From the NCBI GenBank assembly GCA_009691725.1, contig SIAP01000005.1:1-64000 (forward strand): a DNA stretch of 64,000 nt, in the 5' to 3' direction. The DNA comes from Phycisphaerales bacterium (GTDB taxonomy: Bacteria; Planctomycetota; Phycisphaerae; Phycisphaerales; SM1A02). Below the pieces are notes generated by a model. It ran no database searches. It was not told where the DNA came from and saw nothing but the letters and a program-made list of their open reading frames with translations. The first letter of the stretch is position 1. Every line of letters starts with the position of its first letter. Position numbers and translations under genes: made by a program. Shown here in pieces: positions 1 through 64,000 of this stretch.

Positions 1-335
1 CAGAACGACTCGATCTCTTTCGGCGTGCCGGGCTCTTGACCTCCAAAGTCGTTGCTCGGGACGCCGATCACGACAACTCCCTTCGGTTTCATCTCGTCAT
101 ACAACTTTTGGAGTTCGACATACTGCGGCGTGTAGCCGCACTTGCTTGCAACGTTTACAACCACCACCACTTTCCCCTTGAACTGCGCAAGGTCAAACGC
201 CGTGCCATCCAAACGCCTGGTCTCAATCGAGTACATGGTCTTGCCCTTCCACTTCTCCACATGGTGTGGTGTCTGCACAACGCTCTGCGCGAAGCCCAGT
301 CCGACACTTGCCGCCAATAGCATCGTCCGAATCAT
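1..335 (-). CDS. Glutathione peroxidase family protein, C-terminus cut by window edge
   Basis: Thiol peroxidase of the glutathione peroxidase family; these reduce peroxides with thioredoxin or glutathione. Reading from the ATG at 335 gives a hydrophobic N-terminus typical of an exported protein (MIRTMLLAASVGLGFAQS), then the family signatures NVASKCGYTPQY, holding the peroxidatic Cys, and GVPSNDFGGQEPG. The second signature normally reads GFPCNQF, so its Cys is Ser here, a common variant. About 111 residues are visible and the rest lies beyond position 1. It starts 4 bp after the glmS stop on the same strand, so co-transcription is likely. Family assignment is firm; export and the choice of thiol reductant are inferred. 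Confidence 0.88.
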   Translation of the reverse strand, partial: MIRTMLLAASVGLGFAQSVVQTPHHVEKWKGKTMYSIETRRLDGTAFDLAQFKGKVVVVVNVASKCGYTPQYVELQKLYDEMKPKGVVVIGVPSNDFGGQEPGTPKEIESF

Positions 336-339
336 CGCA

Positions 340-2175
340 TCACTCGACCGTCACGCTCTTTGCCAGATTGCGCGGCTTGTCGACATCTTTCCCGCGCAGC
401 ACGGCAGCGTGATATGCCAGCAATTGCAGCGGAATCACCGAGAGAAGAGGCTGCAACTGCTCGATGACATCCGGCACATAAAACACATCTTCAGCGACCG
501 TACGGATGTGCTCATCGCCTTCGGTGGCGACAGCGATCACGTGCCCTCCGCGACTGCGCACTTCCGAGATATTGCCGAGCACCTTTTCGTACTGCGAGTT
601 TCGCGTCGCGACAAAGACGACTGGCATGCCCTGATCGATCAGCGCGATGGGACCATGCTTCATCTCTGCGGATGGCATGCCCTCCGCGTGGATGTATGAA
701 ATCTCCTTGAGCTTCAGCGCGCCTTCGAGTGCCACCGGATAGTTCACCCCCCGACCAAGGAAGAGCCAGTTCTCGCGTTCGACATAACGCGCAGTTGCCT
801 TGCAGATCACATCACTCGTTTCGAGAATGCGTTGAATCTTGTCGGGCACACCAGCCATCTCCTTGATGAACGACGTGACATACTCCTGGCTGAGAAATCT
901 GCGACGACCGATGTAGAGCGACAACATGGCGAGCGCGGTGATCTGTCCCGTGAATGCCTTCGTGCTTGCCACCCCAATCTCTGGACCAACTCGCAGATAC
1001 ACACCAGCATCGGTTTCGCGTGCGATCGTTGACCCAACCACATTCACAACGCCGAGCGCGAGCGCGCCGCGCTGCTTCGCTTCTTGCAGCGCTGCGAGCG
1101 TGTCGGCGGTCTCGCCCGACTGGCTGACTGCAATCACTGCCGTTCCAAAGTCGACGATTGGATTGCGGTATCGGAATTCGCTGGCGTAGTCATGCTCCGC
1201 AGCAATCTTGGCAAGGTCCTCCATCAAGTACTTGCCGACCATGCTGGCGTGGAAGGCTGTGCCCTGCCCGACCATCACGATGCGCTTCGCATTGGCGAGT
1301 GTGCGAGCGTGTTCGGCGATCCCACCAAGCACGATCGATCCCGTGCGCTCGTCGATGCGACCTTGCATCGTCATGCGCAGCGAGCGCGGCTGCTCAAAAA
1401 TCTCTTTGAGCATGTAGTGCTCGTAGGGACCGAGGTCGATTTCGGCGAGTTCGAATTCCAGTTCGCGCACCTCCGTGGTGAAAGCGACATTGTCGATCGT
1501 GGCGGTGCGGAATGCATCGCGGGTCAGCTTGGCCACGGTGAAGTCTGGCAATGTGAACGCCTGCGTGGTGTGTGCCACGATCGCGCTCGAATCGCTCGCG
1601 ACGATGTACTCCCCGTTGCCGACTCCAACCATCAACGGCGATCCCTTTCGGGCAACGACCAGGGTGTCTGGCTCTTTGGTGCAGATCACTGCGATCGCGT
1701 ATGCGCCGGTGACTTCGCGCAGCGCCGCTTGCACTGCCTTCTCCAAGTCACCGTGGTAGAGCTCCCCGATCAGGTGAGAGAGCACCTCGGTGTCAGTCTC
1801 GCTGGTGAAAGTATGTCCTTTTTCCTCCAAATACTTCTTTAGTACCGAGTAATTCTCGATGATCCCGTTGTGGATGATCGCGATCCCATGGCCAGCGCGT
1901 GCGTCATCGCGGTGCGGATGCGCATTCGCTTCGGTCACTCCGCCGTGCGTTGCCCAGCGGGTATGGGCGATCCCGACGGTGCCGGTCAGACCATCAACCT
2001 GACTGAGTTTCTCTTCGAGTGCGCGAACGCGACCGATCGCCTTGCAGATGTGGAGCCCATGGTTCATCACTCCAACTCCGGCGGAGTCGTAGCCGCGGTA
2101 CTCCAAGCGCTTCAATCCCTCGAGCAAGATTGGGAGTGCTTGTTTGCGACCGATGTAGGCAACGATTCCACACAT
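340..2175 (-). CDS. glmS: Glutamine-fructose-6-phosphate aminotransferase (isomerizing)
   Basis: Cytosolic enzyme that makes glucosamine-6-phosphate from fructose-6-phosphate and glutamine, the first step to UDP-GlcNAc for peptidoglycan and other aminosugar polymers. The 611 residues match the family length. The N-terminal class II glutaminase domain begins MCGIVAYIG with nucleophile Cys2 and contains HTRWATHG and HNGIIENY. Two SIS sugar-isomerase domains follow from about residue 280 (SQSGETADT; STKAFTGQ), and the protein ends in the characteristic LAKSVTVE. An AGGAG-like site lies about 10 bases before the ATG. The glutathione peroxidase gene follows 4 bp downstream. I see no glmS ribozyme in the 133-bp upstream gap. 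Confidence 0.98.
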   Translation of the reverse strand: MCGIVAYIGRKQALPILLEGLKRLEYRGYDSAGVGVMNHGLHICKAIGRVRALEEKLSQVDGLTGTVGIAHTRWATHGGVTEANAHPHRDDARAGHGIAIIHNGIIENYSVLKKYLEEKGHTFTSETDTEVLSHLIGELYHGDLEKAVQAALREVTGAYAIAVICTKEPDTLVVARKGSPLMVGVGNGEYIVASDSSAIVAHTTQAFTLPDFTVAKLTRDAFRTATIDNVAFTTEVRELEFELAEIDLGPYEHYMLKEIFEQPRSLRMTMQGRIDERTGSIVLGGIAEHARTLANAKRIVMVGQGTAFHASMVGKYLMEDLAKIAAEHDYASEFRYRNPIVDFGTAVIAVSQSGETADTLAALQEAKQRGALALGVVNVVGSTIARETDAGVYLRVGPEIGVASTKAFTGQITALAMLSLYIGRRRFLSQEYVTSFIKEMAGVPDKIQRILETSDVICKATARYVERENWLFLGRGVNYPVALEGALKLKEISYIHAEGMPSAEMKHGPIALIDQGMPVVFVATRNSQYEKVLGNISEVRSRGGHVIAVATEGDEHIRTVAEDVFYVPDVIEQLQPLLSVIPLQLLAYHAAVLRGKDVDKPRNLAKSVTVE

Positions 2176-2308
2176 GCTGAGGGACTCCTAGATGACGTGA
2201 AACGAAAGACACTCGCCACGAAGCGAGGCGTAAGGTAGCGTACGCACCCGACGCATCGTATGTGTAGTACGACGCATTGGCAGGAAGCCTTCATCGAGGT
2301 CAAGACGC

Positions 2309-2926
2309 ATGGAAGCGTCGCACACTCCTCTCGACATCACTGATCGCAAGAACGCGATTCGATCGACCATGCGTGCCCGCGTATCGGCGCTCACCGAGAG
2401 CGAGCGCGCAGCGTGGTCGCTTGCGGCGTGTGGTCGAGTGGTCGGATCCGACGCTTTCTACCGGGCAAGCACCGTGATGCTCTACATGCCCATGCGGAGC
2501 GAAGTGGATGTCATTTCGCTGGCGCTCGAGGCATTTCGGCTTGGAAAGACCGTCTGTGTTCCGCACGCCGACGCCGGACGCAAGGCGATGCACGCCATCC
2601 AAATGACATCCTTCGACGATGAATCGATGGATGCCGATTCGCTTGGTGTCCGCGTCCCAAAGTCTGGCAGGCAGATCCCCCACGACTCGATCGATCTCAT
2701 CATCGTCCCAGGCGTTGCATTTGACGCGCGTGGATTTCGACTCGGGCGCGGCGGCGGCTACTACGACCGATACCTCGCACACCTCCCCCGCAGTACAGAC
2801 ACCATCGGCATCTGCTTCGACTGCCAGTTCGTCGATGCGATTCCAACCGAGTCAACTGACATCGCCGTTCAATCGGTGGTCAGCGAGGCTCGACGCGTAC
2901 CGAATGAATCAGATCACACCTCATGA
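2309..2926 (+). CDS. 5-formyltetrahydrofolate cyclo-ligase
   Basis: Converts 5-formyl-THF to 5,10-methenyl-THF using ATP, returning a storage folate to the one-carbon pool. The 205 residues contain an early basic helix (RKNAIRSTMRARVSAL), the substrate region YMPMRSEVD, and the family fingerprint LGRGGGYYDRYL near residue 150. The gene is divergent from glmS across a 133-bp gap that must hold both promoters. Its last 23 bp overlap the preferred start of the following L,D-transpeptidase gene on the same strand, so the two are probably co-transcribed, although their functions are unrelated. Confidence 0.95.
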   Translation: MEASHTPLDITDRKNAIRSTMRARVSALTESERAAWSLAACGRVVGSDAFYRASTVMLYMPMRSEVDVISLALEAFRLGKTVCVPHADAGRKAMHAIQMTSFDDESMDADSLGVRVPKSGRQIPHDSIDLIIVPGVAFDARGFRLGRGGGYYDRYLAHLPRSTDTIGICFDCQFVDAIPTESTDIAVQSVVSEARRVPNESDHTS

Positions 2927-4082
2927 GTCCTCACCAGAAAGCACCACGATGACACTTCCAAGCCAACAGCCACGCACCGCCTCATCAATGGGATTCCTGC
3001 AAGGCGCATATCGCCGCAAATTTTTCCCGATTGCACTCGCGTTGATCGGCGCCGGCGGAGTCGTTGGCGCGACCTACTTCTTTTCACAGGGCACCGACGC
3101 GACACCGACTGCGGACAAGACTGCGACCAACACCGTGCCCCCGACTGTCGTTCCATCGACTCCCGATGCGCAGCCAGAAATGCCTGAAATACAGCCATCT
3201 TCTGCCACCTCCAATGTTGTGATGTCCGCGCCTGCCGTGGCTCCCGCACCGACTTCGATCGCACGCGTGCCCGCGGTGGCAATCGTGGGGCCCGCAGTTG
3301 CATCCTCCGCGCAGCCGACGAATCTGCAATTGCCATCCGCACTTGCGCTCGCAGAGACCGATCCTGTGGCTGCACGACTCGCGCTCACCCAATTGCTCGA
3401 TCGAAACGAGATTGCTCCCACCGATATGGTCGTGACGATGTTTGCGCTTCGGCAGTTGAACGCACAGTTGTTCTACTCGCCAGCGATCGTGGCGAACGAT
3501 CCAACCATGCGCGTCTACACCGTGAAGTCGGGGGACTCGCTCTCCAAGATCGCCAAGAACAACGATGTGCAAGCGGACTGGCGTGTCATTCAGCGCATCA
3601 ACGGAATGCGCAGCGAGAGGTCGCTCCGCGTGGGACAGAAACTGAAACTTCCCGTCTGTGCATTCCATGCAGAGGTCAGCAAGAGCAACTACGAGTTGCG
3701 CATCTACGCCGGCGAGGGTCCAACGCGCGTACTCATCGCGGCGTACACCGTCGGGCTCGGTGAACTCAACTCCACTCCAACGGGCGCATTCATGGTGCGT
3801 CCAAAGAGCAAGCTCATCAATCCGCAGTGGAAGAACCCGCGCACTGGCGAGTCATTCGCACCAGATGATCCAAAGAATCCCATCGGTGAACGATGGATCG
3901 GACTCATCGGAGTCGAAGCGCACAATCAAGGAATCAAGGGGTATGGAATCCACGGCACAATCGAGCAAGCATCGATCGGGCAGCAGGCGTCAATGGGATG
4001 CGTGCGCATGAGCGATGGGGATGTTGAGATGGTGTACGAACTTCTCACCGAGCCCAACAGCACAATCGTGATCGCTCCCTAG
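2904..4082 (+). CDS. LysM and L,D-transpeptidase (YkuD) domain protein
   Basis: Membrane-anchored cell-wall enzyme. A single N-terminal hydrophobic segment (about residues 36-56) is followed by a long Pro/Thr/Ala-rich linker. Next comes a LysM peptidoglycan-binding module (YTVKSGDSLSKIAKNNDV...LRVGQKLKLP), then a C-terminal YkuD domain with the catalytic signature GIHGTIEQASIG...SMGCVRM; the Cys in SMGCVRM is the nucleophile. L,D-transpeptidases make 3-3 cross-links or attach proteins to peptidoglycan. The reading frame is open upstream to 2619, but that part is a shadow of the cyclo-ligase gene. I prefer ATG 2904; ATG 2949 is the main alternative. Its presence supports a peptidoglycan-containing wall. 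Confidence 0.93.
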   Translation: MNQITPHESSPESTTMTLPSQQPRTASSMGFLQGAYRRKFFPIALALIGAGGVVGATYFFSQGTDATPTADKTATNTVPPTVVPSTPDAQPEMPEIQPSSATSNVVMSAPAVAPAPTSIARVPAVAIVGPAVASSAQPTNLQLPSALALAETDPVAARLALTQLLDRNEIAPTDMVVTMFALRQLNAQLFYSPAIVANDPTMRVYTVKSGDSLSKIAKNNDVQADWRVIQRINGMRSERSLRVGQKLKLPVCAFHAEVSKSNYELRIYAGEGPTRVLIAAYTVGLGELNSTPTGAFMVRPKSKLINPQWKNPRTGESFAPDDPKNPIGERWIGLIGVEAHNQGIKGYGIHGTIEQASIGQQASMGCVRMSDGDVEMVYELLTEPNSTIVIAP

Positions 4083-4116
4083 TGATCGAGTTTGGATGAT
4101 CATCCAAACTTGATCA
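4083..4116. terminator. 34-bp palindrome between convergent genes, probable bidirectional terminator
   Basis: From 4083 to 4116 every base pairs with its mirror partner around the 4099/4100 centre, except one G-T pair (4088/4111). The core is AGTTTGGATGATCATCCAAACT. It fills the gap between the stop of the L,D-transpeptidase gene and the end of pdxA. There is no U tract on either side, so it may act as a processing or stabilising hairpin instead of a classical intrinsic terminator. Confidence 0.55.
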
Positions 4117-4127
4117 TTCGCGCGAAT

Positions 4128-5228
4128 TCAATTCCACGGATCGGTCGACGACCACTCGCCGCGCGCTGGCCCATCGAGGTGATGCCCGTGCGCGCGCGCT
4201 GCTCCTGAAGTTCGGGGCGCACGCGCCAACTTTGCGGCAAGAAGCATCGCCTCTTTCATTGCGCCGGCATCCGCTTTGCCCTCCCCCGAGATACCAAACG
4301 CGGTTCCGTGATCTGGGCTCGTCCTCACGATTGAGATACCCAGCGTGACATTGACGGCGCTCTCGAATGCCAAGAGTTTCAGCGGAATCAGTCCCTGGTC
4401 GTGATACATCGCCACCACGAGGTCGTATCGACCGTTCACGGCATCGCGAAAGATGGTGTCTGCAGGCCACGGTCCCGATGCGTCGATCCCTGCGCTGCAT
4501 GCCATTTCGATTGCTGGGCGGATGATGCGATCCTCCTCGTCGCCAAACAGACCTCGTTCACCAGCGTGTGGATTCAGTCCACAGACTGCGATGCGCGGCG
4601 TCGCCACCCCCAGGTCTCTGCAAAGACGATTGCCCAAGTCGATGGGATCGAAGACCCGTCCGATTGTCAGAAGATCGCGAATCGTCATGAGCGGAACATG
4701 CGTTGTCGCCAACGCCACTCGCAACTTTGGCGATGAAAACGCCATGCAGTGACGGCGCGCGCGCGCGCGAAAGGCGAAGAGTTCGGTATGTCCAGGCCAG
4801 CGATACCCAGCGAGAGACCACGACTCCTTGCTGATGGGCGCAGTCACGACGCCCTCAACTCGGCGGGGATCGGATGGAGCGCGCATGGCATCAACGATGG
4901 CAGCCTCCACATAGGACTTGCTTGCGATTCCGCCAACCTTGGAGGGTTCGCGGCGGTCGAACAATCCCAGTACTTGCCCATGATCGATCACGACGTAGTC
5001 CGCATCGATCTCGAATTGCGCCCGCTCGCTCTGAGCAGCGACGCGTAGCCAATCCACGGGCAATCCGCTTTTCTCGGCTGCAACGTGCATGGAGTGGTTC
5101 GATCCATGCACCACCCAACGAGCTGCACGGCGGACAACTGGATCGTTCAACGCCTTCACTGTCACCTCTGCGCCGATCCCAGCTGGATCGCCCAGTGAAA
5201 CTGCGATTGTGGGTCGTGACTGATCCAT
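4128..5228 (-). CDS. pdxA: 4-hydroxythreonine-4-phosphate dehydrogenase
   Basis: NAD-dependent oxidation and decarboxylation of 4-phosphohydroxy-L-threonine in the DXP-dependent route to pyridoxal phosphate (vitamin B6). The 366 residues are slightly longer than the usual ~330, with a tail after LLAAKLARAPRTS. Visible family motifs are SLGDPAGIGAEVTVKAL at the N-terminus, GHTELFA, CGLNPHAGERGLFGDEE, YHDQGLIPLKLLAF and TSPDHGTAFGISG. The conserved His and Asp metal ligands in these motifs are present. It is convergent with the L,D-transpeptidase gene. The upstream 360 bp contains at most a small hypothetical gene, so it may be transcribed alone. Confidence 0.97.
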   Translation of the reverse strand: MDQSRPTIAVSLGDPAGIGAEVTVKALNDPVVRRAARWVVHGSNHSMHVAAEKSGLPVDWLRVAAQSERAQFEIDADYVVIDHGQVLGLFDRREPSKVGGIASKSYVEAAIVDAMRAPSDPRRVEGVVTAPISKESWSLAGYRWPGHTELFAFRARARRHCMAFSSPKLRVALATTHVPLMTIRDLLTIGRVFDPIDLGNRLCRDLGVATPRIAVCGLNPHAGERGLFGDEEDRIIRPAIEMACSAGIDASGPWPADTIFRDAVNGRYDLVVAMYHDQGLIPLKLLAFESAVNVTLGISIVRTSPDHGTAFGISGEGKADAGAMKEAMLLAAKLARAPRTSGAARAHGHHLDGPARGEWSSTDPWN

Positions 5229-5400
5229 GCTGAAATGCTAGCGATCCAATTGTGCAGATTCGGCGGTGGAATGACCGATCCGCCAAAGTAAAGTGATTGC
5301 ACCCATCGTGCCAAACTCGCCACTGTCCAATTCGCCGGGTCCTGAACCGCCAGATCCTCGGTGCTGTCCGCACATGGAGCGCAACGATCATCGGTGTACC

Positions 5401-5589
5401 TCACGATTCGCACTCGGCGAGGTGGAACAGTTGTTCGCCTTCTGCTGCGGTGGGTTTCACGGCTGCGCACTCTTCCACCGCATCAACATGGAGGTGCGAT
5501 TCCGCGAAACTGTTGGCGATCAGCGCACCGGCGGCATGGGTGTCTTGCAACCCAATCGAGTTCCAGAGTTGATGCATCCCACCATCCAT
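5401..5589 (-). CDS. Possible small hypothetical protein
   Basis: A 62-residue open frame on the same strand as pdxA, with unremarkable composition and GC-biased third codon positions like neighbouring genes. Its ATG (5589) interlocks with the xerC start on the other strand (5588); a second Met at 5577 would avoid that. I recognise no domain, signal peptide or membrane segment. The 170 bp between it and pdxA carry nothing I can identify. It may be a real small gene or chance; without homologues I cannot decide. Confidence 0.3.
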   Translation of the reverse strand: MDGGMHQLWNSIGLQDTHAAGALIANSFAESHLHVDAVEECAAVKPTAAEGEQLFHLAECES

Positions 5590-6619
5590 GGAAACACCAC
5601 CAGTCGCAGCCCGAAAATTCCGTGACTTTCTGGCGTTCTGCCGGATTGAGTGCGGACTCGCACCCCTGACGCTTGAAGCGTATGGGCGCGATCTTGGTCA
5701 GCTCGCCACCTATCTGCACGATCGCGGCAACGCCGATCCATCCACTGCGTCGATGGGTGATCTGACCAATCATGTGCGATGGCTTTCGCGCGAATGCGAA
5801 TATGAAGCGACGACAGTCACGCGCCACCTGGCCACCATTCGAGTGTTCTTTCGATGGCTGCATGCGACTGGGGCGATTGCCCGAGATCCTGCGCGATTGC
5901 TCGAACGACCGACCGCGTGGAAACGACTTCCGGGGACGATGACTGCGCGTCAGATGAAGCACTTCGTCGAGTTTCCATCCGCAGAGCATGGACCACTCTG
6001 GCTGCGCGACCGTGCGATGCTGGAGTTGATGTATGGCGGAGGGTTGCGCGCCAGTGAAGTGTGCACCGTGAAGGTCAATGACTTTCACGACACGCTTGGC
6101 GCACTCGCCGTCACAGGGAAAGGCGGCAAGCAGCGCATCGTTCCCATCGGAGTGCCTGCCATCGAATGGACGCGTCGATACCTTCACGAGTGCAGACCAC
6201 ACCTTGCGCGATCGGCGAGCGGTCGCGATGCGTTTCGGTTGCTTTTGTCATTCACAGGGCGCCCACTCGATCGCGTTGCGGTCTGGCAGTTGGTCAAGAA
6301 GATTGCGACCCGCGCCGGGCTCGATAATGTGCATCCACACACGCTGCGTCACTCCTTCGCAACTCACCTCGTGCAGGGCGGAGCTGACTTACGGGTTGTG
6401 CAGGAACTGCTGGGTCACTCGAGTATCACCACCACCCAGGTGTACACCCATGTCACACGCGACCACTTGAAAGATGTGATTGCGAATTGTCATCCACGGG
6501 AAATGACAGTGCGCACGGTCGCTTCTGGCGCGCGGAAGATGGGGGTCACAGGGAAGCCCGCGGGCCGCCGCACCGCGCAACCCCAAGCTCAGCCCAGCGC
6601 CAAACGCCGCGGAAAGTAG
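5588..6619 (+). CDS. Site-specific tyrosine recombinase, XerC/XerD type
   Basis: Tyrosine recombinase of the kind that resolves chromosome dimers at dif with FtsK. 343 residues. The N-terminal SAM-like core-binding domain is about residues 5-90 (FLAFCRIECGLAPLTLEAYGRDL). The catalytic domain has every key residue in order: Arg in YGGGLRASEV, Lys in TGKGGKQR, His-x-x-Arg in HTLRHSFATHL, His in LLGHSSI and nucleophile Tyr in TTTQVYTHV. The extra basic tail after residue 310 (GKPAGRRTAQ...) is unusual. The lack of neighbouring integron or phage genes argues for a housekeeping Xer protein, though I cannot tell XerC from XerD. Its last 31 bp overlap the 3' end of trpS on the other strand. Confidence 0.92.
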   Translation: METPPVAARKFRDFLAFCRIECGLAPLTLEAYGRDLGQLATYLHDRGNADPSTASMGDLTNHVRWLSRECEYEATTVTRHLATIRVFFRWLHATGAIARDPARLLERPTAWKRLPGTMTARQMKHFVEFPSAEHGPLWLRDRAMLELMYGGGLRASEVCTVKVNDFHDTLGALAVTGKGGKQRIVPIGVPAIEWTRRYLHECRPHLARSASGRDAFRLLLSFTGRPLDRVAVWQLVKKIATRAGLDNVHPHTLRHSFATHLVQGGADLRVVQELLGHSSITTTQVYTHVTRDHLKDVIANCHPREMTVRTVASGARKMGVTGKPAGRRTAQPQAQPSAKRRGK

Positions 6620-7704
6620 GCAAGTTTCGTCGCATCCTTGACCATCGCGAGCGTCTCCTCCGCGACGACATTGGCGCGCACACATCCGTCGCGCAGAATG
6701 TCGATGATCAGACCATCGTTGCCCTCATAGATGCTCCGACGGGCGCGCATCGGTTCGAGGAGTTCATTGATCGCCTGTGCAACTTCTTGCTTGACATGAC
6801 CGTCGCCGAGATTGTCCCCGCGTGAGTAGCGGTCCTTCAGTTCTGCAACGCGCGCTGGGTTGGTCACGAACGCATCGACATACTGAAAGAGTGCGTTGTC
6901 GATATTGCCCGGATCGGTCGGACTCTGCCGTCCCGTAAAGATCTTGCCAACCTTCTTCTGTATCTCCTTCGGCGGATCCGCAATAAAGATGGCATTGTTC
7001 AAACTCTTGCTCATCTTGTTCACGCCATCGGTGCCCATCAATCGACCAACGGCGCCGACATCTGCCTGTGGAATTGGAAATGTTCCGCCCAATTGTGGGT
7101 GATCACCATCTTCGGCATGCTCCGACACACCACAGAACACCTGATTGAACCGCCGCGCAACTTCGCGGGTCATCTCAAGGTGCGGAACCTGATCTTCGCC
7201 GACGGGAACGCCGGTTGGTCGAAAGGCGAGGATGTCCGCAGTCTGACCAACGGCGTAGAGCGGGAAGCCGAAGGAATAGGTCTCGCCGAGACCCTTCACC
7301 TTGATTTCATCCTTCAACGTCGGATTGCGCATCACACGATTGAATGGCAGCAACATGGCGAAGAGAAAGGTCAACTCGGCGATCGCAGGAACTTCGCTCT
7401 GCAGAAAGATTGCCGACTTCGTGGGGTCGATTCCCATCGCGAGATAGTCGCGAACAATCTCGATCGAATCGCGTCGGATGTCGGCTGCACGGTCGACGCG
7501 CGTCGTAAAGGCGTGCATGTTTGCGATGATGAAAAAGCAATCATGCGAGGATTGCAATTCCACTCGTCGCTTCACGGATCCAACCCAATGCCCCAGATGC
7601 AGCGTCCCCGTCGGGGTGTCGCCCGTCAGGATGCGGGTCCGTCCTGTCGCACAGGAGAGCGTCGACGATGGCGGAGTTGGGGTTGGCGAATTCGCAGAGT
7701 TCAT
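6589..7704 (-). CDS. trpS: Tryptophanyl-tRNA synthetase
   Basis: Class I aminoacyl-tRNA synthetase charging tRNA-Trp. The 371 residues from the ATG at 7704 include the HIGH-type motif TGTLHLGHWVGS, the Trp-binding region and KMSKS (GVNKMSKSLNNAI). The frame is open upstream to 8268, but the true start is fixed by a 4-bp ATGA overlap with the stop of the upstream CPBP protease gene, which implies translational coupling. The first ~18 residues are a Pro/Thr/Ser-rich extension before the Rossmann core. The 3' end overlaps xerC by 31 bp. Confidence 0.97.
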   Translation of the reverse strand: MNSANSPTPTPPSSTLSCATGRTRILTGDTPTGTLHLGHWVGSVKRRVELQSSHDCFFIIANMHAFTTRVDRAADIRRDSIEIVRDYLAMGIDPTKSAIFLQSEVPAIAELTFLFAMLLPFNRVMRNPTLKDEIKVKGLGETYSFGFPLYAVGQTADILAFRPTGVPVGEDQVPHLEMTREVARRFNQVFCGVSEHAEDGDHPQLGGTFPIPQADVGAVGRLMGTDGVNKMSKSLNNAIFIADPPKEIQKKVGKIFTGRQSPTDPGNIDNALFQYVDAFVTNPARVAELKDRYSRGDNLGDGHVKQEVAQAINELLEPMRARRSIYEGNDGLIIDILRDGCVRANVVAEETLAMVKDATKLAYFPRRLALG

Positions 7705-8513
7705 GCGCGAAAGAACAATATCAGGTTGGCACAATTGAAGAGTGCGTGGGCAGTGATGGGAGCAGCGATGCGGCCGGTCCGTTCCATCAGCCATCCCAGA
7801 ACGATCGCCAGCGCACAGAGTGTTGCAAGGCCCGATGCCATCGCTCCTTCGGTCAATGCGCCGATGTGGATCGCCGCGAACACCAGGCTTGTCGCGATGA
7901 TGGCGACCCATGGTCCGCAGCGCATTCCACGGAGTCCCCGTTGCAATCCACCGCGAAACGCGAACTCTTCCGCAAGAGGCGCGCAAATGGTTGCGACAAG
8001 CACCATCGCGGTTGTGAGGAGTGCGCTGGGCGAAGTTCGCAGCAGGTTGAATGTGGTGTGCCCTTCCAGAGGCTGCACGACCCCTCCGCAGAGGACTTGC
8101 AAAAATGCCGCGAGACTGCCGATCGCCTGCAGCGGGAACCACGCAACCAGTATTGCGATCACGCCGAGCCCGATCGCACGCCCGCCGCTCCACTGCGGTG
8201 ATCCCACAACATGGAGCGCAGGCTGAGCAACGACTCGACGAGCGAACACGATCAGACAGATGGCGCACTGCGTCGCGAATGTGCCAAGCGCGCGGAGGAC
8301 TGTCGCCTCGATTGAGTGATCCTCCACGACGAAGCCCAAGAGATCTCCAAGGAAGATTCCGCCGTAGGGACCAATGAGGAGCAGTGCGACAAAGAGATAG
8401 ATCGATGGGATGGGCTCAAGTGACCACGCGGATCGTTGTGATCGATCAAGCCTCATCGCACGCGCCCCCGCAATGACGCCGATGATGGCCAGCCCAATGC
8501 AGAGTGAAATCAT
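7701..8513 (-). CDS. CPBP (CAAX/Abi) family intramembrane metalloprotease
   Basis: Polytopic membrane protein of about 270 residues with the three CPBP/Abi motifs in the C-terminal half: EEFAFRGGLQRG (EExxxR), FAAIHIG (FxxxH) and HALFN (HxxxN). The Glu and His residues form the metal-dependent active site of this family, which includes Rce1-type proteases. The natural substrate is unknown. I chose ATG 8513, which places a membrane segment (MISLCIGLAIIGVIAG) at the N-terminus and leaves an 83-bp divergent gap to trpC; the longer open frame to 8831 runs inside trpC. The gene is coupled to trpS by ATGA. Confidence 0.88.
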   Translation of the reverse strand: MISLCIGLAIIGVIAGARAMRLDRSQRSAWSLEPIPSIYLFVALLLIGPYGGIFLGDLLGFVVEDHSIEATVLRALGTFATQCAICLIVFARRVVAQPALHVVGSPQWSGGRAIGLGVIAILVAWFPLQAIGSLAAFLQVLCGGVVQPLEGHTTFNLLRTSPSALLTTAMVLVATICAPLAEEFAFRGGLQRGLRGMRCGPWVAIIATSLVFAAIHIGALTEGAMASGLATLCALAIVLGWLMERTGRIAAPITAHALFNCANLILFFRA

Positions 8514-8595
8514 CGGCTCATTCGAGGTGACCTCCTGCCGCACCCCATCGGCAACTTCCCCATTACTCTTGGTCGCCAAGAGCCCAACCGCAACA

Positions 8596-9402
8596 ATGAC
8601 CGATGTACTCAAAAGAATTGTCGCTCGCAAACGACGCGAAGTGGAGGCAGCGAAAACGGCGCAGCCCCTCGAAGTGCTCAAGGAACGCATCTCAGAACTC
8701 GGACGAACACGCAATTTCTTCCAGGCGGTCGTCGACCACGGCAACACTTCTCGATCTCGGCTGATCGCCGAAGTAAAGCACAAGAGTCCATCGGCAGGAG
8801 TGATTCGCAAGGATTTCGATCCCGTCGCCATCGCTCGACAATATCACGCCGGCGGAGCTGCGGCGATCTCCTGCCTCACGGACGGCGCAGACTTTGGCGG
8901 AAAGCTCGAGTCCATCCATGCAATTCGAGATGCGATTCCACTGCCTGTGCTGCGCAAGGACTTCATCATTGATCCCTATCAAATCTGGGAGTCGCGTGCA
9001 GCTGGCGCGGATGCGGTCTTGCTGATCGCCGAGTGCCTTCGCGAGAGCGAGATCATCGACTTTCAAATCCTGTGCGTTGAGTTAGGAATGACCATCCTCT
9101 TGGAGGTGCATGACGCCGACAACCTTTGCCGCGTCATGAGCCACGTCGGATTCCCGCACGCTGGCTACGCACTTCTTGGGATCAACAATCGCAACTTGCG
9201 AACGATGACGACAGACATCAACCATTCGCTTCGCATGGCCGACCTCGTGGAGGACGCACGGATTCTGGTGAGCGAATCGGGGATCACGACACCTGACGAC
9301 TTGCGGCGACTACGCAGTCACGGGATTCACATCGTGCTGGTCGGCGAACATTTGATGCGGCAGGGTGACATCGCCACCGCGACTCGTGAACTCTTGAGTT
9401 GA
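8596..9402 (+). CDS. trpC: Indole-3-glycerol phosphate synthase
   Basis: Closes the indole ring from carboxyphenylamino-deoxyribulose phosphate, the fourth step of tryptophan synthesis; a (beta/alpha)8 barrel in the cytosol. The 268 residues match a stand-alone enzyme. Motifs seen: LIAEVKHKSPSAG (substrate Lys), AAAISCLTD, LRKDFIIDPYQIWES, LLEVHDADNLCR, LGINNRNLRTM and LVSESGI. The longer frame from 8410 is antisense to the protease gene, so I start at ATG 8596 (MTDVLKRIVARKRREV), where family alignments begin. No other trp biosynthetic gene is in the window; the trp genes are dispersed, with trpS nearby but on the other strand. It is convergent with asd, 3 bp apart. Confidence 0.96.
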   Translation: MTDVLKRIVARKRREVEAAKTAQPLEVLKERISELGRTRNFFQAVVDHGNTSRSRLIAEVKHKSPSAGVIRKDFDPVAIARQYHAGGAAAISCLTDGADFGGKLESIHAIRDAIPLPVLRKDFIIDPYQIWESRAAGADAVLLIAECLRESEIIDFQILCVELGMTILLEVHDADNLCRVMSHVGFPHAGYALLGINNRNLRTMTTDINHSLRMADLVEDARILVSESGITTPDDLRRLRSHGIHIVLVGEHLMRQGDIATATRELLS

Positions 9403-9405
9403 CCG

Positions 9406-10446
9406 TCAGCTGGTGATGCCCACAACATCGCGAGCACGAATCAACTCTGCGATGCGCCACCCTGTGAGCGCGGCGCCAATGCGAATCTGATCGCCCGCCA
9501 CAAACATCTGCAAACCCATGCCCGGTTCGAGACTCCAATCCGCTCTGATCCGACCCACCAGCACCGGGTCCTTCCCTGCTGCATCGAGTGGTTCTGGAAA
9601 ACGATTGTTGGCGCGGTCATCAACGACCTGCACCCCAGGCGCGTTGCGCAGGATCTCGCGCGCCTGCGACTCGATCATCGCACTGGCGAACTCCAAGCCA
9701 ATGGCTTCGCAGTGCGCGCGCACGACCGGCACGCGCACGCATGTTGCCGTGACACGCACCGACGAGTCGTTCCAAATCTTGCGTGTCTCGTGCAGAAGTT
9801 TGGATTCCTCCTCGTTGTAACCCTCGACTCCAACCGTGCTGTTGTGACTGAAACAGTTGAAGAGATACTGCCGTCCAAAAATATCTGTTTTCATCGGACG
9901 GTCATTGCAGAAGTCGTGCGCCTGCGACAACAGTTCACGCATCGCAGCAGCGCCAGCTCCGCTTGCAGCTTGATAGGTCGCAATCGTCATGCGCTTGACC
10001 TGCGCAACGCGGTGAAGCGGCGTCACAGCAACGAGCGCCACAATCGTCGAACAGTTTGGAACTGCGACGATGGATGGCTTGTCACATGAATCGAGCGCGC
10101 TGGCATTCACTTCTGGGATGATCAGTGGAACCTGATCGTCCATACGAAACGCACTGGAGTTATCCACGACCCACGCTCCGGACCCAACGGCCTGCGGCGC
10201 CCACGCCTTGGAGATCCCCTTTCCGGCAGAGAAAAACGCGACATCGACGCCGTCGAAGCAGTGCGGAGAGAGTGACTCGACGACCACTTCGCGATGACCC
10301 ACGGTGATCTTTCGACCCGCAGACTGCGGGCTTGCGAAGAGCCGAATACGGTCGACCAACGCCCCGCTCGAACTCAAGATTTGGATGAACTCGGCGCCAA
10401 CCGCGCCCGTTGCGCCGACGACTGCGACCGTGAATTTGCTTGTCAT
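9406..10446 (-). CDS. asd: Aspartate-semialdehyde dehydrogenase
   Basis: NADPH-dependent reduction of aspartyl phosphate to aspartate semialdehyde, the branch point to lysine/diaminopimelate, threonine and methionine. The 346 residues start at ATG 10446 with the nucleotide-binding motif VAVVGATGAVGAEF. The catalytic Cys lies in VPNCSTIVAL, and the substrate region YQAASGAGAAAM and the His-containing RVPVVRAHCEAI are present. The open frame to 10680 upstream is not supported. A 15-bp inverted repeat (10447-10461) abuts the start and includes its GGAGA ribosome site. Confidence 0.97.
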   Translation of the reverse strand: MTSKFTVAVVGATGAVGAEFIQILSSSGALVDRIRLFASPQSAGRKITVGHREVVVESLSPHCFDGVDVAFFSAGKGISKAWAPQAVGSGAWVVDNSSAFRMDDQVPLIIPEVNASALDSCDKPSIVAVPNCSTIVALVAVTPLHRVAQVKRMTIATYQAASGAGAAAMRELLSQAHDFCNDRPMKTDIFGRQYLFNCFSHNSTVGVEGYNEEESKLLHETRKIWNDSSVRVTATCVRVPVVRAHCEAIGLEFASAMIESQAREILRNAPGVQVVDDRANNRFPEPLDAAGKDPVLVGRIRADWSLEPGMGLQMFVAGDQIRIGAALTGWRIAELIRARDVVGITS

Positions 10447-10461
10447 TGGAGAATTTCTCCA
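10447..10461 (-). promoter_or_regulatory. Inverted repeat spanning the asd ribosome-binding site
   Basis: TGGAGAA and TTCTCCA arms separated by one base, ending immediately before the asd ATG. On the minus strand the first arm supplies the GGAGA Shine-Dalgarno core. With a one-base spacer it cannot form a tight RNA hairpin, so a protein-binding site or chance is more likely than a translational switch. Confidence 0.25.
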
Positions 10462-10488
10462 GAGAAATCTGCCGCTCCGCTTGCCATT

Positions 10489-10517
10489 TTGAAACTGTAT
10501 CGTAAGGTGTTTACGCT
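10489..10517 (+). promoter_or_regulatory. Possible promoter of the GG-peptide gene with overlapping inverted repeat
   Basis: TTGAAA at 10489-10494 and TACGCT at 10512-10517 are separated by 17 bases, a sigma-70-like arrangement with a weak -10. The inverted repeat CGTAA-N5-TTACG (10501-10515) overlaps the spacer and -10 and could be an operator. It lies 54 bases before the peptide start codon. By eye only. Confidence 0.3.
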
Positions 10518-10570
10518 TGAAGAGTTCGGTTGTGTAGACCGCCGCTCCCAAGGTCCGAGAGGAATCAACC

Positions 10571-10720
10571 ATGTCACCAAAGACAGCCAAAGCGTCAAAG
10601 ACCAAACCGAAGTCCGTCAAACTGACTGATGCCGAACTTGAGAAGGCAAGCGGAGGCGGCTCGAGCCGCGTCGCACGCAACTCGAGCGCATCTCGTCAAG
10701 CGCGGACACCGAAGCGCTAA
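10571..10720 (+). CDS. Putative double-glycine leader peptide (export substrate of the adjacent NHLM system)
   Basis: A 49-residue open frame with a strong AGAGGA ribosome site (10558-10563) 7 bases before the ATG. Residues 1-17 are Lys/Ser/Thr-rich. Residues 18-29 read LTDAELEKASGG, matching the consensus of GG-type bacteriocin leaders: Leu at -12, Glu at -8, Leu at -7 and GG at -2/-1. Cleavage after Gly29 would release a 20-residue core (Gly30-Arg49) with five Arg, one Lys and five Ser, and no Cys or aromatic residue. 124 bp downstream, on the other strand, ends an operon encoding an NHLM exporter with a C39 leader peptidase, the enzyme class that cuts such leaders. Leader and context are seen in the sequence; that it is a secreted antimicrobial or signalling peptide is inference. 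It could also be a small basic cytosolic protein. Confidence 0.6.
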   Translation: MSPKTAKASKTKPKSVKLTDAELEKASGGGSSRVARNSSASRQARTPKR

Positions 10721-10844
10721 TCCAGCGCGTCTGATCGACGAACACTATCGAAGTGACTGTTTGCATGTGGTCGGCGACCGTTCTCTGCTCCTGAACGGCC
10801 GCTGATCCCTTTTTTGTTGTGCTCGATGACGGATCACCGTGTGG

Positions 10845-13526
10845 TTAGATTCGATCCCGATGTTTTGAATCGATCATCTGCCGATGCGCCATCTCCAGAA
10901 AGGGGCCGGCAACTGCGATGAGTTCAGCGAAAGATCCAGACTGCACGATGCGCCCAGACTCCATCACGTAGATCCGATCAACATTGCGCACCGTGCTCAG
11001 TCGATGCGCGACAATGATCCGCGTGGCATCAAGTGTCTCGAGGCTCGCGACCACCTGGGACTGCGAGACCTCGTCGAGTGCACTGGTCGCCTCGTCGAAG
11101 ATCAGGATGCGCGGGCGTGTCACGAGCGCGCGGGCAATCATCAGTTTCTGGATTTGTCCTCCCGAAAGCGTTTGATCGGTGACATACGTGTGCACCCCCA
11201 TCGGCATCTCATCCACCTCGTCGCGGAACCCGGCGGCAGCGATCGCAGCAGCAGCATCACGCGCTGTAAACAGCGTGCTGCCCACAATGTTGTCGAGAAT
11301 GCTGCCAGGAATGACGCGCGTGTTCTGCACGACCGCCCCAATCTGTCGACGAACGGACACGACATCCAATCGACCCAGCGCCTTCCCATCAAAACTCACC
11401 TCTCCAAGTTCGGGCACGCGCATCCCGAGGATCAACTGGGTCAGCGTGGACTTGCCACATCCTGAGCCACCAACGATCGCCACACTCTCGCCCGCAGCGA
11501 TGTGCATCGTGACACCAGAGAGAACTTCATTGGCACTTCCCGGATAGGTAAAGTGGACATCATCGATATCGATTCTGCCGCAGAGGACTCCGGGTTGCTC
11601 GCGATCTGCTGTGCGCTCCACCGGTGCGTTCAGGATGGGGGCGATACGGCGAAGAATCGAGCGCAGCGATGCGAGGTCTCCCAACCGTTCGCCAAACTCA
11701 AGCACCGCATACAGCGCCGCGACGAAGGCACTATTGAACATGAGGTAGTGCGCAATATGATCGGTCGAACTGAGCAGTTGGGCCCCCACGGCACCGCCTG
11801 CATCGCCGGGCAGAAACATGATCCAGAAGATCATCATGCAGATCAATGGGAACGCGGTGGCAAAGATGTCGAAGATGCGTTCGAGTCTTCTGATGCGCAT
11901 CGTGGCCGATCGAACTGATCGAAACCGGTGCATCCATCTGAGCATCGCATACTGCTCACTTGCGGCACTGCGAATCGTGTCAATGCCTCCAATGAATTGC
12001 AGCACCATCGTGGCGAGTCGACCCTGACCTTCCAGCATGATGGTCGAACACTGGGCACGACCCGCGCTCAGAAGCAGGCTGAACAACACCGCCACGATGA
12101 GCAACCCGCCGCCGACATACGCCGCCGTGGTATTCACCAGCAGCATCACCACCAGATACATCAGCGAGAAGACGCCGGCCATGATTGCGGAGATTCCCGC
12201 GCCAGCGAGCAGTGTCTGGAGTTCTCCAACGGACAGAATGCGTTCTGCGAGATCGCCGCTGGTAAATGTTCGAAAGACCTCGGTCGGCATCCGCAAACAT
12301 CGATCCAGTATTCCGCCAAGTGCGCGTTTGGCGATCCGTGTCTCCGCCCGAAGCAACAGATTCGAGACGACATATCCGCATGCAGCAGCGGTCAGCGTGG
12401 TCCCGAACAGGACGAATCCCAGAAAGAGGATCCCCATTCGATCACCACTGGGCAACACACGCGCCACGAGGATGCCAGTGGCGATCGGAATCGCGAGATT
12501 GACGAGCGTTGCGATCCCGCTGACCACAAACGCCCGCACGAAATCGCGCTCGGATCCGTGGATCGCGAAACGGAGAAACTGCGCAATCGAAGATTGCTCG
12601 TGCGCGAGCGTGGGATGAAACTGCGAGGCTGTCGGGGTGAGTTGCGCCGCGAATGCATGATCGACGACGACAGGACCCTGCGTCGCGCCCGCTGAGTGAA
12701 TGAATGCCACCAGTCCATTGGCACTCGGCAAGATTGCGACGGGTGCCTGATCCTCGTTGCGAAATGTCAGCAACGCACCGACACTTGAGTTCCACCAGCC
12801 GGGATCGAGAAACACAGGGCGAATCCCAAGGCCAGCGACATGTGCGAAAATTTGTTCTGGTCGGCGGGTGTTGTCTCTTGGGATTCGACTTGGGATGCGC
12901 GCTGGTGCGCAGCCAATCTCAAGTGCGATCTGCGTGCACGCACGGACAATCGGCGGAAGTCGGGCATCTGGAAGTTCGTTCCCCATCGACGCACCCGGAG
13001 CAAGCATCGACTTCAGTTCTTCTGGAAACGACAATCGACTGATCGCGACATTGACCAATCTCCGAAGGTGTCGCTCGAATGACGACTCGATCACTGCGTC
13101 ACCCAACCGCACAAGTTCCGCCGCACATCGCTGGCAGGCGACATCGAGCGGACAGTGCGTCGACAGCGTCGATCCACATGCGACAAGCGTTGCGCCCAGC
13201 GCAGAGCAGAGAGCTCTCTCCGGCGCAGATCCTGCGGCGACTGTGCTGATACTCGCGCCAGGAACACGAAGGAACTCTGCCTCGGACACTGGCACGACTT
13301 CGACGCCAGCCACCGGTCCGACGAATGCTGCACCCGTCGACAACACGCCAATTCTGTGCCGACGACTCCCCGCATGACGCCTCGCAAAGAGCACGACCCT
13401 GCCCCGCACCAGCACCATCAGATCTGACAGTTCTTCAAGTTGCAATGGTCCACGGCGATCGAGATAGACGCTCTCACCATGCAACGTCTGCGCAGCGTGA
13501 ATGGCTGGATGAAGGAGATCGCTCAC
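10845..13526 (-). CDS. NHLM-type bacteriocin export ABC transporter, ATP-binding/permease protein
   Basis: Second ABC half-transporter of an NHLM-type system, 893 residues. The N-terminal ~350 residues are a large soluble region without a C39 peptidase signature, as known for the partner subunit of these pairs. A six-helix ABC exporter domain follows (about 350-620), then an ATPase with Walker A VGGSGCGKST, signature TLSGGQIQKLMIARAL and Walker B ILIFDEATSALD. The start overlaps the stop of the upstream peptidase-ABC gene by 4 bp (ATGA), so the two are translated together and probably form a heterodimer. It is the last gene of the operon. Confidence 0.88.
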   Translation of the reverse strand: MSDLLHPAIHAAQTLHGESVYLDRRGPLQLEELSDLMVLVRGRVVLFARRHAGSRRHRIGVLSTGAAFVGPVAGVEVVPVSEAEFLRVPGASISTVAAGSAPERALCSALGATLVACGSTLSTHCPLDVACQRCAAELVRLGDAVIESSFERHLRRLVNVAISRLSFPEELKSMLAPGASMGNELPDARLPPIVRACTQIALEIGCAPARIPSRIPRDNTRRPEQIFAHVAGLGIRPVFLDPGWWNSSVGALLTFRNEDQAPVAILPSANGLVAFIHSAGATQGPVVVDHAFAAQLTPTASQFHPTLAHEQSSIAQFLRFAIHGSERDFVRAFVVSGIATLVNLAIPIATGILVARVLPSGDRMGILFLGFVLFGTTLTAAACGYVVSNLLLRAETRIAKRALGGILDRCLRMPTEVFRTFTSGDLAERILSVGELQTLLAGAGISAIMAGVFSLMYLVVMLLVNTTAAYVGGGLLIVAVLFSLLLSAGRAQCSTIMLEGQGRLATMVLQFIGGIDTIRSAASEQYAMLRWMHRFRSVRSATMRIRRLERIFDIFATAFPLICMMIFWIMFLPGDAGGAVGAQLLSSTDHIAHYLMFNSAFVAALYAVLEFGERLGDLASLRSILRRIAPILNAPVERTADREQPGVLCGRIDIDDVHFTYPGSANEVLSGVTMHIAAGESVAIVGGSGCGKSTLTQLILGMRVPELGEVSFDGKALGRLDVVSVRRQIGAVVQNTRVIPGSILDNIVGSTLFTARDAAAAIAAAGFRDEVDEMPMGVHTYVTDQTLSGGQIQKLMIARALVTRPRILIFDEATSALDEVSQSQVVASLETLDATRIIVAHRLSTVRNVDRIYVMESGRIVQSGSFAELIAVAGPFLEMAHRQMIDSKHRDRI

Positions 13527-15745
13527 GACCCATCCCCCGCCACAAGTTCGTGATAGACGCCACCCAAGGCGAGTAGTTGATCGTGCGTTCCGCGCTCGAC
13601 GACCTCGCCCTGATCCATCACGATGATCTCATCGGCATCGCGAATCGTGCTCAAGCGATGGGCTACCACCAGGCAGGTGATGCCACGATGACGCAGTGCT
13701 TCATCGAGTGCGAGTTCGGTCACAGGATCCAGCGCGCTGGTCGCTTCATCCATGATCAGGATTGCGGGGCGCCGGGCGAGTGCGCGTGCGATATCCAGTC
13801 GCTGCGCTTCGCCCCCCGAGAAATTGCTCCCGCCCTCGGCGACCTGCTGATCGAGTCCTCCGCGATGCGTGATGAGGTGCGAGAGTTGCGCATCATCGAG
13901 CGCTTCGGCAATCCATCCATCCGGAATGTCGGGGTTCCACAGCGAGATGTTTTCACGGATCGTTCCCTCAAAGAATGCGGCGCGCTGAAAGACCGTTGCG
14001 ATACTCGCCGCGCGCACATGACGGGGAATCTGCGCGAGTGCCTGACCATCGATCAGGATGTCGCCCTCCCACGGATCGATCAGTCCTGCGGCGAGCCGAG
14101 CAACAGTGGACTTTCCAGAGCCAGTCGATCCAACGATTGCCACTCGTCCGCCCGCAGCAATCTTCAGCGAGAAATGCGCGAGCAGAGGCTCCTGTCCATG
14201 TCCGTACCCAAAGGTAATGTCACGCAATTCCAACGAGCCATGTGCGTATTCGATCTCCTGTGCATCATCCACATCGGGATCGATCGCCAGGCGATCCACG
14301 GCATGGCACATGACATCGTCCAGTCGACCAAGATCTGCGCGCACCGTTTGGATCTCGCGAATCAACTCGGCAAGCTGCGTGACCGGAGACATGAATCCCA
14401 GCAACAGAATCTGCAGCGCGAGCAGTGTTCCGATCGACATCGATCCTTGCATCACTTGCCACCCACCCAACGAGAGGACCAACACCGACACCACCAGCGC
14501 TTGGAACCACGCAGGCACAATGCTCACTGCATTCGACAGGAGACTCGCCCGCTGCCGCGCCGCGCTCACCCGTTCAGCAAATCCCATCGACCGTCCAAAG
14601 AAGTCCGCCTCGCGACCGCCAGCCTTGAGCGATTCCAAGGTCAGCAACCCCGCGATGATCGCGCCCTGCTTCATGCCTTCCTGTTGTTGTAACGATTGCG
14701 CCTGATCCACTCGAGACCGAGCCACGCAATAGAGGAGGGTGAGTGTTGCGACCACCGCCACGAGCGCGATGATCCCCATGGGAATGTTGTTCAACGCGAT
14801 CGCCACAAGAAATGCCAGAAGCGTCAAGACCTGAATGATGGCGGGGGCAAATTTTGAGGCGAGCAGCCCGGCAATCGCATCATTGCTCTGCACGCGCTCC
14901 GCAATGTCTCCGGGATATCGCTGTCCGAAAAATGAAGTCGGCATTCGAAAGAGTTGGTGGAGAAAGTCGGAAGTGCGTTCGAGCGACAGTTGTTGTTCCA
15001 GTCTGGCGAGCATGACTTGCTGGATGACAATCAACCCTGTTTCAAGAATCATGGCAATCACCGCGCCACCAAGGATCCACGGCAACCAGTCGGAGCGCCC
15101 TTCTGCAAGCACACCGTCGACGAATGTTGCAGCGATTCCCGGCAACGCGACGAGTGGAACGGCGAGCAAGAGCCCCACGAACACCGTCAACCACACCGCC
15201 ATGCCTGCACCGCGCATCCACCCTGTGACCAGATTCAATGACGATGGCGGTCCACCCGTCGGTTGAAAACTTTCGCCTGGTTCCATCTGGATGACCACAC
15301 CCGAGAACTCTTGATTGAATTCGTCAGGGGTGACGAGTCGTCGACCCTGTGCGGGATCCATGATGCGATAGCCGCGACGCGTCCATCCCTCGAGCACCAC
15401 GAAATGATTGAGCCCCCAAAATAGAATTGCGGGCAATGTGATCTCATCGAGTGCATCGGTTTCGCAGCGAATTCCCTCCGCTTCAAGTTCAAAGTGCCTC
15501 GCGGCTCGCACGATTCGCAGCGCATTGGAGCCATCACGATCCACGCCGACAGCCTCGCGAACCTCTTCAAGGGGTCGGTATGCGCGGTAATACGCCAAGA
15601 CGCTCGCCAAACTCGCAGCGCCGCACTCCGCGGCGACAACTTGCATCGTTGTTGGAACTCGAACAGAGCGCGCCTTTCCCGGCGGAAACTCAACCAATTC
15701 ATCGGGTGCGTCTGCTTCGACCTCGGGCGACTCTTCGCCGCTCAT
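13523..15745 (-). CDS. NHLM-type bacteriocin export ABC transporter, C39 peptidase/permease/ATP-binding protein
   Basis: 740-residue peptidase-containing ABC transporter (PCAT). The N-terminal C39 domain has its full catalytic set: Cys41 in QVVAAECGAASL, His114 in LNHFVVLEG and Asp130 in MDPAQG, so leader cleavage should be active. A six-helix exporter domain spans roughly residues 165-470. The ATPase has VGSTGSGKST, NFSGGEAQRLDIARAL and LIMDEATSALD. PCATs cut double-glycine leaders and export the core across the inner membrane. It is coupled by 4-bp overlaps to the adaptor gene upstream and the second ABC gene downstream. Its likely substrate is the GG peptide at 10571-10720. Confidence 0.93.
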   Translation of the reverse strand: MSGEESPEVEADAPDELVEFPPGKARSVRVPTTMQVVAAECGAASLASVLAYYRAYRPLEEVREAVGVDRDGSNALRIVRAARHFELEAEGIRCETDALDEITLPAILFWGLNHFVVLEGWTRRGYRIMDPAQGRRLVTPDEFNQEFSGVVIQMEPGESFQPTGGPPSSLNLVTGWMRGAGMAVWLTVFVGLLLAVPLVALPGIAATFVDGVLAEGRSDWLPWILGGAVIAMILETGLIVIQQVMLARLEQQLSLERTSDFLHQLFRMPTSFFGQRYPGDIAERVQSNDAIAGLLASKFAPAIIQVLTLLAFLVAIALNNIPMGIIALVAVVATLTLLYCVARSRVDQAQSLQQQEGMKQGAIIAGLLTLESLKAGGREADFFGRSMGFAERVSAARQRASLLSNAVSIVPAWFQALVVSVLVLSLGGWQVMQGSMSIGTLLALQILLLGFMSPVTQLAELIREIQTVRADLGRLDDVMCHAVDRLAIDPDVDDAQEIEYAHGSLELRDITFGYGHGQEPLLAHFSLKIAAGGRVAIVGSTGSGKSTVARLAAGLIDPWEGDILIDGQALAQIPRHVRAASIATVFQRAAFFEGTIRENISLWNPDIPDGWIAEALDDAQLSHLITHRGGLDQQVAEGGSNFSGGEAQRLDIARALARRPAILIMDEATSALDPVTELALDEALRHRGITCLVVAHRLSTIRDADEIIVMDQGEVVERGTHDQLLALGGVYHELVAGDGS

Positions 15746-16611
15746 GGCGACGAACCAGCGATCTGTCCCATGCCAGGCAAGAGCAGTGCGATGGGTCGAA
15801 TTTGGCCGACAGTGACTTCGATGTCGCAGGGAGTGCCGTTGCTGACTGCGGACGATCGGTCCGATGATGTGGTCCAGCGCAGACCACCTTGTCCGTTGGG
15901 GTCGCAGTCAATGGCAACCACGAATGCGGTCACGGTTCCGAACCGCTCGCGGATCGACTCGATCACCCCCGCACTCGGCACCCGTCCAAACATCTGATCT
16001 GGACCAGTGACGAATCCATCGATCGATGAAACTTGTCCAATGGCCTGCGCGTCACCGTAGGAATCGCCGTTGCTGAATGCGGCGCGCACTGGCATCCCAA
16101 TCTCAATGCGCTTCCCTTCAGCGAGCGGCACGAATGCGATGCAGGTTGGAGCGTCGCCGCCAGTGGCGATGAGCGCGATGATCTGACCCTTTGTGACAAA
16201 GTCCCAAACTTCGGTTTCGACTGAGACGATGGTTCCATCGGCAGACGCGAGCACCTGAGTCGACGCGTCGGCGGCCGAAGCACTCGCCGAAACAATGGCG
16301 ATGCATTCGCCGGCCAGCACGTGATCGCCATCGCGCTTGCGCATTTCGCGAATCAGTCCTTCCATCGGCGCATTGACCGTGTCAAGACGTTCGCCGCGCA
16401 AAAAGATTCCGCTGCCGATCACTGTGAGTGGGATGCGCCCAGCAAAGCCCCACACCACGACGGCCGCCAAGAGCAACGCAAGCGCAGCGGTCACCACCCA
16501 AATCTGAGGTGAGATCATGGGGCTCAGCGCATTCAGCCTGTTTCTGCCTCCTACGGATTGCAGTGCTTGCGCTCGAAAGATTTTTGCGCCGCCTTCAGAG
16601 CCAGGATTCAT
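15742..16611 (-). CDS. NHLM-type secretion adaptor (HlyD-like membrane fusion protein)
   Basis: 289 residues: a short cytosolic N-terminus, one membrane helix around residues 38-56 (ALALLLAAVVVWGFAG), then a periplasmic region with two lipoyl-like halves (NAPMEGLIREMRKRDGDHVLAGE and VETEVWDFVTKGQIIALIA). This is the membrane-fusion component that links the ABC pair to the cell envelope. It is the first gene of the export operon, with a 4-bp overlap to the peptidase-ABC gene. The stretch between helix and C-terminus is short and lacks the long coiled coil of classical HlyD, which fits the NHLM subfamily. No TolC-like outer-membrane partner lies in the window. Confidence 0.85.
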   Translation of the reverse strand: MNPGSEGGAKIFRAQALQSVGGRNRLNALSPMISPQIWVVTAALALLLAAVVVWGFAGRIPLTVIGSGIFLRGERLDTVNAPMEGLIREMRKRDGDHVLAGECIAIVSASASAADASTQVLASADGTIVSVETEVWDFVTKGQIIALIATGGDAPTCIAFVPLAEGKRIEIGMPVRAAFSNGDSYGDAQAIGQVSSIDGFVTGPDQMFGRVPSAGVIESIRERFGTVTAFVVAIDCDPNGQGGLRWTTSSDRSSAVSNGTPCDIEVTVGQIRPIALLLPGMGQIAGSSP

Positions 16612-16651
16612 GGAGCGCCAGAATACCGCTGAACAATGATTGCGTCAGAGG

Positions 16652-17056
16652 TCAGTCGGTCGGCACAGCGAAATAGAACCGTGCGACCCGCGCTTGAAAC
16701 GTCGACTTGTCGGGGCGCTCAAAAACATAATGCCCCTCCATCGTGCCCCACGCCGTCGTCAGTGGACAGAAGCTGGAATACTCGAACGATTCGCCGGGCG
16801 CGAGATCGGGATGCTGGCCAACAACACCTGGTCCATCGACATCGTGGCGCGTGCCATCCGCGTCAGCAATCTGCCACGAGCGATTCGTCAGACGGGCAGG
16901 CTCGGAGCCTTCATTGGTCATGCGCACGGTGTAGACAAAGATGAAGCGACCACGCTCAATATCGGAGTGGGACCGCACAAAACTCGGTTCCACGTGAATG
17001 CGAATCCCCTCGGTGAGTGCTTCGGAACTGAGTGACTTGGTCGCGGTCTGGGTCAT
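16652..17056 (-). CDS. apaG: ApaG family protein
   Basis: 134 residues from ATG 17056, a single Fn3-like ApaG fold. Motifs seen: GIRIHVEPSFV, FVYTVRMTNEGSEPARLTNRSWQIADADG, GPGVVGQHPDLAPGESFEYSSFCPL and GTMEGHYVF, all characteristic. Genetic work in enterobacteria tied ApaG to Co2+/Mg2+ homeostasis, but its molecular role is unknown. A longer open frame to 17191 crosses into the tRNA leader and is not used. The exporter operon starts 40 bp downstream on the same strand; read-through is possible, though a functional link is doubtful. Confidence 0.94.
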   Translation of the reverse strand: MTQTATKSLSSEALTEGIRIHVEPSFVRSHSDIERGRFIFVYTVRMTNEGSEPARLTNRSWQIADADGTRHDVDGPGVVGQHPDLAPGESFEYSSFCPLTTAWGTMEGHYVFERPDKSTFQARVARFYFAVPTD

Positions 17057-17165
17057 CGATACAAGGATAGTCACAGCAGGGTCGACGGAGTGATGTGCGA
17101 TGACACGAATCCTCGAGGGGCTCGTTGCTGAGCGCGTTTTCGCTAGCATGAAAAGCCAATCACTT

Positions 17166-17236
17166 TGGGGATTGGTGTAACGGTAGCACAACAGACTCTG
17201 ACTCTGTTTGTCCTAGTTCGAATCTAGGATCCCCAA
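17166..17236 (+). tRNA. tRNA-Gln (anticodon CUG)
   Basis: The 71 nt fold into a complete cloverleaf: acceptor TGGGGAT/ATCCCCA, D-arm starting GTGTAACGG, anticodon stem ACAGA/TCTGT around loop CTCTGAC (anticodon CTG, codon CAG), T-arm CCTAG-TTCGAAT-CTAGG and discriminator A. CCA is not encoded. TAGCAT at 17144-17149 could be its -10 box. Its 3' 18 bases are repeated four more times immediately downstream. Confidence 0.95.
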
Positions 17237-17328
17237 TTTTCCGAATCTGGGATCCCCAATTTTCCGAATCTGGGATCCCCAACTTTCCGAATCTGGGATC
17301 CCCAACTTTCCGAATCTAGGATCCCCAA
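17219..17328. repeat. Five-copy 23-bp tandem repeat of the tRNA-Gln 3' end
   Basis: The last 18 bases of the tRNA (CGAATCTAGGATCCCCAA) recur at 17242, 17265, 17288 and 17311 with an exact 23-bp period and 5-base linkers (TTTTC, TTTTC, CTTTC, CTTTC). The three middle copies read CTGGG where the tRNA and the last copy read CTAGG. The repeat has no variable spacers, so it is not CRISPR. It resembles repeated attachment-site or slippage duplication of the tRNA tail. Confidence 0.95.
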
Positions 17329-17374
17329 CCGTCGGGCTCGTCCGTGCGCAATCGACCGCTGCACTCGTTGCTCG

Positions 17375-18337
17375 ATGGATACCGTGCGCCCCATGCGCGT
17401 CGTAAGCCTGCTGCCATCAGCAACAGAAATACTCTGCCGGATCGGCGGCGAGGGCCTGCTTGTTGGCAGAAGCCACGAATGCGATTGGCCGCCGAACATT
17501 CGTGATCGACCCGTGCTGACCGCACAGCGGACACCTTCACCATGCGCCGCGGATGTGAACGCAGATGCGCGCTCCGGCGCGAGCGCAGCGATCGACCGTG
17601 AGGTGCGCGCAGCGCTTGACTCTGGTCAATCGCTCTACGCGCTCAACCTCGAACTGCTGCGCGACCTGCAGCCCGATGTGATTCTCACGCAAGATGTGTG
17701 CGCAGTGTGTTCGATCGATCTTGCAACAGTGCGCCGCGTCGCGGCGACGATGCATCCCTCCCCCGCGATTGTCTCTCTGAATCCCAACTCCATCTGGGAT
17801 GTGCTGGACGATTGCTTGAAGGTTGGCGCTGCCGTTGGTTGCACGGATGGCGCAGAGCGTGCGATGGTTGAACTGCGCGAAGGCTGGTGGACTGCAGTCG
17901 ATTTCGTCAATCCGTTTGTTCAAGGACCAGAGGTGCTCTTCCTCGAGTGGATGGATCCTCCATTCTGCGGAGGTCACTGGACGCCAGAACTCGTGCACGC
18001 TGCAGGAGCGCGACACTCGCTCAATGTCCCTGGCGCAAAGAGTCGCCAGCTTGCCCCTGAAGAAATACTGACTGCCGCTCCAGAGCGCATCATCATTTGT
18101 CCCTGCGGATATGGCATCCCTGCCATTCGATCAGAGTTGGCGTCGCTTGAGAGCCAACGCTGGTGGCCACTCCTGCCAGCGAACCTCGAAGGGGATGGTC
18201 GCGTCGTGCTCGTGGACGGAAATCAAATGTTCAATCGACCCGGACCCCGTTTGGTTGACGCATTTCGCTGGCTCACAGGGTGGATCAACGATCGACCCGA
18301 GTTGATTCCTCCCGGGTTCCCTGTCGAAATGGCGTGA
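17375..18337 (+). CDS. BtuF-like cobalamin/metallophore-binding protein without signal peptide
   Basis: About 314-320 residues of the class III periplasmic-binding fold (BtuF/FhuD type), starting MRVVSLLPSATEILCRIG (ATG 17393 fits family starts best; 17375 adds six residues). Other segments seen: LLVGRSHECDWP, LQPDVILTQDVCAVC, LEWMDPPFCGGHW and NQMFNRPGPRLVDA. There is no signal peptide, which is typical of a branch of stand-alone cytosolic BtuF-like proteins annotated as cobalamin-binding. No transporter genes adjoin. The PduO adenosyltransferase at 47.4 kb shows the cell uses B12. The ligand is inferred. Confidence 0.82.
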   Translation: MDTVRPMRVVSLLPSATEILCRIGGEGLLVGRSHECDWPPNIRDRPVLTAQRTPSPCAADVNADARSGASAAIDREVRAALDSGQSLYALNLELLRDLQPDVILTQDVCAVCSIDLATVRRVAATMHPSPAIVSLNPNSIWDVLDDCLKVGAAVGCTDGAERAMVELREGWWTAVDFVNPFVQGPEVLFLEWMDPPFCGGHWTPELVHAAGARHSLNVPGAKSRQLAPEEILTAAPERIIICPCGYGIPAIRSELASLESQRWWPLLPANLEGDGRVVLVDGNQMFNRPGPRLVDAFRWLTGWINDRPELIPPGFPVEMA

Positions 18338-18406
18338 CAGTGCCAGCTTTGGGGTGGTCGTGGGAGGGCACGGCGATGGCACGCAGGTTGCTCTGCAAGG
18401 GCACCA

Positions 18407-21031
18407 ATGAACTTCGAGAAATTCACCACACTTGCTCAACAGGCTCTCTCGCAGGCTCAATCGATCGCGGTCCGTGATCAGCACGGCGAAGTGAACACAC
18501 TTCATCTGCTCGATGCGCTGCTGAGTGAGAAGACCGGACCTGCATCAAGCGTGCTCACCAAAGCTGGTCTCAATCCAACGCGCATTGCCGCGACCGTGAC
18601 GGCACAACTCTCGCGCTTGCCGCATGCGCACGGGTCAACTCCGACCGCAAGTCGCGAACTTCAAGAGGCGATCGGAGCAGCCCAACGACTCGCTCTGCAG
18701 ATGAAGGACAGTTTCGTGTCGAGCGATCATTTACTGGTGGCGATCGCAGAGTCTCGCGGGGCTGGCAAGGATGTCCTCGCTGCAGTTGGTGTCGATGCTC
18801 GAACGCTTGAACAGGCTGCGCGCGAGATTCGCACAGCAAGCGGGGTGACGGGCATTCACGATCCCTCAGCCGAGAGCACCTACGAAGCACTCAAGAAGTA
18901 TGGAAGAGACCTGAACGAACTTGCTGCGAGCGGCAAGATCGATCCCGTCATCGGGCGCGACGAGGAGATTCGCCGCTGTATGCAGGTGCTCTCGCGTCGA
19001 ACGAAGAACAATCCCGTCCTGATCGGCGAGCCCGGCGTTGGCAAGACAGCGATCGCGGAAGGACTGGCACAGCGCATCGTCAATGGTGATTGCCCAGAAT
19101 CGATGCGCGCCTCACGGATCATCACACTCGATGTGGGACAACTCCTTGCAGGCGCAAAGTTTCGCGGCGAGTTCGAGGAGCGGCTGAAGGCAGTGCTGCG
19201 AGAAGTTGCATCGAGTGATGGTCGAATCATTCTCTTCATTGATGAGTTGCACACGATTGTTGGTGCAGGTCAGGGCGAAGGAGCAGTCGGCGCAGGACAG
19301 TTGCTCAAGCCCGCGCTCGCACGGGGCGAGCTCCACTGCATTGGCGCAACAACGCTCGACGAGTATCGAAAGCATGTCGAGAAAGATGCCGCATTTGAAC
19401 GACGCTTTCAACCGGTCTTTGTGGGCGAACCATCCCTCGAAAACACAGTTGCGATCCTGCGCGGGATCAAACAACGGTACGAAACACATCACGGCGTGCG
19501 CATTCAGGATGCGGCGCTGGTGGCCGCGGTCGAACTCTCCCATCGCTATATCAGCGACCGTTTTCTTCCAGACAAGGCGATCGATTTGCTCGACGAGGCT
19601 GCGAGTCGACTCCGCATTGAGAATGATTCGATGCCGGCGGAACTCGATGCGATCCGGCGCAATATCACACGCCTGGAGATTGAGAAAGCTGCGCTGCAAC
19701 TGGAGAAGGATCCGCAGAGTGCCAAGCAACTCGCGGCCGTCGATCAAGAACTCGCTGGCATTCGCGAGCAGGATCGCACCATGAGTGCGCAGTGGGAGAT
19801 TGAGAAGGCGGACCTCGACACGATCAAGGGTGTCGACCGAGAGATCGAAGCGCGGCGGATCGAGTTCGCCCAAGCACAACGGCGCGGCGACTTTGAACGC
19901 GCGGCTCGCATTCAGCATGGCGAGATCCGAGATCTTGAACTTCGCAAGACCCAGGCCGCCGCATCACTCAAGCAGCGAATCGCAGCGGGCGGGGCATTGG
20001 TGAGGGAAGAAGTCGATCCCGAGGCGATCGCTGACGTGGTCGCCAAATGGACGGGGATTCCAGTGTCGAAACTCGTTGAGAGCGAGCGCGAGAAGTTGCT
20101 GCACATTGAAGAGGCACTGCAACGACGGGTGATTGGACAGGATGAAGCGGTCCGTGCCATTGCCCAGGCAGTGCGCCGCAATCGCGCCGGGCTCGGCGAA
20201 GCGAATCGACCCATCGGATCATTTCTCTTTCTTGGTCCAACTGGAGTGGGCAAAACGGAATTGTGCAAGGCGCTCGCGGAGTTGCTTTTCGATTCGCAGG
20301 ACGCACTGGTTCGCATCGACATGAGTGAGTACATGGAGCAGCACGCGGTTGCGCGGTTGATCGGCGCACCGCCGGGGTATGTCGGCTACGAAGAGGGTGG
20401 GCGGTTGACGGAAGCGGTGCGACGCCGACCCTACTGCGTCGTGCTCTTCGATGAATTTGAGAAAGCGCATCCCGATGTCAGCAATGTGTTGTTGCAGGTC
20501 CTCGACGACGGGCGGCTGACGGACGGTCACGGACGCACTGTCAACTTTGCCAACACATTGATTGTGATGACGAGCAACCTCGGATCGAATGCGATCATGG
20601 AACTCACTGCCGCTGGTCAACCCAACGAGGTCATCGAAGCGCATGTTCGGGGGCTTCTGAAGAAGGCACTGCGTCCAGAGTTGATCAATCGCATCGACGA
20701 AACGGTTGTCTTTCAACAGCTCGATCGCTCTCATCTCGCCGGAATCGTGGGGATTCAGTTGGAGCGATTGCGACGGCGGCTCGTGCAACGCGGGATTGGC
20801 TTGACCATCTCACCCGCGGCGGTGGCGGCACTCGCAACTGAGGGGTTCGACCCACAATTCGGCGCACGACCTCTGAAGCGAGTCATCCAACAGCGCATCG
20901 AAAACGAGATTGCTGCTGGGATTCTCGGAGGGAAGTTCGGTGACCACGACACCGTGCGCGTGGATTACGCGGGAAAGTCATTCACGCTCGCGAAGGAGTC
21001 GACGACATCCAGCGGATCAACAGCGCGCTGA
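18407..21031 (+). CDS. clpB: ATP-dependent disaggregase ClpB
   Basis: 874-residue Hsp100 protein that extracts and refolds aggregated proteins with DnaK. The N-terminal double Clp_N domain is at 1-150, the first AAA+ module has Walker [14 protein letters not shown] and Walker [14 protein letters not shown], and a coiled-coil middle domain spans about 405-525 (the mark of ClpB versus ClpA/C). The second AAA+ module has [16 protein letters not shown] and [15 protein letters not shown], with a C-terminal D2-small domain. No CIRCE or HAIR element is evident upstream. The 3' end overlaps the convergent GAF gene by 15 bp. Confidence 0.98.
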
Positions 21032-21466
21032 GAAGCACTGGGCCGCGACCAATCGACCGAACTCGAGCAGTTCCACGGTTTCTGCGGGTGTGAATTCGCG
21101 TGGCGCAATGTTGGCGATGCCGAGCACCCCGACGACTTCGGCGCCATCCACACCTCCAAAGCATGGGATCGCAATCGCTCCCTCCATCCCCGTGGCGCGC
21201 GCACCCGGTCGCACATCGCCGGAAGTATCGTTTTGCAAGTTGCAGATGGTGACTGGACCTCGCCGCTCAGCAGCAATCCCTGCCATCCCCTTTCCAAACG
21301 GAATTGTCGAGATGGCCGCCATCACCGGTGGCGGAAAACTCCCGTGAATTGCCAGCAAATGCAACAATCCATCGAGCCCTACCTGATGGAGCGTGGCAGT
21401 GTCCGCGTTCATCCGATTGACGATGTGTGCAAGGAACTGCGCAGGCTCGGTGTGGTCTTGAGTCAT
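21017..21466 (-). CDS. GAF domain protein
   Basis: 149 residues forming essentially one GAF domain: a helical start, then [37 protein letters not shown] and [31 protein letters not shown] domains bind small ligands or act as sensory modules. No fRMsr catalytic Cys pattern can be asserted, and there is no output domain. ATG 21466 is preferred over a TTG at 21472. It overlaps the end of clpB tail to tail by 15 bp. The 196 bp between its start and the flippase gene carry nothing else that I recognise. Confidence 0.8.
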
Positions 21467-21662
21467 CCACAAAGACTAGCCACGCGAGGCCACAGGACTC
21501 GCCAGACCGCCCGCTGCCCCACAACACCCAAGCCCACCCAAAGAAGCATGACTCGCCTCACCCACCATTCACCAATTCTTCGTTATTCTCACGCCAAGCG
21601 CTGTGTGAGTATTTTGCGCAGCGATTGGACCGAGTCACCTGTTCGGGGATTGAGCTGGAGCA

Positions 21663-23225
21663 GTGCCGAAGCAAAGAGCATTCAACATCCTCGTCATGGT
21701 TCTCGCCAGCTTGGCTGCGAGATTCAGCGGACTTGCAACTCAATTCATCACTGCGTGGTACCTCACTGCGGACGAGTTTGGTCTCTACGCAATCGCACTT
21801 GGCATCATCACATTCACGCACTTGATGCGGGGTGGAGGAACATCGATTGTCTATCAATCGATGAAGCAAGACGAATACGCGGTGGCGGGTGGCGGGCTCT
21901 TCCGATTTGCGGTGTTGTTCGGCTGCCTTGGCGCGATTCTCACGACAACGACCGCGTTCCCAGCACAAGCGTATTTCGATCAACCATCGCTTGGAAAACT
22001 CCTGCTGTGGATGGCGGGACTCTCGCTGTTGACGCAGGTTTCGACATACCCACGCGCGAAGATGGTGTCGCTTCTGCGATTCAAACAACTCGCATCGATT
22101 GACGTGATTGGTTCGCTTGTCAAACTGATGGTTGCCTTTGCATGCGCACAGGGAGGCTGGGGAGCACTCACCTTCGTCGTCGCGCAGGTGGTGGCGCTAC
22201 TCCTGCAAACTGCGTTGACACTCATATGGGCGAACTTCCAACGCGCTGACTTTCAGGCACAACCAGACTGGATGCGAACGACATTTGCGCTCACCAAGTA
22301 TCCGATGGGGATCAGCGTGATGATCTCGTTGATGGATCAGGTGGATTCGTTCATCGCGAGCTTGTTCGTCCCCATCGCGTCGCTGGGCGTGTACTTCTTC
22401 GCAGTGCAGATGGTCGCACAACCCGTTCGGCTCGTGACGCAGACGCTCGTCGGCGTCCTTGCACCATACGGCGCTCTCTCGCGGGGCAACCGCAAGTTGG
22501 AGAACTCCAATGTCACGACCGCATTTACAGCGGGAATCATTTTTCTTCCACTCTTCGTGCTCGCGGTCGCGGCGATCTATCCAAGCCTGCAGCAGCTCGT
22601 GTGGGGGGAGAAATGGGAAAACAGTGTCTGGCCAGTGATGCTGACCGCAGTCTTCTTGGTGTACCCAACGGTGCAGGGAGTCATTGAGGGCCCGATGCTC
22701 GGAATGCGTCGCTGGACCACCTATCTGGAACTTCTCTCGTGGCGCGCCGGAGGAAAAGTTGTGGGCGCGTTTTCTGCCATCGTCGTGATTCACTGGTTCC
22801 GACTGACTGGTCCTGACATCGCGATCGCGCTTGTGGTTGGAGTCGGCGCTGCGAGTTCGATCGCGGCGTTCTGGCAGATCCGAAAACATCTCTTGGCTGC
22901 GGGCGGCGACCACGAGGTCGTGCTCTACGAAATGTGGGTGACGCCGCTCTATGCACTCTTGGCGGTGATCGCAACCCACGGCGTGACATCGAGCGTCATG
23001 AATCATCTTCCATTGGACTCATTTGACCTGCGAGAAAGGGCTGCGATTGAGTTTGCTCTCTCTGGCGGGCTGTACAGCGCAGTTGCTATCACGCTGCTTC
23101 GCTTTGCATACATCAACAACCTGAAAGCGTTGCTGTTCCTGATCCCACTTCGCTGGCGAGTGCTGATCTGCAAAGTGCTCGTGATCGACGACTACGAACT
23201 GACGCACAATCCGCTCGGTCATTGA
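21663..23225 (+). CDS. Polysaccharide flippase (MOP superfamily, Wzx-like)
   Basis: 520 residues, GTG start preceded by GGAG. About 12-14 hydrophobic helices, with the N-terminal pattern of oligosaccharide flippases (LASLAARFSGLATQFITAWYLTADEFGLYAIALG) and later TKYPMGISVMISLMDQVDSFIASLF. The family moves lipid-linked oligosaccharides across the inner membrane for surface polysaccharide assembly. The only nearby partner is the convergent asparagine synthetase (7-bp overlap), a gene type common in polysaccharide loci, but no glycosyltransferase is adjacent, so the glycan is unknown. Confidence 0.88.
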   Translation: MPKQRAFNILVMVLASLAARFSGLATQFITAWYLTADEFGLYAIALGIITFTHLMRGGGTSIVYQSMKQDEYAVAGGGLFRFAVLFGCLGAILTTTTAFPAQAYFDQPSLGKLLLWMAGLSLLTQVSTYPRAKMVSLLRFKQLASIDVIGSLVKLMVAFACAQGGWGALTFVVAQVVALLLQTALTLIWANFQRADFQAQPDWMRTTFALTKYPMGISVMISLMDQVDSFIASLFVPIASLGVYFFAVQMVAQPVRLVTQTLVGVLAPYGALSRGNRKLENSNVTTAFTAGIIFLPLFVLAVAAIYPSLQQLVWGEKWENSVWPVMLTAVFLVYPTVQGVIEGPMLGMRRWTTYLELLSWRAGGKVVGAFSAIVVIHWFRLTGPDIAIALVVGVGAASSIAAFWQIRKHLLAAGGDHEVVLYEMWVTPLYALLAVIATHGVTSSVMNHLPLDSFDLRERAAIEFALSGGLYSAVAITLLRFAYINNLKALLFLIPLRWRVLICKVLVIDDYELTHNPLGH

Positions 23226-25165
23226 GCGGCGTTGCTGCTGGACGGTTCGCCGCCGTTTGACGGTCCCTGGGGCCGCGATTGCGACGCAAGCCAACTCTGA
23301 AACATCAGGATCGCCCAGATCAAATGGCGATCGCTCTCTCGTCCAGTGAGAAAGTCCTCCCAGATGGATCGGATCGGCTCTGGATTGAGGACGCCATCGC
23401 GGGCGAGCCGGTCCCGTGAGAGCAATGATTCCGCCCAGTCGCGCAAGTCTGCCCGAAGCCACTGCGCGATCGGCGCTGCGAAACCCATCTTTGATCGCCG
23501 TCGCGCACCCTCGGGAATGATTCGAGCCGCGAGCTGTCGTGAGATGACCTTGCCCTGCCCCCTGCCTACTTTGAGAGAGATAGGAAGTCGCCACGCCCAC
23601 TCAATCAGATGGTGATCGAGCATCGGGCTACGCACTTCAAGTCCCACCGACATCGATGCTCTGTCGACTTTCACCAGGATGTCGTCGACGAGGTAGGACA
23701 CCAGATCACGTTGCATCATCTGCGATGCGGGATGTGTGACACCGCTGCTCCAGAGCGACTCTTCGCTCGCCCGGTCGGCGATCTTCGTGCCAATCACCAA
23801 CCCCTCGCATCGATCGCTGGTCCGCGCCAGCATTCGATAGGCGCCGTCGAGTGATGAGGAGTCCAGAATCGATGCAATGCGCGCGCACTTGTCGGGGAGA
23901 AGTTGCGAGCGCAACGCCTGGGAAAGTAGCGGGTGAATCGCGCTAGGAATAAGCCCCATCGCACGCACAAGTCGCGGCGTGTACCGGTACCGGTCGTAGC
24001 CACCGAACACTTCATCTCCGCCATCTCCCGAGAGCGCGACGGTCACGCGTGATCGCGCAAGCGAACTCAACATGGCCGTTGGGATCTGGCTGCTGTCTGC
24101 GAATGGTTCGTCGTAGCGCTCGCAGAGCGACGGGATGATCGCCATTGCGTGGGTCGAGGTGATGCGCAAACACGTGTGGTTCGTCCGCAGCGCTCGCGAT
24201 GTCTCGAGCGCTGCATCGCTCTCGTCAAATCGCGCATCCTCGAAGCCGATGGTGAAGGTCTCGATGGGTGTCGGACTCACGCGAGCCATCATCGCCACAA
24301 CGAGTGCGCTATCGATCCCGCCCGAGAGAAAGGCTCCAAGCGGCACATCAGAAATCATGCGTGCGCGAACGGCGCGTTCGAGGTGTGCATCCATTTGATC
24401 CACCAGTGTGCGCGGCGAATGGGTGAGTGTGTTGTCACATCCACGCTCGGCGACGGTGGCTGCACTCCAATACTGCTCCATCGACGGTGCAGCGCGCAGC
24501 GGAGCATTCTCGCCCACGCAAAGTGTGGCGATCGTCCCTGCCTGCAGTTTGGAAAGCCCCTGATAGATGCATGATGCACCGGGCACATACCCACGTCGAA
24601 GCATGGCGGCGACGGCTGTTGGGTCAAGCGATAACTGACCCCGCGAAACGATCTTGAGAGCCTTCAGTTCGCTTGCGAACGCGAATACGCCGCCGATCCA
24701 ACCGTAGTAGAGCGGCTTCTTCCCCACACGGTCGCGCACCAGATGAAGTCGTGCTTCATCGCGGTCGTACAACGCCAACGCGAACATGCCATCGAACCGC
24801 TTTGTCGCTTCGGTCACTCCCCATTGCTCGAATGCAGCGAGCATGACTTCGGTGTCGCTGCGCCCGCGCCATGCGTGCGAGCTGCGCGTGTCGAGTTCTG
24901 CGCGAACATCACTCGCGTTGTAGATCTCGCCATTGAACACGATGGTGAATCGACCAGATGCGCTGACCATCGGCTGATGACCCATTGGAGAGAGATCGAT
25001 AATCGACAATCGGCGATGGGCAAACCCGATGTGCGCCTGGTCGTCCCACCAAAGCCCTGAATCATCTGGACCGCGATGCGCGAGTCGGTCACTCATCGCG
25101 CGCAACAACTCGCGCGAGTCAGTGAGTTCACCGCATCGATCAAAGAAACCTGCGATGCCGCACAT
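23219..25165 (-). CDS. asnB: Asparagine synthetase (glutamine-hydrolysing)
   Basis: 648 residues. The N-terminal class II glutaminase domain starts MCGIAGFFDRCG (nucleophile Cys2) with RRLSIIDLSPMGHQPM and FNGEIYNA. The C-terminal synthetase domain has the PP-loop LGAFLSGGIDSALV and, further on, VALSGDGGDEVFGGYDRY. It converts aspartate to asparagine using glutamine and ATP. Members in polysaccharide clusters often amidate sugars or proteins instead, and the flippase lying tail to tail allows that role here. The divergent lipoprotein gene starts 47 bp away. Confidence 0.95.
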   Translation of the reverse strand: MCGIAGFFDRCGELTDSRELLRAMSDRLAHRGPDDSGLWWDDQAHIGFAHRRLSIIDLSPMGHQPMVSASGRFTIVFNGEIYNASDVRAELDTRSSHAWRGRSDTEVMLAAFEQWGVTEATKRFDGMFALALYDRDEARLHLVRDRVGKKPLYYGWIGGVFAFASELKALKIVSRGQLSLDPTAVAAMLRRGYVPGASCIYQGLSKLQAGTIATLCVGENAPLRAAPSMEQYWSAATVAERGCDNTLTHSPRTLVDQMDAHLERAVRARMISDVPLGAFLSGGIDSALVVAMMARVSPTPIETFTIGFEDARFDESDAALETSRALRTNHTCLRITSTHAMAIIPSLCERYDEPFADSSQIPTAMLSSLARSRVTVALSGDGGDEVFGGYDRYRYTPRLVRAMGLIPSAIHPLLSQALRSQLLPDKCARIASILDSSSLDGAYRMLARTSDRCEGLVIGTKIADRASEESLWSSGVTHPASQMMQRDLVSYLVDDILVKVDRASMSVGLEVRSPMLDHHLIEWAWRLPISLKVGRGQGKVISRQLAARIIPEGARRRSKMGFAAPIAQWLRADLRDWAESLLSRDRLARDGVLNPEPIRSIWEDFLTGRESDRHLIWAILMFQSWLASQSRPQGPSNGGEPSSSNAAQ

Positions 25166-25212
25166 GGTGAAAGCATACGAGTCGCTTGAGGTCCGCCCTC
25201 TACACTCGCAAC

Positions 25213-26238
25213 ATGCCTCTCACCCCAACCACATCGTTTTTCGCCGCACTCACCCTGACCTTGCTGACAGCCTGTGGTGTGTCGGACAACCTCCCCTCCG
25301 TTGCCATCAGTTCAAGCACGGCGGCGGTCGTGCGAGTTTCGACCACCGGAATCGGCAGCGAGACGATCCAGCAAAGTTACGAGGCGATTGCCACGATTAT
25401 GGCAAAGTCAAAGATCCCGCAGATCGTGCAAGCATCTGGACTCTTGCAAATGCAAGCCTCGGCTCTTGACCCAACCACCAACGAGCGCATGCGAAAAATT
25501 GACGAATTGATGGAGTCGATGCGTGGCATCAACGCCAAGGCGATTGTTGTGATTGCGGATGGCAACGGAGTTAGCGATCTCGCTGATTCGTTGACTGACA
25601 TCCCGATCGGCAACGAGGGAATCACGGTGCTTGTTCAGACGACCAGTACTGGGTCGTCTGCAGACATTCAGACTCTCGCAGCCAAGGCATTCGACAGAGA
25701 GGTCATGGTCGAGAGTCTGGGAGCGGGTTGGTATTGGCTCAAGACCAGTGCAGGTCAGACTCTTCCTGCGAAGGGAGATGAGGCAGTCGCGAAGGCGTTC
25801 GACGAAGCGCTTCGCGCGCTCCCACTGGCAGGCGTCAACTTTGGGATGCGCATGACCGAGGACCTGAAACAGAAGTGTGCAGAAGCGATCGAGGACGACG
25901 TCTCTGGAATGGGCATGTTCCTGGGTGGATTCGTTGCGCCACTCCAGAAGCTTGTCGGGCTCTCTTCTTCGCTGAACTTTGGGAAAGATCCAACGATTCG
26001 TGTGGCGCTCACCTTTGAAGACAAGGATGCGACGGGCGAATTCAATCAAGCATGGTCCACAACGACGCGCAGCCTTGCGGGGATGGCTGGAATGATGATG
26101 GCGGGAGGCGGCAAGGGGCAACCCAAGATCGAACCAAAAACCTTCACCGACATGGCTGCCGCACTCGACATGAAACAGGACGAGACGAAACTGACGCTGA
26201 CGCTCGATCATGCGGCGTGGAACCAGTTGATTCCCTGA
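25213..26238 (+). CDS. Predicted lipoprotein of unknown function
   Basis: 341 residues from ATG 25213. The signal peptide ends in a clear lipobox, LLTACG, so the mature protein starts at a lipidated Cys. The body has no domain I recognise: alternating helices and strands, a Met/Gly-rich stretch near residue 295 (AGMAGMMMAGGGKG), and a C-terminus LTLTLDHAAWNQLIP. The likely place is the periplasmic face of the inner or outer membrane. It is convergent with aroC, 3 bp apart. Planctomycete-specific proteins of this kind are common; I assign no function. Confidence 0.8.
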   Translation: MPLTPTTSFFAALTLTLLTACGVSDNLPSVAISSSTAAVVRVSTTGIGSETIQQSYEAIATIMAKSKIPQIVQASGLLQMQASALDPTTNERMRKIDELMESMRGINAKAIVVIADGNGVSDLADSLTDIPIGNEGITVLVQTTSTGSSADIQTLAAKAFDREVMVESLGAGWYWLKTSAGQTLPAKGDEAVAKAFDEALRALPLAGVNFGMRMTEDLKQKCAEAIEDDVSGMGMFLGGFVAPLQKLVGLSSSLNFGKDPTIRVALTFEDKDATGEFNQAWSTTTRSLAGMAGMMMAGGGKGQPKIEPKTFTDMAAALDMKQDETKLTLTLDHAAWNQLIP

Positions 26239-26241
26239 CGC

Positions 26242-27417
26242 TTACCGTGGTGCGCCAAGCGTCCGCGCCGCGGTGAGGAACCCCGCGTAATTCACGCGCA
26301 TCTCGCCGAGCGAATCGCCGCCAAACTTCTCTCGCAGGGCGCGTGCGATCTCGAACGCCACCATGTTCTCCATCACCACACTTGCTGCAGCGATAGCACT
26401 GATGTCGGATCGTTCGTACTGGCTGGTTGTTGACTCATGTGTGCGAAGGTCGACGCTGGGCAATCCACGCAGGAGTGTGGAAATCGGTTTCATCGCGCCG
26501 CGCACCACGATGGGCATGCCATTGGTCATCCCGCCCTCGAGTCCCCCCGCATTGTTCGATGGACGGACAAATCCCATGTGCGATTCACCCGTGCGTGCGG
26601 GATCAAAGTGAATGGGATCATGCAACTGACTGCCCGTCCGCCGTGCGACTTCCATGCCAAGACCGATCTCGACTCCCTTGAAGGCTTGAATCCCCATCAC
26701 CGCCATCGCCAACCGCGCATCAAGTCGCGTATCGACACTCGCGCATGAGCCGAGCCCAGGCACAACGCCAAAGACATGGACTTCACAGATTCCGCCAACG
26801 GTGTCCTTGTCGACCTTCGCCTGATGAATCGACTTGATGATCGCATCGGATGCTGCGGCATCTGGGCAATAGATCTCGCTCGAATCGCGCGCCGCGCGGA
26901 GTTGCGCCAGAGCAGACTCTGTGGGGGCGATGGTGCTGGTGGTGGCCAGCGCACCGCGCACAAATCCAAAGCACTCGATCCCAAACACACGAAGCAAGCA
27001 CTGTGCGACGGCACCCGCAGCAGTGCGCGCAGCGGTCTCGCGAGCACTCGCCCGCTCGAGTGTCGAACGACAATCTGTGGTGAGCCACTTGATGCTCCCC
27101 GCCAGATCTGCGTGTCCCGGTCGTGGACGATGGACAGGCGGAGTTTTTTGGGGATCATCGATCCGCGCATCCGCGTTGGCAATCTCGATGGCGATGGGCG
27201 ATCCGATCGTCACGCCTTGCCGAACACCAGCGAGAAAACGCGCGCGATCTGACTCGATGCGTTGCCGCGCACCTCTGCCATATCCCCCCTGCCTTCGATG
27301 CAATTCGCCATCAACGAACGCGCTGTCGATCTCGACACCCGATGGCATCCCTTCGATGAGTGTGATGAGCGCGGCTCCGTGAGATTCGCCAGCGGTTCTG
27401 TAGTGCAGATTTCCCAT
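26242..27417 (-). CDS. aroC: Chorismate synthase
   Basis: Removes phosphate from EPSP to give chorismate, the last common step to aromatic amino acids; needs reduced FMN. 391 residues from ATG 27417 (MGNLHYRTAGESHGAAL). Signatures seen: GESHG, RIESDRARFLAGVRQGVTIGSPI, RPRPGHADLAGSIKW, SARETAARTAAGAVA and GGMTNGMPIVVRGAMKPI. It lies 10 bp after the aroDE gene on the same strand, forming a two-gene shikimate operon. Open sequence upstream of 27417 is overlap with aroDE and unsupported. Confidence 0.98.
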   Translation of the reverse strand: MGNLHYRTAGESHGAALITLIEGMPSGVEIDSAFVDGELHRRQGGYGRGARQRIESDRARFLAGVRQGVTIGSPIAIEIANADARIDDPQKTPPVHRPRPGHADLAGSIKWLTTDCRSTLERASARETAARTAAGAVAQCLLRVFGIECFGFVRGALATTSTIAPTESALAQLRAARDSSEIYCPDAAASDAIIKSIHQAKVDKDTVGGICEVHVFGVVPGLGSCASVDTRLDARLAMAVMGIQAFKGVEIGLGMEVARRTGSQLHDPIHFDPARTGESHMGFVRPSNNAGGLEGGMTNGMPIVVRGAMKPISTLLRGLPSVDLRTHESTTSQYERSDISAIAAASVVMENMVAFEIARALREKFGGDSLGEMRVNYAGFLTAARTLGAPR

Positions 27418-27427
27418 TGGAGTGATC

Positions 27428-29035
27428 CTAGATGGATGGAGCTGAGGATGGACCAGCGCTGCGCGGAGGCGATCCCGTCCACGCTTCAAACTGTCTGCGC
27501 GCCTGCGCCAGAAACATCTCCCAGCCGCCGACGCATCGGGCGCCCGATTGCGCAGCGTGCGCGAGAAGTGGAGTCATCGCCGGGGCGTAGACCGCATCGA
27601 GCACGACGGTGTGGCTGTCCAGTGGTACTTCGTGCGGGAGTGGGTTTTCATCCGTCGATCCACCCCCGTCCATGCCGGCACTCGTGGCATTGACGATGAT
27701 GTCGAATCGTTCGTGTGGGAGTTGGGAGAGTTTCATGGCGTGAACGTCCAGAGCGGGGAGTTCCCCCGCGTGATGGCCCGCGTGATAGTCAGCGGGGCGC
27801 GCCAATTCGACAGCAACAGATGTCGCGCGACGCTCCGTGCGGTTGGCGATCACGACAGATGCTCCGGCAGAAGCAAGACCAACAACTGCGGCTCTGGCAG
27901 CTCCACCCGCACCAAGCACAAGCGCACGCGTGCCGCTGACTGCGCACCCCAGCGCATCCAGGATCGCATCGGCATCGGTGTTGAGCGCGAAGAGTGCGCC
28001 ATCGTCATCGCGACCGATGGTGTTGGCCGCCCCAATGCGCCGAGCACGCGCATCGACCCGGCCGCCGGACTCGTCCACAAATCGGATCGCGTGCTCCTTG
28101 TGCCCGATGGTCACAGCGGCACCATAGAAATCAAGAATCGAAGATCCAAACATTTCTCCAACCGTTGCCTTGAAAGCCTCCCACGACGGCGCGACGCTCA
28201 TGGGGAAGAGTCGCGCATCGATCTGCGCCTCGCGAAACCACGCGTTGTGAATCGCAGGTGATCGCGAGTGCGCGATGGGATGACCGATGACTCCGTACAC
28301 CTTGGTGTGTTGATTGATCGCGCGAAAATTCCAGTCATCAATAAGTTCGCGCGTGGTGAGTTGCCCTGGCGCCGTTTCCTCTTCGTCGGTGCGAGCGTAG
28401 GTGAGAAAACCCCCGAATTTCGGGGCGAGCACTCGACTCATGATGCCATGTTCGCCCATGCAGAGTGCGATCGTTGGTTTCGCACGCATCGCGAGCAATT
28501 CAAAGGCCTCGAGATTGTCGCGCACCGTGCGAGCCGTCCACGCAACCTTCGCGATCGCGCTGGTTGGATCCGCCCACATCTCGGCGATGCGAGCGGACAA
28601 TCCAGGCGGGCGACCTTGAAAGTTGTGGAAGGAAAGAATGATGCGCACCGGATCTTTGGAGGGCGATGCAGCGTGGGCTATTCGATTGAGTACGGCGCGG
28701 ATTCCATCGCGTGCGCGATAGGTCGAGAGTTCGACATCGATGTACGCCGCAGAGGGATGTGCGTCGCTCGAAGCGACCCATGCTGCGATTCGTTCCTCGT
28801 CGCTGCCCGAGAATCTGCCGCCCTCCTCGTCACTTCGCAGGGTCACCACACACGCCATCGGAGAGCGTGCGACGAGGTGTGCGATTGCCTCTGCGCCTGC
28901 TGGTTCTTGCGCGAGTGCGTCGACGCGCCACTCGACCACATCCGCGCCTTGCGCCTTCGCCTCGTGCGCTGCCTCCAAGGCGCGATGAACTGCACTCGGA
29001 GTCGAAATCGAAATGGCGACTGCGATGAGCGTCAC
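27428..29035 (-). CDS. aroDE: Bifunctional 3-dehydroquinate dehydratase (type I)/shikimate dehydrogenase
   Basis: Two consecutive shikimate-pathway enzymes in one 535-residue chain. Residues ~1-225 are a type I dehydroquinase barrel (VVEWRVDAL; ILSFHNFQG with the active-site His; SAIAKVAWTA with the Schiff-base Lys). Residues ~240-520 are shikimate dehydrogenase (GVIGHPIAHSRSPAIHN; AAVTIGHKEHA with the catalytic Lys; NTDADAI; NADP loop VLGAGGAARAAVV; VNATSAGM). In the Lys motif the usual NVTIPHKE reads AVTIGHKE, an Asn-to-Ala and Pro-to-Gly change. It starts with GTG at 29035. Similar fusions are known in plants, chlamydiae and planctomycetes. Followed by aroC after 10 bp. Confidence 0.96.
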   Translation of the reverse strand: MTLIAVAISISTPSAVHRALEAAHEAKAQGADVVEWRVDALAQEPAGAEAIAHLVARSPMACVVTLRSDEEGGRFSGSDEERIAAWVASSDAHPSAAYIDVELSTYRARDGIRAVLNRIAHAASPSKDPVRIILSFHNFQGRPPGLSARIAEMWADPTSAIAKVAWTARTVRDNLEAFELLAMRAKPTIALCMGEHGIMSRVLAPKFGGFLTYARTDEEETAPGQLTTRELIDDWNFRAINQHTKVYGVIGHPIAHSRSPAIHNAWFREAQIDARLFPMSVAPSWEAFKATVGEMFGSSILDFYGAAVTIGHKEHAIRFVDESGGRVDARARRIGAANTIGRDDDGALFALNTDADAILDALGCAVSGTRALVLGAGGAARAAVVGLASAGASVVIANRTERRATSVAVELARPADYHAGHHAGELPALDVHAMKLSQLPHERFDIIVNATSAGMDGGGSTDENPLPHEVPLDSHTVVLDAVYAPAMTPLLAHAAQSGARCVGGWEMFLAQARRQFEAWTGSPPRSAGPSSAPSI

Positions 29036-29127
29036 CGCTGCAGATTACGCCGCGCCTCTGGGACTGTCAGTCTGAACTATCCGCATGGATCGCCGGTCGC
29101 AATGGCGCATCGCTACGATCGACAACG

Positions 29128-29754
29128 ATGGAAAGCGACAGCACGATCGAAGCGGAGGCATACGAGTGGATGCGCGGACACCTCGGTGGATTCATCCGCT
29201 TTGATGGCGAGCGCGTGGCAATCAAGATCGCACCGCTGAATGATGGTCGATTCGTGGCACCAGTGATGGTCGCCATGTTGATGGCCGCTGACACGGTCAT
29301 GGAACTCCCAGATGACGGCGACGGCGACTTGCATCTCATGATGTCGCTCGAAAAATTTGATGAGCGCAGTGATCCTGATGGATGCGCCGATCGCTGGCGC
29401 ACCTACCACGGCGATCCATCAGATGTGAATTGGGCATGGGTCACTGTGGACGCCGCAAAATTTCATGGATTTTTCATTGACGGCGAAGTTTTTGCCCGCC
29501 CCAATGGGTTGGCTGACACCGAGGCGGGGATCTGTCGCACCATCAACGCCACGCATCGCGATCTGGTCCGCGCAGCCATCTTCGAACAGTTCCGAACAGA
29601 TGCGACTTCTCCGCTGGTGGTTGGCGTCGATGCGACTGGGTTCGATGTCCGCCGGCAATTCGATGTTCTTCGACTCACCGCCCCCGACGGCAATGTCATT
29701 TGCGACCCCACGAGTGCGATCCACGCGCTGAATGCGCTCGCCACAAGCGCATAG
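29128..29754 (+). CDS. Hypothetical protein, possible DUF2470/HugZ-like fold
   Basis: 208 residues, acidic, no signal peptide or membrane helix. The first half (FDGERVAIKIAPLNDGRFVAPVMVAMLMAADTVMELPDDG) has the feel of a split-barrel flavin/heme-binding fold. The second half (TINATHRDLVRAAI...LVVGVDATGFDVR) resembles the DUF2470 part of HugZ-like haem utilisation proteins, where INADH and VDxxGFDLR are conserved. This resemblance is from memory and weak. It precedes phhA on the same strand with an 86-bp gap, so the two may share a transcript. Confidence 0.65.
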   Translation: MESDSTIEAEAYEWMRGHLGGFIRFDGERVAIKIAPLNDGRFVAPVMVAMLMAADTVMELPDDGDGDLHLMMSLEKFDERSDPDGCADRWRTYHGDPSDVNWAWVTVDAAKFHGFFIDGEVFARPNGLADTEAGICRTINATHRDLVRAAIFEQFRTDATSPLVVGVDATGFDVRRQFDVLRLTAPDGNVICDPTSAIHALNALATSA

Positions 29755-29840
29755 GAATCGCACCGACCTTGGGTGATTATTCCATAGACTCAATTGAGTT
29801 CATTCGATCGCATTCGCACCCGCCCACATTGGAGAGCATC

Positions 29841-30722
29841 ATGGGACAGCACGACGGCAAACAGAAATTCCCCGGAAGCCTCAACAGCGCGATGATCGAC
29901 GGTCCCAAGGGAGCCGCAGCACAGGAGTACGCGAACAACTTCGGCGCTCCCGGGTATGGCGACGTCGAGCGCATCTACATCACGCAGCGCTACGAGGGTT
30001 ACTCTGCGGAGAATCAGGAGTCGTGGCGAACGCTCTACGACCGACAGATGACCTACTTGGGCGCACATGCATCGAGCGTCTATCTCACTGGCGCGAGGTC
30101 CATCAGGTTGGTGCGCGATCACATTCCACATCTCGACGGACCTGAATCGATCAATCTCTATCTGAAGAAACTCACGGGATGGCAAAGCAGAGGCGTCCCT
30201 GGATACCTGCCCGCGAAGGCGTTCTTCGCCTGTCTTGCGCGGCGCGAGTTCCCCACGACCGTGGTCATTCGCCCAAAGGAATCGCTGGACTATCTGCCAG
30301 AACCAGATGTCTTTCATGACATCTTTGGCCACGTTCCGCTGCATGCGGATCCGACCTTCGCTGACTTCTTGCAGACCTACGGGCGCGCGGCTGCAACGAC
30401 CAACGACTCTGTGCACATCGAACGATTGGCGAGACTCTTCTGGTTCACCGTCGAGTTCGGCTTGATTCGCGAGGATGGCGAAGTGAAGTTGTATGGATCT
30501 GGACTCATTTCAAGTCCCGGCGAGAGCCGTCATGCGCTGGACAGCGATCAAGTAGATCGACGCCCCTTCGACCTCGAGACAGTCTGTGCAACGCACTTTG
30601 AAATCGATCATTATCAGCCGATCCTGTATGTGCTCGAGAGTTTCGACCAACTGCGCGATGCGATGAATTCCTACGCGCAAACGATTCTCAACGAGACGGC
30701 ACGGACGGGGCACCTCGTATGA
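29841..30722 (+). CDS. phhA: Phenylalanine 4-monooxygenase
   Basis: Pterin- and iron-dependent hydroxylation of phenylalanine to tyrosine. 293 residues from ATG 29841, which has GGAGAG just upstream; the open frame from 29700 is not needed. The non-haem iron ligands are visible: the two His in DVFHDIFGHVPLH and the Glu in FWFTVEFGLI. YLPEPDVFHD, RREFPTTVVIRP and YGSGLISSPGE are also family-typical. It either supplies tyrosine or begins Phe breakdown. It is coupled to the next gene (Xaa-Pro aminopeptidase) by a 4-bp ATGA overlap, consistent with use of peptide-derived amino acids. No pterin recycling gene (phhB) is nearby. Confidence 0.96.
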   Translation: MGQHDGKQKFPGSLNSAMIDGPKGAAAQEYANNFGAPGYGDVERIYITQRYEGYSAENQESWRTLYDRQMTYLGAHASSVYLTGARSIRLVRDHIPHLDGPESINLYLKKLTGWQSRGVPGYLPAKAFFACLARREFPTTVVIRPKESLDYLPEPDVFHDIFGHVPLHADPTFADFLQTYGRAAATTNDSVHIERLARLFWFTVEFGLIREDGEVKLYGSGLISSPGESRHALDSDQVDRRPFDLETVCATHFEIDHYQPILYVLESFDQLRDAMNSYAQTILNETARTGHLV

Positions 30723-31909
30723 GTCAGCCCGTCATCGCTCGCGCTGAATTCGCGGCTCGTCGTGAACGCGTCCTCCGTGCGCTCGCACGCGACGGGAATG
30801 CGATCGGACTGGTCATTGCAGGCGATGCGGATCCATCGCTCTCGTATGCATGGCGACCCAATGCACACTTCGAGTACCTCACGGGCATCACCGACGAAGC
30901 GGGTGCCATCGTGTTGTTCGATCCTGCTCATCCGATCAGCGCGCGACGCGTGCAACTCTTTTTGCGCCCCCTCAATCCGGAGTTGGAACGATGGGATGGA
31001 TTCCGATCTGAGGTGAGCGCGGACCTGAAGTCTCGCTATGGCATCGCAACGATCATGCGCACCACCGGCTTCGCCCGATCGTTGCTTGAGAGCGTCAAGC
31101 GCGCCAAGCGCATGGCCTGCTTGCATCCGCTCGCTGCGCACACTGCTTTGATCTCGCCCGATCTTGCGATTTTTCGAGAGAGCGCCGCGCGCATTCCAGG
31201 CGCTTCCATCTCCGACCTCACGCAGACTCTGCCGGCACACCGCGCTGTGAAGAGTTCTACAGAGATTGCTTGCCTCCAACGCGCTGCAGACATCACGGCA
31301 CTTGGTTTCGCGGCTGCACTCAATGCAGCCAAGCCCGGCAAGTCCGAGTTTGAAGTCCAAGAAGCCGTCGAGCACGCCTACAAGTCTGGAGGAGCAACGC
31401 AGACTGCCTACCGAACCATCGCTGGAACAGGATTCAACGCGACGGTATTGCACTACCACGCGAATGCAAAGCCGATTCAGGCTGGAGAATTGCTCGTGCT
31501 CGACTCGGGCGCAAGTTTCGCTGGGTACGCCGCTGATGTGACGCGCACCTTCGCCGTCTCTGGAAAGTTCACCGCGCGACAGAAGTTGGTCTATGACACA
31601 GTGCTGAAGGCGCAGAGTGCCGCCATCCGCGCATGTCGCCCAGGCGCGAAGATGTCTGCGGTCGATGCTGCTGCGCGAAAGGTCATCACAGCCGCAGGAT
31701 TTGCAGATCACTTCATTCATGGCATCGGGCATCACCTCGGGCTCGAAGTGCATGATGCGGATCCTGGCACTGCGCTCCAGCCCGGGATGATCGTGACGAT
31801 CGAGCCAGGCATTTACATCCCAGGCGAATCACTCGGAGTGCGAATTGAAGATGACATCCTGGTCACGCGAGGCGCGCCAAAGGTGTTGACTGCGGCCATC
31901 CCGAAGTGA
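30719..31909 (+). CDS. pepP: Xaa-Pro aminopeptidase (M24B family)
   Basis: Removes N-terminal residues preceding proline; cytosolic dinuclear-metal peptidase. 396 residues. The N-terminal creatinase-like domain is ~1-170 (YLTGITDEAGAIVLFDP) and the C-terminal pita-bread domain has the five metal ligands: Asp in LDSGASFAGYAADVTRTF (two Asp), His in GIGHHLGLEVHD, Glu in IVTIEPGIYIP and Glu in GVRIEDDILVT. It begins inside the phhA stop (ATGA). Three 12-bp direct repeats follow its stop codon. Confidence 0.95.
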   Translation: MSQPVIARAEFAARRERVLRALARDGNAIGLVIAGDADPSLSYAWRPNAHFEYLTGITDEAGAIVLFDPAHPISARRVQLFLRPLNPELERWDGFRSEVSADLKSRYGIATIMRTTGFARSLLESVKRAKRMACLHPLAAHTALISPDLAIFRESAARIPGASISDLTQTLPAHRAVKSSTEIACLQRAADITALGFAAALNAAKPGKSEFEVQEAVEHAYKSGGATQTAYRTIAGTGFNATVLHYHANAKPIQAGELLVLDSGASFAGYAADVTRTFAVSGKFTARQKLVYDTVLKAQSAAIRACRPGAKMSAVDAAARKVITAAGFADHFIHGIGHHLGLEVHDADPGTALQPGMIVTIEPGIYIPGESLGVRIEDDILVTRGAPKVLTAAIPK

Positions 31910-31917
31910 CCGACCCG

Positions 31918-31953
31918 CTCCCGTCATCGCTCCCGTCATCGCTCCCGTCATCG
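31918..31953. repeat. Three perfect 12-bp direct repeats
   Basis: CTCCCGTCATCG repeated three times without interruption between the convergent pepP and DUF5658-like genes, ending one base before the latter's stop codon. Probably a slippage-generated microsatellite; no hairpin or known site. Confidence 0.9.
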
Positions 31954-32382
31954 CTATAGGGCGGGTGGGCGCGCCCAGTGGTAGAGCAAGAGCGTCGCCG
32001 AATACACCACGGGCACCGCAGACACACAGAGCGCGAACCAAATGAGGCGCAGACCGGTGCGCGGCTTGTTGCGCGCGATCCATTCGCATGCGACGATCAC
32101 GAACATCACCAAACTGAACTTGAATGCGATGGACCCCCAGAGTCCCCACGAATCAATCACGATCTTCGCAACCGGATTCACCTCTTCGCCTCCGCGCCGC
32201 TCAAGGATGTACCACGTGAACATCACATCCATCCCGCCGAGGAACACAAGCCAGACATACTCCTCTTGAAACCGCAGCGAAGGAGCGGAAAGAAAACGCG
32301 GCATCGGTGAGGGGACTGAACTTGGGGGTCGCCTCACACCCACTCTCGAATCCTGTGGTTGATCTTCCTGCGGTTTCGTCAT
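31954..32382 (-). CDS. DUF5658-like membrane protein
   Basis: 142 residues from ATG 32382 (TTG/ATG alternatives reach 32421). A polar Pro-rich N-terminus is followed by three hydrophobic segments: WLVFLGGMDVMFTWYIL, IAFKFSLVMFVIVACEWIA and IWFALCVSAVPVVYSATLLL. The order 'D-x-x-x-T ... GGEEVNPVAK' between helices 1 and 2 is what I associate with the DUF5658 family, whose function is unknown. It lies downstream of thiC on the same strand, 57 bp from its end, but a shared role is not implied. Confidence 0.7.
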   Translation of the reverse strand: MTKPQEDQPQDSRVGVRRPPSSVPSPMPRFLSAPSLRFQEEYVWLVFLGGMDVMFTWYILERRGGEEVNPVAKIVIDSWGLWGSIAFKFSLVMFVIVACEWIARNKPRTGLRLIWFALCVSAVPVVYSATLLLYHWARPPAL

Positions 32383-32439
32383 GGTTGTCAGCGTGCGACC
32401 GACATCGGCTGCACCGACCATAGTAAGGACTCAGCCGAG

Positions 32440-34281
<1,842 letters not shown>

Positions 34282-34350
34282 TGTTCTCAGACTTCCGCCG
34301 AGTTTCGGGTCACCATGCAACGGAGGGTGATGGCAACATGCCATCTTGCG

Positions 34351-34424
34351 CTTCCCTACGCCGGTGTGAACCGGATCAGGTTCGACGGGTCCTTCTCAGA
34401 TCACCAACCAGGTGAACGCCCCGA
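34351..34424 (-). promoter_or_regulatory. TPP riboswitch (THI element) of thiC
   Basis: On the minus strand the sequence shows the hallmark TPP aptamer parts in order: GGGGCGTT at the 5' side, the CTGAGAA(GGACCC) pyrimidine-sensor bulge, GAACCTGATCCGGTT and the closing CGGCGTAGGGAAG. It sits about 70 nt before the thiC ATG, so TPP binding should repress thiC. I see no convincing poly-U terminator downstream, suggesting control of translation initiation. Confidence 0.93.
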
Positions 34425-34518
34425 GCGACGATCCACAATATATCTCGAACAATCTTGCTGCATGTGCTCAATTCCCGCGATTTGTGGGTTAGTCTTCGAT
34501 TGTTACGAGTCCGCGGGA

Positions 34519-35601
34519 ATGCGTCGACTTGGCTGCTTGCGATGGTGCTATTCGCTGCCTGAGCCGGGGGTCTCGCACGGCAACACACTCCTCTGCAAGA
34601 GTTCTGAAAAACTTGCGAATGAGATTCTGTTGCTTCCACAACCTTCTTCAAACGATTCCCGCACGCTGCGAACCGCGACTGACGTCGACCAACGCCTCAT
34701 AGATTCTCTGCGCGCGAATGGGAGAGCGATGGGGCGATCCCTCGCGAAAGGCACTGGGCTCTCCGAAGCAACAGTCAGTCGGCGACTCGCAGCGCTCAGC
34801 GCCGCCGGACTCGTCCACGTGCGCGGATACATCGATCCATTCCGGCTTGGATGCAGCGCTGTGTCGATGTTCCGCTTTGCTTCCACTGGCTCTCCCGAAG
34901 GCTTCGCCGCAGCACTCGCGCTCCGGAGCGCGTTCTATCGAGTGGCAACCATCACTGGGCGAAACGAAGTAGTTGCACTCTGCGTTGCGAGTGATGCGAG
35001 AGAGCAACTGGCAGAACTCGACGCGGCGCTGACTCAACATCCCGATGTGTCACTCCAGTCTGTCACGCCGGTGACTGAGTTGATTCCACCCAAAGAGGCA
35101 CGGACCAAGGTGACGAGGCCGGCGACGCGAGTTGGACAAGACCTGACCCCGCGTCAAAGCGTGATGCAAGCGCGACTGCTCCGAGCTCTCCAGCGCGACT
35201 TTCGAGCGACGTTTCAATCGATCGCGGCATCGTCGGAACTCTCTGCGCCCGCGGTGTCGCTGGCAGTTGCGGATTTGATTTCGCAGGGGGTGATCAGCCA
35301 TATTGTTGTCTCAGACCCGCATTTCGTGCGACGACCGTTGCATGCGCAGTTTCGCATCGCGGTCCGACGGGAAATCGTCAAGACTGCGTGGGAGATCGCA
35401 GCCAGGTGCACCCCCGACTGGGTGTTCTTCTGCCTCGGTCCCGAACCGATCACAATCGAGGGATCCTTCGCACACGAATCAGAACTTGTGCAGTGCCAAC
35501 GAGCGATCAGTGCGATGGAGCATGTCGCTTCAGTCACGACATCGCAGTTCGCAGTGGTCCACAAGCAGACATTTGATTGGTATCGGCGTGCGGACAACTG
35601 A
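34519..35601 (+). CDS. Tandem-module Lrp/AsnC family transcriptional regulator
   Basis: Up to 360 residues with two successive Lrp/AsnC modules. Module 1 has helix-turn-helix DVDQRLIDSLRANGRAMGRSL...SEATVSRRLAAL followed by a ligand-binding alpha/beta (RAM) domain ending LIPPKEA. Module 2 has LTPRQSVMQARLLRALQRDF...SAPAVSLAVADL and a second RAM-like domain to the C-terminus. The start is unsure: family alignment begins near residue 45, so the Cys-rich first ~40 residues from ATG 34519 may not be translated; TTG 34630 is a candidate. Next to the dehydratase and MFS genes it probably regulates amino-acid metabolism. Confidence 0.85.
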   Translation: MRRLGCLRWCYSLPEPGVSHGNTLLCKSSEKLANEILLLPQPSSNDSRTLRTATDVDQRLIDSLRANGRAMGRSLAKGTGLSEATVSRRLAALSAAGLVHVRGYIDPFRLGCSAVSMFRFASTGSPEGFAAALALRSAFYRVATITGRNEVVALCVASDAREQLAELDAALTQHPDVSLQSVTPVTELIPPKEARTKVTRPATRVGQDLTPRQSVMQARLLRALQRDFRATFQSIAASSELSAPAVSLAVADLISQGVISHIVVSDPHFVRRPLHAQFRIAVRREIVKTAWEIAARCTPDWVFFCLGPEPITIEGSFAHESELVQCQRAISAMEHVASVTTSQFAVVHKQTFDWYRRADN

Positions 35602-35637
35602 CCTGCGAGGGCGCGGTCGAGAGCTATCCTGCGGTTC

Positions 35638-36624
35638 GTGAGAACTTTCGCCGCGAATCTTGCGGACATTCAGACAGCTGCACGACGCATTGCGCCATGG
35701 ATACACACGACGCCAGTCCTGTGTTGCAGACATCTCGATTCGCGTGCGGGACGATCACTTCACTTCAAGTGCGAAAACTTTCAACGCACGGGATCCTTCA
35801 AGTTTCGAGGCGCATCGAATGCAGTGTGGTCGCTCTCGGATGAGGATGCCGCACGGGGAGTTGCCACGCATTCTTCGGGCAACCACGCACAAGCGTTGGC
35901 GTGTGCCGCGCAGTTGCGAGGAATTGCCGCGCATGTCGTGATGCCCAGTGATTCTTCGCGCACGAAGCGAGCTGCGGTCGAAAGTTACGGCGGGCGCGTC
36001 ATCGACTGCGAACCCAATCTGACTTCGCGCGCATCGACCGCCACGCGTGTCTGCGCAGAGACTGGGGCGACTTTCATTGCACCCTATGACCATCCCGCAG
36101 TGATCGCAGGTCAGGGAACAATTGCGATGGAGTTGCTCGAGCAGGTCGCAGATCTCGATGCGATCATCGTGCCAGTCGGCGGCGGCGGAATGATCTCGGG
36201 GATCACCATCGCTGCACGCGCGCTTCGACCAGGAATCAAGATCATCGGCGTCGAACCGCTCGCCGTCGGCGATGCGGCGCAATCGAAGCGACTTGGGATT
36301 CGCCAATCCGCCACAGGAGGTGTCACGCTGGCCGATGGGCTGCGAACGTCACTCGGCGATCTCACCTGGCCTGTGGTACGCGATTTGGTTGACTCGGTCG
36401 TCACCGTCTCCGAGGACGAAATCGTGCACGCACTTCGTCTGGTGTACGAGCGCATGAAAGTCGTGATTGAACCGAGCGCCGCTGTTGGCGTCGCTGCTGC
36501 GATCGGACCTCTGCGTGAACGCGATGATTTTCAACGTGCGGGAGTGATCTTGTGTGGCGGCAACATTGACGCAGAATTGCTCGCGCAACTCTTCGCCACG
36601 AACCTCTGCCCGCGAACGAACTGA
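35638..36624 (+). CDS. Threonine/serine dehydratase (PLP fold type II)
   Basis: 328 residues, GTG start. The PLP lysine sits in ENFQRTGSFKFRGA, with HSSGNHAQALA, MPSDSSRTKRAAVESYGG, the phosphate-binding loop VPVGGGGMISG and a Ser/Gly C-terminal part VILCGGNID. There is no ACT regulatory domain, so it is the short catabolic type (TdcB-like) or a serine racemase. It deaminates threonine/serine to 2-oxo acids. It follows the Lrp regulator by 36 bp and precedes an MFS carrier by 3 bp, which suggests one amino-acid-responsive transcription unit. Confidence 0.9.
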   Translation: MRTFAANLADIQTAARRIAPWIHTTPVLCCRHLDSRAGRSLHFKCENFQRTGSFKFRGASNAVWSLSDEDAARGVATHSSGNHAQALACAAQLRGIAAHVVMPSDSSRTKRAAVESYGGRVIDCEPNLTSRASTATRVCAETGATFIAPYDHPAVIAGQGTIAMELLEQVADLDAIIVPVGGGGMISGITIAARALRPGIKIIGVEPLAVGDAAQSKRLGIRQSATGGVTLADGLRTSLGDLTWPVVRDLVDSVVTVSEDEIVHALRLVYERMKVVIEPSAAVGVAAAIGPLRERDDFQRAGVILCGGNIDAELLAQLFATNLCPRTN

Positions 36625-36627
36625 CCT

Positions 36628-37896
36628 ATGAGTGATGTAACAAAGTCGATGACCGCAATGCGCCTTGCGGTGACTGTGGCAGCACTCGGGTATCTGGTGG
36701 ATGTGTACGACCTCATCCTCTTCAATGTGGTGCGGTGGGAGAGTCTTGCAGATCTGGGACTCGATCAAGCGGCGGCGGAGAGCACGGGCGTCTGGCTCCT
36801 GAATCTGCAACTCATCGGGATGATGGTAGGCGGAGTGATGTGGGGAGTGCTCGGCGACCTGCGTGGTCGAATCAGCGTGCTGTTTGGATCGATCATCTTG
36901 TATTCGGTTGCGAATCTCTTGAATGCCGGGGTTGGCGCAACGACTGGACCACTCGCATTCATGGGGTCATTCGATCCAATCACGGCGTATGCGGTACTGC
37001 GATTCGTCGCGGGAGTCGGACTTGCGGGAGAACTCGGTGCGGGTGTCACTCTGGTCGCCGAACTCACCTCGCGTCAGGGGCGTGGAGCGGCCGTGACGGT
37101 GATCGGCGCTGTCGGCGTCGTTGGTGCTGTATTGGCTGGTTTTGTAGGAGAATTTGCGGGCTGGCGCATGGCGTATGCGATCGGTGGAGTGATGGGGCTC
37201 GCATTGCTCGCGCTGCGCGTTGGAGTGGTCGAGAGCGGAATGTTCAACGCACTCGAACAGGGTTCGCAAAGCTTCGCGCGCGGCATCGTGCCGATTCTTC
37301 GCTCGTGGAATGTTGCATGGAGACTCATCAAGATCGTCCTTGTCGGAATGCCCATCTGGTTCACCCTCGCAGTGTTGGTTGGACTCGCGCCCAAGATCGC
37401 GCAATCCATGGGAATGTCGCCGGCTCCAAAACCTGGAACACTCGTGGCGCTCTACTACACCGGGGCGATCTTTGGTGATCTTTCGAGTGGATTCCTTTCG
37501 CAGCGCTTGAAGTCGAGACGATGCGCGATGGCGATCTTCATGACTGGCACGGCGATGGCGTGCGCACTGGTGCTGACCGTGGGGTCCAAGAGCGCATTCT
37601 GGTACGGCGCTGCGACGATGGTGATGGGGTACTTCAGCGGCTACTGGATCGTGGTCATCACAACGGCGAGCGAATCGTTTGGCACCAACATTCGTGCGAC
37701 CGTCACGACGATGACGCCGAACCTCATCCGCGCCAGCGCCGTGCCTGTCACGATGAGCTTCACCGCGATTGCAGGATCGACAGGTGGCGTGTGGGGAGCG
37801 GCGATCACTGGTGCGATCTGCTTCGCAATCGCAGCGATCGCGCTGACACAGCTGTCGGAGCCCTACGGTCGCGATCTGGATTACATCGAGGAGTGA
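36628..37896 (+). CDS. MFS transporter
   Basis: 422 residues, about 12 membrane helices. The loop 2-3 signature GDLRGRISVLFGSIILYS and the helix-1 pattern GYLVDVYDLILFNVV place it in the metabolite:H+ symporter branch (sugar-porter-like or aromatic acid/sialate type). No substrate can be read from the sequence. It begins 3 bp after the dehydratase stop, so it may import or export an amino acid or the derived 2-oxo acid. A C8/G8 hairpin follows its end. Confidence 0.88.
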   Translation: MSDVTKSMTAMRLAVTVAALGYLVDVYDLILFNVVRWESLADLGLDQAAAESTGVWLLNLQLIGMMVGGVMWGVLGDLRGRISVLFGSIILYSVANLLNAGVGATTGPLAFMGSFDPITAYAVLRFVAGVGLAGELGAGVTLVAELTSRQGRGAAVTVIGAVGVVGAVLAGFVGEFAGWRMAYAIGGVMGLALLALRVGVVESGMFNALEQGSQSFARGIVPILRSWNVAWRLIKIVLVGMPIWFTLAVLVGLAPKIAQSMGMSPAPKPGTLVALYYTGAIFGDLSSGFLSQRLKSRRCAMAIFMTGTAMACALVLTVGSKSAFWYGAATMVMGYFSGYWIVVITTASESFGTNIRATVTTMTPNLIRASAVPVTMSFTAIAGSTGGVWGAAITGAICFAIAAIALTQLSEPYGRDLDYIEE

Positions 37897-37914
37897 CTCG
37901 CGACGCGCGCCGCT

Positions 37915-37937
37915 CCCCCCCCACGCTGCGGGGGGGG
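37915..37937. terminator. C8/G8 hairpin between convergent genes
   Basis: Eight C (37915-37922), loop ACGCTGC, eight G (37930-37937), then TGGGGGCG. A very stable GC stem between the convergent MFS and TPR-protease genes, without a U tract. A likely pause/terminator-like element and a homopolymer prone to length variation. Confidence 0.5.
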
Positions 37938-37946
37938 TGGGGGCGT

Positions 37947-40592
37947 TTACCGCGCTGGCGTTCGCTCTGCCAGCATCGCATCGATGCGCTCGAGCCGACG
38001 CGCGTGCTGTTCGCGCTTGGGCTCGATGAGCGTCAGCGCATGAATGTGAACACGAGCAGCGGCGAGATCCCCCGCCTCGATTGCACATTCCGCTGCGAGT
38101 TCCCTCGTCGAGGCAACATATGGATCAATGCGCGCTGCGCGCTCCGCTGCTGCCAACGCAGCCTTCGCATCTTTGAGAGATCGCGACGCTCGAGCAATCG
38201 CCAGTGCAAACGATGGATCGGTGTCAGCGCGTGCATCGAGGAAGACCAGGTGATCCCGCGCCTTCGCGGTTTCGCCCCTCGCCAACGCACGCACCGCAAG
38301 GCGCTGATGTGGCCACGGATCCAACGGACGGCTCTGTGTGTAACGCATCAGGATTTCCGCCGTGGCATCGTCGATCCCATCCGGTTCCTCCCGCCCATCG
38401 CACCGTGCCACTGCACGACGCGCAGCGAGCTCGAGCACATCTGGATGTGCCGGATTCGCAGCGAGCATCGCAGCAATCGCGGCCTCCGAGAGCGGCGCAT
38501 CAGGGTCATCTTTGGATCGCGCCGATGCGATGATCGCATCAATCGACGGCTCCGCCGCGAGCCCCCACTGCGCCACCTGCGAAGTTGCCCATCCTGTGAA
38601 GTCTGACATGAACTGCTCGCGTGTGATGCCCAGCACCGCCGTGAACGCCTTCGTTTCAGTTTCTCCGCGCGCATATCGATCAAGCAATTGCACGACGGCA
38701 CCCTTTCCATACGACTCGCGCATGAACTGCACCATCCAGTGACCTTGCGCATATGCGAGAGCACGATCGTTCTTTCGCTTGGGACGCACGAACGCCCACT
38801 TGATCTCATCGAGATCGAAAAGTTCATCTTTCTGCAGGGTGTGTGCCAGCAATTGATAGGTCGACCAATCGCGCGCCTTGTGTTCCATGTCGACCGCCGC
38901 CGCTTCCGTAAACCAATGCGGAATGCGATTGCTCGTGCGATCGAGTGTGACCGTATGCACAAATTCATGGCGGAGCGTGTCGAGCCAGTCGAAGCGACCG
39001 ATGGATTGGCTGGTGCCCCTATCCTTGGGTGGCTCGAGCGCGATCACTGGACCGGTGCTCGCTGCCACCGTGTGAATCTGCGGCATGCCAGTGATGCGCA
39101 CCGCGAAGTGTTTGTGATCGGGCATCAATTCGATGGTCGTGATCGACTTCGGTTCATGTCCATAGTGATCGCAGACCTCGCGGTACATCACCTCGAGTTG
39201 GGCGGGCATGCTTGCGGCGAGAATCTCGTCGACTCCAGCGCGACAACGCACACGAAAGTGATCGCTCGTGAAGACTTTCCATCCAGACATCTCTTCCAGC
39301 AGATACTTACTAAATGCAACGCGCTTGTCATAGGGATCGAGCCGAGCGGCTTCGGTGAGCGCCGCCAATGCCTCTGCGTCTTTGCCCGCCTGCATCTGCA
39401 AGAGTCCAAGTTCGTTGCGTGGAACGCTCCAATTCGGTTCGCGGCGAGCGGCTTCACGGAGGACATCCGCAGCATCCTCGTACTGCCGAGCAAGCGCAAG
39501 AAAACGACCGACCTGCCAGTGTGCGCGCCCGCTCTGTGGAGCGATGGCATCTGCGGCGGCAAGTGATGCACGCATCGCATCGAAGTCATACTTCAATCCA
39601 TGTGCGCTTGCTTCGAGCGCGATGGCCTGGACAAGGTGCGGCAGCGCAGCACGAATCGGCGCAAGAATCGAAAGCGCCTCATCTGCGTCGAAGCGGCAAC
39701 ACGCAGACTCTGCTCGAAGCAGTGCAGCGGGAGCGCAGAGCGCCGCAGCATCGACGGTGCCCGCAGCAGCGTCAATCTTCTCCGCAGCGAGCTCTGCTCC
39801 ATCGAAATCGAATCCCATCAAGGCAACTTCCCCGAGCAACTGCCACGCATCCGCGGCGCGCGGGTTCAGCGCGAGCGCCTCGCGCAGCGCCGCAACAGCC
39901 TCCTCTGCGTTGTGCTTCTCGAGCAAGAACCGAGCCTCCGCCACTCGCCCACGCCAATCAAGTCGATCCATTTCGCGCGCATCTGCAAGCGTGCTCATGA
40001 TCGCCTCGCACGCCGCCGTGTCCGCGGCGCGCACGCGTGCCAAGATTTGCATCGCATCAGCCACCATCACAAGATCGTCCACAGTGAAAACTTTGCCATC
40101 TGCAAGATCGCGCACCGATTCCGCCGCAGCCATCGCGGCTTCATCGAGCTGACCGAGTTGCTCGAAGCACGCGGCGCGCAATGAAGCGGCGCGCGCACCT
40201 GGCAGATCGGTGAGCACCTTGAGCGCGTCGACGCACTGACCTTGCTTGAGCAGTGCTTCCGCGACGAGCAATGCGGGCACGCCGGCGGGCACCGTTGTTG
40301 TTGTCGCGACTGCGTTTGGAATGCCTGCGTCAATTGCAGCGCGCGCACGACGCGCATGATCAGCGAGATCCCCATCGGTCCAGACTCCGTGATGCACGCG
40401 TGCGTTGGCGCGATCCTCTTCACTTCGCCAGGGCGCGGTCACCGAGGATTGCGCCGCAGGCGATGGCTCGACAGATTTCGGAACAGCCGATCCCTGCAGA
40501 AAGCGCGGGTGCGGGTATGCGCGCTCAGCGAACCCCAACAGCGCACACCAGATCACGGTGTGCAGCACGCAAGCGCGGAGCAATTCTCTCAT
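37947..40592 (-). CDS. TPR-repeat protein with gluzincin (peptidase MA-like) domain
   Basis: 881 residues from ATG 40592 (40601 also possible; the open frame reaches 40694). The N-terminal hydrophobic segment ACVLHTVIWCALLGFA is an export signal. Multiple TPR-like helical pairs (about residues 95-440, e.g. AEEAVAALREALALNPRAADAWQLLGEVAL) are followed by a metalloprotease domain with HEFVHTVTLD (HExxH near residue 542) and the downstream Glu in TEAAAVDME. More TPR-like helices follow to the end. Probably a secreted or periplasmic peptidase; the substrate is unknown. Its start lies against the kinase relic on the opposite strand. Confidence 0.85.
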   Translation of the reverse strand: MRELLRACVLHTVIWCALLGFAERAYPHPRFLQGSAVPKSVEPSPAAQSSVTAPWRSEEDRANARVHHGVWTDGDLADHARRARAAIDAGIPNAVATTTTVPAGVPALLVAEALLKQGQCVDALKVLTDLPGARAASLRAACFEQLGQLDEAAMAAAESVRDLADGKVFTVDDLVMVADAMQILARVRAADTAACEAIMSTLADAREMDRLDWRGRVAEARFLLEKHNAEEAVAALREALALNPRAADAWQLLGEVALMGFDFDGAELAAEKIDAAAGTVDAAALCAPAALLRAESACCRFDADEALSILAPIRAALPHLVQAIALEASAHGLKYDFDAMRASLAAADAIAPQSGRAHWQVGRFLALARQYEDAADVLREAARREPNWSVPRNELGLLQMQAGKDAEALAALTEAARLDPYDKRVAFSKYLLEEMSGWKVFTSDHFRVRCRAGVDEILAASMPAQLEVMYREVCDHYGHEPKSITTIELMPDHKHFAVRITGMPQIHTVAASTGPVIALEPPKDRGTSQSIGRFDWLDTLRHEFVHTVTLDRTSNRIPHWFTEAAAVDMEHKARDWSTYQLLAHTLQKDELFDLDEIKWAFVRPKRKNDRALAYAQGHWMVQFMRESYGKGAVVQLLDRYARGETETKAFTAVLGITREQFMSDFTGWATSQVAQWGLAAEPSIDAIIASARSKDDPDAPLSEAAIAAMLAANPAHPDVLELAARRAVARCDGREEPDGIDDATAEILMRYTQSRPLDPWPHQRLAVRALARGETAKARDHLVFLDARADTDPSFALAIARASRSLKDAKAALAAAERAARIDPYVASTRELAAECAIEAGDLAAARVHIHALTLIEPKREQHARRLERIDAMLAERTPAR

Positions 40593-40595
40593 GGA

Positions 40596-41335
40596 TCGCA
40601 TCAGACTATCGCAGTGTGGTGATTTCCTGGCGACTCGCTGAATTGATGGGCGGGAACATTCAGGTGTCGAGTCAAGTCGGAGTTGGATCGACATTCACGG
40701 TGCGGCTCCCTTTCTCGGCGATGCCGCGACCAGAACCACTGCCCTCAAAGGTCGCAGGGCTGAAAGTGCTTGCGATCTGTGCAAATCCCCAGTTCCTCCA
40801 AGATTTGGAGACTCAACTCCAGCATGCGGGAGCAACGGTTGTGACTGCGGCAGACCCGACGACGCTGCTCGACGGAGATGTCTGTGTATGGGCAGTGGAA
40901 CTCGACAAAAAGACAACGCTCGAAGAGATCCGCACTGCCGTTCGAATCCACGAGAGTGCTCATGGCGGTCACGCGCACACCAAGTTCATCATGTATGCCC
41001 ATGAGATCGTCGCGGATGGCCTTGCCGCTCTCGAGCGTTGGCGAAGCCACAACTATGCGATGCTCATCACCGACCTCCATATGCCTCGAATGGATGGATT
41101 CGAGCTTGCCACAGTCATTCGCACTGAAGAGGAGAGTTGCTCTGGAAAGCACACGCCGATCATCGCGCTCACTGCCAATGTGGTGAAGGGCGTTGACACG
41201 CTTTGCTTGAAGGCGGGTATGGATGACTGCCTTTCCAAGCCAGTTCTCTTGAGTGAACTCAAGTCGCGGATCGAACGATGGATGACGACCCAGAGTGGTC
41301 CAACCGCTGCTGGGGTGTCGACGCCGACTCTCTGA
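40596..41335 (+). pseudogene. Relic of a hybrid histidine kinase (end of HATPase plus receiver pieces)
   Basis: The frame begins mid-domain with SWRLAELMGGNIQVSSQVGVGSTFTVRLPF, which is the G2 box and final strand of a histidine-kinase ATPase domain. A degenerate receiver-like segment (LKVLAICANPQFLQDLETQLQHAG) and the C-terminal two-thirds of a second receiver follow: ALERWRSHNYAMLITDLHMPRMDGFEL with its phospho-Asp, then TPIIALTAN and DDCLSKPV. The HisKA, N and G1 boxes, and the acidic N-terminus of receiver 2, are missing. The open frame upstream to 40253 is antisense to the protease gene and does not look like a protein. I read this as a 5'-truncated, internally deleted gene. Confidence 0.75.
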
Positions 41336-41435
41336 AAGCTTCTGCCGTCGCGGGAACTCTTCTGCCGGCGAAGGGTGTTCGTGCCGGTGTCCCAAAGAAC
41401 TCTCACCTCAAATGGATCTGAACTTGAGGATCAGG

Positions 41436-42332
41436 TCACTCCATCGGTCGCGTATCGACCTTCCATCCCTCCGTCGACGGCGGCACGAGAAGCGCTTGCG
41501 CAGCATCATTGAGACCTTCGTTGAGTTTGCTGTTTCGCAAGAGCACGCGAGTGCGATCCCCGTTGACTGCTTCGACTTCGACTGCCCTGGGCGCGAGCGT
41601 TGCGCGATCGAGAACGATGACGATCGCCGTCGTGTCACGGGCCTGCGCAGTGCCAGCGCGTGGAACAAGGCGCAGCGCAGAAAGGGTGTGTGTGCCGTCC
41701 GCTCCAGCAGCGGCGAGCGACCTAAAAAACGGCGCGCTTGGGATCTCGCCGATCGTCACGGCGAACTCGCGCAGCACATCTTTCTTTGGCTGGCCGAGCG
41801 GTACTGGGAAAGGCCCATCACCGACGCGCAGTGGATCGAACGCCTCGCCCTCGCGCGCGAGCTGTCGACGAATCGCTTGCTTTCGCACAACATCGAACTC
41901 CGTTAGCCATCCATCCGAAAAAATGAACCGCCGTGAATCCGTCGAACCGCGTCCGGTGCTGTCAATCGTTTCATCAAACACGATGGCGATCGTGCGTCCT
42001 GCCCCGGACGGACCGACCACAACAACGCGACCCTTGCGAATCTCGCGCTCCTCGGTCAGCGCCTCCAGTTTTTCCATCGTCGCCGATGCGGAGAAGTCTC
42101 GCATCGTTCGCCCCTGTGCTTCCATGCCGTCGAGGATTTCGTCCACATCATCCACAGGTGCACGAGTTCTGCTGGGATCAGGCAGCGGCACCATCGTTGG
42201 ATTTTGCGGCAGCGGATCTGGCATCGGAACGGGACGCGACGCTGGATCCATCGGAGGCTCGGGCAGCGGCACGGTCTGACAACCAAGAAGGAGCAGAATG
42301 AAGAGCGTGTTCATGCGAGTGATCCCTTTCAT
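41436..42332 (-). CDS. LolA-like outer-membrane lipoprotein-sorting family lipoprotein
   Basis: 298 residues. MKGITRMNTLFILLLLGCQTV carries a lipobox (LLGC), so the protein should be a lipoprotein. A Pro-rich spacer (PLPEPPMDPASRPVPMPDPLPQ) is followed by an unclosed-barrel region (MRDFSASATMEKLEAL...RRFIFSDGWLTEFD...ALRLVPR) resembling LolA/LolB. The start overlaps the ribB stop by 4 bp (ATGA), fixing ATG 42332. LolA itself is soluble and periplasmic; a lipid-anchored relative is more like LolB or planctomycete paralogues. Coupling to riboflavin synthesis is unexplained. Confidence 0.7.
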   Translation of the reverse strand: MKGITRMNTLFILLLLGCQTVPLPEPPMDPASRPVPMPDPLPQNPTMVPLPDPSRTRAPVDDVDEILDGMEAQGRTMRDFSASATMEKLEALTEEREIRKGRVVVVGPSGAGRTIAIVFDETIDSTGRGSTDSRRFIFSDGWLTEFDVVRKQAIRRQLAREGEAFDPLRVGDGPFPVPLGQPKKDVLREFAVTIGEIPSAPFFRSLAAAGADGTHTLSALRLVPRAGTAQARDTTAIVIVLDRATLAPRAVEVEAVNGDRTRVLLRNSKLNEGLNDAAQALLVPPSTEGWKVDTRPME

Positions 42333-43534
42333 GCAATTGGCACATACTCGACGATTTCCAAACCGAATCCATGGAGTCCCGGCATTGCCTTTTGGTGATC
42401 GCTGAGGACTCGCAGTTTCCGAAGTCCAAGATCACGCAGAATCTGCCCGCCGATGCCAAACTCGCGTTGGTCCATGGGCTGCGCGCGCGCAGCGACTCCA
42501 CCTTGGCGCGTGAGATCGGGCGCATTCACATCGTCACCCCCAGATCTGCGCACCTGATGGATCGTGTCCGTCAGCGCGCATCCTTCCATCTCGGATCGCA
42601 GATACACCAGCGCGCCGCGTCCGGTCGTGCGAATGGCGCGAAGCGATGCGCGCAGGGTCTCTTGTCCCGTCCGCTGGCCAGCCCCGCGCGTAACGGCAAA
42701 GATGTCGCCCAAAATGTCGCGACGATGCATCCGCACGAGCACTGGTTCACTCTGCTCGATCGAACTCCCGTTGGAGTGCAGCGCGCCAACGCCACCCAAA
42801 CAGAGCGCAAGATGCGGTTGAGGGTCAAGCGAACTATGCCACGCAAAGAGCGTGAATGGACCCTCGGGAGTCTCGATTTCAACCCCCGCCGCTGGTTCGA
42901 TGCGCGTCACCAGAGTCTCCTGCCGCAAGCGATACTCGATGATCTGTTCCACCGAGCACATCTTGAGCGCGTGCTTTGCACAGAGCGCGAGCAAGTCGTC
43001 CATGCGCGCCATCTCACCATCTTCCCGAACTACTTCGATGATGCACGCTGCGGAGGTGAGTCCTGCAAGACGACAGAGATCGACCGAACCCTCGGTTTGT
43101 CCAGTGCGCACCAGCACGCCGCCGTCACGCGCACGCAGTGGATTGATATGACCGGGACGCACGAGATCGTCAGGACGAGTCGACGCATCTGCGAGCAGGC
43201 GAATCGTCGTCGCTCGATCGCGCGCGCTGATGCCCGTGCCGACACCATGCCGAGGATGCCCGTCAACTGAAACGGTAAATGCCGTACCGCGCAAACTTGA
43301 GTTCGTCCCCGCTTGCGGCGAGAGCGCGAGTCGATCGCAATTCGCGCCATCCATCGCGACGCAGAGGTACCCCCCCGCGAGTCGCGTGAGCGTGTTGATC
43401 GTTTCGTGCGCCACGAACTGAGCCGCACACACAAGATCGCCCTCGTTCTCGCGCGCTTCGTCATCGACGAGCACGATCATGCGACCAGCGCGCAGTTCGT
43501 CAAGAATCTCGGGGATCGAAGCAAAGTTCGTCAT
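42329..43534 (-). CDS. ribB: 3,4-dihydroxy-2-butanone-4-phosphate synthase with degenerate RibA-like domain
   Basis: 401 residues from ATG 43534. The N-terminal ~200 residues are an intact RibB: VDDEARENEGDLVCAAQFV, RPGHINPLRARDGGVLVRTGQTEGSVDLCRLAG and EVVREDGEMAR. It makes the four-carbon precursor of riboflavin. The C-terminal half aligns with GTP cyclohydrolase II, but the zinc-binding region (normally SECLTGDVFGSxRCDCG) reads RRDILGDIFAVTRGAGQ: all three Cys are gone, so RibA activity is unlikely. Such RibB-X proteins are known; the true cyclohydrolase must be elsewhere. Coupled by ATGA to the lipoprotein gene. Confidence 0.92.
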   Translation of the reverse strand: MTNFASIPEILDELRAGRMIVLVDDEARENEGDLVCAAQFVAHETINTLTRLAGGYLCVAMDGANCDRLALSPQAGTNSSLRGTAFTVSVDGHPRHGVGTGISARDRATTIRLLADASTRPDDLVRPGHINPLRARDGGVLVRTGQTEGSVDLCRLAGLTSAACIIEVVREDGEMARMDDLLALCAKHALKMCSVEQIIEYRLRQETLVTRIEPAAGVEIETPEGPFTLFAWHSSLDPQPHLALCLGGVGALHSNGSSIEQSEPVLVRMHRRDILGDIFAVTRGAGQRTGQETLRASLRAIRTTGRGALVYLRSEMEGCALTDTIHQVRRSGGDDVNAPDLTRQGGVAARAQPMDQREFGIGGQILRDLGLRKLRVLSDHQKAMPGLHGFGLEIVEYVPIA

Positions 43535-43560
43535 TGGATGGTTCACTTTATCCTTCAAGC

Positions 43561-44847
43561 ATGACTCCCGCACCTCGCACGAAAACTCGCTCCGCTTCCA
43601 CCCTCCTTGCAGCACGCCGCGATGAGCTCTGGCTCCTCGAACTGACCAGCACTCCAACCGCGGCAGGACGCGAAGAACGCGTCATGGCATGGATCGACCA
43701 GTGGATTGCACCGCGCCGATCTCGTTTGGATATTCGCCGTGATGATGCCGGAAATTTCCTCATCCAACGGAAAGATCGATCGCATGCTGCGCGTCCGACG
43801 CTGATCACGGCGCACTTGGATCACCCAGCCTTCGTCGTCATCGATCCGCCAGCTGCACAGGGATCCGCCGCTGCTCGATCGACATGCGTTTTGGAATTTC
43901 GCGGAGGCGTGCACGACCCCTACTTCGTCGGAACACGCATTGAAGTGGTGGACTTCGCAGGATCGCGCCACGGCGCAGTGATCAGGACGCTCGATGCCGC
44001 TGCGACACCCTTCAAGCAAGTGACGGCGAAACTAGACGCACCGCCACTGGGTGGGGAAATCGCAATCGGCGACATCGGACGATGGGAACTTCCTGCGCCG
44101 CGCATCGCAACTCGTGACCTTGCTGCGCTCGCGCTGGGAAACGCGCCGGGCACGACGCCGGGCACGACACTGCGCCCGACCCGCGTCATCGAAACGCACG
44201 CCTGCGATGATCTCGCTGCCGTCGCCGCAGCATGCGCAGCCTTTGACCGCCTGCTGAAGAACAAGTCAGCCGCGAACATGGGATTACTCTTCACCGTCGC
44301 CGAAGAAGTTGGATTCATCGGCGCGATTCACGCCGCGCGCAACAAGTTCATCCCCAAGAATGCGCAGCTCATATGTCTCGAAAATTCCCGCAGTTTTCCA
44401 CATGATTCGCCCATCGGTGCAGGTGCAATCATGCGCGTCGGCGATCGGCTGAGTGTCTTTAGTCCATCCCTCACCAACGAACTCTCGAAACGCTTCACGG
44501 CGCACGCCAAGGAACACCCCAGTTTTCGATGGCAGCGCAAACTCATGGCTGGCGGCGCATGCGAGGCGACCGCGTTCTCTGCATACGGATTCGAGTCGAC
44601 GTGCCTGTGTCTTCCACTTGGCAACTACCACAACATGTGCGACATCGATGGCGTACTCGGCGGTGCGCGCCCCGCACGCATCGGATGCGAATTCGTGGCA
44701 CTTGACGACTTTCACTCACTCGTTGAGATGATCGTCGTGACCACCCTGTGTCTTGCACCTTCGTCGCGCAAGCGCGACGCTGCGCCAACGCACTTCGAGT
44801 TGATGGAGACGCTCTACAAGCGCACATCATCGGTGCTCGGCGGCTAG
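43561..44847 (+). CDS. M42 family metallopeptidase (glutamyl aminopeptidase/endoglucanase-like)
   Basis: 428 residues from ATG 43561. Cocatalytic metal ligands in order: LITAHLDHPA (His and following Asp region), HACDDLAAVAA (Asp), FTVAEEVGFIGAIHAA (two Glu, including the general base), CLENS and a final His in GNYHNMCD. M42 enzymes form large cytosolic dodecamers that trim peptides. A GTTPGTT repeat near residue 205 is encoded by a 12-bp duplication. The divergent ribB start lies 26 bp away. The open frame to 43534 is not needed. Confidence 0.9.
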   Translation: MTPAPRTKTRSASTLLAARRDELWLLELTSTPTAAGREERVMAWIDQWIAPRRSRLDIRRDDAGNFLIQRKDRSHAARPTLITAHLDHPAFVVIDPPAAQGSAAARSTCVLEFRGGVHDPYFVGTRIEVVDFAGSRHGAVIRTLDAAATPFKQVTAKLDAPPLGGEIAIGDIGRWELPAPRIATRDLAALALGNAPGTTPGTTLRPTRVIETHACDDLAAVAAACAAFDRLLKNKSAANMGLLFTVAEEVGFIGAIHAARNKFIPKNAQLICLENSRSFPHDSPIGAGAIMRVGDRLSVFSPSLTNELSKRFTAHAKEHPSFRWQRKLMAGGACEATAFSAYGFESTCLCLPLGNYHNMCDIDGVLGGARPARIGCEFVALDDFHSLVEMIVVTTLCLAPSSRKRDAAPTHFELMETLYKRTSSVLGG

Positions 44848-44890
44848 CGCGCGGTATCCCCAACCCAACCACTAGGATCGCCCATCTTCC

Positions 44891-46756
44891 ATGTCGCACA
44901 ATCTCGCACGCACATCCCGTCCACACGAACTCGCATCTCGTCTCAACTCTGGACTGCGCAGCGCGATCATCTCTGCGATTGGCGAAAGTGCCGCGACAAC
45001 TGACCCTGCCATCAAGACAGCAGCCAATCCGAAATTCGGCGACTTTCAAGCCAATTTCGCGATGAGTCTGGCCAAGTCACTCGGCAAGCCCCCGCGCGAG
45101 GTGGCACAGCAGGTCATCGACGCGGCTCCGCAGTCTCTCATCGACATTTGCGAACCATTCGAGATTGCAGGACCCGGTTTCGTCAACATCCGACTTCGCG
45201 CGCAGGTCATCGCAGAGGCGCTCACGGAAATGGACTGCCCCGCGCTGGGCATCTCCAACGCCAACCGCACGCACACCGTCGCAGTCGATCTCTGCGGAGT
45301 CAATGTCGCCAAGCAGATGCATGTCGGTCATCTGCGTGCAACGATCATCGGCGACACCATCGCACGACTCTTCGAACGACTCGGATGGAGAGTGCACCGC
45401 CAGAATCATCTCGGCGACTGGGGTCTGCCCATCGCAATGACGCTCGCAGCGCTTCGCCGTGCGAGGGTCGACCTTGACCGTGTCACACTCGACGATCTCA
45501 ACACTGCCTATCGCAACGCGCAGGCAGAGGGCCGCGATGACGAAGCGGGACTTGCTGCAGCGCATGCGACGCAGGTCGGACCGCATCGCGTTGCGGAGTT
45601 GGAAGCGCAGCACGAGGGTGCCGCCGCCGCAATCGCCGATGCGCACGACACACTCAGGCGGCTTCAATCGGGCGACACCATCGTCGTCGCCGATTGGCAG
45701 AAGCTGATCGATGTCACGATGCGTGAGGTGTACGAAACCGCCAGAATGCTGAATGTCGAACTCGTGCCAGAGCACAATCGCGGAGAGAGCTTCTTTCGCG
45801 ACCGACTCGCGCCAACCGTCGACGCCTTCGTGCACGCGAATCTTGCGACACGCGACGCGGGCGCGCTGGTCGTACGCTTTGCAGGGCGCGAGCGACCCTT
45901 GCTGATTCAGAAATCAGATGGCACATCGCTCTACGCCACGACTGATCTTGCCGCGGCGCGCTATCGCCTGCAGGATCTTGGAGCCGAACTGGTCGTCTAC
46001 TGCGTCGACGCTCGTCAACGCGATCACTTCAAGGATGTCTTCGATGCAGTCCAACTCATCGGATGGACGAAGCGCCCAGATGCCACCCACGCCACACTCG
46101 TGCATGTTCCATTCGGTGCGGTGCTTGGCGCGGACAAGCGCCCGCTGAAGACTCGCAGTGGCGAGAACTTCACACTCAAGGCGTTGCTCGATGAGGCGAT
46201 TGCACGCGGACGCCGCGAGGTCCACGCGCGCGCGGCGATTCCAGACTCGCCGACCAGTTCGATGTCCTCGGCGGAGTTGGATGCGATCGGTCAAGCGGTG
46301 GGCATCGCCGCCATCAAGTACGCAGACCTCTCGAGCGATGTTGGTCGTGACTATGTGTTCGATCTCGACAGGATGGTTTCGTTCGAGGGCGACACAGGTC
46401 CATACGCGCAGTATGCGCATGCCCGGATTGCAGGCATCCTCGCCAAGGCTGCGGCGGCGAACGCCGTGAGCGGAGCGATCACGATTGACACACCGGAGGA
46501 ACGTGCGCTCGCACTCAACCTCCTGCGCTATCCCGGCGCAATCGAAGATGCGGCATCACAGCTCGCGCCGAACCGCATCGCCGCATTCATCTACGAACTC
46601 GCCAACACATTCAATGCGTTCTACCAAGCCTGCCCGGTGCTTCGCGGCGTCGACGAATCCACGCGCGCGTCCCGATTGCATCTCTGCGAACTCACTCGGC
46701 GCGTCCTTGCAGATGCGCTTTCGATCATGGCGATTGCCGCCCCATCACGGATGTAA
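44891..46756 (+). CDS. argS: Arginyl-tRNA synthetase
   Basis: 621-residue class I synthetase charging tRNA-Arg. The N-terminal add-1 domain (~1-110) recognises the tRNA D-loop. The catalytic core has the HIGH variant NVAKQMHVGHLRATIIGDTIARL and LYATTDLAAARYRLQ, with a degenerate KMSKS region as usual in ArgRS (PLKTRSGENFTL). The C-terminal anticodon-binding domain has MVSFEGDTGPYAQYAHARIAGI and the final AIAAPSRM. It follows the M42 gene by 43 bp and precedes upp by 3 bp on the same strand. Confidence 0.98.
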   Translation: MSHNLARTSRPHELASRLNSGLRSAIISAIGESAATTDPAIKTAANPKFGDFQANFAMSLAKSLGKPPREVAQQVIDAAPQSLIDICEPFEIAGPGFVNIRLRAQVIAEALTEMDCPALGISNANRTHTVAVDLCGVNVAKQMHVGHLRATIIGDTIARLFERLGWRVHRQNHLGDWGLPIAMTLAALRRARVDLDRVTLDDLNTAYRNAQAEGRDDEAGLAAAHATQVGPHRVAELEAQHEGAAAAIADAHDTLRRLQSGDTIVVADWQKLIDVTMREVYETARMLNVELVPEHNRGESFFRDRLAPTVDAFVHANLATRDAGALVVRFAGRERPLLIQKSDGTSLYATTDLAAARYRLQDLGAELVVYCVDARQRDHFKDVFDAVQLIGWTKRPDATHATLVHVPFGAVLGADKRPLKTRSGENFTLKALLDEAIARGRREVHARAAIPDSPTSSMSSAELDAIGQAVGIAAIKYADLSSDVGRDYVFDLDRMVSFEGDTGPYAQYAHARIAGILAKAAAANAVSGAITIDTPEERALALNLLRYPGAIEDAASQLAPNRIAAFIYELANTFNAFYQACPVLRGVDESTRASRLHLCELTRRVLADALSIMAIAAPSRM

Positions 46757-46759
46757 ACG

Positions 46760-47398
46760 ATGCCACACTCCACTTCCAATCTGCACATCTTCGATCACCC
46801 GCTCATCCATCACAAACTCTCCTTCATTCGAGATCGCACCACGAACACGCGAGACTTCCGACGGCTGCTGTCGGAGATCGCGGCTCTGATGACCTACGAG
46901 GTTTCGCGGGAATTTGCCACCATTTCATGCGAAGTTGAGACACCGCTCGAGCGCACGACTGTCCGTCGACTCGCTGCGCCGATCACGCTCGTGCCTGTGC
47001 TTCGCGCGGGTCTGGGAATGACACGCGGCGTCCTGGACTTGCTCCCCGAGGCACGCGTTGGACACATCGGAATTCGGCGCGACGAATCGACTGCACTCCC
47101 CGTTGGCTACTACACCAAACTTCCCAAGGACATCGCTGCGGGACCAGTCATCCTCGTCGATCCGATGCTCGCAACGGGGGGCTCATGCGCGCATGCGATC
47201 ACGCTGCTTCTTGAAGCGGGGTGCAGTGACATTCGCGTGGTGTGTCTCGTCGCGGCGCCAGAAGGTGTTGCGTTCCTCGCACGCACCCATCCAACTGTTC
47301 GCATCTACGCCGCTGCACTCGATCGAGAGCTCGACGACCACAAGTACATCCGTCCAGGACTTGGCGACGCAGGCGACCGCTGTTATGGCACGGGCTGA
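46760..47398 (+). CDS. upp: Uracil phosphoribosyltransferase
   Basis: Salvages uracil to UMP with PRPP. 212 residues with HPLIHHKLSFIRDRTTNTRDFRRLL at the N-terminus, LVPVLRAGLGMTRGV, YYTKLP, the PRPP loop VILVDPMLATGGSCAHAI and the uracil-binding end KYIRPGLGDAGDRCYGTG. It begins 3 bp after argS and probably shares its transcript. Convergent with the adenosyltransferase gene, 29 bp apart. Confidence 0.98.
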   Translation: MPHSTSNLHIFDHPLIHHKLSFIRDRTTNTRDFRRLLSEIAALMTYEVSREFATISCEVETPLERTTVRRLAAPITLVPVLRAGLGMTRGVLDLLPEARVGHIGIRRDESTALPVGYYTKLPKDIAAGPVILVDPMLATGGSCAHAITLLLEAGCSDIRVVCLVAAPEGVAFLARTHPTVRIYAAALDRELDDHKYIRPGLGDAGDRCYGTG

Positions 47399-47427
47399 GG
47401 CGATCACCCGCAACATGACGCGAGGGG

Positions 47428-47994
47428 TCACGCATCCTTTTGCCACGGCACATCCGCGACGCCGTGCGCGCCATTCGCCCGCCGCGCCATCGCGAAGAAC
47501 AAGTCGCTCAATCGATTCAGAAAGTGGATCGCCTCCGGCCCGACCGATTCGTTCTCACCCAACGACACAAGCAACCGCTCTGCACGCCGACAGACCACGC
47601 GTGCGACATGCAGGTGCGCTGCGAGCAACGATCCACCGGGAAGCACGAACACACGAATCGGCTCGTTTTCTCCCTCGATTTCATCGATGAACGACTCGGC
47701 CTCTGCGACATGTCGTGCTGCGATCCGCGCGACCCGCGACTCTCCAGCGCTGCCCGCGGGGGTGGCGAGATCGGCTCCCAGATCGAAGAGTCTCGATTGC
47801 AATCGGAGCAGTATCTCGCGCATGCGCGCATCTGTTGCATGATCGGGCGCACACGCGCACACACACATTCCAAGCCACGCGTTGAGTTCGTCGACGGTTC
47901 CGTAGGCTTCAATTCTCGGGTGATGCTTCATCACACGCCCGCCCCCGTACAACCCAGTTGATCCATCATCACCAGTTTTCGTGTAGAGCTTCAT
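47428..47994 (-). CDS. ATP:cob(I)alamin adenosyltransferase, PduO type
   Basis: 188 residues from ATG 47994, fixed by a 4-bp ATGA overlap with the upstream hydrolase gene. Signatures: KLYTKTGDDGSTGLYGGGRVMKHHPRIEAYGTVDELNAWLG (ATP site), FVLPGGSLLAAHLHVARVVCRRAERLL and FLNRLSDLFFAMARRAN. It attaches the 5'-deoxyadenosyl group to cobalamin, so the cell makes adenosylcobalamin. The open frame to 48228 lies inside the neighbour and is not used. The BtuF-like protein at 17.4 kb may be functionally related. Confidence 0.96.
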   Translation of the reverse strand: MKLYTKTGDDGSTGLYGGGRVMKHHPRIEAYGTVDELNAWLGMCVCACAPDHATDARMREILLRLQSRLFDLGADLATPAGSAGESRVARIAARHVAEAESFIDEIEGENEPIRVFVLPGGSLLAAHLHVARVVCRRAERLLVSLGENESVGPEAIHFLNRLSDLFFAMARRANGAHGVADVPWQKDA

Positions 47995-48920
47995 TCGAGC
48001 GATTCCTTCTGTGGATGCAGGACACACTGCGGCAACTCGGTGCGAATTCCCGCAGCATCGGCAACGGCAACGACGAATCCATATCGAAGCGCGCCTGCCG
48101 CCCAGCGTCCGTCGGGTGCGAGAGCGATGATCGCCACCTGTTGATGCGCACGAGGATGGAACGCGTGATCGATGCGATGCAGCACCTCTTCGACCGCTTC
48201 GCCTGGAGTTGCGCCGCGCCGCATGCACTCGACGGCGAGGAATGACCCACTCACACCCATGATGAGTTCTCCATTGCCAGTCGCCACCGCACCGCCGCCC
48301 GCAGGATCCACATAGAGACCATGACCAGGAATCGGCGAATCACCGACGCGACCTGCCAACTTGAACGGCAATCCACTCGTGGAACAGGCTCCCGCCATGT
48401 GACGCTGCGAGTCGATCGCCAACACGCCAATGGTGTCGTGAGGAATCTGATGCTCGCGAGGATCCCCGCCGGCATCAACTGATGGCAGCGGAGGTTCACC
48501 CGTGCACCATCTGCGCCACGCATCTTTTGCGTCCGCCGAAAGCAGTTGGGATTTGGCAACGCCGAGTGCGTCTGCAAAGGCATCTGCTCCATTGCCAGCC
48601 AACATCACATGGCTCGTTCGCTCCATCACCATTCGTGCGAGGTCGGCGACATGGAGATGGTGCGCGACGGCGCACACGGCGCCACAGTTGGCTGGACCAG
48701 TCATGACACAGGCGTCCAAAGACATTCGCCCCGTGGCATCCGGAAGGCCTCCATAACCTACTGAATTGACGGTCGGATCCAGCTCGGCGCGCCGCGCAGC
48801 CGCACATACCGCGTCGAGTGCCGAGCCGCCAGCCGTTAGCGCAGGCCAAGCGTCGGTGCACCCAGCAACCCCGAAACTCCATGTTGCCAGCATGATAGGC
48901 GAAGTCGAACCACCCGCCAT
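47991..48920 (-). CDS. N4-(beta-N-acetylglucosaminyl)-L-asparaginase/isoaspartyl peptidase-like Ntn-hydrolase
   Basis: About 300 residues. The autocleavage site and nucleophile Thr are in IPHDTIGVLAID, with flanking family motifs ALTAGGSALDAV, TVNSVGYGGLPDATG, LDACVMTG, TSGLPFKLAGRVGDSPIPGHGLYVD and ATGNGELIM. HDTIG with the GRVGDSPIPGAG-type loop fits glycosylasparaginase best: it cuts GlcNAc-Asn links or isoaspartyl peptides after self-processing into two chains. Starts at 48920, 48893 or upstream to 48989 are possible; 48920 is a compromise. Coupled to the adenosyltransferase gene by ATGA. The N-terminus shows no clear signal peptide. Confidence 0.88.
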   Translation of the reverse strand: MAGGSTSPIMLATWSFGVAGCTDAWPALTAGGSALDAVCAAARRAELDPTVNSVGYGGLPDATGRMSLDACVMTGPANCGAVCAVAHHLHVADLARMVMERTSHVMLAGNGADAFADALGVAKSQLLSADAKDAWRRWCTGEPPLPSVDAGGDPREHQIPHDTIGVLAIDSQRHMAGACSTSGLPFKLAGRVGDSPIPGHGLYVDPAGGGAVATGNGELIMGVSGSFLAVECMRRGATPGEAVEEVLHRIDHAFHPRAHQQVAIIALAPDGRWAAGALRYGFVVAVADAAGIRTELPQCVLHPQKESLE

Positions 48921-49093
48921 CGGTTGGGAAATTGGGGGGATCATCTGGACCATTTGGGACGGAAAGTTTTTGATTTTCCGCAGATTCAAGGATACATGGT
49001 TCCCCTCGCCCCGTAGACTTCTTGGGCGATATCTCGTTCACCCCCCGTTCCATTTCGTCTGAAATCAAGACCATCCGAAGGATCAATACTCTC

Positions 49094-49129
49094 ATGACAA
49101 CCATGACAACCATGACAACTACGACAACG
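49094..49129 (+). repeat. 9-bp tandem repeat in pilin leader
   Basis: ATGACAACC twice, then ATGACAACT and ACGACAACG: four 9-bp units encoding Met-Thr-Thr steps. Three in-frame ATG codons result, so repeat gain or loss changes leader length without a frameshift. Confidence 0.9.
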
Positions 49130-50272
49130 TCGAAAACTCTCTTGCCCCGCGCATTCACCATCGTCGAATTGTTGGTAGTCGTTGCGATCATCTCACTGCT
49201 CACCGCGATTCTTCTCCCAGCGATGGGTAAGGCTCGGGATGGCGCTCAAACAACGCAGTCACTGGGAAACCTCAATGCCATGTCCAAGGCCACCTTCGCC
49301 TACGGCGCTGACTGGTCCGATCGGCATTTCACTGCCATGCCTGACGATGCCGGTCAAGTCGGCGGAAGTTGCCCGCTCTATGTGTCGCAGGTTGCTTGCC
49401 CATCTCAGCAGCTTTTAGGCTTCGATACTAGTGGCGGACTTTGGGGTTACTGGATAAGCGGCTCACTCTGCCCACAGGCGGTCGGCGGTTGCTACAACTG
49501 GCCGGTCTTGCTCGCTCTGACTTGGGCCGCTCCTGGATCAGCGATTCCATATCCAAATTCATTCGGCTCCTATGCGATGCCGAACACCAAGGCTTTCAAC
49601 ACATACATCAACGGTCGTTTTTACGACAAGGTGTTCTTTGCGCCAAAGGATCGGCTCGGATTGGAAGCCTGCAACTTCGGGCTTCAGAACGAAGGTGAAT
49701 TCACGCCAAATCCAAACGGCCAGAATGCGCCAGTGTTCCCAACCTACACCTGGAGTCCAGCGAGTCTGATTCCGCCAGCGGCTCATGCCTCGTCCATTCG
49801 CGATTGCGGAAACGCAGGCAAGCAACAGAATCTCGGCCCAGGCGGGTACCGCGCTCCTTCGTGCGGTATGACGATTTATCCAGATCAGAAGACGCTCATG
49901 ATCGAGCAACTTTGGCTTCAGAATCGTGAAGGTCCAGAGTTGAACACCAACTATGCGACCCCACGAGCGTGGTTCTTCAACGAGGGTTACAACTCGTCTC
50001 CTGCATGCCTCTTCTTTGATGGTCACTCCCAGCTCTGCGGAATGAATACGGCAGTGAATGATGACAGGCGAGTCTCGACACAGAATGCGTCCAACAGCGC
50101 GATCTGCTCGCTCGGTAAGGGACTCTGGCATCGTGGAACACCAGCAGGTGCGATCGGATGGTTCGTCCCTGCTGCAGCGTACGACCCGTTGATTATATTA
50201 GCTCCAACCAGCTTCCACATGTTCACGACCGACGGAATCTTGGGTCGCGACATCCTGAAGTCAGGGAACTGA
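49094..50272 (+). CDS. Prepilin-like (type II secretion pseudopilin) protein
   Basis: 392 residues. After a Thr/Met-rich leader the sequence LLPRAFTIVELLVVVAIISLLTAILLPAM is a type IV pilin/pseudopilin N-terminus, with Ala instead of the usual Gly before the methylated Phe. The large C-terminal region ends with an FFDGHSQL element like the H-X9-DG pilin-processing domain abundant in planctomycetes. ATG 49094 follows AAGGA by 11 bases; the leader is made of four near-identical 9-bp repeats, so ATG 49103 and 49112 are equally placed. Such proteins are exported and often anchored to the envelope; the role is unknown. Followed by a strong terminator. Confidence 0.85.
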   Translation: MTTMTTMTTTTTSKTLLPRAFTIVELLVVVAIISLLTAILLPAMGKARDGAQTTQSLGNLNAMSKATFAYGADWSDRHFTAMPDDAGQVGGSCPLYVSQVACPSQQLLGFDTSGGLWGYWISGSLCPQAVGGCYNWPVLLALTWAAPGSAIPYPNSFGSYAMPNTKAFNTYINGRFYDKVFFAPKDRLGLEACNFGLQNEGEFTPNPNGQNAPVFPTYTWSPASLIPPAAHASSIRDCGNAGKQQNLGPGGYRAPSCGMTIYPDQKTLMIEQLWLQNREGPELNTNYATPRAWFFNEGYNSSPACLFFDGHSQLCGMNTAVNDDRRVSTQNASNSAICSLGKGLWHRGTPAGAIGWFVPAAAYDPLIILAPTSFHMFTTDGILGRDILKSGN

Positions 50273-50304
50273 TTCGAGAGTCTTAATAGATCGCTTTTAT
50301 ACAG

Positions 50305-50334
50305 ACGCCGCATTCGTGCGGCGTTTGTTTTTTT
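50305..50334 (+). terminator. Rho-independent terminator after the pilin gene
   Basis: Stem ACGCCGCA / TGCGGCGT with a TTCG tetraloop, followed by TTGTTTTTTT. Textbook intrinsic terminator 32 bp after the stop. Confidence 0.93.
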
Positions 50335-50347
50335 ACCGCTCCTGCGT

Positions 50348-50391
50348 CTGCGGGTAAAACACGCCCAGTTGTGGGCTCGATTTGCCCGCAG
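50348..50391. repeat. 44-nt structured repeat, copy 1
   Basis: An 11-bp outer stem (CTGCGGGTAAA / TTTGCCCGCAG, one G-U) encloses ACACGCCCAGTTGTGGGCTCGA, which has an inner GCCCA-GTTG-TGGGC stem. A second 44-nt element of the same plan is at 60679-60722. It lies between the pilin terminator and the groEL terminator. Confidence 0.7.
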
Positions 50392-50421
50392 CTCGAATTG
50401 CCCGCAGCCTGTGGCAGATGG

Positions 50422-50456
50422 AAAAAGGCCCCGCCCCAGCAATTGGGACAGGGCCT
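50422..50456 (-). terminator. Rho-independent terminator of groES-groEL
   Basis: On the minus strand a 13-bp stem (AGGCCCTGTCCCA / TGGGGCGGGGCCT, two G-U) with loop ATTGC, then TTTTTC. It lies 79 bp past the groEL stop. The rest of this 262-bp gap holds only the 44-nt element and the pilin terminator. Confidence 0.92.
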
Positions 50457-50534
50457 TGAGTGCCGACTGAGCCTTCCGCCTTCGTCCGATCCGCTTCGAG
50501 GAGATTCCTCTCACGGACGGGCGCGTGGCATGGA

Positions 50535-52169
50535 TCAGTAATCCATGTCGTCGTCGCCGCCGCCTGCTGCGACCTTGGACTTCTTCTCTTTGATGTCGGT
50601 AATCGCGCAATCAGTGGTGAGCAGGAGTCCGGCGATGCTCGCCGCGTTCTGCAATGCCACACGCTCCACCTTGGTTGGAACAATGACGCCCGCCTTGACC
50701 AGGTCCTGATAGACGCCCGTTGAGGCGTTGAATCCAAACGCAATGTCGGCAGACTCTTCGACCTTCTGAGCGACGATCGATCCATCCAAGCCGCAGTTCG
50801 CAGCGATCTGCTTGATTGGTGCTGAGAGGGCGCGGAGAACGATTTCGACACCGACCTGCTCATCACCAACGAGCGACTTCTTGATCTTGTCGAGTGCTTT
50901 GCGAGTTCGCAGAACCGCAACGCCGCCGCCTGGAAGGATGCCTTCCTCGACCGCTGCACGACAGGCATGAAGCGCGTCTTCGACGCGAGCCTTCTTCTCC
51001 TTCATCTCGACCTCGGTCGCCGCGCCGACATTGATCTGCGCAACGCCGCCAGCGAGTTTCGCCAGACGCTCCTGCAATTTCTCCTTGTCGTAGTCGCTTG
51101 TGGCAACATCGATCTGACTCTTGAGCTGCTCGATTCGACCTTGGATGTCCTTGGTCTTGCCGCCGCCTTCGACGATCGTGCAATTGTCCTTGTCGATCGT
51201 GATCTTCTTCGCACGACCGAGGTCGGCAAGAGTCACGTTCTCGAGTTGCATGCCGAGTTCTTCCATGATTGGCTTGCCGCCGGTGAGCACCGAGATGTCC
51301 TCGAGCATCGACTTGCGACGATCGCCAAATCCGGGAGCCTTCACAGCGCACACCTTCAGCACGCCGCGCAACTTGTTGACCACGAGCATCGCGAGCGCTT
51401 CGCCGTCGATGTCTTCTGCGACAATCAAGAGTGCGCGACCAGACTCGGCAACCTTGCTGAGCACGGGGAGTAAGTCCTTCGCCGCAGAGATCTTCTTCTC
51501 GTAGACGAGCACAGCGGCATCTTCGAGGACGCATTCCATTGCGGCTGGATTCGTGACGAAGTGCGGGCTCAAGTAGCCCTTGTCGAACTGCATCCCCTCG
51601 AGCAATTCGACCTCCGTTTCCAGGCTCTTTCCCTCTTCGACGGTGATGACGCCATCCTTGCCGACCTTGTCCATCGCCTGCGCGATAATGTCGCCAATCT
51701 GGGTGTCATGATTCGCCGAGCAGGTTCCAACCTGTGAGATCTCCTTGGAGTTCTTCACTGGCTTGGAGAGTCGCCCCAGTTCGGCAACGACTTCGCGCAC
51801 AGCAGCGTCGATGCCACGGCGAACTTGATTCGCATTGGCTCCGGCGGTTATGTTCTTCAGTCCCTCTGCGAAAATCGCTTCGGCGTAAATGGTCGCAGTC
51901 GTCGTGCCGTCGCCTGCGTCCTTGCTGGACTTACTGGCGACTTCCTTGACCATCTGCGCTCCCATGTTCTCGTATGGATCGTCGAGCTCGACTTCCTTGG
52001 CGACTGTAACGCCGTCCTTCGTGACGGTTGGTGCTCCAAAGGACTTCTCAAGAATCACGACGCGACCAGATGGTCCGAGCGTGACCTTGACGGCCTTGGC
52101 GAGTTTCTGCACGCCGCGCAGGATGCGCTCGCGCGCATCGTTGTCGTAACTGATTTGCTTTGCTGTCAT
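50535..52169 (-). CDS. groEL: Chaperonin GroEL
   Basis: 544-residue 60-kDa chaperonin subunit from ATG 52169. Motifs: [32 protein letters not shown], the ATP-site [32 protein letters not shown] and [14 protein letters not shown]. The C-terminus ends GGGDDDMDY, shorter and more acidic than the Gly-Gly-Met repeat tail of many GroELs. It lies 58 bp downstream of groES on the same strand, giving the classical operon; the terminator at 50422-50456 ends it. The long open frame upstream to 52250 is not used. Confidence 0.99.
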
Positions 52170-52227
52170 GTGATGCTCCGTTGTATGGAATAGTGATTGA
52201 ATGAATGAGTGGAATTCTGCTGTGAAA

Positions 52228-52518
52228 TCAGTCGATGACGCCGAGGACATCCTCTTCGGTCATGATGAGGAAAGTTTCGCCGTCGATCTTGATTTCCGTA
52301 CCCGAGTAGGTGGTGAAGAGCACGGTGTCGCCCTTCTTCACGCTGAATGGCATGTACTTTCCGGTGTCCTTGTTCAGGATGCCAGACCCGAGCGCGACAA
52401 TCTTGCCCTGCTTTGGCTTGTCTTTGGCGGTCTCTGGAAGGTAGATCCCAGAATCGGTCTTGGTCTGCGCTTCATCACGCTTGACGAGGAGCTTGTCTCC
52501 GAGTGGTCGAACTTTCAT
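52228..52518 (-). CDS. groES: Co-chaperonin GroES
   Basis: 96 residues: [16 protein letters not shown] at the N-terminus, the mobile loop [22 protein letters not shown] that contacts GroEL, and [19 protein letters not shown]. It caps the GroEL cage. I find no CIRCE inverted repeat in the 41 bp upstream or inside the preceding receiver-like gene, so heat regulation does not appear to be HrcA-type at this site. Confidence 0.99.
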
Positions 52519-52559
52519 GTGTACGGTGCCTTTCTAAATAGTGCGGTCAGAAACTGATC

Positions 52560-53135
52560 TCAATTCGCGGGCCAATGGCCAGCGTAATGTCGTTGAATAA
52601 CCCGACGGAGTGTTTCCAACATGGACTCCAGCGGGACGGGACGCTCATGAACTGAAAATGCGCCTTCGCGCAGGGCTTCGACGAGTCCGCGTGCGGACTC
52701 ACGCGCCGAGATCTGCGGCGGTCGAACGACCACCATCGGCGGAACGGGGGTCAACGCACGCAAGAGTTGCAAGACGCGAGATCCGAGTGCTTCAACATGC
52801 CTCTGTGCGATCGCAGAATCGTCGGCAGGGGTTGAAAGATCGACCACAGCGATATGAATGCGTTCGTGGACGATAATGTTTCGCGCCTCGGTTGCTGTCC
52901 GACTCCGAATGCAGCGCACTCCCAAAGGCTGAAGCAGTGGAGGGAGAAGGTCTGCGTACGAGTCATTGCGCCATTCTCCATGGGCCAAAAGCAGGTTCAA
53001 TCGTTCTCGTCGACCAGCTTCGAATGCACCTGCGGATGCCTTTGGGCAGCCGCCGAGGTCACTCTCCATGGCGAAATGTCGGCGAATTGCGGGAAACATG
53101 GCGGGTTGAAGAGCAAACCGTATGCCATGCCCCAA
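52560..53135 (-). CDS. Degenerate response-regulator receiver-like protein
   Basis: Up to 191 residues (ATG 53135; ATG 53069 gives 169 with a better-defined domain start). From RLNLLLAHGEWRNDSYADLLPPLLQPLGVRC to the end the pattern is an alpha/beta receiver: IHIAVVDLSTP at the phospho-Asp position, PPMVVVRPP for strand 4, and AFSVHERPVPLESMLETLRRVI for the K-P-x loop, where Lys is replaced by Arg. The paired acidic residues at the N-terminus are missing, so it may not be phosphorylated. No output domain. It ends 42 bp before groES on the same strand and could be co-transcribed. Confidence 0.7.
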   Translation of the reverse strand: MGHGIRFALQPAMFPAIRRHFAMESDLGGCPKASAGAFEAGRRERLNLLLAHGEWRNDSYADLLPPLLQPLGVRCIRSRTATEARNIIVHERIHIAVVDLSTPADDSAIAQRHVEALGSRVLQLLRALTPVPPMVVVRPPQISARESARGLVEALREGAFSVHERPVPLESMLETLRRVIQRHYAGHWPAN

Positions 53136-53248
53136 GAGTGCAGGGCGGGTGACCCCCCCACCTCACCGAATGACCAGTGGATGCAAGCGATGAATTCTGC
53201 CAAATTGGCGGGAGTCCGCGCAATGCCCTTACCCACTAACTTTGAGGG

Positions 53249-54661
53249 ATGATCGATGTTTCAGTCGCCGCACTCTTCCGTGATCCCCAGTCGTACATCG
53301 GCAGACCCGTCCGATTGAAGGGTTGGGTGCGTACGCGCCGCGACTCCAAGGCAGGCATTTCTTTCATCCAATTGAGTGATGGATCCTGCTTTGACTCTGC
53401 GCAAGTCGTGGTGGCGAGCACTGTGGTGAACTACGCCAGCGAAGTCCAAAAACTCACGGCCAGTTGCGCCGTGATCGCCGAAGGAGAGATTGTCGAAAGC
53501 CAAGGCAAGGGGCAATCGGTCGAGATGCAGGCGTCGCGCATCGAAGTTGTCGGATGGGTTGAAGACCCCGACACCTATCCCATCCAGCCAAAACCACATT
53601 CCTTCGAGTACCTGCGTGAAGTCGCACACTTGCGTCCGCGCACCAACACCTTTGGCGCACTCGGTCGCGTTCGACATTGTCTGGCGATGGCGGTCCATCG
53701 CTTCTTCAGCGACCAGGGGTTCTGTTGGATCCACACGCCGATCATCACGGGCAGTGATTGCGAGGGGGCGGGACATATGTTTCGTGTGTCAACACTTGAC
53801 CTTGCCAACATTCCAAAAACCTCGGATGGAAAGGTCGACTTCACCCAAGACTTCTTTGGCAAAGAAACGCATCTCACAGTGTCGGGGCAACTGAATGTCG
53901 AGACATGGTGCGCGGCGTTAAGCAAGGTCTACACCTTTGGACCAACATTCCGCGCGGAGAACTCGAACACCAGTCGCCACCTGAGCGAGTTCTGGATGAT
54001 CGAACCAGAGATTGCCTTCGCAAGTTTGACCGAAGACGCACAACTTGCGGAAGACCTGCTGAAGTTCATGTTCAAGGCGCTCCTGAATGAGCGCCCAGAC
54101 GACATGAAGTTCTTTGCGGATCGCATCGACAAGGAGTGTGTCACGCGACTGGAAAAGTTGGTTGAGGCTCCATTTGAGCGGATGGATTACACCGACGGCA
54201 TCAAGCATCTCGAAGCGGCGATCGCCAAGGGTCAGAAGTTTGAGTATCCCGTGTCATGGGGGACGGATCTGCAAAGCGAACATGAGCGATATCTCACGGA
54301 ACAGTTGGTCGGGCGACCGGTCATCCTGATGAACTATCCCAAGGACATCAAGGCGTTCTATATGCGGATGAATGATGATGGCAAGACCGTTGCTGCGATG
54401 GACATTCTCGCGCCGGGCATCGGCGAAATCGTCGGCGGCAGTCAACGCGAGGAACGACTCGACATGCTCGACGCGCGGATCGACGAAATGAAACTGGATC
54501 GCGCCGCCTACTGGTGGTATCGAGATCTTCGCAAGTACGGGACGGTTCCCCACGCGGGCTTTGGCCTTGGCTTCGAGCGAACGATCTTGTATGCAACGGG
54601 CATGACGAATGTGCGCGATGTCATCCCATTTGCGCGCACTCCAAAGACCTGCGATTTCTAG
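53249..54661 (+). CDS. asnS: Asparaginyl-tRNA synthetase
   Basis: 470-residue class IIb synthetase charging tRNA-Asn. The N-terminal OB-fold (~1-105: [26 protein letters not shown]) binds the anticodon. The catalytic core has motif 2 [22 protein letters not shown] and motif 3 [32 protein letters not shown] is typical of AsnRS as opposed to AspRS. Together with asnB this gives both free and tRNA-bound asparagine routes. The ATG is preceded immediately by GAGGG, too close for an ideal ribosome site. Confidence 0.98.
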
Positions 54662-54675
54662 TCGGCGCGGCGACG

Positions 54676-55719
54676 CTATTGCTGATACCGCGGCACCATG
54701 GGAGGAAAGACTCCGGGCAACAGCCTGTCACGAAAGTGCATCCAGTCTCGGCGCCACGGACCCTGTGCGAGATTGTCCGCAGGCTGAGGGAAGAAGGGAC
54801 CCCATCCGCCCCCAGGCGGACCCTCAACCAATGACACAAGATTTGAATTCTGCAAAGCGTAGGTCTCGGTCGAACCATCCACATAGCTATACGTGATGTG
54901 CTTTGGCTCCCAGAATGCTGGAGTGTCGATCCATCCATCCCATCCTGCAGTGGTTCCCCACGCCGCCGGATTCACCGCCCCCGCAGGTGCGGGCGTTCCG
55001 ATTGGCGGGCGCGGATCGAGCATCCATCCCTGCTCGTTGTAGTTCAGCCCGCTCGTCCCGTCGGACTCGACAATCGACATCAGCGTTTGGGATGGCACTC
55101 GAATGTGTTTGGCATGAGTGGTGATCCATTCACGAGGCGTGATCCCCTGGCTGCAAAACCAAGTCTGCCACGATGTGCCGAAGTTGATCAGGTCAGCGGG
55201 AGTTGTCACGCCCACGAACGCGCTGAGCGCGTAACTCCGAATTCGCTGCGATGGATCAAGCGGAGATCGATAGAGCGCGAACGATCCCATGTACGGATAG
55301 AGCCTTCCTCCAGAGAGCGCCTTGGCGAGTGGGTTCGTACCGTTGAGGTTGAATTCAAATTCGGTTCCACCCACGAGACCTGCCCCATACGACGCAGTCC
55401 ACGAGTGATAGGACGCATTGGTTGTGTTTCCCTTGTTGATCGTGATCGGGAATGAACCACATGCGTTTGTGTAGGTCGTGGACAGGGTGCCCGGCAGTGC
55501 TGTGCGCGGGCTCACATATGCGCCACCGTTGTCTGCGGCGTATGCGGCTTGCGCAAGCGAGATCTGCCGCTGATTCGACAGGCAGGATGTCACGCGCGAG
55601 AGTGTGCGAGCCTTCTGAAATCCCACCAGCACAAGTGCGAGCAAGAATCCGATGATCGCCACGACGATCAGGAGTTCCGTAACCGTGAACGCGCGGATGG
55701 AAAGCGCGTGGTGCTTCAC
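54676..55719 (-). CDS. Prepilin-like pseudopilin, tandem paralogue A
   Basis: 347 residues, N-terminus SIRAFTVTELLIVVAIIGFLLALVLVGFQKA: a pilin-type helix with Ala before Phe and Glu at +5. The C-terminal region includes HITYSYVDGSTETYALQN (DG element) and PWRRDWMHFRDRLLPGVFPPMVPRYQQ. It is highly similar along its length to the gene upstream (55716-56729), with which it overlaps by 4 bp (ATGA), so the pair arose by tandem duplication and is translated together. Convergent with asnS, 14 bp apart. Envelope-exposed; role unknown. Confidence 0.85.
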   Translation of the reverse strand: MKHHALSIRAFTVTELLIVVAIIGFLLALVLVGFQKARTLSRVTSCLSNQRQISLAQAAYAADNGGAYVSPRTALPGTLSTTYTNACGSFPITINKGNTTNASYHSWTASYGAGLVGGTEFEFNLNGTNPLAKALSGGRLYPYMGSFALYRSPLDPSQRIRSYALSAFVGVTTPADLINFGTSWQTWFCSQGITPREWITTHAKHIRVPSQTLMSIVESDGTSGLNYNEQGWMLDPRPPIGTPAPAGAVNPAAWGTTAGWDGWIDTPAFWEPKHITYSYVDGSTETYALQNSNLVSLVEGPPGGGWGPFFPQPADNLAQGPWRRDWMHFRDRLLPGVFPPMVPRYQQ

Positions 55720-56729
55720 TGTTGGTAACGAGGAACCATGGCAGGGATCACACCGGGCAAGAGCCGATCACGAAAATGCATCCAGTCTCGACGCCATGGA
55801 CCCTCCGCAAGGCTGTCGGCAGGTTGCGCATACCGATGTCCCAGACCAACTCCCGGCGGTCCTTGGATCGCAGTGATGACACTCTTGTTCTGCATGGAGT
55901 ACGACTCGGTCGAGCCATCAACATGGCTGTATGTGACATTCGTCTTTTCCCAGAACGCAGGCCAGTCGATCCAGCCCTCCCATCCTGCGGAATTTGCCCA
56001 TGCACCGGGATTGGGGGCGTCGACTGGGGGGAGTGATCCCAGCGGCGGACGGGGATCAATCACCCAACCTTGATTGTTGAAATTGAATCCATCGTTGTCG
56101 TCCTCGACAATCGACATGATCGTCATTTCAGGATGCAAGTGGTGCTGAACATGGGTAGTGATCCACTCGCGCGGAGTGACCTCCTGTGCGAAAAACCAAT
56201 CATCCCACTTCGTAGCCCACTCCTGCGAATCCTCCGGAACCGTTCCGCCAACAAATCCACTCAATGAATAACTGCGAAGGCGAGACGTTGGATCGAGCGG
56301 TGATCGGTATGCAGAGGGCGAACCCACATAGGGATAGAGACGACCCTTGGTCAGCGCACCTTCAAGTTCGGCAGTTCCAAGCATGTTTGCTCCGTACGAC
56401 GCCGTCCATGCGTGGTATGAGTCCTGCGCGGTGTTCCCCTTGTTGATCAGAATGGGGTACGAGCCACCCCCAAACGGAGTGAGTGTGTAACTGAAACTCG
56501 CGTCAACGCTGGTTCGATTGCTCGCGTACGCACCACCGTTGTCGGATGCGTAGGAGGTTTGCGCAAGCGAGATTTGCCTTTGGTTGGAAAGGCACGACGC
56601 GGTGCGCGCCATGAGCCTCGCCTTCTGAAATCCCACCAGCACGAGCGCGAGCAAGAATCCAATGATCGCCACGACGATCAGCAGTTCCGTGACCGTAAAA
56701 GCGCGCGTGCCAACTGGAGTTCGTGTCAT
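55716..56729 (-). CDS. Prepilin-like pseudopilin, tandem paralogue B
   Basis: 337 residues, N-terminus GTRAFTVTELLIVVAIIGFLLALVLVGFQKA, nearly identical to its downstream paralogue for the first ~80 residues and again at the end (PWRRDWMHFRDRLLPGVIPAMVPRYQQ). The middle diverges: this copy lacks about ten residues around TEFEFNLNGTNP. It is the first gene of the two-gene unit and overlaps the second by ATGA. Proteins of this class are processed by prepilin peptidase; PilD and the rest of a secretion or pilus machine are not in the window. Confidence 0.85.
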   Translation of the reverse strand: MTRTPVGTRAFTVTELLIVVAIIGFLLALVLVGFQKARLMARTASCLSNQRQISLAQTSYASDNGGAYASNRTSVDASFSYTLTPFGGGSYPILINKGNTAQDSYHAWTASYGANMLGTAELEGALTKGRLYPYVGSPSAYRSPLDPTSRLRSYSLSGFVGGTVPEDSQEWATKWDDWFFAQEVTPREWITTHVQHHLHPEMTIMSIVEDDNDGFNFNNQGWVIDPRPPLGSLPPVDAPNPGAWANSAGWEGWIDWPAFWEKTNVTYSHVDGSTESYSMQNKSVITAIQGPPGVGLGHRYAQPADSLAEGPWRRDWMHFRDRLLPGVIPAMVPRYQQ

Positions 56730-56818
56730 CTCGAGAGAAGCCTATCCGCGCGACCGATCGCCGCGACATCATTTGATACGCAATCTCCACGCAGCGGGAC
56801 GCCGCCAAAATGCCGATT

Positions 56819-56840
56819 TCTTGTGGGGATCCCCACAAGA
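56819..56840. promoter_or_regulatory. 22-bp perfect palindrome upstream of a lipoprotein gene
   Basis: Arms TCTTGTGGGGA and TCCCCACAAGA meet with no spacer, centred on GGATCC, ending 20 bp before the lipoprotein ATG (56861) and 90 bp upstream of the divergent pseudopilin pair. A symmetric site of this length suggests a dimeric repressor operator acting on one or both genes. I cannot name the protein. Confidence 0.5.
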
Positions 56841-56860
56841 TTGCGCAGTATCCTTCGGGC

Positions 56861-57526
56861 ATGAGAGACTTGATTTCAATCGCACTGACTGCGGTTTGTT
56901 TACTCGGTTGTGGTGATGATGCAACGCCGCCAACTCTGCCGGCGACTCCCACGGCGACTCCGAGCGCGAAGGAGGCTCCTGCCACAGCGACGCCTGAAAA
57001 ACCAGCGAAATCTTTGACCACGCGTGCTCTGCCGGTCGCCCCCGCCGTTCAAGCGCCATCTGCCGCTGCGACCGACCCAACGCCTCCTGCTGCGGGTGTG
57101 GAGAGCGGATCTGTTCCTGTGGCGATCGCGCCGCCGCCACCAAAGACACCAACGCGCAAGGGTTCTGGGTCATCTGCGGACTCGCAGTCGTCCCCACCGA
57201 TTCCCGAGACCGCACTCGCAGATGTTCCGCCAGAGTTGCACAAGTACGCGATCTTGGCTGCGACGCAAAGGTTCCAGGAGTTCACCAAACTTGCGGCAGA
57301 GCGCCACACGCTGCAGTTACGCGCATCACAAATTCGATTGGAGATGCGAGGGGTCGTCGCCACCGCAGCGCAAGAACAGGAACTTGCCTCGGTGCAGTCG
57401 CAGGTTGGAAGAGTCGGCGATCGAATGGACTCGTATGTGATGAGTCAGAAATGGAGCCAAGATGAACTCGTCACCATGGACTTCATCATTTCGGAACAGA
57501 TGCGGCTTCGTCCGCCACCGGGTTGA
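56861..57526 (+). CDS. Predicted lipoprotein, Pro/Ala/Thr-rich
   Basis: 221 residues. The signal peptide ends in lipobox CLLGCGDD. Residues ~20-125 are a low-complexity Pro/Ala/Thr/Ser linker of the sort that spans peptidoglycan. The C-terminal ~95 residues are helical (PPELHKYAILAATQRFQEFTKLAAERHTLQLRAS... and QEQELASVQSQVGRVGDRMDSYV), likely a coiled coil. No domain recognised. A 22-bp palindrome lies just upstream. ATG 56861 is chosen over 56810 because it begins a proper signal peptide. Confidence 0.75.
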   Translation: MRDLISIALTAVCLLGCGDDATPPTLPATPTATPSAKEAPATATPEKPAKSLTTRALPVAPAVQAPSAAATDPTPPAAGVESGSVPVAIAPPPPKTPTRKGSGSSADSQSSPPIPETALADVPPELHKYAILAATQRFQEFTKLAAERHTLQLRASQIRLEMRGVVATAAQEQELASVQSQVGRVGDRMDSYVMSQKWSQDELVTMDFIISEQMRLRPPPG

Positions 57527-57549
57527 GCGCTCGGTTGAGAGAGAACGCC

Positions 57550-57783
57550 ATGCCACTTCAATGCAATCTTGATCGCAAAGGAAAACTGGTTCGGCTGGTT
57601 GCTGGGTCCATCATCGCGGAGGAAGGATTACTGCTGATCTATCTGCGATTCGTTGATGTGATCGACGGCGATTGGCCTTGGCTTGTCGGCGGATTCGCAT
57701 TCATTTTCGGCACATTCTTGTTGATCGAGGGCGCCATCGGCGGGGGCGTGATCCGTGCGCTTGGGGTGAACACCCCCAACTGA
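57550..57783 (+). CDS. DUF2892-like small membrane protein
   Basis: 77 residues: a Cys-Asn-Leu-Asp start (MPLQCNLDRKGKLVRLVAG), then two hydrophobic segments, SIIAEEGLLLIYLRFV and WLVGGFAFIFGTFLLIEG, and a C-terminus GGGVIRALGVNTPN. This matches the YgaP-like inner-membrane DUF2892 family, often found with rhodanese or sulfur/metal genes. Here it precedes a metal-transporting P-type ATPase by 30 bp on the same strand. Function unknown. Confidence 0.8.
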   Translation: MPLQCNLDRKGKLVRLVAGSIIAEEGLLLIYLRFVDVIDGDWPWLVGGFAFIFGTFLLIEGAIGGGVIRALGVNTPN

Positions 57784-57813
57784 GGCATCGGTGCCTTTCG
57801 CAGCGTCGTCCCG

Positions 57814-59742
57814 ATGTCGTGCAACCACACTCACTCGAAGTCGCCGGCGTGCGTGACGCACTCGATCTGGAATTCTGATCTGCTTTCGGCGGTGGCGTGC
57901 GGCGCGTTGTTGGTCGCTGCCCTCATCGCACCACGATGTGGCGCAAGTGCATCGAGTGTGCTGGCGATTCTGTTGGCCTCCTGTGTTGCGGGCGGTTGGC
58001 ATGTGACGATCCGATCGCTCGAGCAGTTGGGGCGGTTTCACTTCGATGTCGATCTGTTGATGCTGGTTGCCGCGATCGGCGCGGGCTTCATCGGCCGGTT
58101 CGAGGAGTCCGCCATCCTGTTGCTGCTGTTTTCTCTCGGCCACGGACTGGAGGGACTCGCAACGAATCGCGCGCGCAACGCCATTCGCACACTCGGCACG
58201 CTCACGCCGAAAGTTGCGCGCGTGGTGCGTGATGGTCGCGAACTCGAAGTCCCAGTCGAGGATCTCGCGGTCGGTGATCTGGTGCGCGTGATGGCTGGCG
58301 AACGCATCGCCGTGGATGGCGAGATCCGCGAAGGAGTGAGCGCCGTCGATCAAAGCCCCATCACTGGGGAGAGTGTGCCTGTTGTGAAAGAGATCGGCGC
58401 CGATGTCTTTGCGGGAACGGTGAATGGCGACGGGCTGCTGCTGGTGGCGACCACGAAACTCGCGTCGCAGACCACGATGGCTCGGATGGTGACATTGGTG
58501 GAAGAGAGCCATGCAAACAAGGGTCGCACACAGCGTCTCACCGAGCGGTTTACGCGCATCTACACGCCCATTGTGCTCGTGAGCGTGCCGGCGATCATCG
58601 TGGTGTTGGTGTCGTTTTTCGATATGAGTTTCTCAGACGCATTCTTGCGGGCAATGGCTGTGCTGGTTGGTGCGTCGCCCTGTGCGCTGGTGATCTCGAC
58701 CCCAAGCGCAGTGCTTGCGGGAGTCGCGCAGGCGGCGCGCAGCGGAGTCCTGATCAAGGGAGGGATGCACTTGGAGAGTCTTGGCATCGTGCGAGCGATC
58801 GCATTTGACAAGACTGGCACGGTCACACTTGGACGACCAGATGTCACCGATGTGGTCGCCGCAGAGGGATTCAACGAGCGCGATGTGATCGCCATCGCGC
58901 TCGCGCTCGATCAGTTCTCGTCGCATCCACTCGCGCAGGCGGTCGTGCGCAAAGCGCGACGCGACGGTGTGGTCGCGCGGGAGATCGCGGAAGTCCGCGC
59001 ACTTCCCGGGCGCGGAGTGGAAGGAATGATCGACGGGAAGCTGGCTCTGGTCGCGGGTCCGAGATCATTCGTTGGCAGCGGCGGCGTCGTGATTCCACCG
59101 GTCATGCGATCACATATCGAACACCTTCAGAATCAAGCGCGCACGGTCTCGGTCATCACGCACGGTGAGCACCTCGTTGGAGTCATCGCGATGGCGGATC
59201 AAGTACGACCTCATATTGCGGCACTCTTCGTGCGATTGAAGTCGCTGGGGATCCGTCATCTGGTGATGCTGACTGGCGACAACGCCGCCGTTGCGACTGC
59301 TGTCGCCGCCCCGCTGGGAATCGATGAAGTGAAAGCTGGACTCCTTCCAGAGCAAAAGATCGAAGCCGTCCACGAGCTGATGAAGCGATGGGGCGTGGTC
59401 GCGATGGTTGGCGATGGAGTCAATGACGCGCCTGCGCTCGCTTCGGCAACCGTGGGAATTGCGATGGGAGCAACTGGCACGGATGTCGCACTCGAAGCGG
59501 CCGATATCGCGCTCATGGCGGATGATCTCTCGAAGTTGCCATTCGCGGTGGGGTTGAGCCGTCGCGCTCGCCGAACGATCACGCAGAATGTGGCGCTTTC
59601 GCTTGGAGTCGTTGGCGTCTTGATTCCGTGCGCGCTCTTTGGATTCGTTGAGCTGAACTGGGCTGTGGTGTTGCACGAGGGAAGCACAGTCGTGGTGGCG
59701 TTCAATGCCCTGCGACTGCTGCTGTATAAGGAGTCGGCATGA
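57814..59742 (+). CDS. P1B-4 type heavy-metal-transporting ATPase
   Basis: 642 residues. No HMA domain; only a short Cys/His-rich start (SCNHTHSKSPACVTH). Actuator motif ITGESVPV, transmembrane metal site SPCALVISTP (Ser288-Pro-Cys290), phosphorylation motif DKTGTVTLG (Asp332), SHPLAQAVV with the P1B-specific His-Pro, MLTGDN, GDGVNDAPAL and a last helix with VLHEGSTVVVAFNALRLL. SPC plus HEG[GS][TS] defines subgroup P1B-4 (CoaT/CtpD/CzcP), which exports Co2+, Zn2+, Fe2+ or Ni2+. The exact metal cannot be read. It is coupled to the M28 peptidase by ATGA and faces the metal-uptake operon beyond. Confidence 0.93.
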   Translation: MSCNHTHSKSPACVTHSIWNSDLLSAVACGALLVAALIAPRCGASASSVLAILLASCVAGGWHVTIRSLEQLGRFHFDVDLLMLVAAIGAGFIGRFEESAILLLLFSLGHGLEGLATNRARNAIRTLGTLTPKVARVVRDGRELEVPVEDLAVGDLVRVMAGERIAVDGEIREGVSAVDQSPITGESVPVVKEIGADVFAGTVNGDGLLLVATTKLASQTTMARMVTLVEESHANKGRTQRLTERFTRIYTPIVLVSVPAIIVVLVSFFDMSFSDAFLRAMAVLVGASPCALVISTPSAVLAGVAQAARSGVLIKGGMHLESLGIVRAIAFDKTGTVTLGRPDVTDVVAAEGFNERDVIAIALALDQFSSHPLAQAVVRKARRDGVVAREIAEVRALPGRGVEGMIDGKLALVAGPRSFVGSGGVVIPPVMRSHIEHLQNQARTVSVITHGEHLVGVIAMADQVRPHIAALFVRLKSLGIRHLVMLTGDNAAVATAVAAPLGIDEVKAGLLPEQKIEAVHELMKRWGVVAMVGDGVNDAPALASATVGIAMGATGTDVALEAADIALMADDLSKLPFAVGLSRRARRTITQNVALSLGVVGVLIPCALFGFVELNWAVVLHEGSTVVVAFNALRLLLYKESA

Positions 59743-60668
59743 ACTCTTTTCTTTGCGTCGTTGCGCTGATGATGTGTGCCGGATTTCACGGCGATCCGCC
59801 AACGCCGCATGCCATCGTGCGCACCGTCATCACGCCCGATGCCGTTCGCGCGAATGTTGCGGAACTCTCGAGTGACGAGATGGGCGGGCGATTTTTTCGC
59901 AGTCCATTTGCAGAGAAGGCGGCGAAGTGGATCGAGGCGAAGTTTGATTCGATCGGGCTCACGCATGGCGCGACGAAAGAGTCGTATCGCCAAGCGATCG
60001 ACACCAATGTTGAGAGCGGTCCAAACTTGATCGCAACGCTGCCGGGAAGCGGCGCTGGATTCATCGTGGTGAGTGCGCACTACGACCACCTTCGACCAAA
60101 GCGAAGTGGCGAAGACGTGATCCACAACGGCGCAGATGACAACGCGTCTGGGATTGCGGGCATGTTGGCGGTCGCACAGGCTATGAAGGCACTCGCTGCG
60201 CAGGGCGCGGGACCATCATGCACGATTGTGTTCATCGCATTCAACGGTGAAGAGGCGGGGTTGCTTGGATCACGAGCATTCGTGAAAGCACCCACTGTTC
60301 CGCTGCATGAGATTCGCGGCGTTTTCAATATGGACATGATCTCGCGTGGACCGCCTCGAGAAATTTGCATTGATGGCGGAGCGGTTGGAGAGCCAGTCAC
60401 TGCGGCGATCAAGAACGCCAATAAGGAGATCAAGTTGAAAATGCGGCTTGATGAGCATCCCGATTGGCTCGATCGCAGCGACCAGGGTCCATTCCTGAAG
60501 AAGCTTGTTCCCGCTGTGTTGTTTTCGGTGGAGGATCACGAGGACTATCACAAGGTGAGCGATGAAGTTGCAAAGATCGATGCATCGCTCGCTGCGGAAG
60601 TGTCGCAATTGGTTGCGATCGCCGTGGTGGAAATGTCGAAGACGCCATTCGTGGCGCGCACGCCGTAA
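59739..60668 (+). CDS. Secreted M28 family zinc aminopeptidase
   Basis: 309 residues with an N-terminal signal peptide (NSFLCVVALMMCAGFHG). Dizinc ligands in order: VVSAHYDHLRP (His, Asp), NGADDNASGIAGM (bridging Asp), FNGEEAGLLGS (Glu base and Glu ligand), FNMDMISRG (Asp) and DHEDYHKVSDEV (His). Cleaves N-terminal residues from peptides outside the cytoplasm. It begins within the stop of the metal-ATPase gene (ATGA), so the two are co-translated. The ATPase could help balance the zinc this enzyme needs, but that is conjecture. A 44-nt structured repeat follows. Confidence 0.92.
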   Translation: MNSFLCVVALMMCAGFHGDPPTPHAIVRTVITPDAVRANVAELSSDEMGGRFFRSPFAEKAAKWIEAKFDSIGLTHGATKESYRQAIDTNVESGPNLIATLPGSGAGFIVVSAHYDHLRPKRSGEDVIHNGADDNASGIAGMLAVAQAMKALAAQGAGPSCTIVFIAFNGEEAGLLGSRAFVKAPTVPLHEIRGVFNMDMISRGPPREICIDGGAVGEPVTAAIKNANKEIKLKMRLDEHPDWLDRSDQGPFLKKLVPAVLFSVEDHEDYHKVSDEVAKIDASLAAEVSQLVAIAVVEMSKTPFVARTP

Positions 60669-60678
60669 CCCGCCCGCT

Positions 60679-60722
60679 CTGCGGGCACAACACGCCCATC
60701 CATGGGACTGATCTGCCCGCAG
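60679..60722. repeat. 44-nt structured repeat, copy 2
   Basis: Outer stem CTGCGGGCA / TGCCCGCAG, inner CCCA-TCCA-TGGG, same 44-nt length and order as 50348-50391, sharing ACACGCCCA and TGCCCGCAG. It lies between the convergent M28 and metal-permease genes, so it may serve as a bidirectional terminator. Confidence 0.7.
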
Positions 60723-60731
60723 TCGAGGGGG

Positions 60732-62093
60732 TCAGACCGAGTGGTCCCGTGGATTGATCGCAGCTGGCACGGTGCGACCATGTGGATCGGCGAGCGGTTG
60801 TGCGCCATCACCTGTTGCGCCATCTTCACGGGCCAGTCGCGCGCGCATTGCAGCGTCGGTGATGTGCTCGAGAACCATCGCAGTGGGATGCACATGGTCC
60901 CTTGCCAACGCCAATCGCTGCATCAGGTAGATCTCCCACAGTCGATGAGAGCGCACGAGCGATGCGCCCTCGCCGCGACCACGATCGGTGAGGCGCACGA
61001 CCGCTTCCGAGCGGTCGACCCGACCATCGCGCGCCAGTTGGATCAACGCAACTCGCGCAAGCCATCCCGGAATCTCGGCACCGAGCACGAGGAGAGTGCG
61101 AAGTTCCACCTCGGCCACCGTGCGATGATCCTCTTCGAGTCTCCACAATAATCCGATCGCATCCTCGCGTGCAATGCGCAGCGTGAGTCGCCAGCGATGA
61201 ATCGCCCGCACGACGATTCCCCGGCGCGGTGCAATGATGATGGCGATGACGAGGAGCACGCCGAGCGTTGCTGCGATCGATCCCGCGCTTGATGCATCGC
61301 GTCCGCCTGCGATGATCGCTGGCGCAACGGTTGTGGCAACCCAGTGACCACTGATGGCGCCAACGAATCCAATGATGATCGCGCCCACGATCACGCCAAC
61401 GAGTCGATCGCTGAACAGTCGTCCTGTTGCGGCTGGAATAATCATCATCGCAACCACCAAGATGCTGCCGACAGATTCAAACGCTGCGACGCATGTGGCG
61501 GCGGCCATCCCCAGAATGATCGACTCCATCAACTTGGGGCGGCAGCCAAGCGTCTTGGCGAGTGCCGGATCGAATGCCATCAGTGTGAGTTCCTTCCAGA
61601 AACACAGCGCGACGAGTGCGTTGAGCAGTGTGACGGCACCTAACACTATGACCGCTCGTGGCAATTCGACGCCGCCGATCAATGTCGAATCGAGCGGCGC
61701 CAGTTCGATCGCGCCGTAGAGAACACAGGATGGATCGAGATCAACCGTGTCCGCCACCTGCACGATCAGGATGAGTCCCAGCGCAAACGCGGTGGTGAAG
61801 GTCAGTCCGAGTGCGGCTCCCGAATCGATTCGTGCGATGCGGGTGAGAGCCGACGAGACGAGCGTCACCATTAACCCAGCCGTCGCGGCTCCAATGAACA
61901 TCCAGAGTGGATCGCGTGTGCCAGAGAGCAGGAACGCCACGGCGATCCCAGGCAGCACCGCGTGCGATATTGCGTCCGCGAGCATCGATGTGCGGCGCAC
62001 CACCAAAAACGCGCCGGGTATCGCGCATGAGAGCGCGCACAGTGCGCCGATTGCGATGATCCATCCATCAACCGCCCACGTCCAAGCGCTCAC
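60732..62093 (-). CDS. Metal ABC transporter permease fused to a DtxR/MntR-type regulator
   Basis: 453 residues, GTG start at 62093 forming a GTGA overlap with the stop of the upstream permease. Residues ~1-290 are a ZnuB/MntB-type permease with eight or nine helices (RRTSMLADAISHAVLPGIA; FDPALAKTLGCRP; ESVGSILVVAMMIIPAATGRLFSDRL). Residues ~303-440 read as a DtxR/MntR protein: a winged helix (REDAIGLLWRLEED...WLARVALIQLARDGRV...VRLTDRGRGEGASLVRSHRLWEIYLMQRL) and the metal-binding dimerisation part HPTAMVLEHITDAAMRARL ... DPHGRTVPA. A membrane-tethered metal sensor in the transporter is inferred. Last gene of the operon. Confidence 0.88.
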   Translation of the reverse strand: MSAWTWAVDGWIIAIGALCALSCAIPGAFLVVRRTSMLADAISHAVLPGIAVAFLLSGTRDPLWMFIGAATAGLMVTLVSSALTRIARIDSGAALGLTFTTAFALGLILIVQVADTVDLDPSCVLYGAIELAPLDSTLIGGVELPRAVIVLGAVTLLNALVALCFWKELTLMAFDPALAKTLGCRPKLMESIILGMAAATCVAAFESVGSILVVAMMIIPAATGRLFSDRLVGVIVGAIIIGFVGAISGHWVATTVAPAIIAGGRDASSAGSIAATLGVLLVIAIIIAPRRGIVVRAIHRWRLTLRIAREDAIGLLWRLEEDHRTVAEVELRTLLVLGAEIPGWLARVALIQLARDGRVDRSEAVVRLTDRGRGEGASLVRSHRLWEIYLMQRLALARDHVHPTAMVLEHITDAAMRARLAREDGATGDGAQPLADPHGRTVPAAINPRDHSV

Positions 62094-62989
62094 TGGCGCA
62101 ACCCCCTCACTCGCGAAGAGGTCGCTCGGACGATTAATCCACGGTGGGGTGCGAAGAGGAGTGCGAGCGCGAAGATCGCTGCGGCGAAAAGCACAATGCA
62201 CGGACCCGTCGGCAGTCGCGGCGCGGATGCGCTCACAAGTGTGCCGCCCACACCACTCACTGCGCCCATCACCGCCGCCGTTGGAAGCATGACGCTGAAT
62301 CGGTCGGTGCAGAGACGCGCAGCGGTTGCCGGAAGAATGAGGAGTGCGAGGATCAAGATCAATCCGACTGCTTGCAACCCCGCGATGACCACCGCCGTGA
62401 TGATCAGGAGCACGACACCGTCAAGCCATCGCACAGGACGACCAATCGCACGTGCGAATGCGTCATCAAAGCAGAGCAAACGCAATTCCTTTGTGAGCAA
62501 CACCACGAGTGCGGCGCAGCTGAATGCGACGATCGACGCAGCGCGTAAGTCGCTCGCGACCATCGACGCTGCGTGTCCCAGTATGAAACTTGAAAGCCCC
62601 GCCTGATGACCACCTGGAGTTGCCTGAATCACTGTCAGGAGTGCGGTGCCGAATCCAAAGAATGATCCAAGCACGATGGCCATAGCGGTCTCGTCGCTCA
62701 CGCGCGCGCCTCGGCGGATCACGAGGATGCTCAGCACCCCACCGAGCGCGCCCACCGCAGCTCCAGCGAGCAACACCCACTGCTCCTTCCCGGTTCCACC
62801 GAGCGCGACCGAAACCAGATATGCGCCTGCAATTCCCGGAAGAGTCGCATGGCCCAACGCATCGCCCATCAGTGCGCGACGACGAAGCAGGAGCAAGCAG
62901 CCAGCGAGCCCCGCAGCGGCTCCCAAGAGTGCCGCAGACGCCGCGACCACTTGCGTGTTGTAATCGAGCCACGCGATAGAACTGCTCAT
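62090..62989 (-). CDS. Metal ABC transporter permease (ZnuB/MntB family)
   Basis: 299 residues from ATG 62989, about eight membrane helices. LLLLRRRALMGDALGHATLPGIAGAYL is the conserved cytoplasmic-loop region of manganese/zinc/iron permeases; LLCFDDAFARAIGRPV and QAVGLILILALLILPATAARLCTDR are also typical. The start overlaps the ATPase stop by ATGA and its end overlaps the fused permease by GTGA. With two different permeases the transporter core is probably a heterodimer. Confidence 0.92.
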   Translation of the reverse strand: MSSSIAWLDYNTQVVAASAALLGAAAGLAGCLLLLRRRALMGDALGHATLPGIAGAYLVSVALGGTGKEQWVLLAGAAVGALGGVLSILVIRRGARVSDETAMAIVLGSFFGFGTALLTVIQATPGGHQAGLSSFILGHAASMVASDLRAASIVAFSCAALVVLLTKELRLLCFDDAFARAIGRPVRWLDGVVLLIITAVVIAGLQAVGLILILALLILPATAARLCTDRFSVMLPTAAVMGAVSGVGGTLVSASAPRLPTGPCIVLFAAAIFALALLFAPHRGLIVRATSSRVRGLRQ

Positions 62990-63876
62990 CCCAACTGCGC
63001 TTTCTGAATGCGCTGCGCAGCTTCGTCGAGCAGCGTCAGCCGACCGCCATAGGTTTGGCGCAATCGCTCGTGCGTCATGGTCGTTGCCGTGGGACCAGCA
63101 GCAACGACGCGTGTGTTGAGCAACACCACCCAATCGAAATACTCGCGCGCCGTCTCGAGGTCGTGATGCACCACAATCACAGTGCGCCCCTCGCCGCGCA
63201 TGCGCCGCAGCACTGCGATGATCGCCTGCTCCGTCGCAGCGTCCACCGAAGCGAATGGCTCATCCATCAAATACACCTGCGCGGACTGGGCAAGCGCACG
63301 CGCGAGAAAGACGCGCTGCTGCTGCCCGCCAGAGAGTTGTCCGATCTGCTGATGCGCCTCGTCAGCGAGTCCCACCGCATCGAGTGCCTCGCATGCGTGG
63401 GCGCGCTCACGCTTCCCCGCACGATGGAACCATCCCAATTGACCAAAGGTTCCCATCATCACGACTTCGAGTGCGCTGACTGGAAAGTCCCAATCGACAC
63501 TTTCGCGTTGAGGCACATATCCCACGAGTGCCCGCTGTTCTTCATAGGGTTTTCCAAAGACTCGAATCCGTCCCGATGAGATTGGGATCAGCCCGAGACA
63601 GGCCTTCAGCAGCGTGCTCTTTCCTGCACCGTTTGGACCGATCACCCCAACGATGGACTGCGAAGGGATGTCTAGATCGACATCCCACAACACCGGTCGG
63701 CGTTGGTACGCGACGGTGAGTGCGTGGATCGACAGCGGACTCGTGTCGGAGTGCTCACACCCCGCTGCGCGAGATTGCGCATGGGAGTCGCCGTGGGTGG
63801 GCGCATGAGAGTCGCCGTGGGTGGGCGCATGAGAGTCGCCGTGTGGGTCGGATGGCGGCACAGGCGCTGCGTTCAT
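62986..63876 (-). CDS. Metal ABC transporter ATP-binding protein with His-rich N-terminus
   Basis: 296 residues. Residues ~12-34 are a His-rich repeat (HGDSHAPTHGDSHAPTHGDSHA) that could bind Zn2+ or another metal. The ATPase follows: Walker A VIGPNGAGKSTLLK, Q-loop YVPQRESVDWDFPVSALEVV (typical of the ZnuC/MntA family), signature QLSGGQQQRVFLARAL, Walker B VYLMDEPFASVD, H-loop VVHHDL. It is flanked by 4-bp overlaps to the substrate-binding protein gene upstream and the permease downstream. Energises metal import. Confidence 0.95.
   Translation of the reverse strand: MNAAPVPPSDPHGDSHAPTHGDSHAPTHGDSHAQSRAAGCEHSDTSPLSIHALTVAYQRRPVLWDVDLDIPSQSIVGVIGPNGAGKSTLLKACLGLIPISSGRIRVFGKPYEEQRALVGYVPQRESVDWDFPVSALEVVMMGTFGQLGWFHRAGKRERAHACEALDAVGLADEAHQQIGQLSGGQQQRVFLARALAQSAQVYLMDEPFASVDAATEQAIIAVLRRMRGEGRTVIVVHHDLETAREYFDWVVLLNTRVVAAGPTATTMTHERLRQTYGGRLTLLDEAAQRIQKAQLG
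63777..63848. repeat. Three 24-bp repeats encoding the His-rich tail
   Basis: Near-perfect 24-bp units starting GCGCATG(A/G)GAGTCGCC at 63777, 63801 and 63825, in frame, each encoding an 8-residue THGDSHAP-type step. Copy number can change without a frameshift. Confidence 0.92.
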
Positions 63877-64000
63877 TTCGTCATCTCCATCTTGGTTGGT
63901 GGTTGCACTGCGGGCAGAGCCGCGTTCGCTTCGCCACCGAGTGCGGTGAGTCCCGCGACATCGCCACCGAGGGCGTGGACGATGGATTTCGCGTTGGCTG
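63873..64000 (-). CDS. Metal ABC transporter substrate-binding protein, C-terminal fragment
   Basis: Only the last 41 codons are visible: ANAKSIVHALGGDVAGLTALGGEANA and a Pro-rich end. This is consistent with the C-terminus of a ZnuA/MntA-like periplasmic protein, which position and operon order strongly suggest. Its stop overlaps the ATPase start by 4 bp. The family call rests mainly on context. Confidence 0.65.
   Translation of the reverse strand, partial: ANAKSIVHALGGDVAGLTALGGEANAALPAVQPPTKMEMTK

What the first reader, a model, noticed from the sequence alone, without database searches (positions are those of the whole stretch)
10571..16611. Unmodified-looking double-glycine peptide beside a complete NHLM export operon
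Seen: a 49-residue ORF with strong ribosome site, a leader matching GG-type consensus (L-12, E-8, L-7, G-2G-1) and an Arg/Ser-rich 20-residue core, 124 bp from the end of an operon encoding an HlyD-like adaptor, a C39 peptidase-ABC with intact Cys41/His114/Asp130, and a second ABC protein. Known: PCATs cut GG leaders during export; NHLM systems usually pair with much longer nitrile-hydratase/Nif11-type leaders and modification enzymes. Here no LanM, YcaO, radical SAM or other maturase is nearby, the leader is short, and the core has no Cys or aromatic residue. Inference: a minimal secreted cationic peptide (toxin or signal).
Basis: partly seen in the sequence, partly recalled or inferred. Interest (0 to 1): 0.85.

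Follow-up and report, generated by a model that had tools for sequence, protein, structure and literature searches.

The report
Conserved basic double-glycine export peptide
A tiny 49-residue gene next to a peptide-export operon in freshwater Phycisphaerales bacteria is real and conserved: it makes a positively charged, apparently unmodified peptide that is probably trimmed on export by a C39 transporter, and in this genus the export machine has lost the part that normally reaches the outer-membrane channel.

Summary
The 49-aa ORF is a genuine gene. It occurs in 18 of 19 genomes of its genus (14/14 good ones), with invariant L-12, L-7, S-3 and Gly-Gly and purifying selection on leader and core (dN/dS about 0.15). 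More diverged short double-glycine peptides lie in the same place, convergent to the second ABC gene, in three other genera: 37 of 37 loci whose contigs extend past that gene. Their C39 transporters form one clade (support 100/99), separate from relatives beside classical NHLP-leader arrays. All 14 cores examined have no Asp, Glu, Cys or His and carry 6-9 Lys/Arg. LanC-like and SPASM enzymes are absent from the genus; YcaO occurs in one genome, elsewhere. So the transporter-substrate pairing and lack of known maturases are well supported. "Complete NHLM operon" and "secreted toxin" need correcting: the HlyD-type adaptor has lost its entire coiled-coil hairpin (82-86 aa where relatives have 221-230), and its predicted fold best matches BesA, the hairpin-less adaptor. 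One sister genus lost the lipoyl domain too; another keeps the hairpin and can add its own TolC. Periplasmic release is therefore plausible here. A single-copy core conserved within the genus, without an evident immunity gene, argues against a diversifying bacteriocin. The target is unknown.

The parts
10481..10504 (+). block TTGCCA-N11-TATCGTA upstream of the peptide gene, largely conserved in 18 congeneric genomes; possible promoter/operator of the divergent asd/peptide pair
   Evidence: alignment of 18 upstream regions; not found upstream of the peptide in the other genera; no sigma-70 consensus match
10558..10563 (+). ribosome-binding site AGAGGA
   Evidence: sequence
10571..10720 (+). 49-aa double-glycine precursor peptide gene
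   Evidence: conserved in 18/19 genomes of the genus, dN/dS about 0.15, alignment A1
10622..10657 (+). C39 docking motif LTDAELEKASGG (L-12 to G-1)
   Evidence: invariant L18, D20, L23, S27, G28, G29 in A1; matches the minimal motif established for LahT150 (PMC6363468)
10658..10717 (+). predicted mature core GSSRVARNSSASRQARTPKR, 6 Arg/Lys, no acidic residue, Cys or aromatic
   Evidence: composition, core dN/dS 0.15
10769..10815 (+). probable intrinsic terminator of the peptide gene: stem-loop 10769-10807 followed by T6 (10810-10815)
   Evidence: RNA fold -21.8 kcal/mol; its 9-nt loop lies outside the limit of the terminator scan, which found none
10845..13526 (-). ABC2: NHLM-type ABC protein without active peptidase (893 aa)
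   Evidence: TIGR03797 632 bits, below cut-off 709
13523..15745 (-). C39 peptidase-ABC transporter (740 aa), Cys41/His114/Asp130
   Evidence: PF03412 and TIGR03796 820.6 bits, below cut-off 853.3; LahT150 6mpz E 9e-36
15742..16611 (-). HlyD-type adaptor (289 aa): TM helix, lipoyl and beta-barrel domains, no alpha-hairpin
   Evidence: alignment A3 and motif distances, AlphaFold model, Foldseek top eight hits all BesA

Best explanation
The gene encodes a dedicated, probably unmodified substrate of the neighbouring C39 exporter. Inferred steps: the 49-aa precursor is made in the cytoplasm; residues L18-G29 form the short helix that docks in the hydrophobic groove of the C39 domain; Cys41 cuts after Gly29; the C39-ABC/ABC2 pair moves the 20-residue basic core across the inner membrane. 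The long nitrile-hydratase/Nif11 part of the leader is absent, which fits the absence of known maturases. In this genus the adaptor lacks the hairpin that normally recruits TolC, so the peptide is probably released into the periplasm, or exits by an atypical BesA-like contact. In genus g60, with hairpin and in some genomes its own TolC, it should reach the medium. Its likely role is as an acid-free, small-residue-rich polycation acting in or on the cell envelope (binding an anionic partner such as LPS, exopolysaccharide or DNA), or as a within-genus signal, rather than as a diversifying toxin. Shown by sequence: gene reality, linkage, motif, selection, clade, composition, hairpin loss. Inferred: cleavage, lack of modification, compartment, function.
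For: Gene in 18/19 congeneric genomes; invariant docking residues; dN/dS 0.12 docking, 0.15 core. Linked and convergent to ABC2 in 37/37 testable loci of four genera, including genera where the flanking asd/apaG genes were not found. Three distant members surfaced as marginal genome-wide profile hits; two proved to lie by the transporter and the third by asd at a contig end. In 400 genomes of the order all 37 strong hits (E < 1e-8) are in those four genera. C39 clade 100/99. No other credible docking ORF in the genome. No LanC-like or SPASM in 19 genomes; YcaO in one. Closest solved C39 is LahT150, for which a 13-residue motif with V-4, L-7, L-12 suffices (PMC6363468). Hairpin loss. TolC gene between ABC2 and peptide in g60.
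Against: No expression, cleavage or transport data. Position -4 is Ala here (usually V/L/I; V-4T was tolerated in LahT150, Ala is not reported in the passages read). The genome holds three OEP/TolC-type proteins elsewhere, so outer-membrane exit is not excluded, and hairpin-less BesA works with the TolC-like BesC. Unknown maturases cannot be ruled out. HlyD model confidence is moderate (pLDDT 70, pTM 0.54).
Confidence: 0.72

Rival explanations
1. The core is an antimicrobial (class II microcin-like) secreted to kill competitors.
For: Cationic core, C39 exporter and double-glycine leader are typical of bacteriocins; cores differ between genera.
Against: Core is strongly conserved within the genus, single copy, no array; very hydrophilic with no aromatic residue or Cys; no immunity candidate follows the peptide: the CAAX/CPBP protease found beyond trpC in g1 and g2 is not found at the g18 and g60 loci. 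Adaptor without hairpin makes secretion doubtful here.
Confidence: 0.15
2. The peptide is a secreted signal sensed by its own population.
For: Small, conserved within a genus, dedicated exporter; ComC-type signals use the same leader logic.
Against: No histidine kinase, response regulator or Rgg-like gene was identified among the neighbours examined; pheromone cores usually diversify among close species.
Confidence: 0.25
3. An intracellular basic (nucleic-acid-binding) mini-protein; the double-glycine motif is coincidental and the transporter is only a neighbour.
For: Arg-rich core; motif alone is at chance level in the genome; flanking housekeeping synteny is conserved in g1 and g2.
Against: Docking residues and GG are the most conserved part across genera; linkage persists in g18 and g60 where asd and apaG were not found beside it; strong hits are confined to the transporter clade.
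Confidence: 0.06
4. A RiPP precursor modified by an enzyme encoded elsewhere (for example on Ser/Thr/Arg).
For: Ser/Thr-rich core; genomes are 70-97% complete; unknown maturases exist.
Against: LanC-like 0/19, SPASM 0/19, YcaO 1/19; no Cys; leader too short for the NHase or Nif11 scaffold.
Confidence: 0.12

Closest known systems
NHLM/NHLP export systems (TIGR03794, TIGR03796, TIGR03797 with TIGR03793/TIGR03798 precursors; Haft 2010, PMC2887384)
   Same: Same three-gene transport cassette by best match; precursor ends in an LSDxELxxxxGG-type motif.
   Different: No nitrile-hydratase or Nif11 leader; single conserved basic core instead of variable paralogues; no LanM/YcaO; all three subunits below the curated cut-offs; adaptor without hairpin.
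LahT AMS/PCAT (PDB 6mpz; PMC6363468)
   Same: Closest solved C39 domain (E 9e-36); the motif L-12, L-7, GG needed for cutting is present.
   Different: LahT acts on Nif11-type precursors; here position -4 is Ala and the leader is 29 aa.
EbfG1-4/PteB of Synechococcus elongatus (PMC4997328)
   Same: Small double-glycine proteins exported by a C39 transporter, role in biofilm rather than killing.
   Different: EbfG mature proteins are 6-7 kDa and four redundant copies; sequence membership not tested here.
BesA hairpin-less periplasmic adaptor of Borrelia (PDB 4kkt/4kku/4kks; PMC3807786)
   Same: Predicted fold of the window adaptor matches BesA best (top eight hits); no alpha-hairpin.
   Different: BesA serves an RND efflux pump with a dedicated TolC-like BesC; 12-13% identity; here the partner is an ABC peptide exporter.
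Cyanobacterial group V bacteriocin clusters (PMC3140520)
   Same: C39-ABC plus peptidase-less ABC plus HlyD with short precursors.
   Different: Those precursors average about three per cluster with very little core conservation, and NHLP/N11P precursors are mostly negatively charged; here single, conserved, positively charged.

Membership tests
C39 peptidase-containing ABC transporter (AMS/PCAT) | PF03412 C39 domain with catalytic Cys-His-Asp fused to ABC membrane and ATPase domains | tested here: met
NHLM transporter (NCBIfam equivalogs) | TIGR03796, TIGR03797 and TIGR03794 at or above curated cut-offs | tested here: not met
   best-scoring models, but 820.6/853.3, 632.1/709.4 and 117.6/156.2 bits
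NHLP / N11P precursor | nitrile-hydratase-alpha or Nif11-like leader of about 60-90 aa (TIGR03793/TIGR03798) | tested here: not met
   no NCBIfam match, whole precursor 49 aa
double-glycine (C39) substrate | L-12, L-7 and GG/GA/GS at -2/-1 upstream of a short core | tested here: met
   invariant in A1; L-12 and L-7 nearly invariant and GG invariant across four genera in A2
double-glycine (C39) substrate | cleavage after GG by the cognate C39 domain | not testable with these tools
   needs in vitro assay
RiPP (lanthipeptide, LAP, SPASM type) | cognate LanC-like/YcaO/SPASM maturase | tested here: not met
   0/19, 1/19 and 0/19 genomes
Type I secretion system | adaptor able to contact an outer-membrane factor through an alpha-hairpin | tested here: not met
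   hairpin segment missing in g1 and g18, present in g2 and g60; OEP proteins exist elsewhere in the genome
bacteriocin with immunity | immunity gene linked across the family | tested here: inconclusive
   CPBP protease found near trpC in g1 and g2 only, not at g18/g60 loci; other immunity types not tested

The most novel reading that the evidence does not exclude
A type I peptide exporter has been turned, at least twice independently (g1 and g18), into a periplasm-directed device: the adaptor lost its TolC-reaching hairpin while the C39 exporter and its single polycationic peptide were kept, so the cell delivers an unmodified, disordered basic peptide to its own envelope instead of to the outside.
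Probability: 0.33. Interest if true: 0.78.

Novelty: new variant of a known kind. Interest (0 to 1): 0.62.

Why it matters
NHLM-type exporters are read in genome mining as markers of modified bacteriocins. Here a whole clade of them in lake and other Phycisphaerales serves one conserved, very basic, apparently unmodified peptide that no curated family model describes. The natural series (hairpin plus own TolC, hairpin only, no hairpin, no hairpin and no lipoyl domain) makes the question of what a C39 exporter does without an outer-membrane connection directly testable.

Tried and rejected
Other copies in the genome: 15 further docking-pattern hits, none in a plausible small ORF with start and RBS. 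CPBP protease as immunity protein: not found with the peptide in g18/g60. Shared promoter element: the TTGCCA-N11-TATCGTA block was not found outside the genus, and no sigma-70 match. AlphaFold of the peptide: helix 20-27 as expected for docking, but pTM 0.33, so helices in the core are not used. Pfam/NCBIfam: no hit for the peptide. First profile alone (A1) found distant members only marginally; a broader alignment A2 was built from loci found by linkage, so one search is partly circular for those genera, but not for the absence of strong hits elsewhere.

Full report
WHAT IS THERE. The ORF 10571-10720 (+) gives MSPKTAKASKTKPKSVKLTDAELEKASGG|GSSRVARNSSASRQARTPKR with RBS AGAGGA seven bases upstream. 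It faces the end of a - strand operon of HlyD-type adaptor, C39-ABC and ABC2 genes that overlap by 4 bp at each junction; the two stops are 124 bp apart, and a stem-loop with T6 follows the peptide gene (the consensus scanner found no terminator). On its other side, 124 bp away, asd is divergent. The neighbours are housekeeping genes: xerC, trpS, a CPBP protease, trpC, asd, apaG, a BtuF-like protein, clpB.

IS IT REAL. The docking pattern alone is not significant in this genome (16 hits, 18 for the reversed control), and none of the other 15 lies in a credible small gene. Conservation decides: 18 of 19 genomes of the genus carry it, 14 of 14 of good quality, at E 1e-11 or better. Invariant positions are M1, K10, K14, L18, D20, L23, S27, G28, G29 and, in the core, R33, V34, R36, N37, R42, R45, P47, K48, R49. 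Pairwise Nei-Gojobori dN/dS is 0.12 for the docking motif and 0.15 for the core, with synonymous differences near 0.5 per site. The one genome without a hit (G009, 70% complete) has a contig that ends inside ABC2. Named relatives are MAGs of Phycisphaerales/Planctomycetota, among them from Lake Baikal.

BEYOND THE GENUS. Profile A1 gave marginal hits in other genera. G146 (g18) and G199 (g60) lie convergent to ABC2 of an NHLM-type operon; G152 (g2) lies beside asd at a contig end. Reading around the C39 loci found in 58 genomes of the family and further contigs gives linkage in g1 18, g2 1, g18 7, g60 11: 37 of 37 loci whose contig extends past ABC2. In several of these only part of ABC2 is on the contig with the peptide. 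asd and apaG were found beside the operon in g1 and g2 but not at the g18 and g60 loci, so the link is not explained by frozen synteny alone. In 400 genomes of the order, all 37 hits below 1e-8 fall in those four genera; that profile was built partly from linked peptides, so it says little about still more diverged members.

TWO KINDS OF SYSTEM. The C39 proteins of the four genera form one clade of 36 rows with support 100/99 (the place of the long-branched G019 is unsure). Relatives outside it include operons preceded by classical NHLP-leader peptides, for example in G080, G155, G202 and G203. NHLP cores there are variable, often with Cys, aromatic and acidic residues. The 14 cores of the short-leader type examined are 20-43 aa, have no D, E, C or H, at most one aromatic residue, 6-9 K/R and 50-70% G/A/S/T/P. 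Between genera the sequence drifts while this composition stays.

NO MATURASE FOUND. LanC-like proteins and SPASM domains are absent from 19 genomes; YcaO is found in one, elsewhere. This covers the main maturases of NHLM systems, not every possible one. Bobeica et al. showed that LahT150, the closest solved relative of this C39 domain, needs only the last 13 leader residues, with V-4, L-7 and L-12 in a hydrophobic groove (PMC6363468). The short leader here is close to that minimum plus a basic tail. The reading that the long NHase or Nif11 part is dispensable when there is no maturase to bind is my inference.

THE ADAPTOR. Between the membrane-proximal motif and the beta-barrel motif, adaptors of g2 and g60 have 221 residues and those of the NHLP-array type 226-230. 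In g1 there are 82-86, in g18 only 10; A3 shows the same gap in the remaining g1 sequences. The missing part in g1 is the coiled-coil hairpin, and in g18 the lipoyl domain as well. In the window the lipoyl domain is contiguous and matches biotinyl domains without an insertion. The AlphaFold model has a TM helix, lipoyl and barrel strands and no coiled coil (moderate confidence), and its eight best PDB matches are all BesA, described as lacking the alpha-hairpin that underpins exit-duct recruitment (PMC3807786). In g60, with the hairpin, a TolC-family protein (PF02321, 2e-28 in G188) is encoded between ABC2 and the peptide; some other g60 genomes have the peptide directly after ABC2. Because g18 groups with g60 and g2 in the C39 tree, two independent losses are the simplest reading. 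For an ABC exporter without a periplasmic domain, a hairpin-less adaptor should not span to TolC, so periplasmic release is plausible in g1 and g18. The window genome does encode three OEP proteins, and BesA works with BesC, so this is not proven.

FUNCTION. A core held by purifying selection across a genus, in single copy and without a linked immunity gene, is unlike most bacteriocins. A polycation acting on the cell's own envelope, or a signal, fits better. EbfG/PteB of Synechococcus shows that C39-exported double-glycine proteins can serve biofilm formation (PMC4997328). The target is unknown.

NOVELTY. Searches of the open literature held here found no description of this family; subscription papers were not searched. 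I call it a new variant of a known kind.

Noticed in passing
L090 (G079, genus g39) 1964-3089: A small array mixes one NHLP-leader precursor (its start may lie further upstream) with three precursors of short acidic leader (MTDDKKKPEDETPKAQAEDAKPSEDLSDEELSKAAGG type): long and short leaders side by side, perhaps a step from NHLP to short leaders.
   Followed up: partly
L146, L147, L148, L150 (G202, G203, G155, G080): Classical NHLP-leader peptides, mostly in arrays, beside NHLM operons in Phycisphaerales, with short variable cores.
   Followed up: partly
window 7701-8400 (-): CPBP/CAAX-type membrane protease next to trpC, found at the same place in g1 and g2 loci.
   Followed up: yes
window about 17160-17499: Repetitive DNA (GGGGATCCCAGATTCG-like units) upstream of the BtuF-like gene, visible as repeated GDPRFGKLGIPDSENWGS in the minus-strand ORFs.
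   Followed up: no
G015:C26:11904-12923: The only YcaO protein in the genus (E 8e-98), on another contig than the peptide operon.
   Followed up: no
L142 10769-12961 (G188, genus g60): Dedicated TolC-family gene inserted between ABC2 and the peptide; some other g60 genomes lack the insert at this place.
   Followed up: partly
window 49022-50272, 54676-56729: Three pseudopilin-like proteins with prepilin-type N-termini, two of them in tandem and similar to each other.
   Followed up: no
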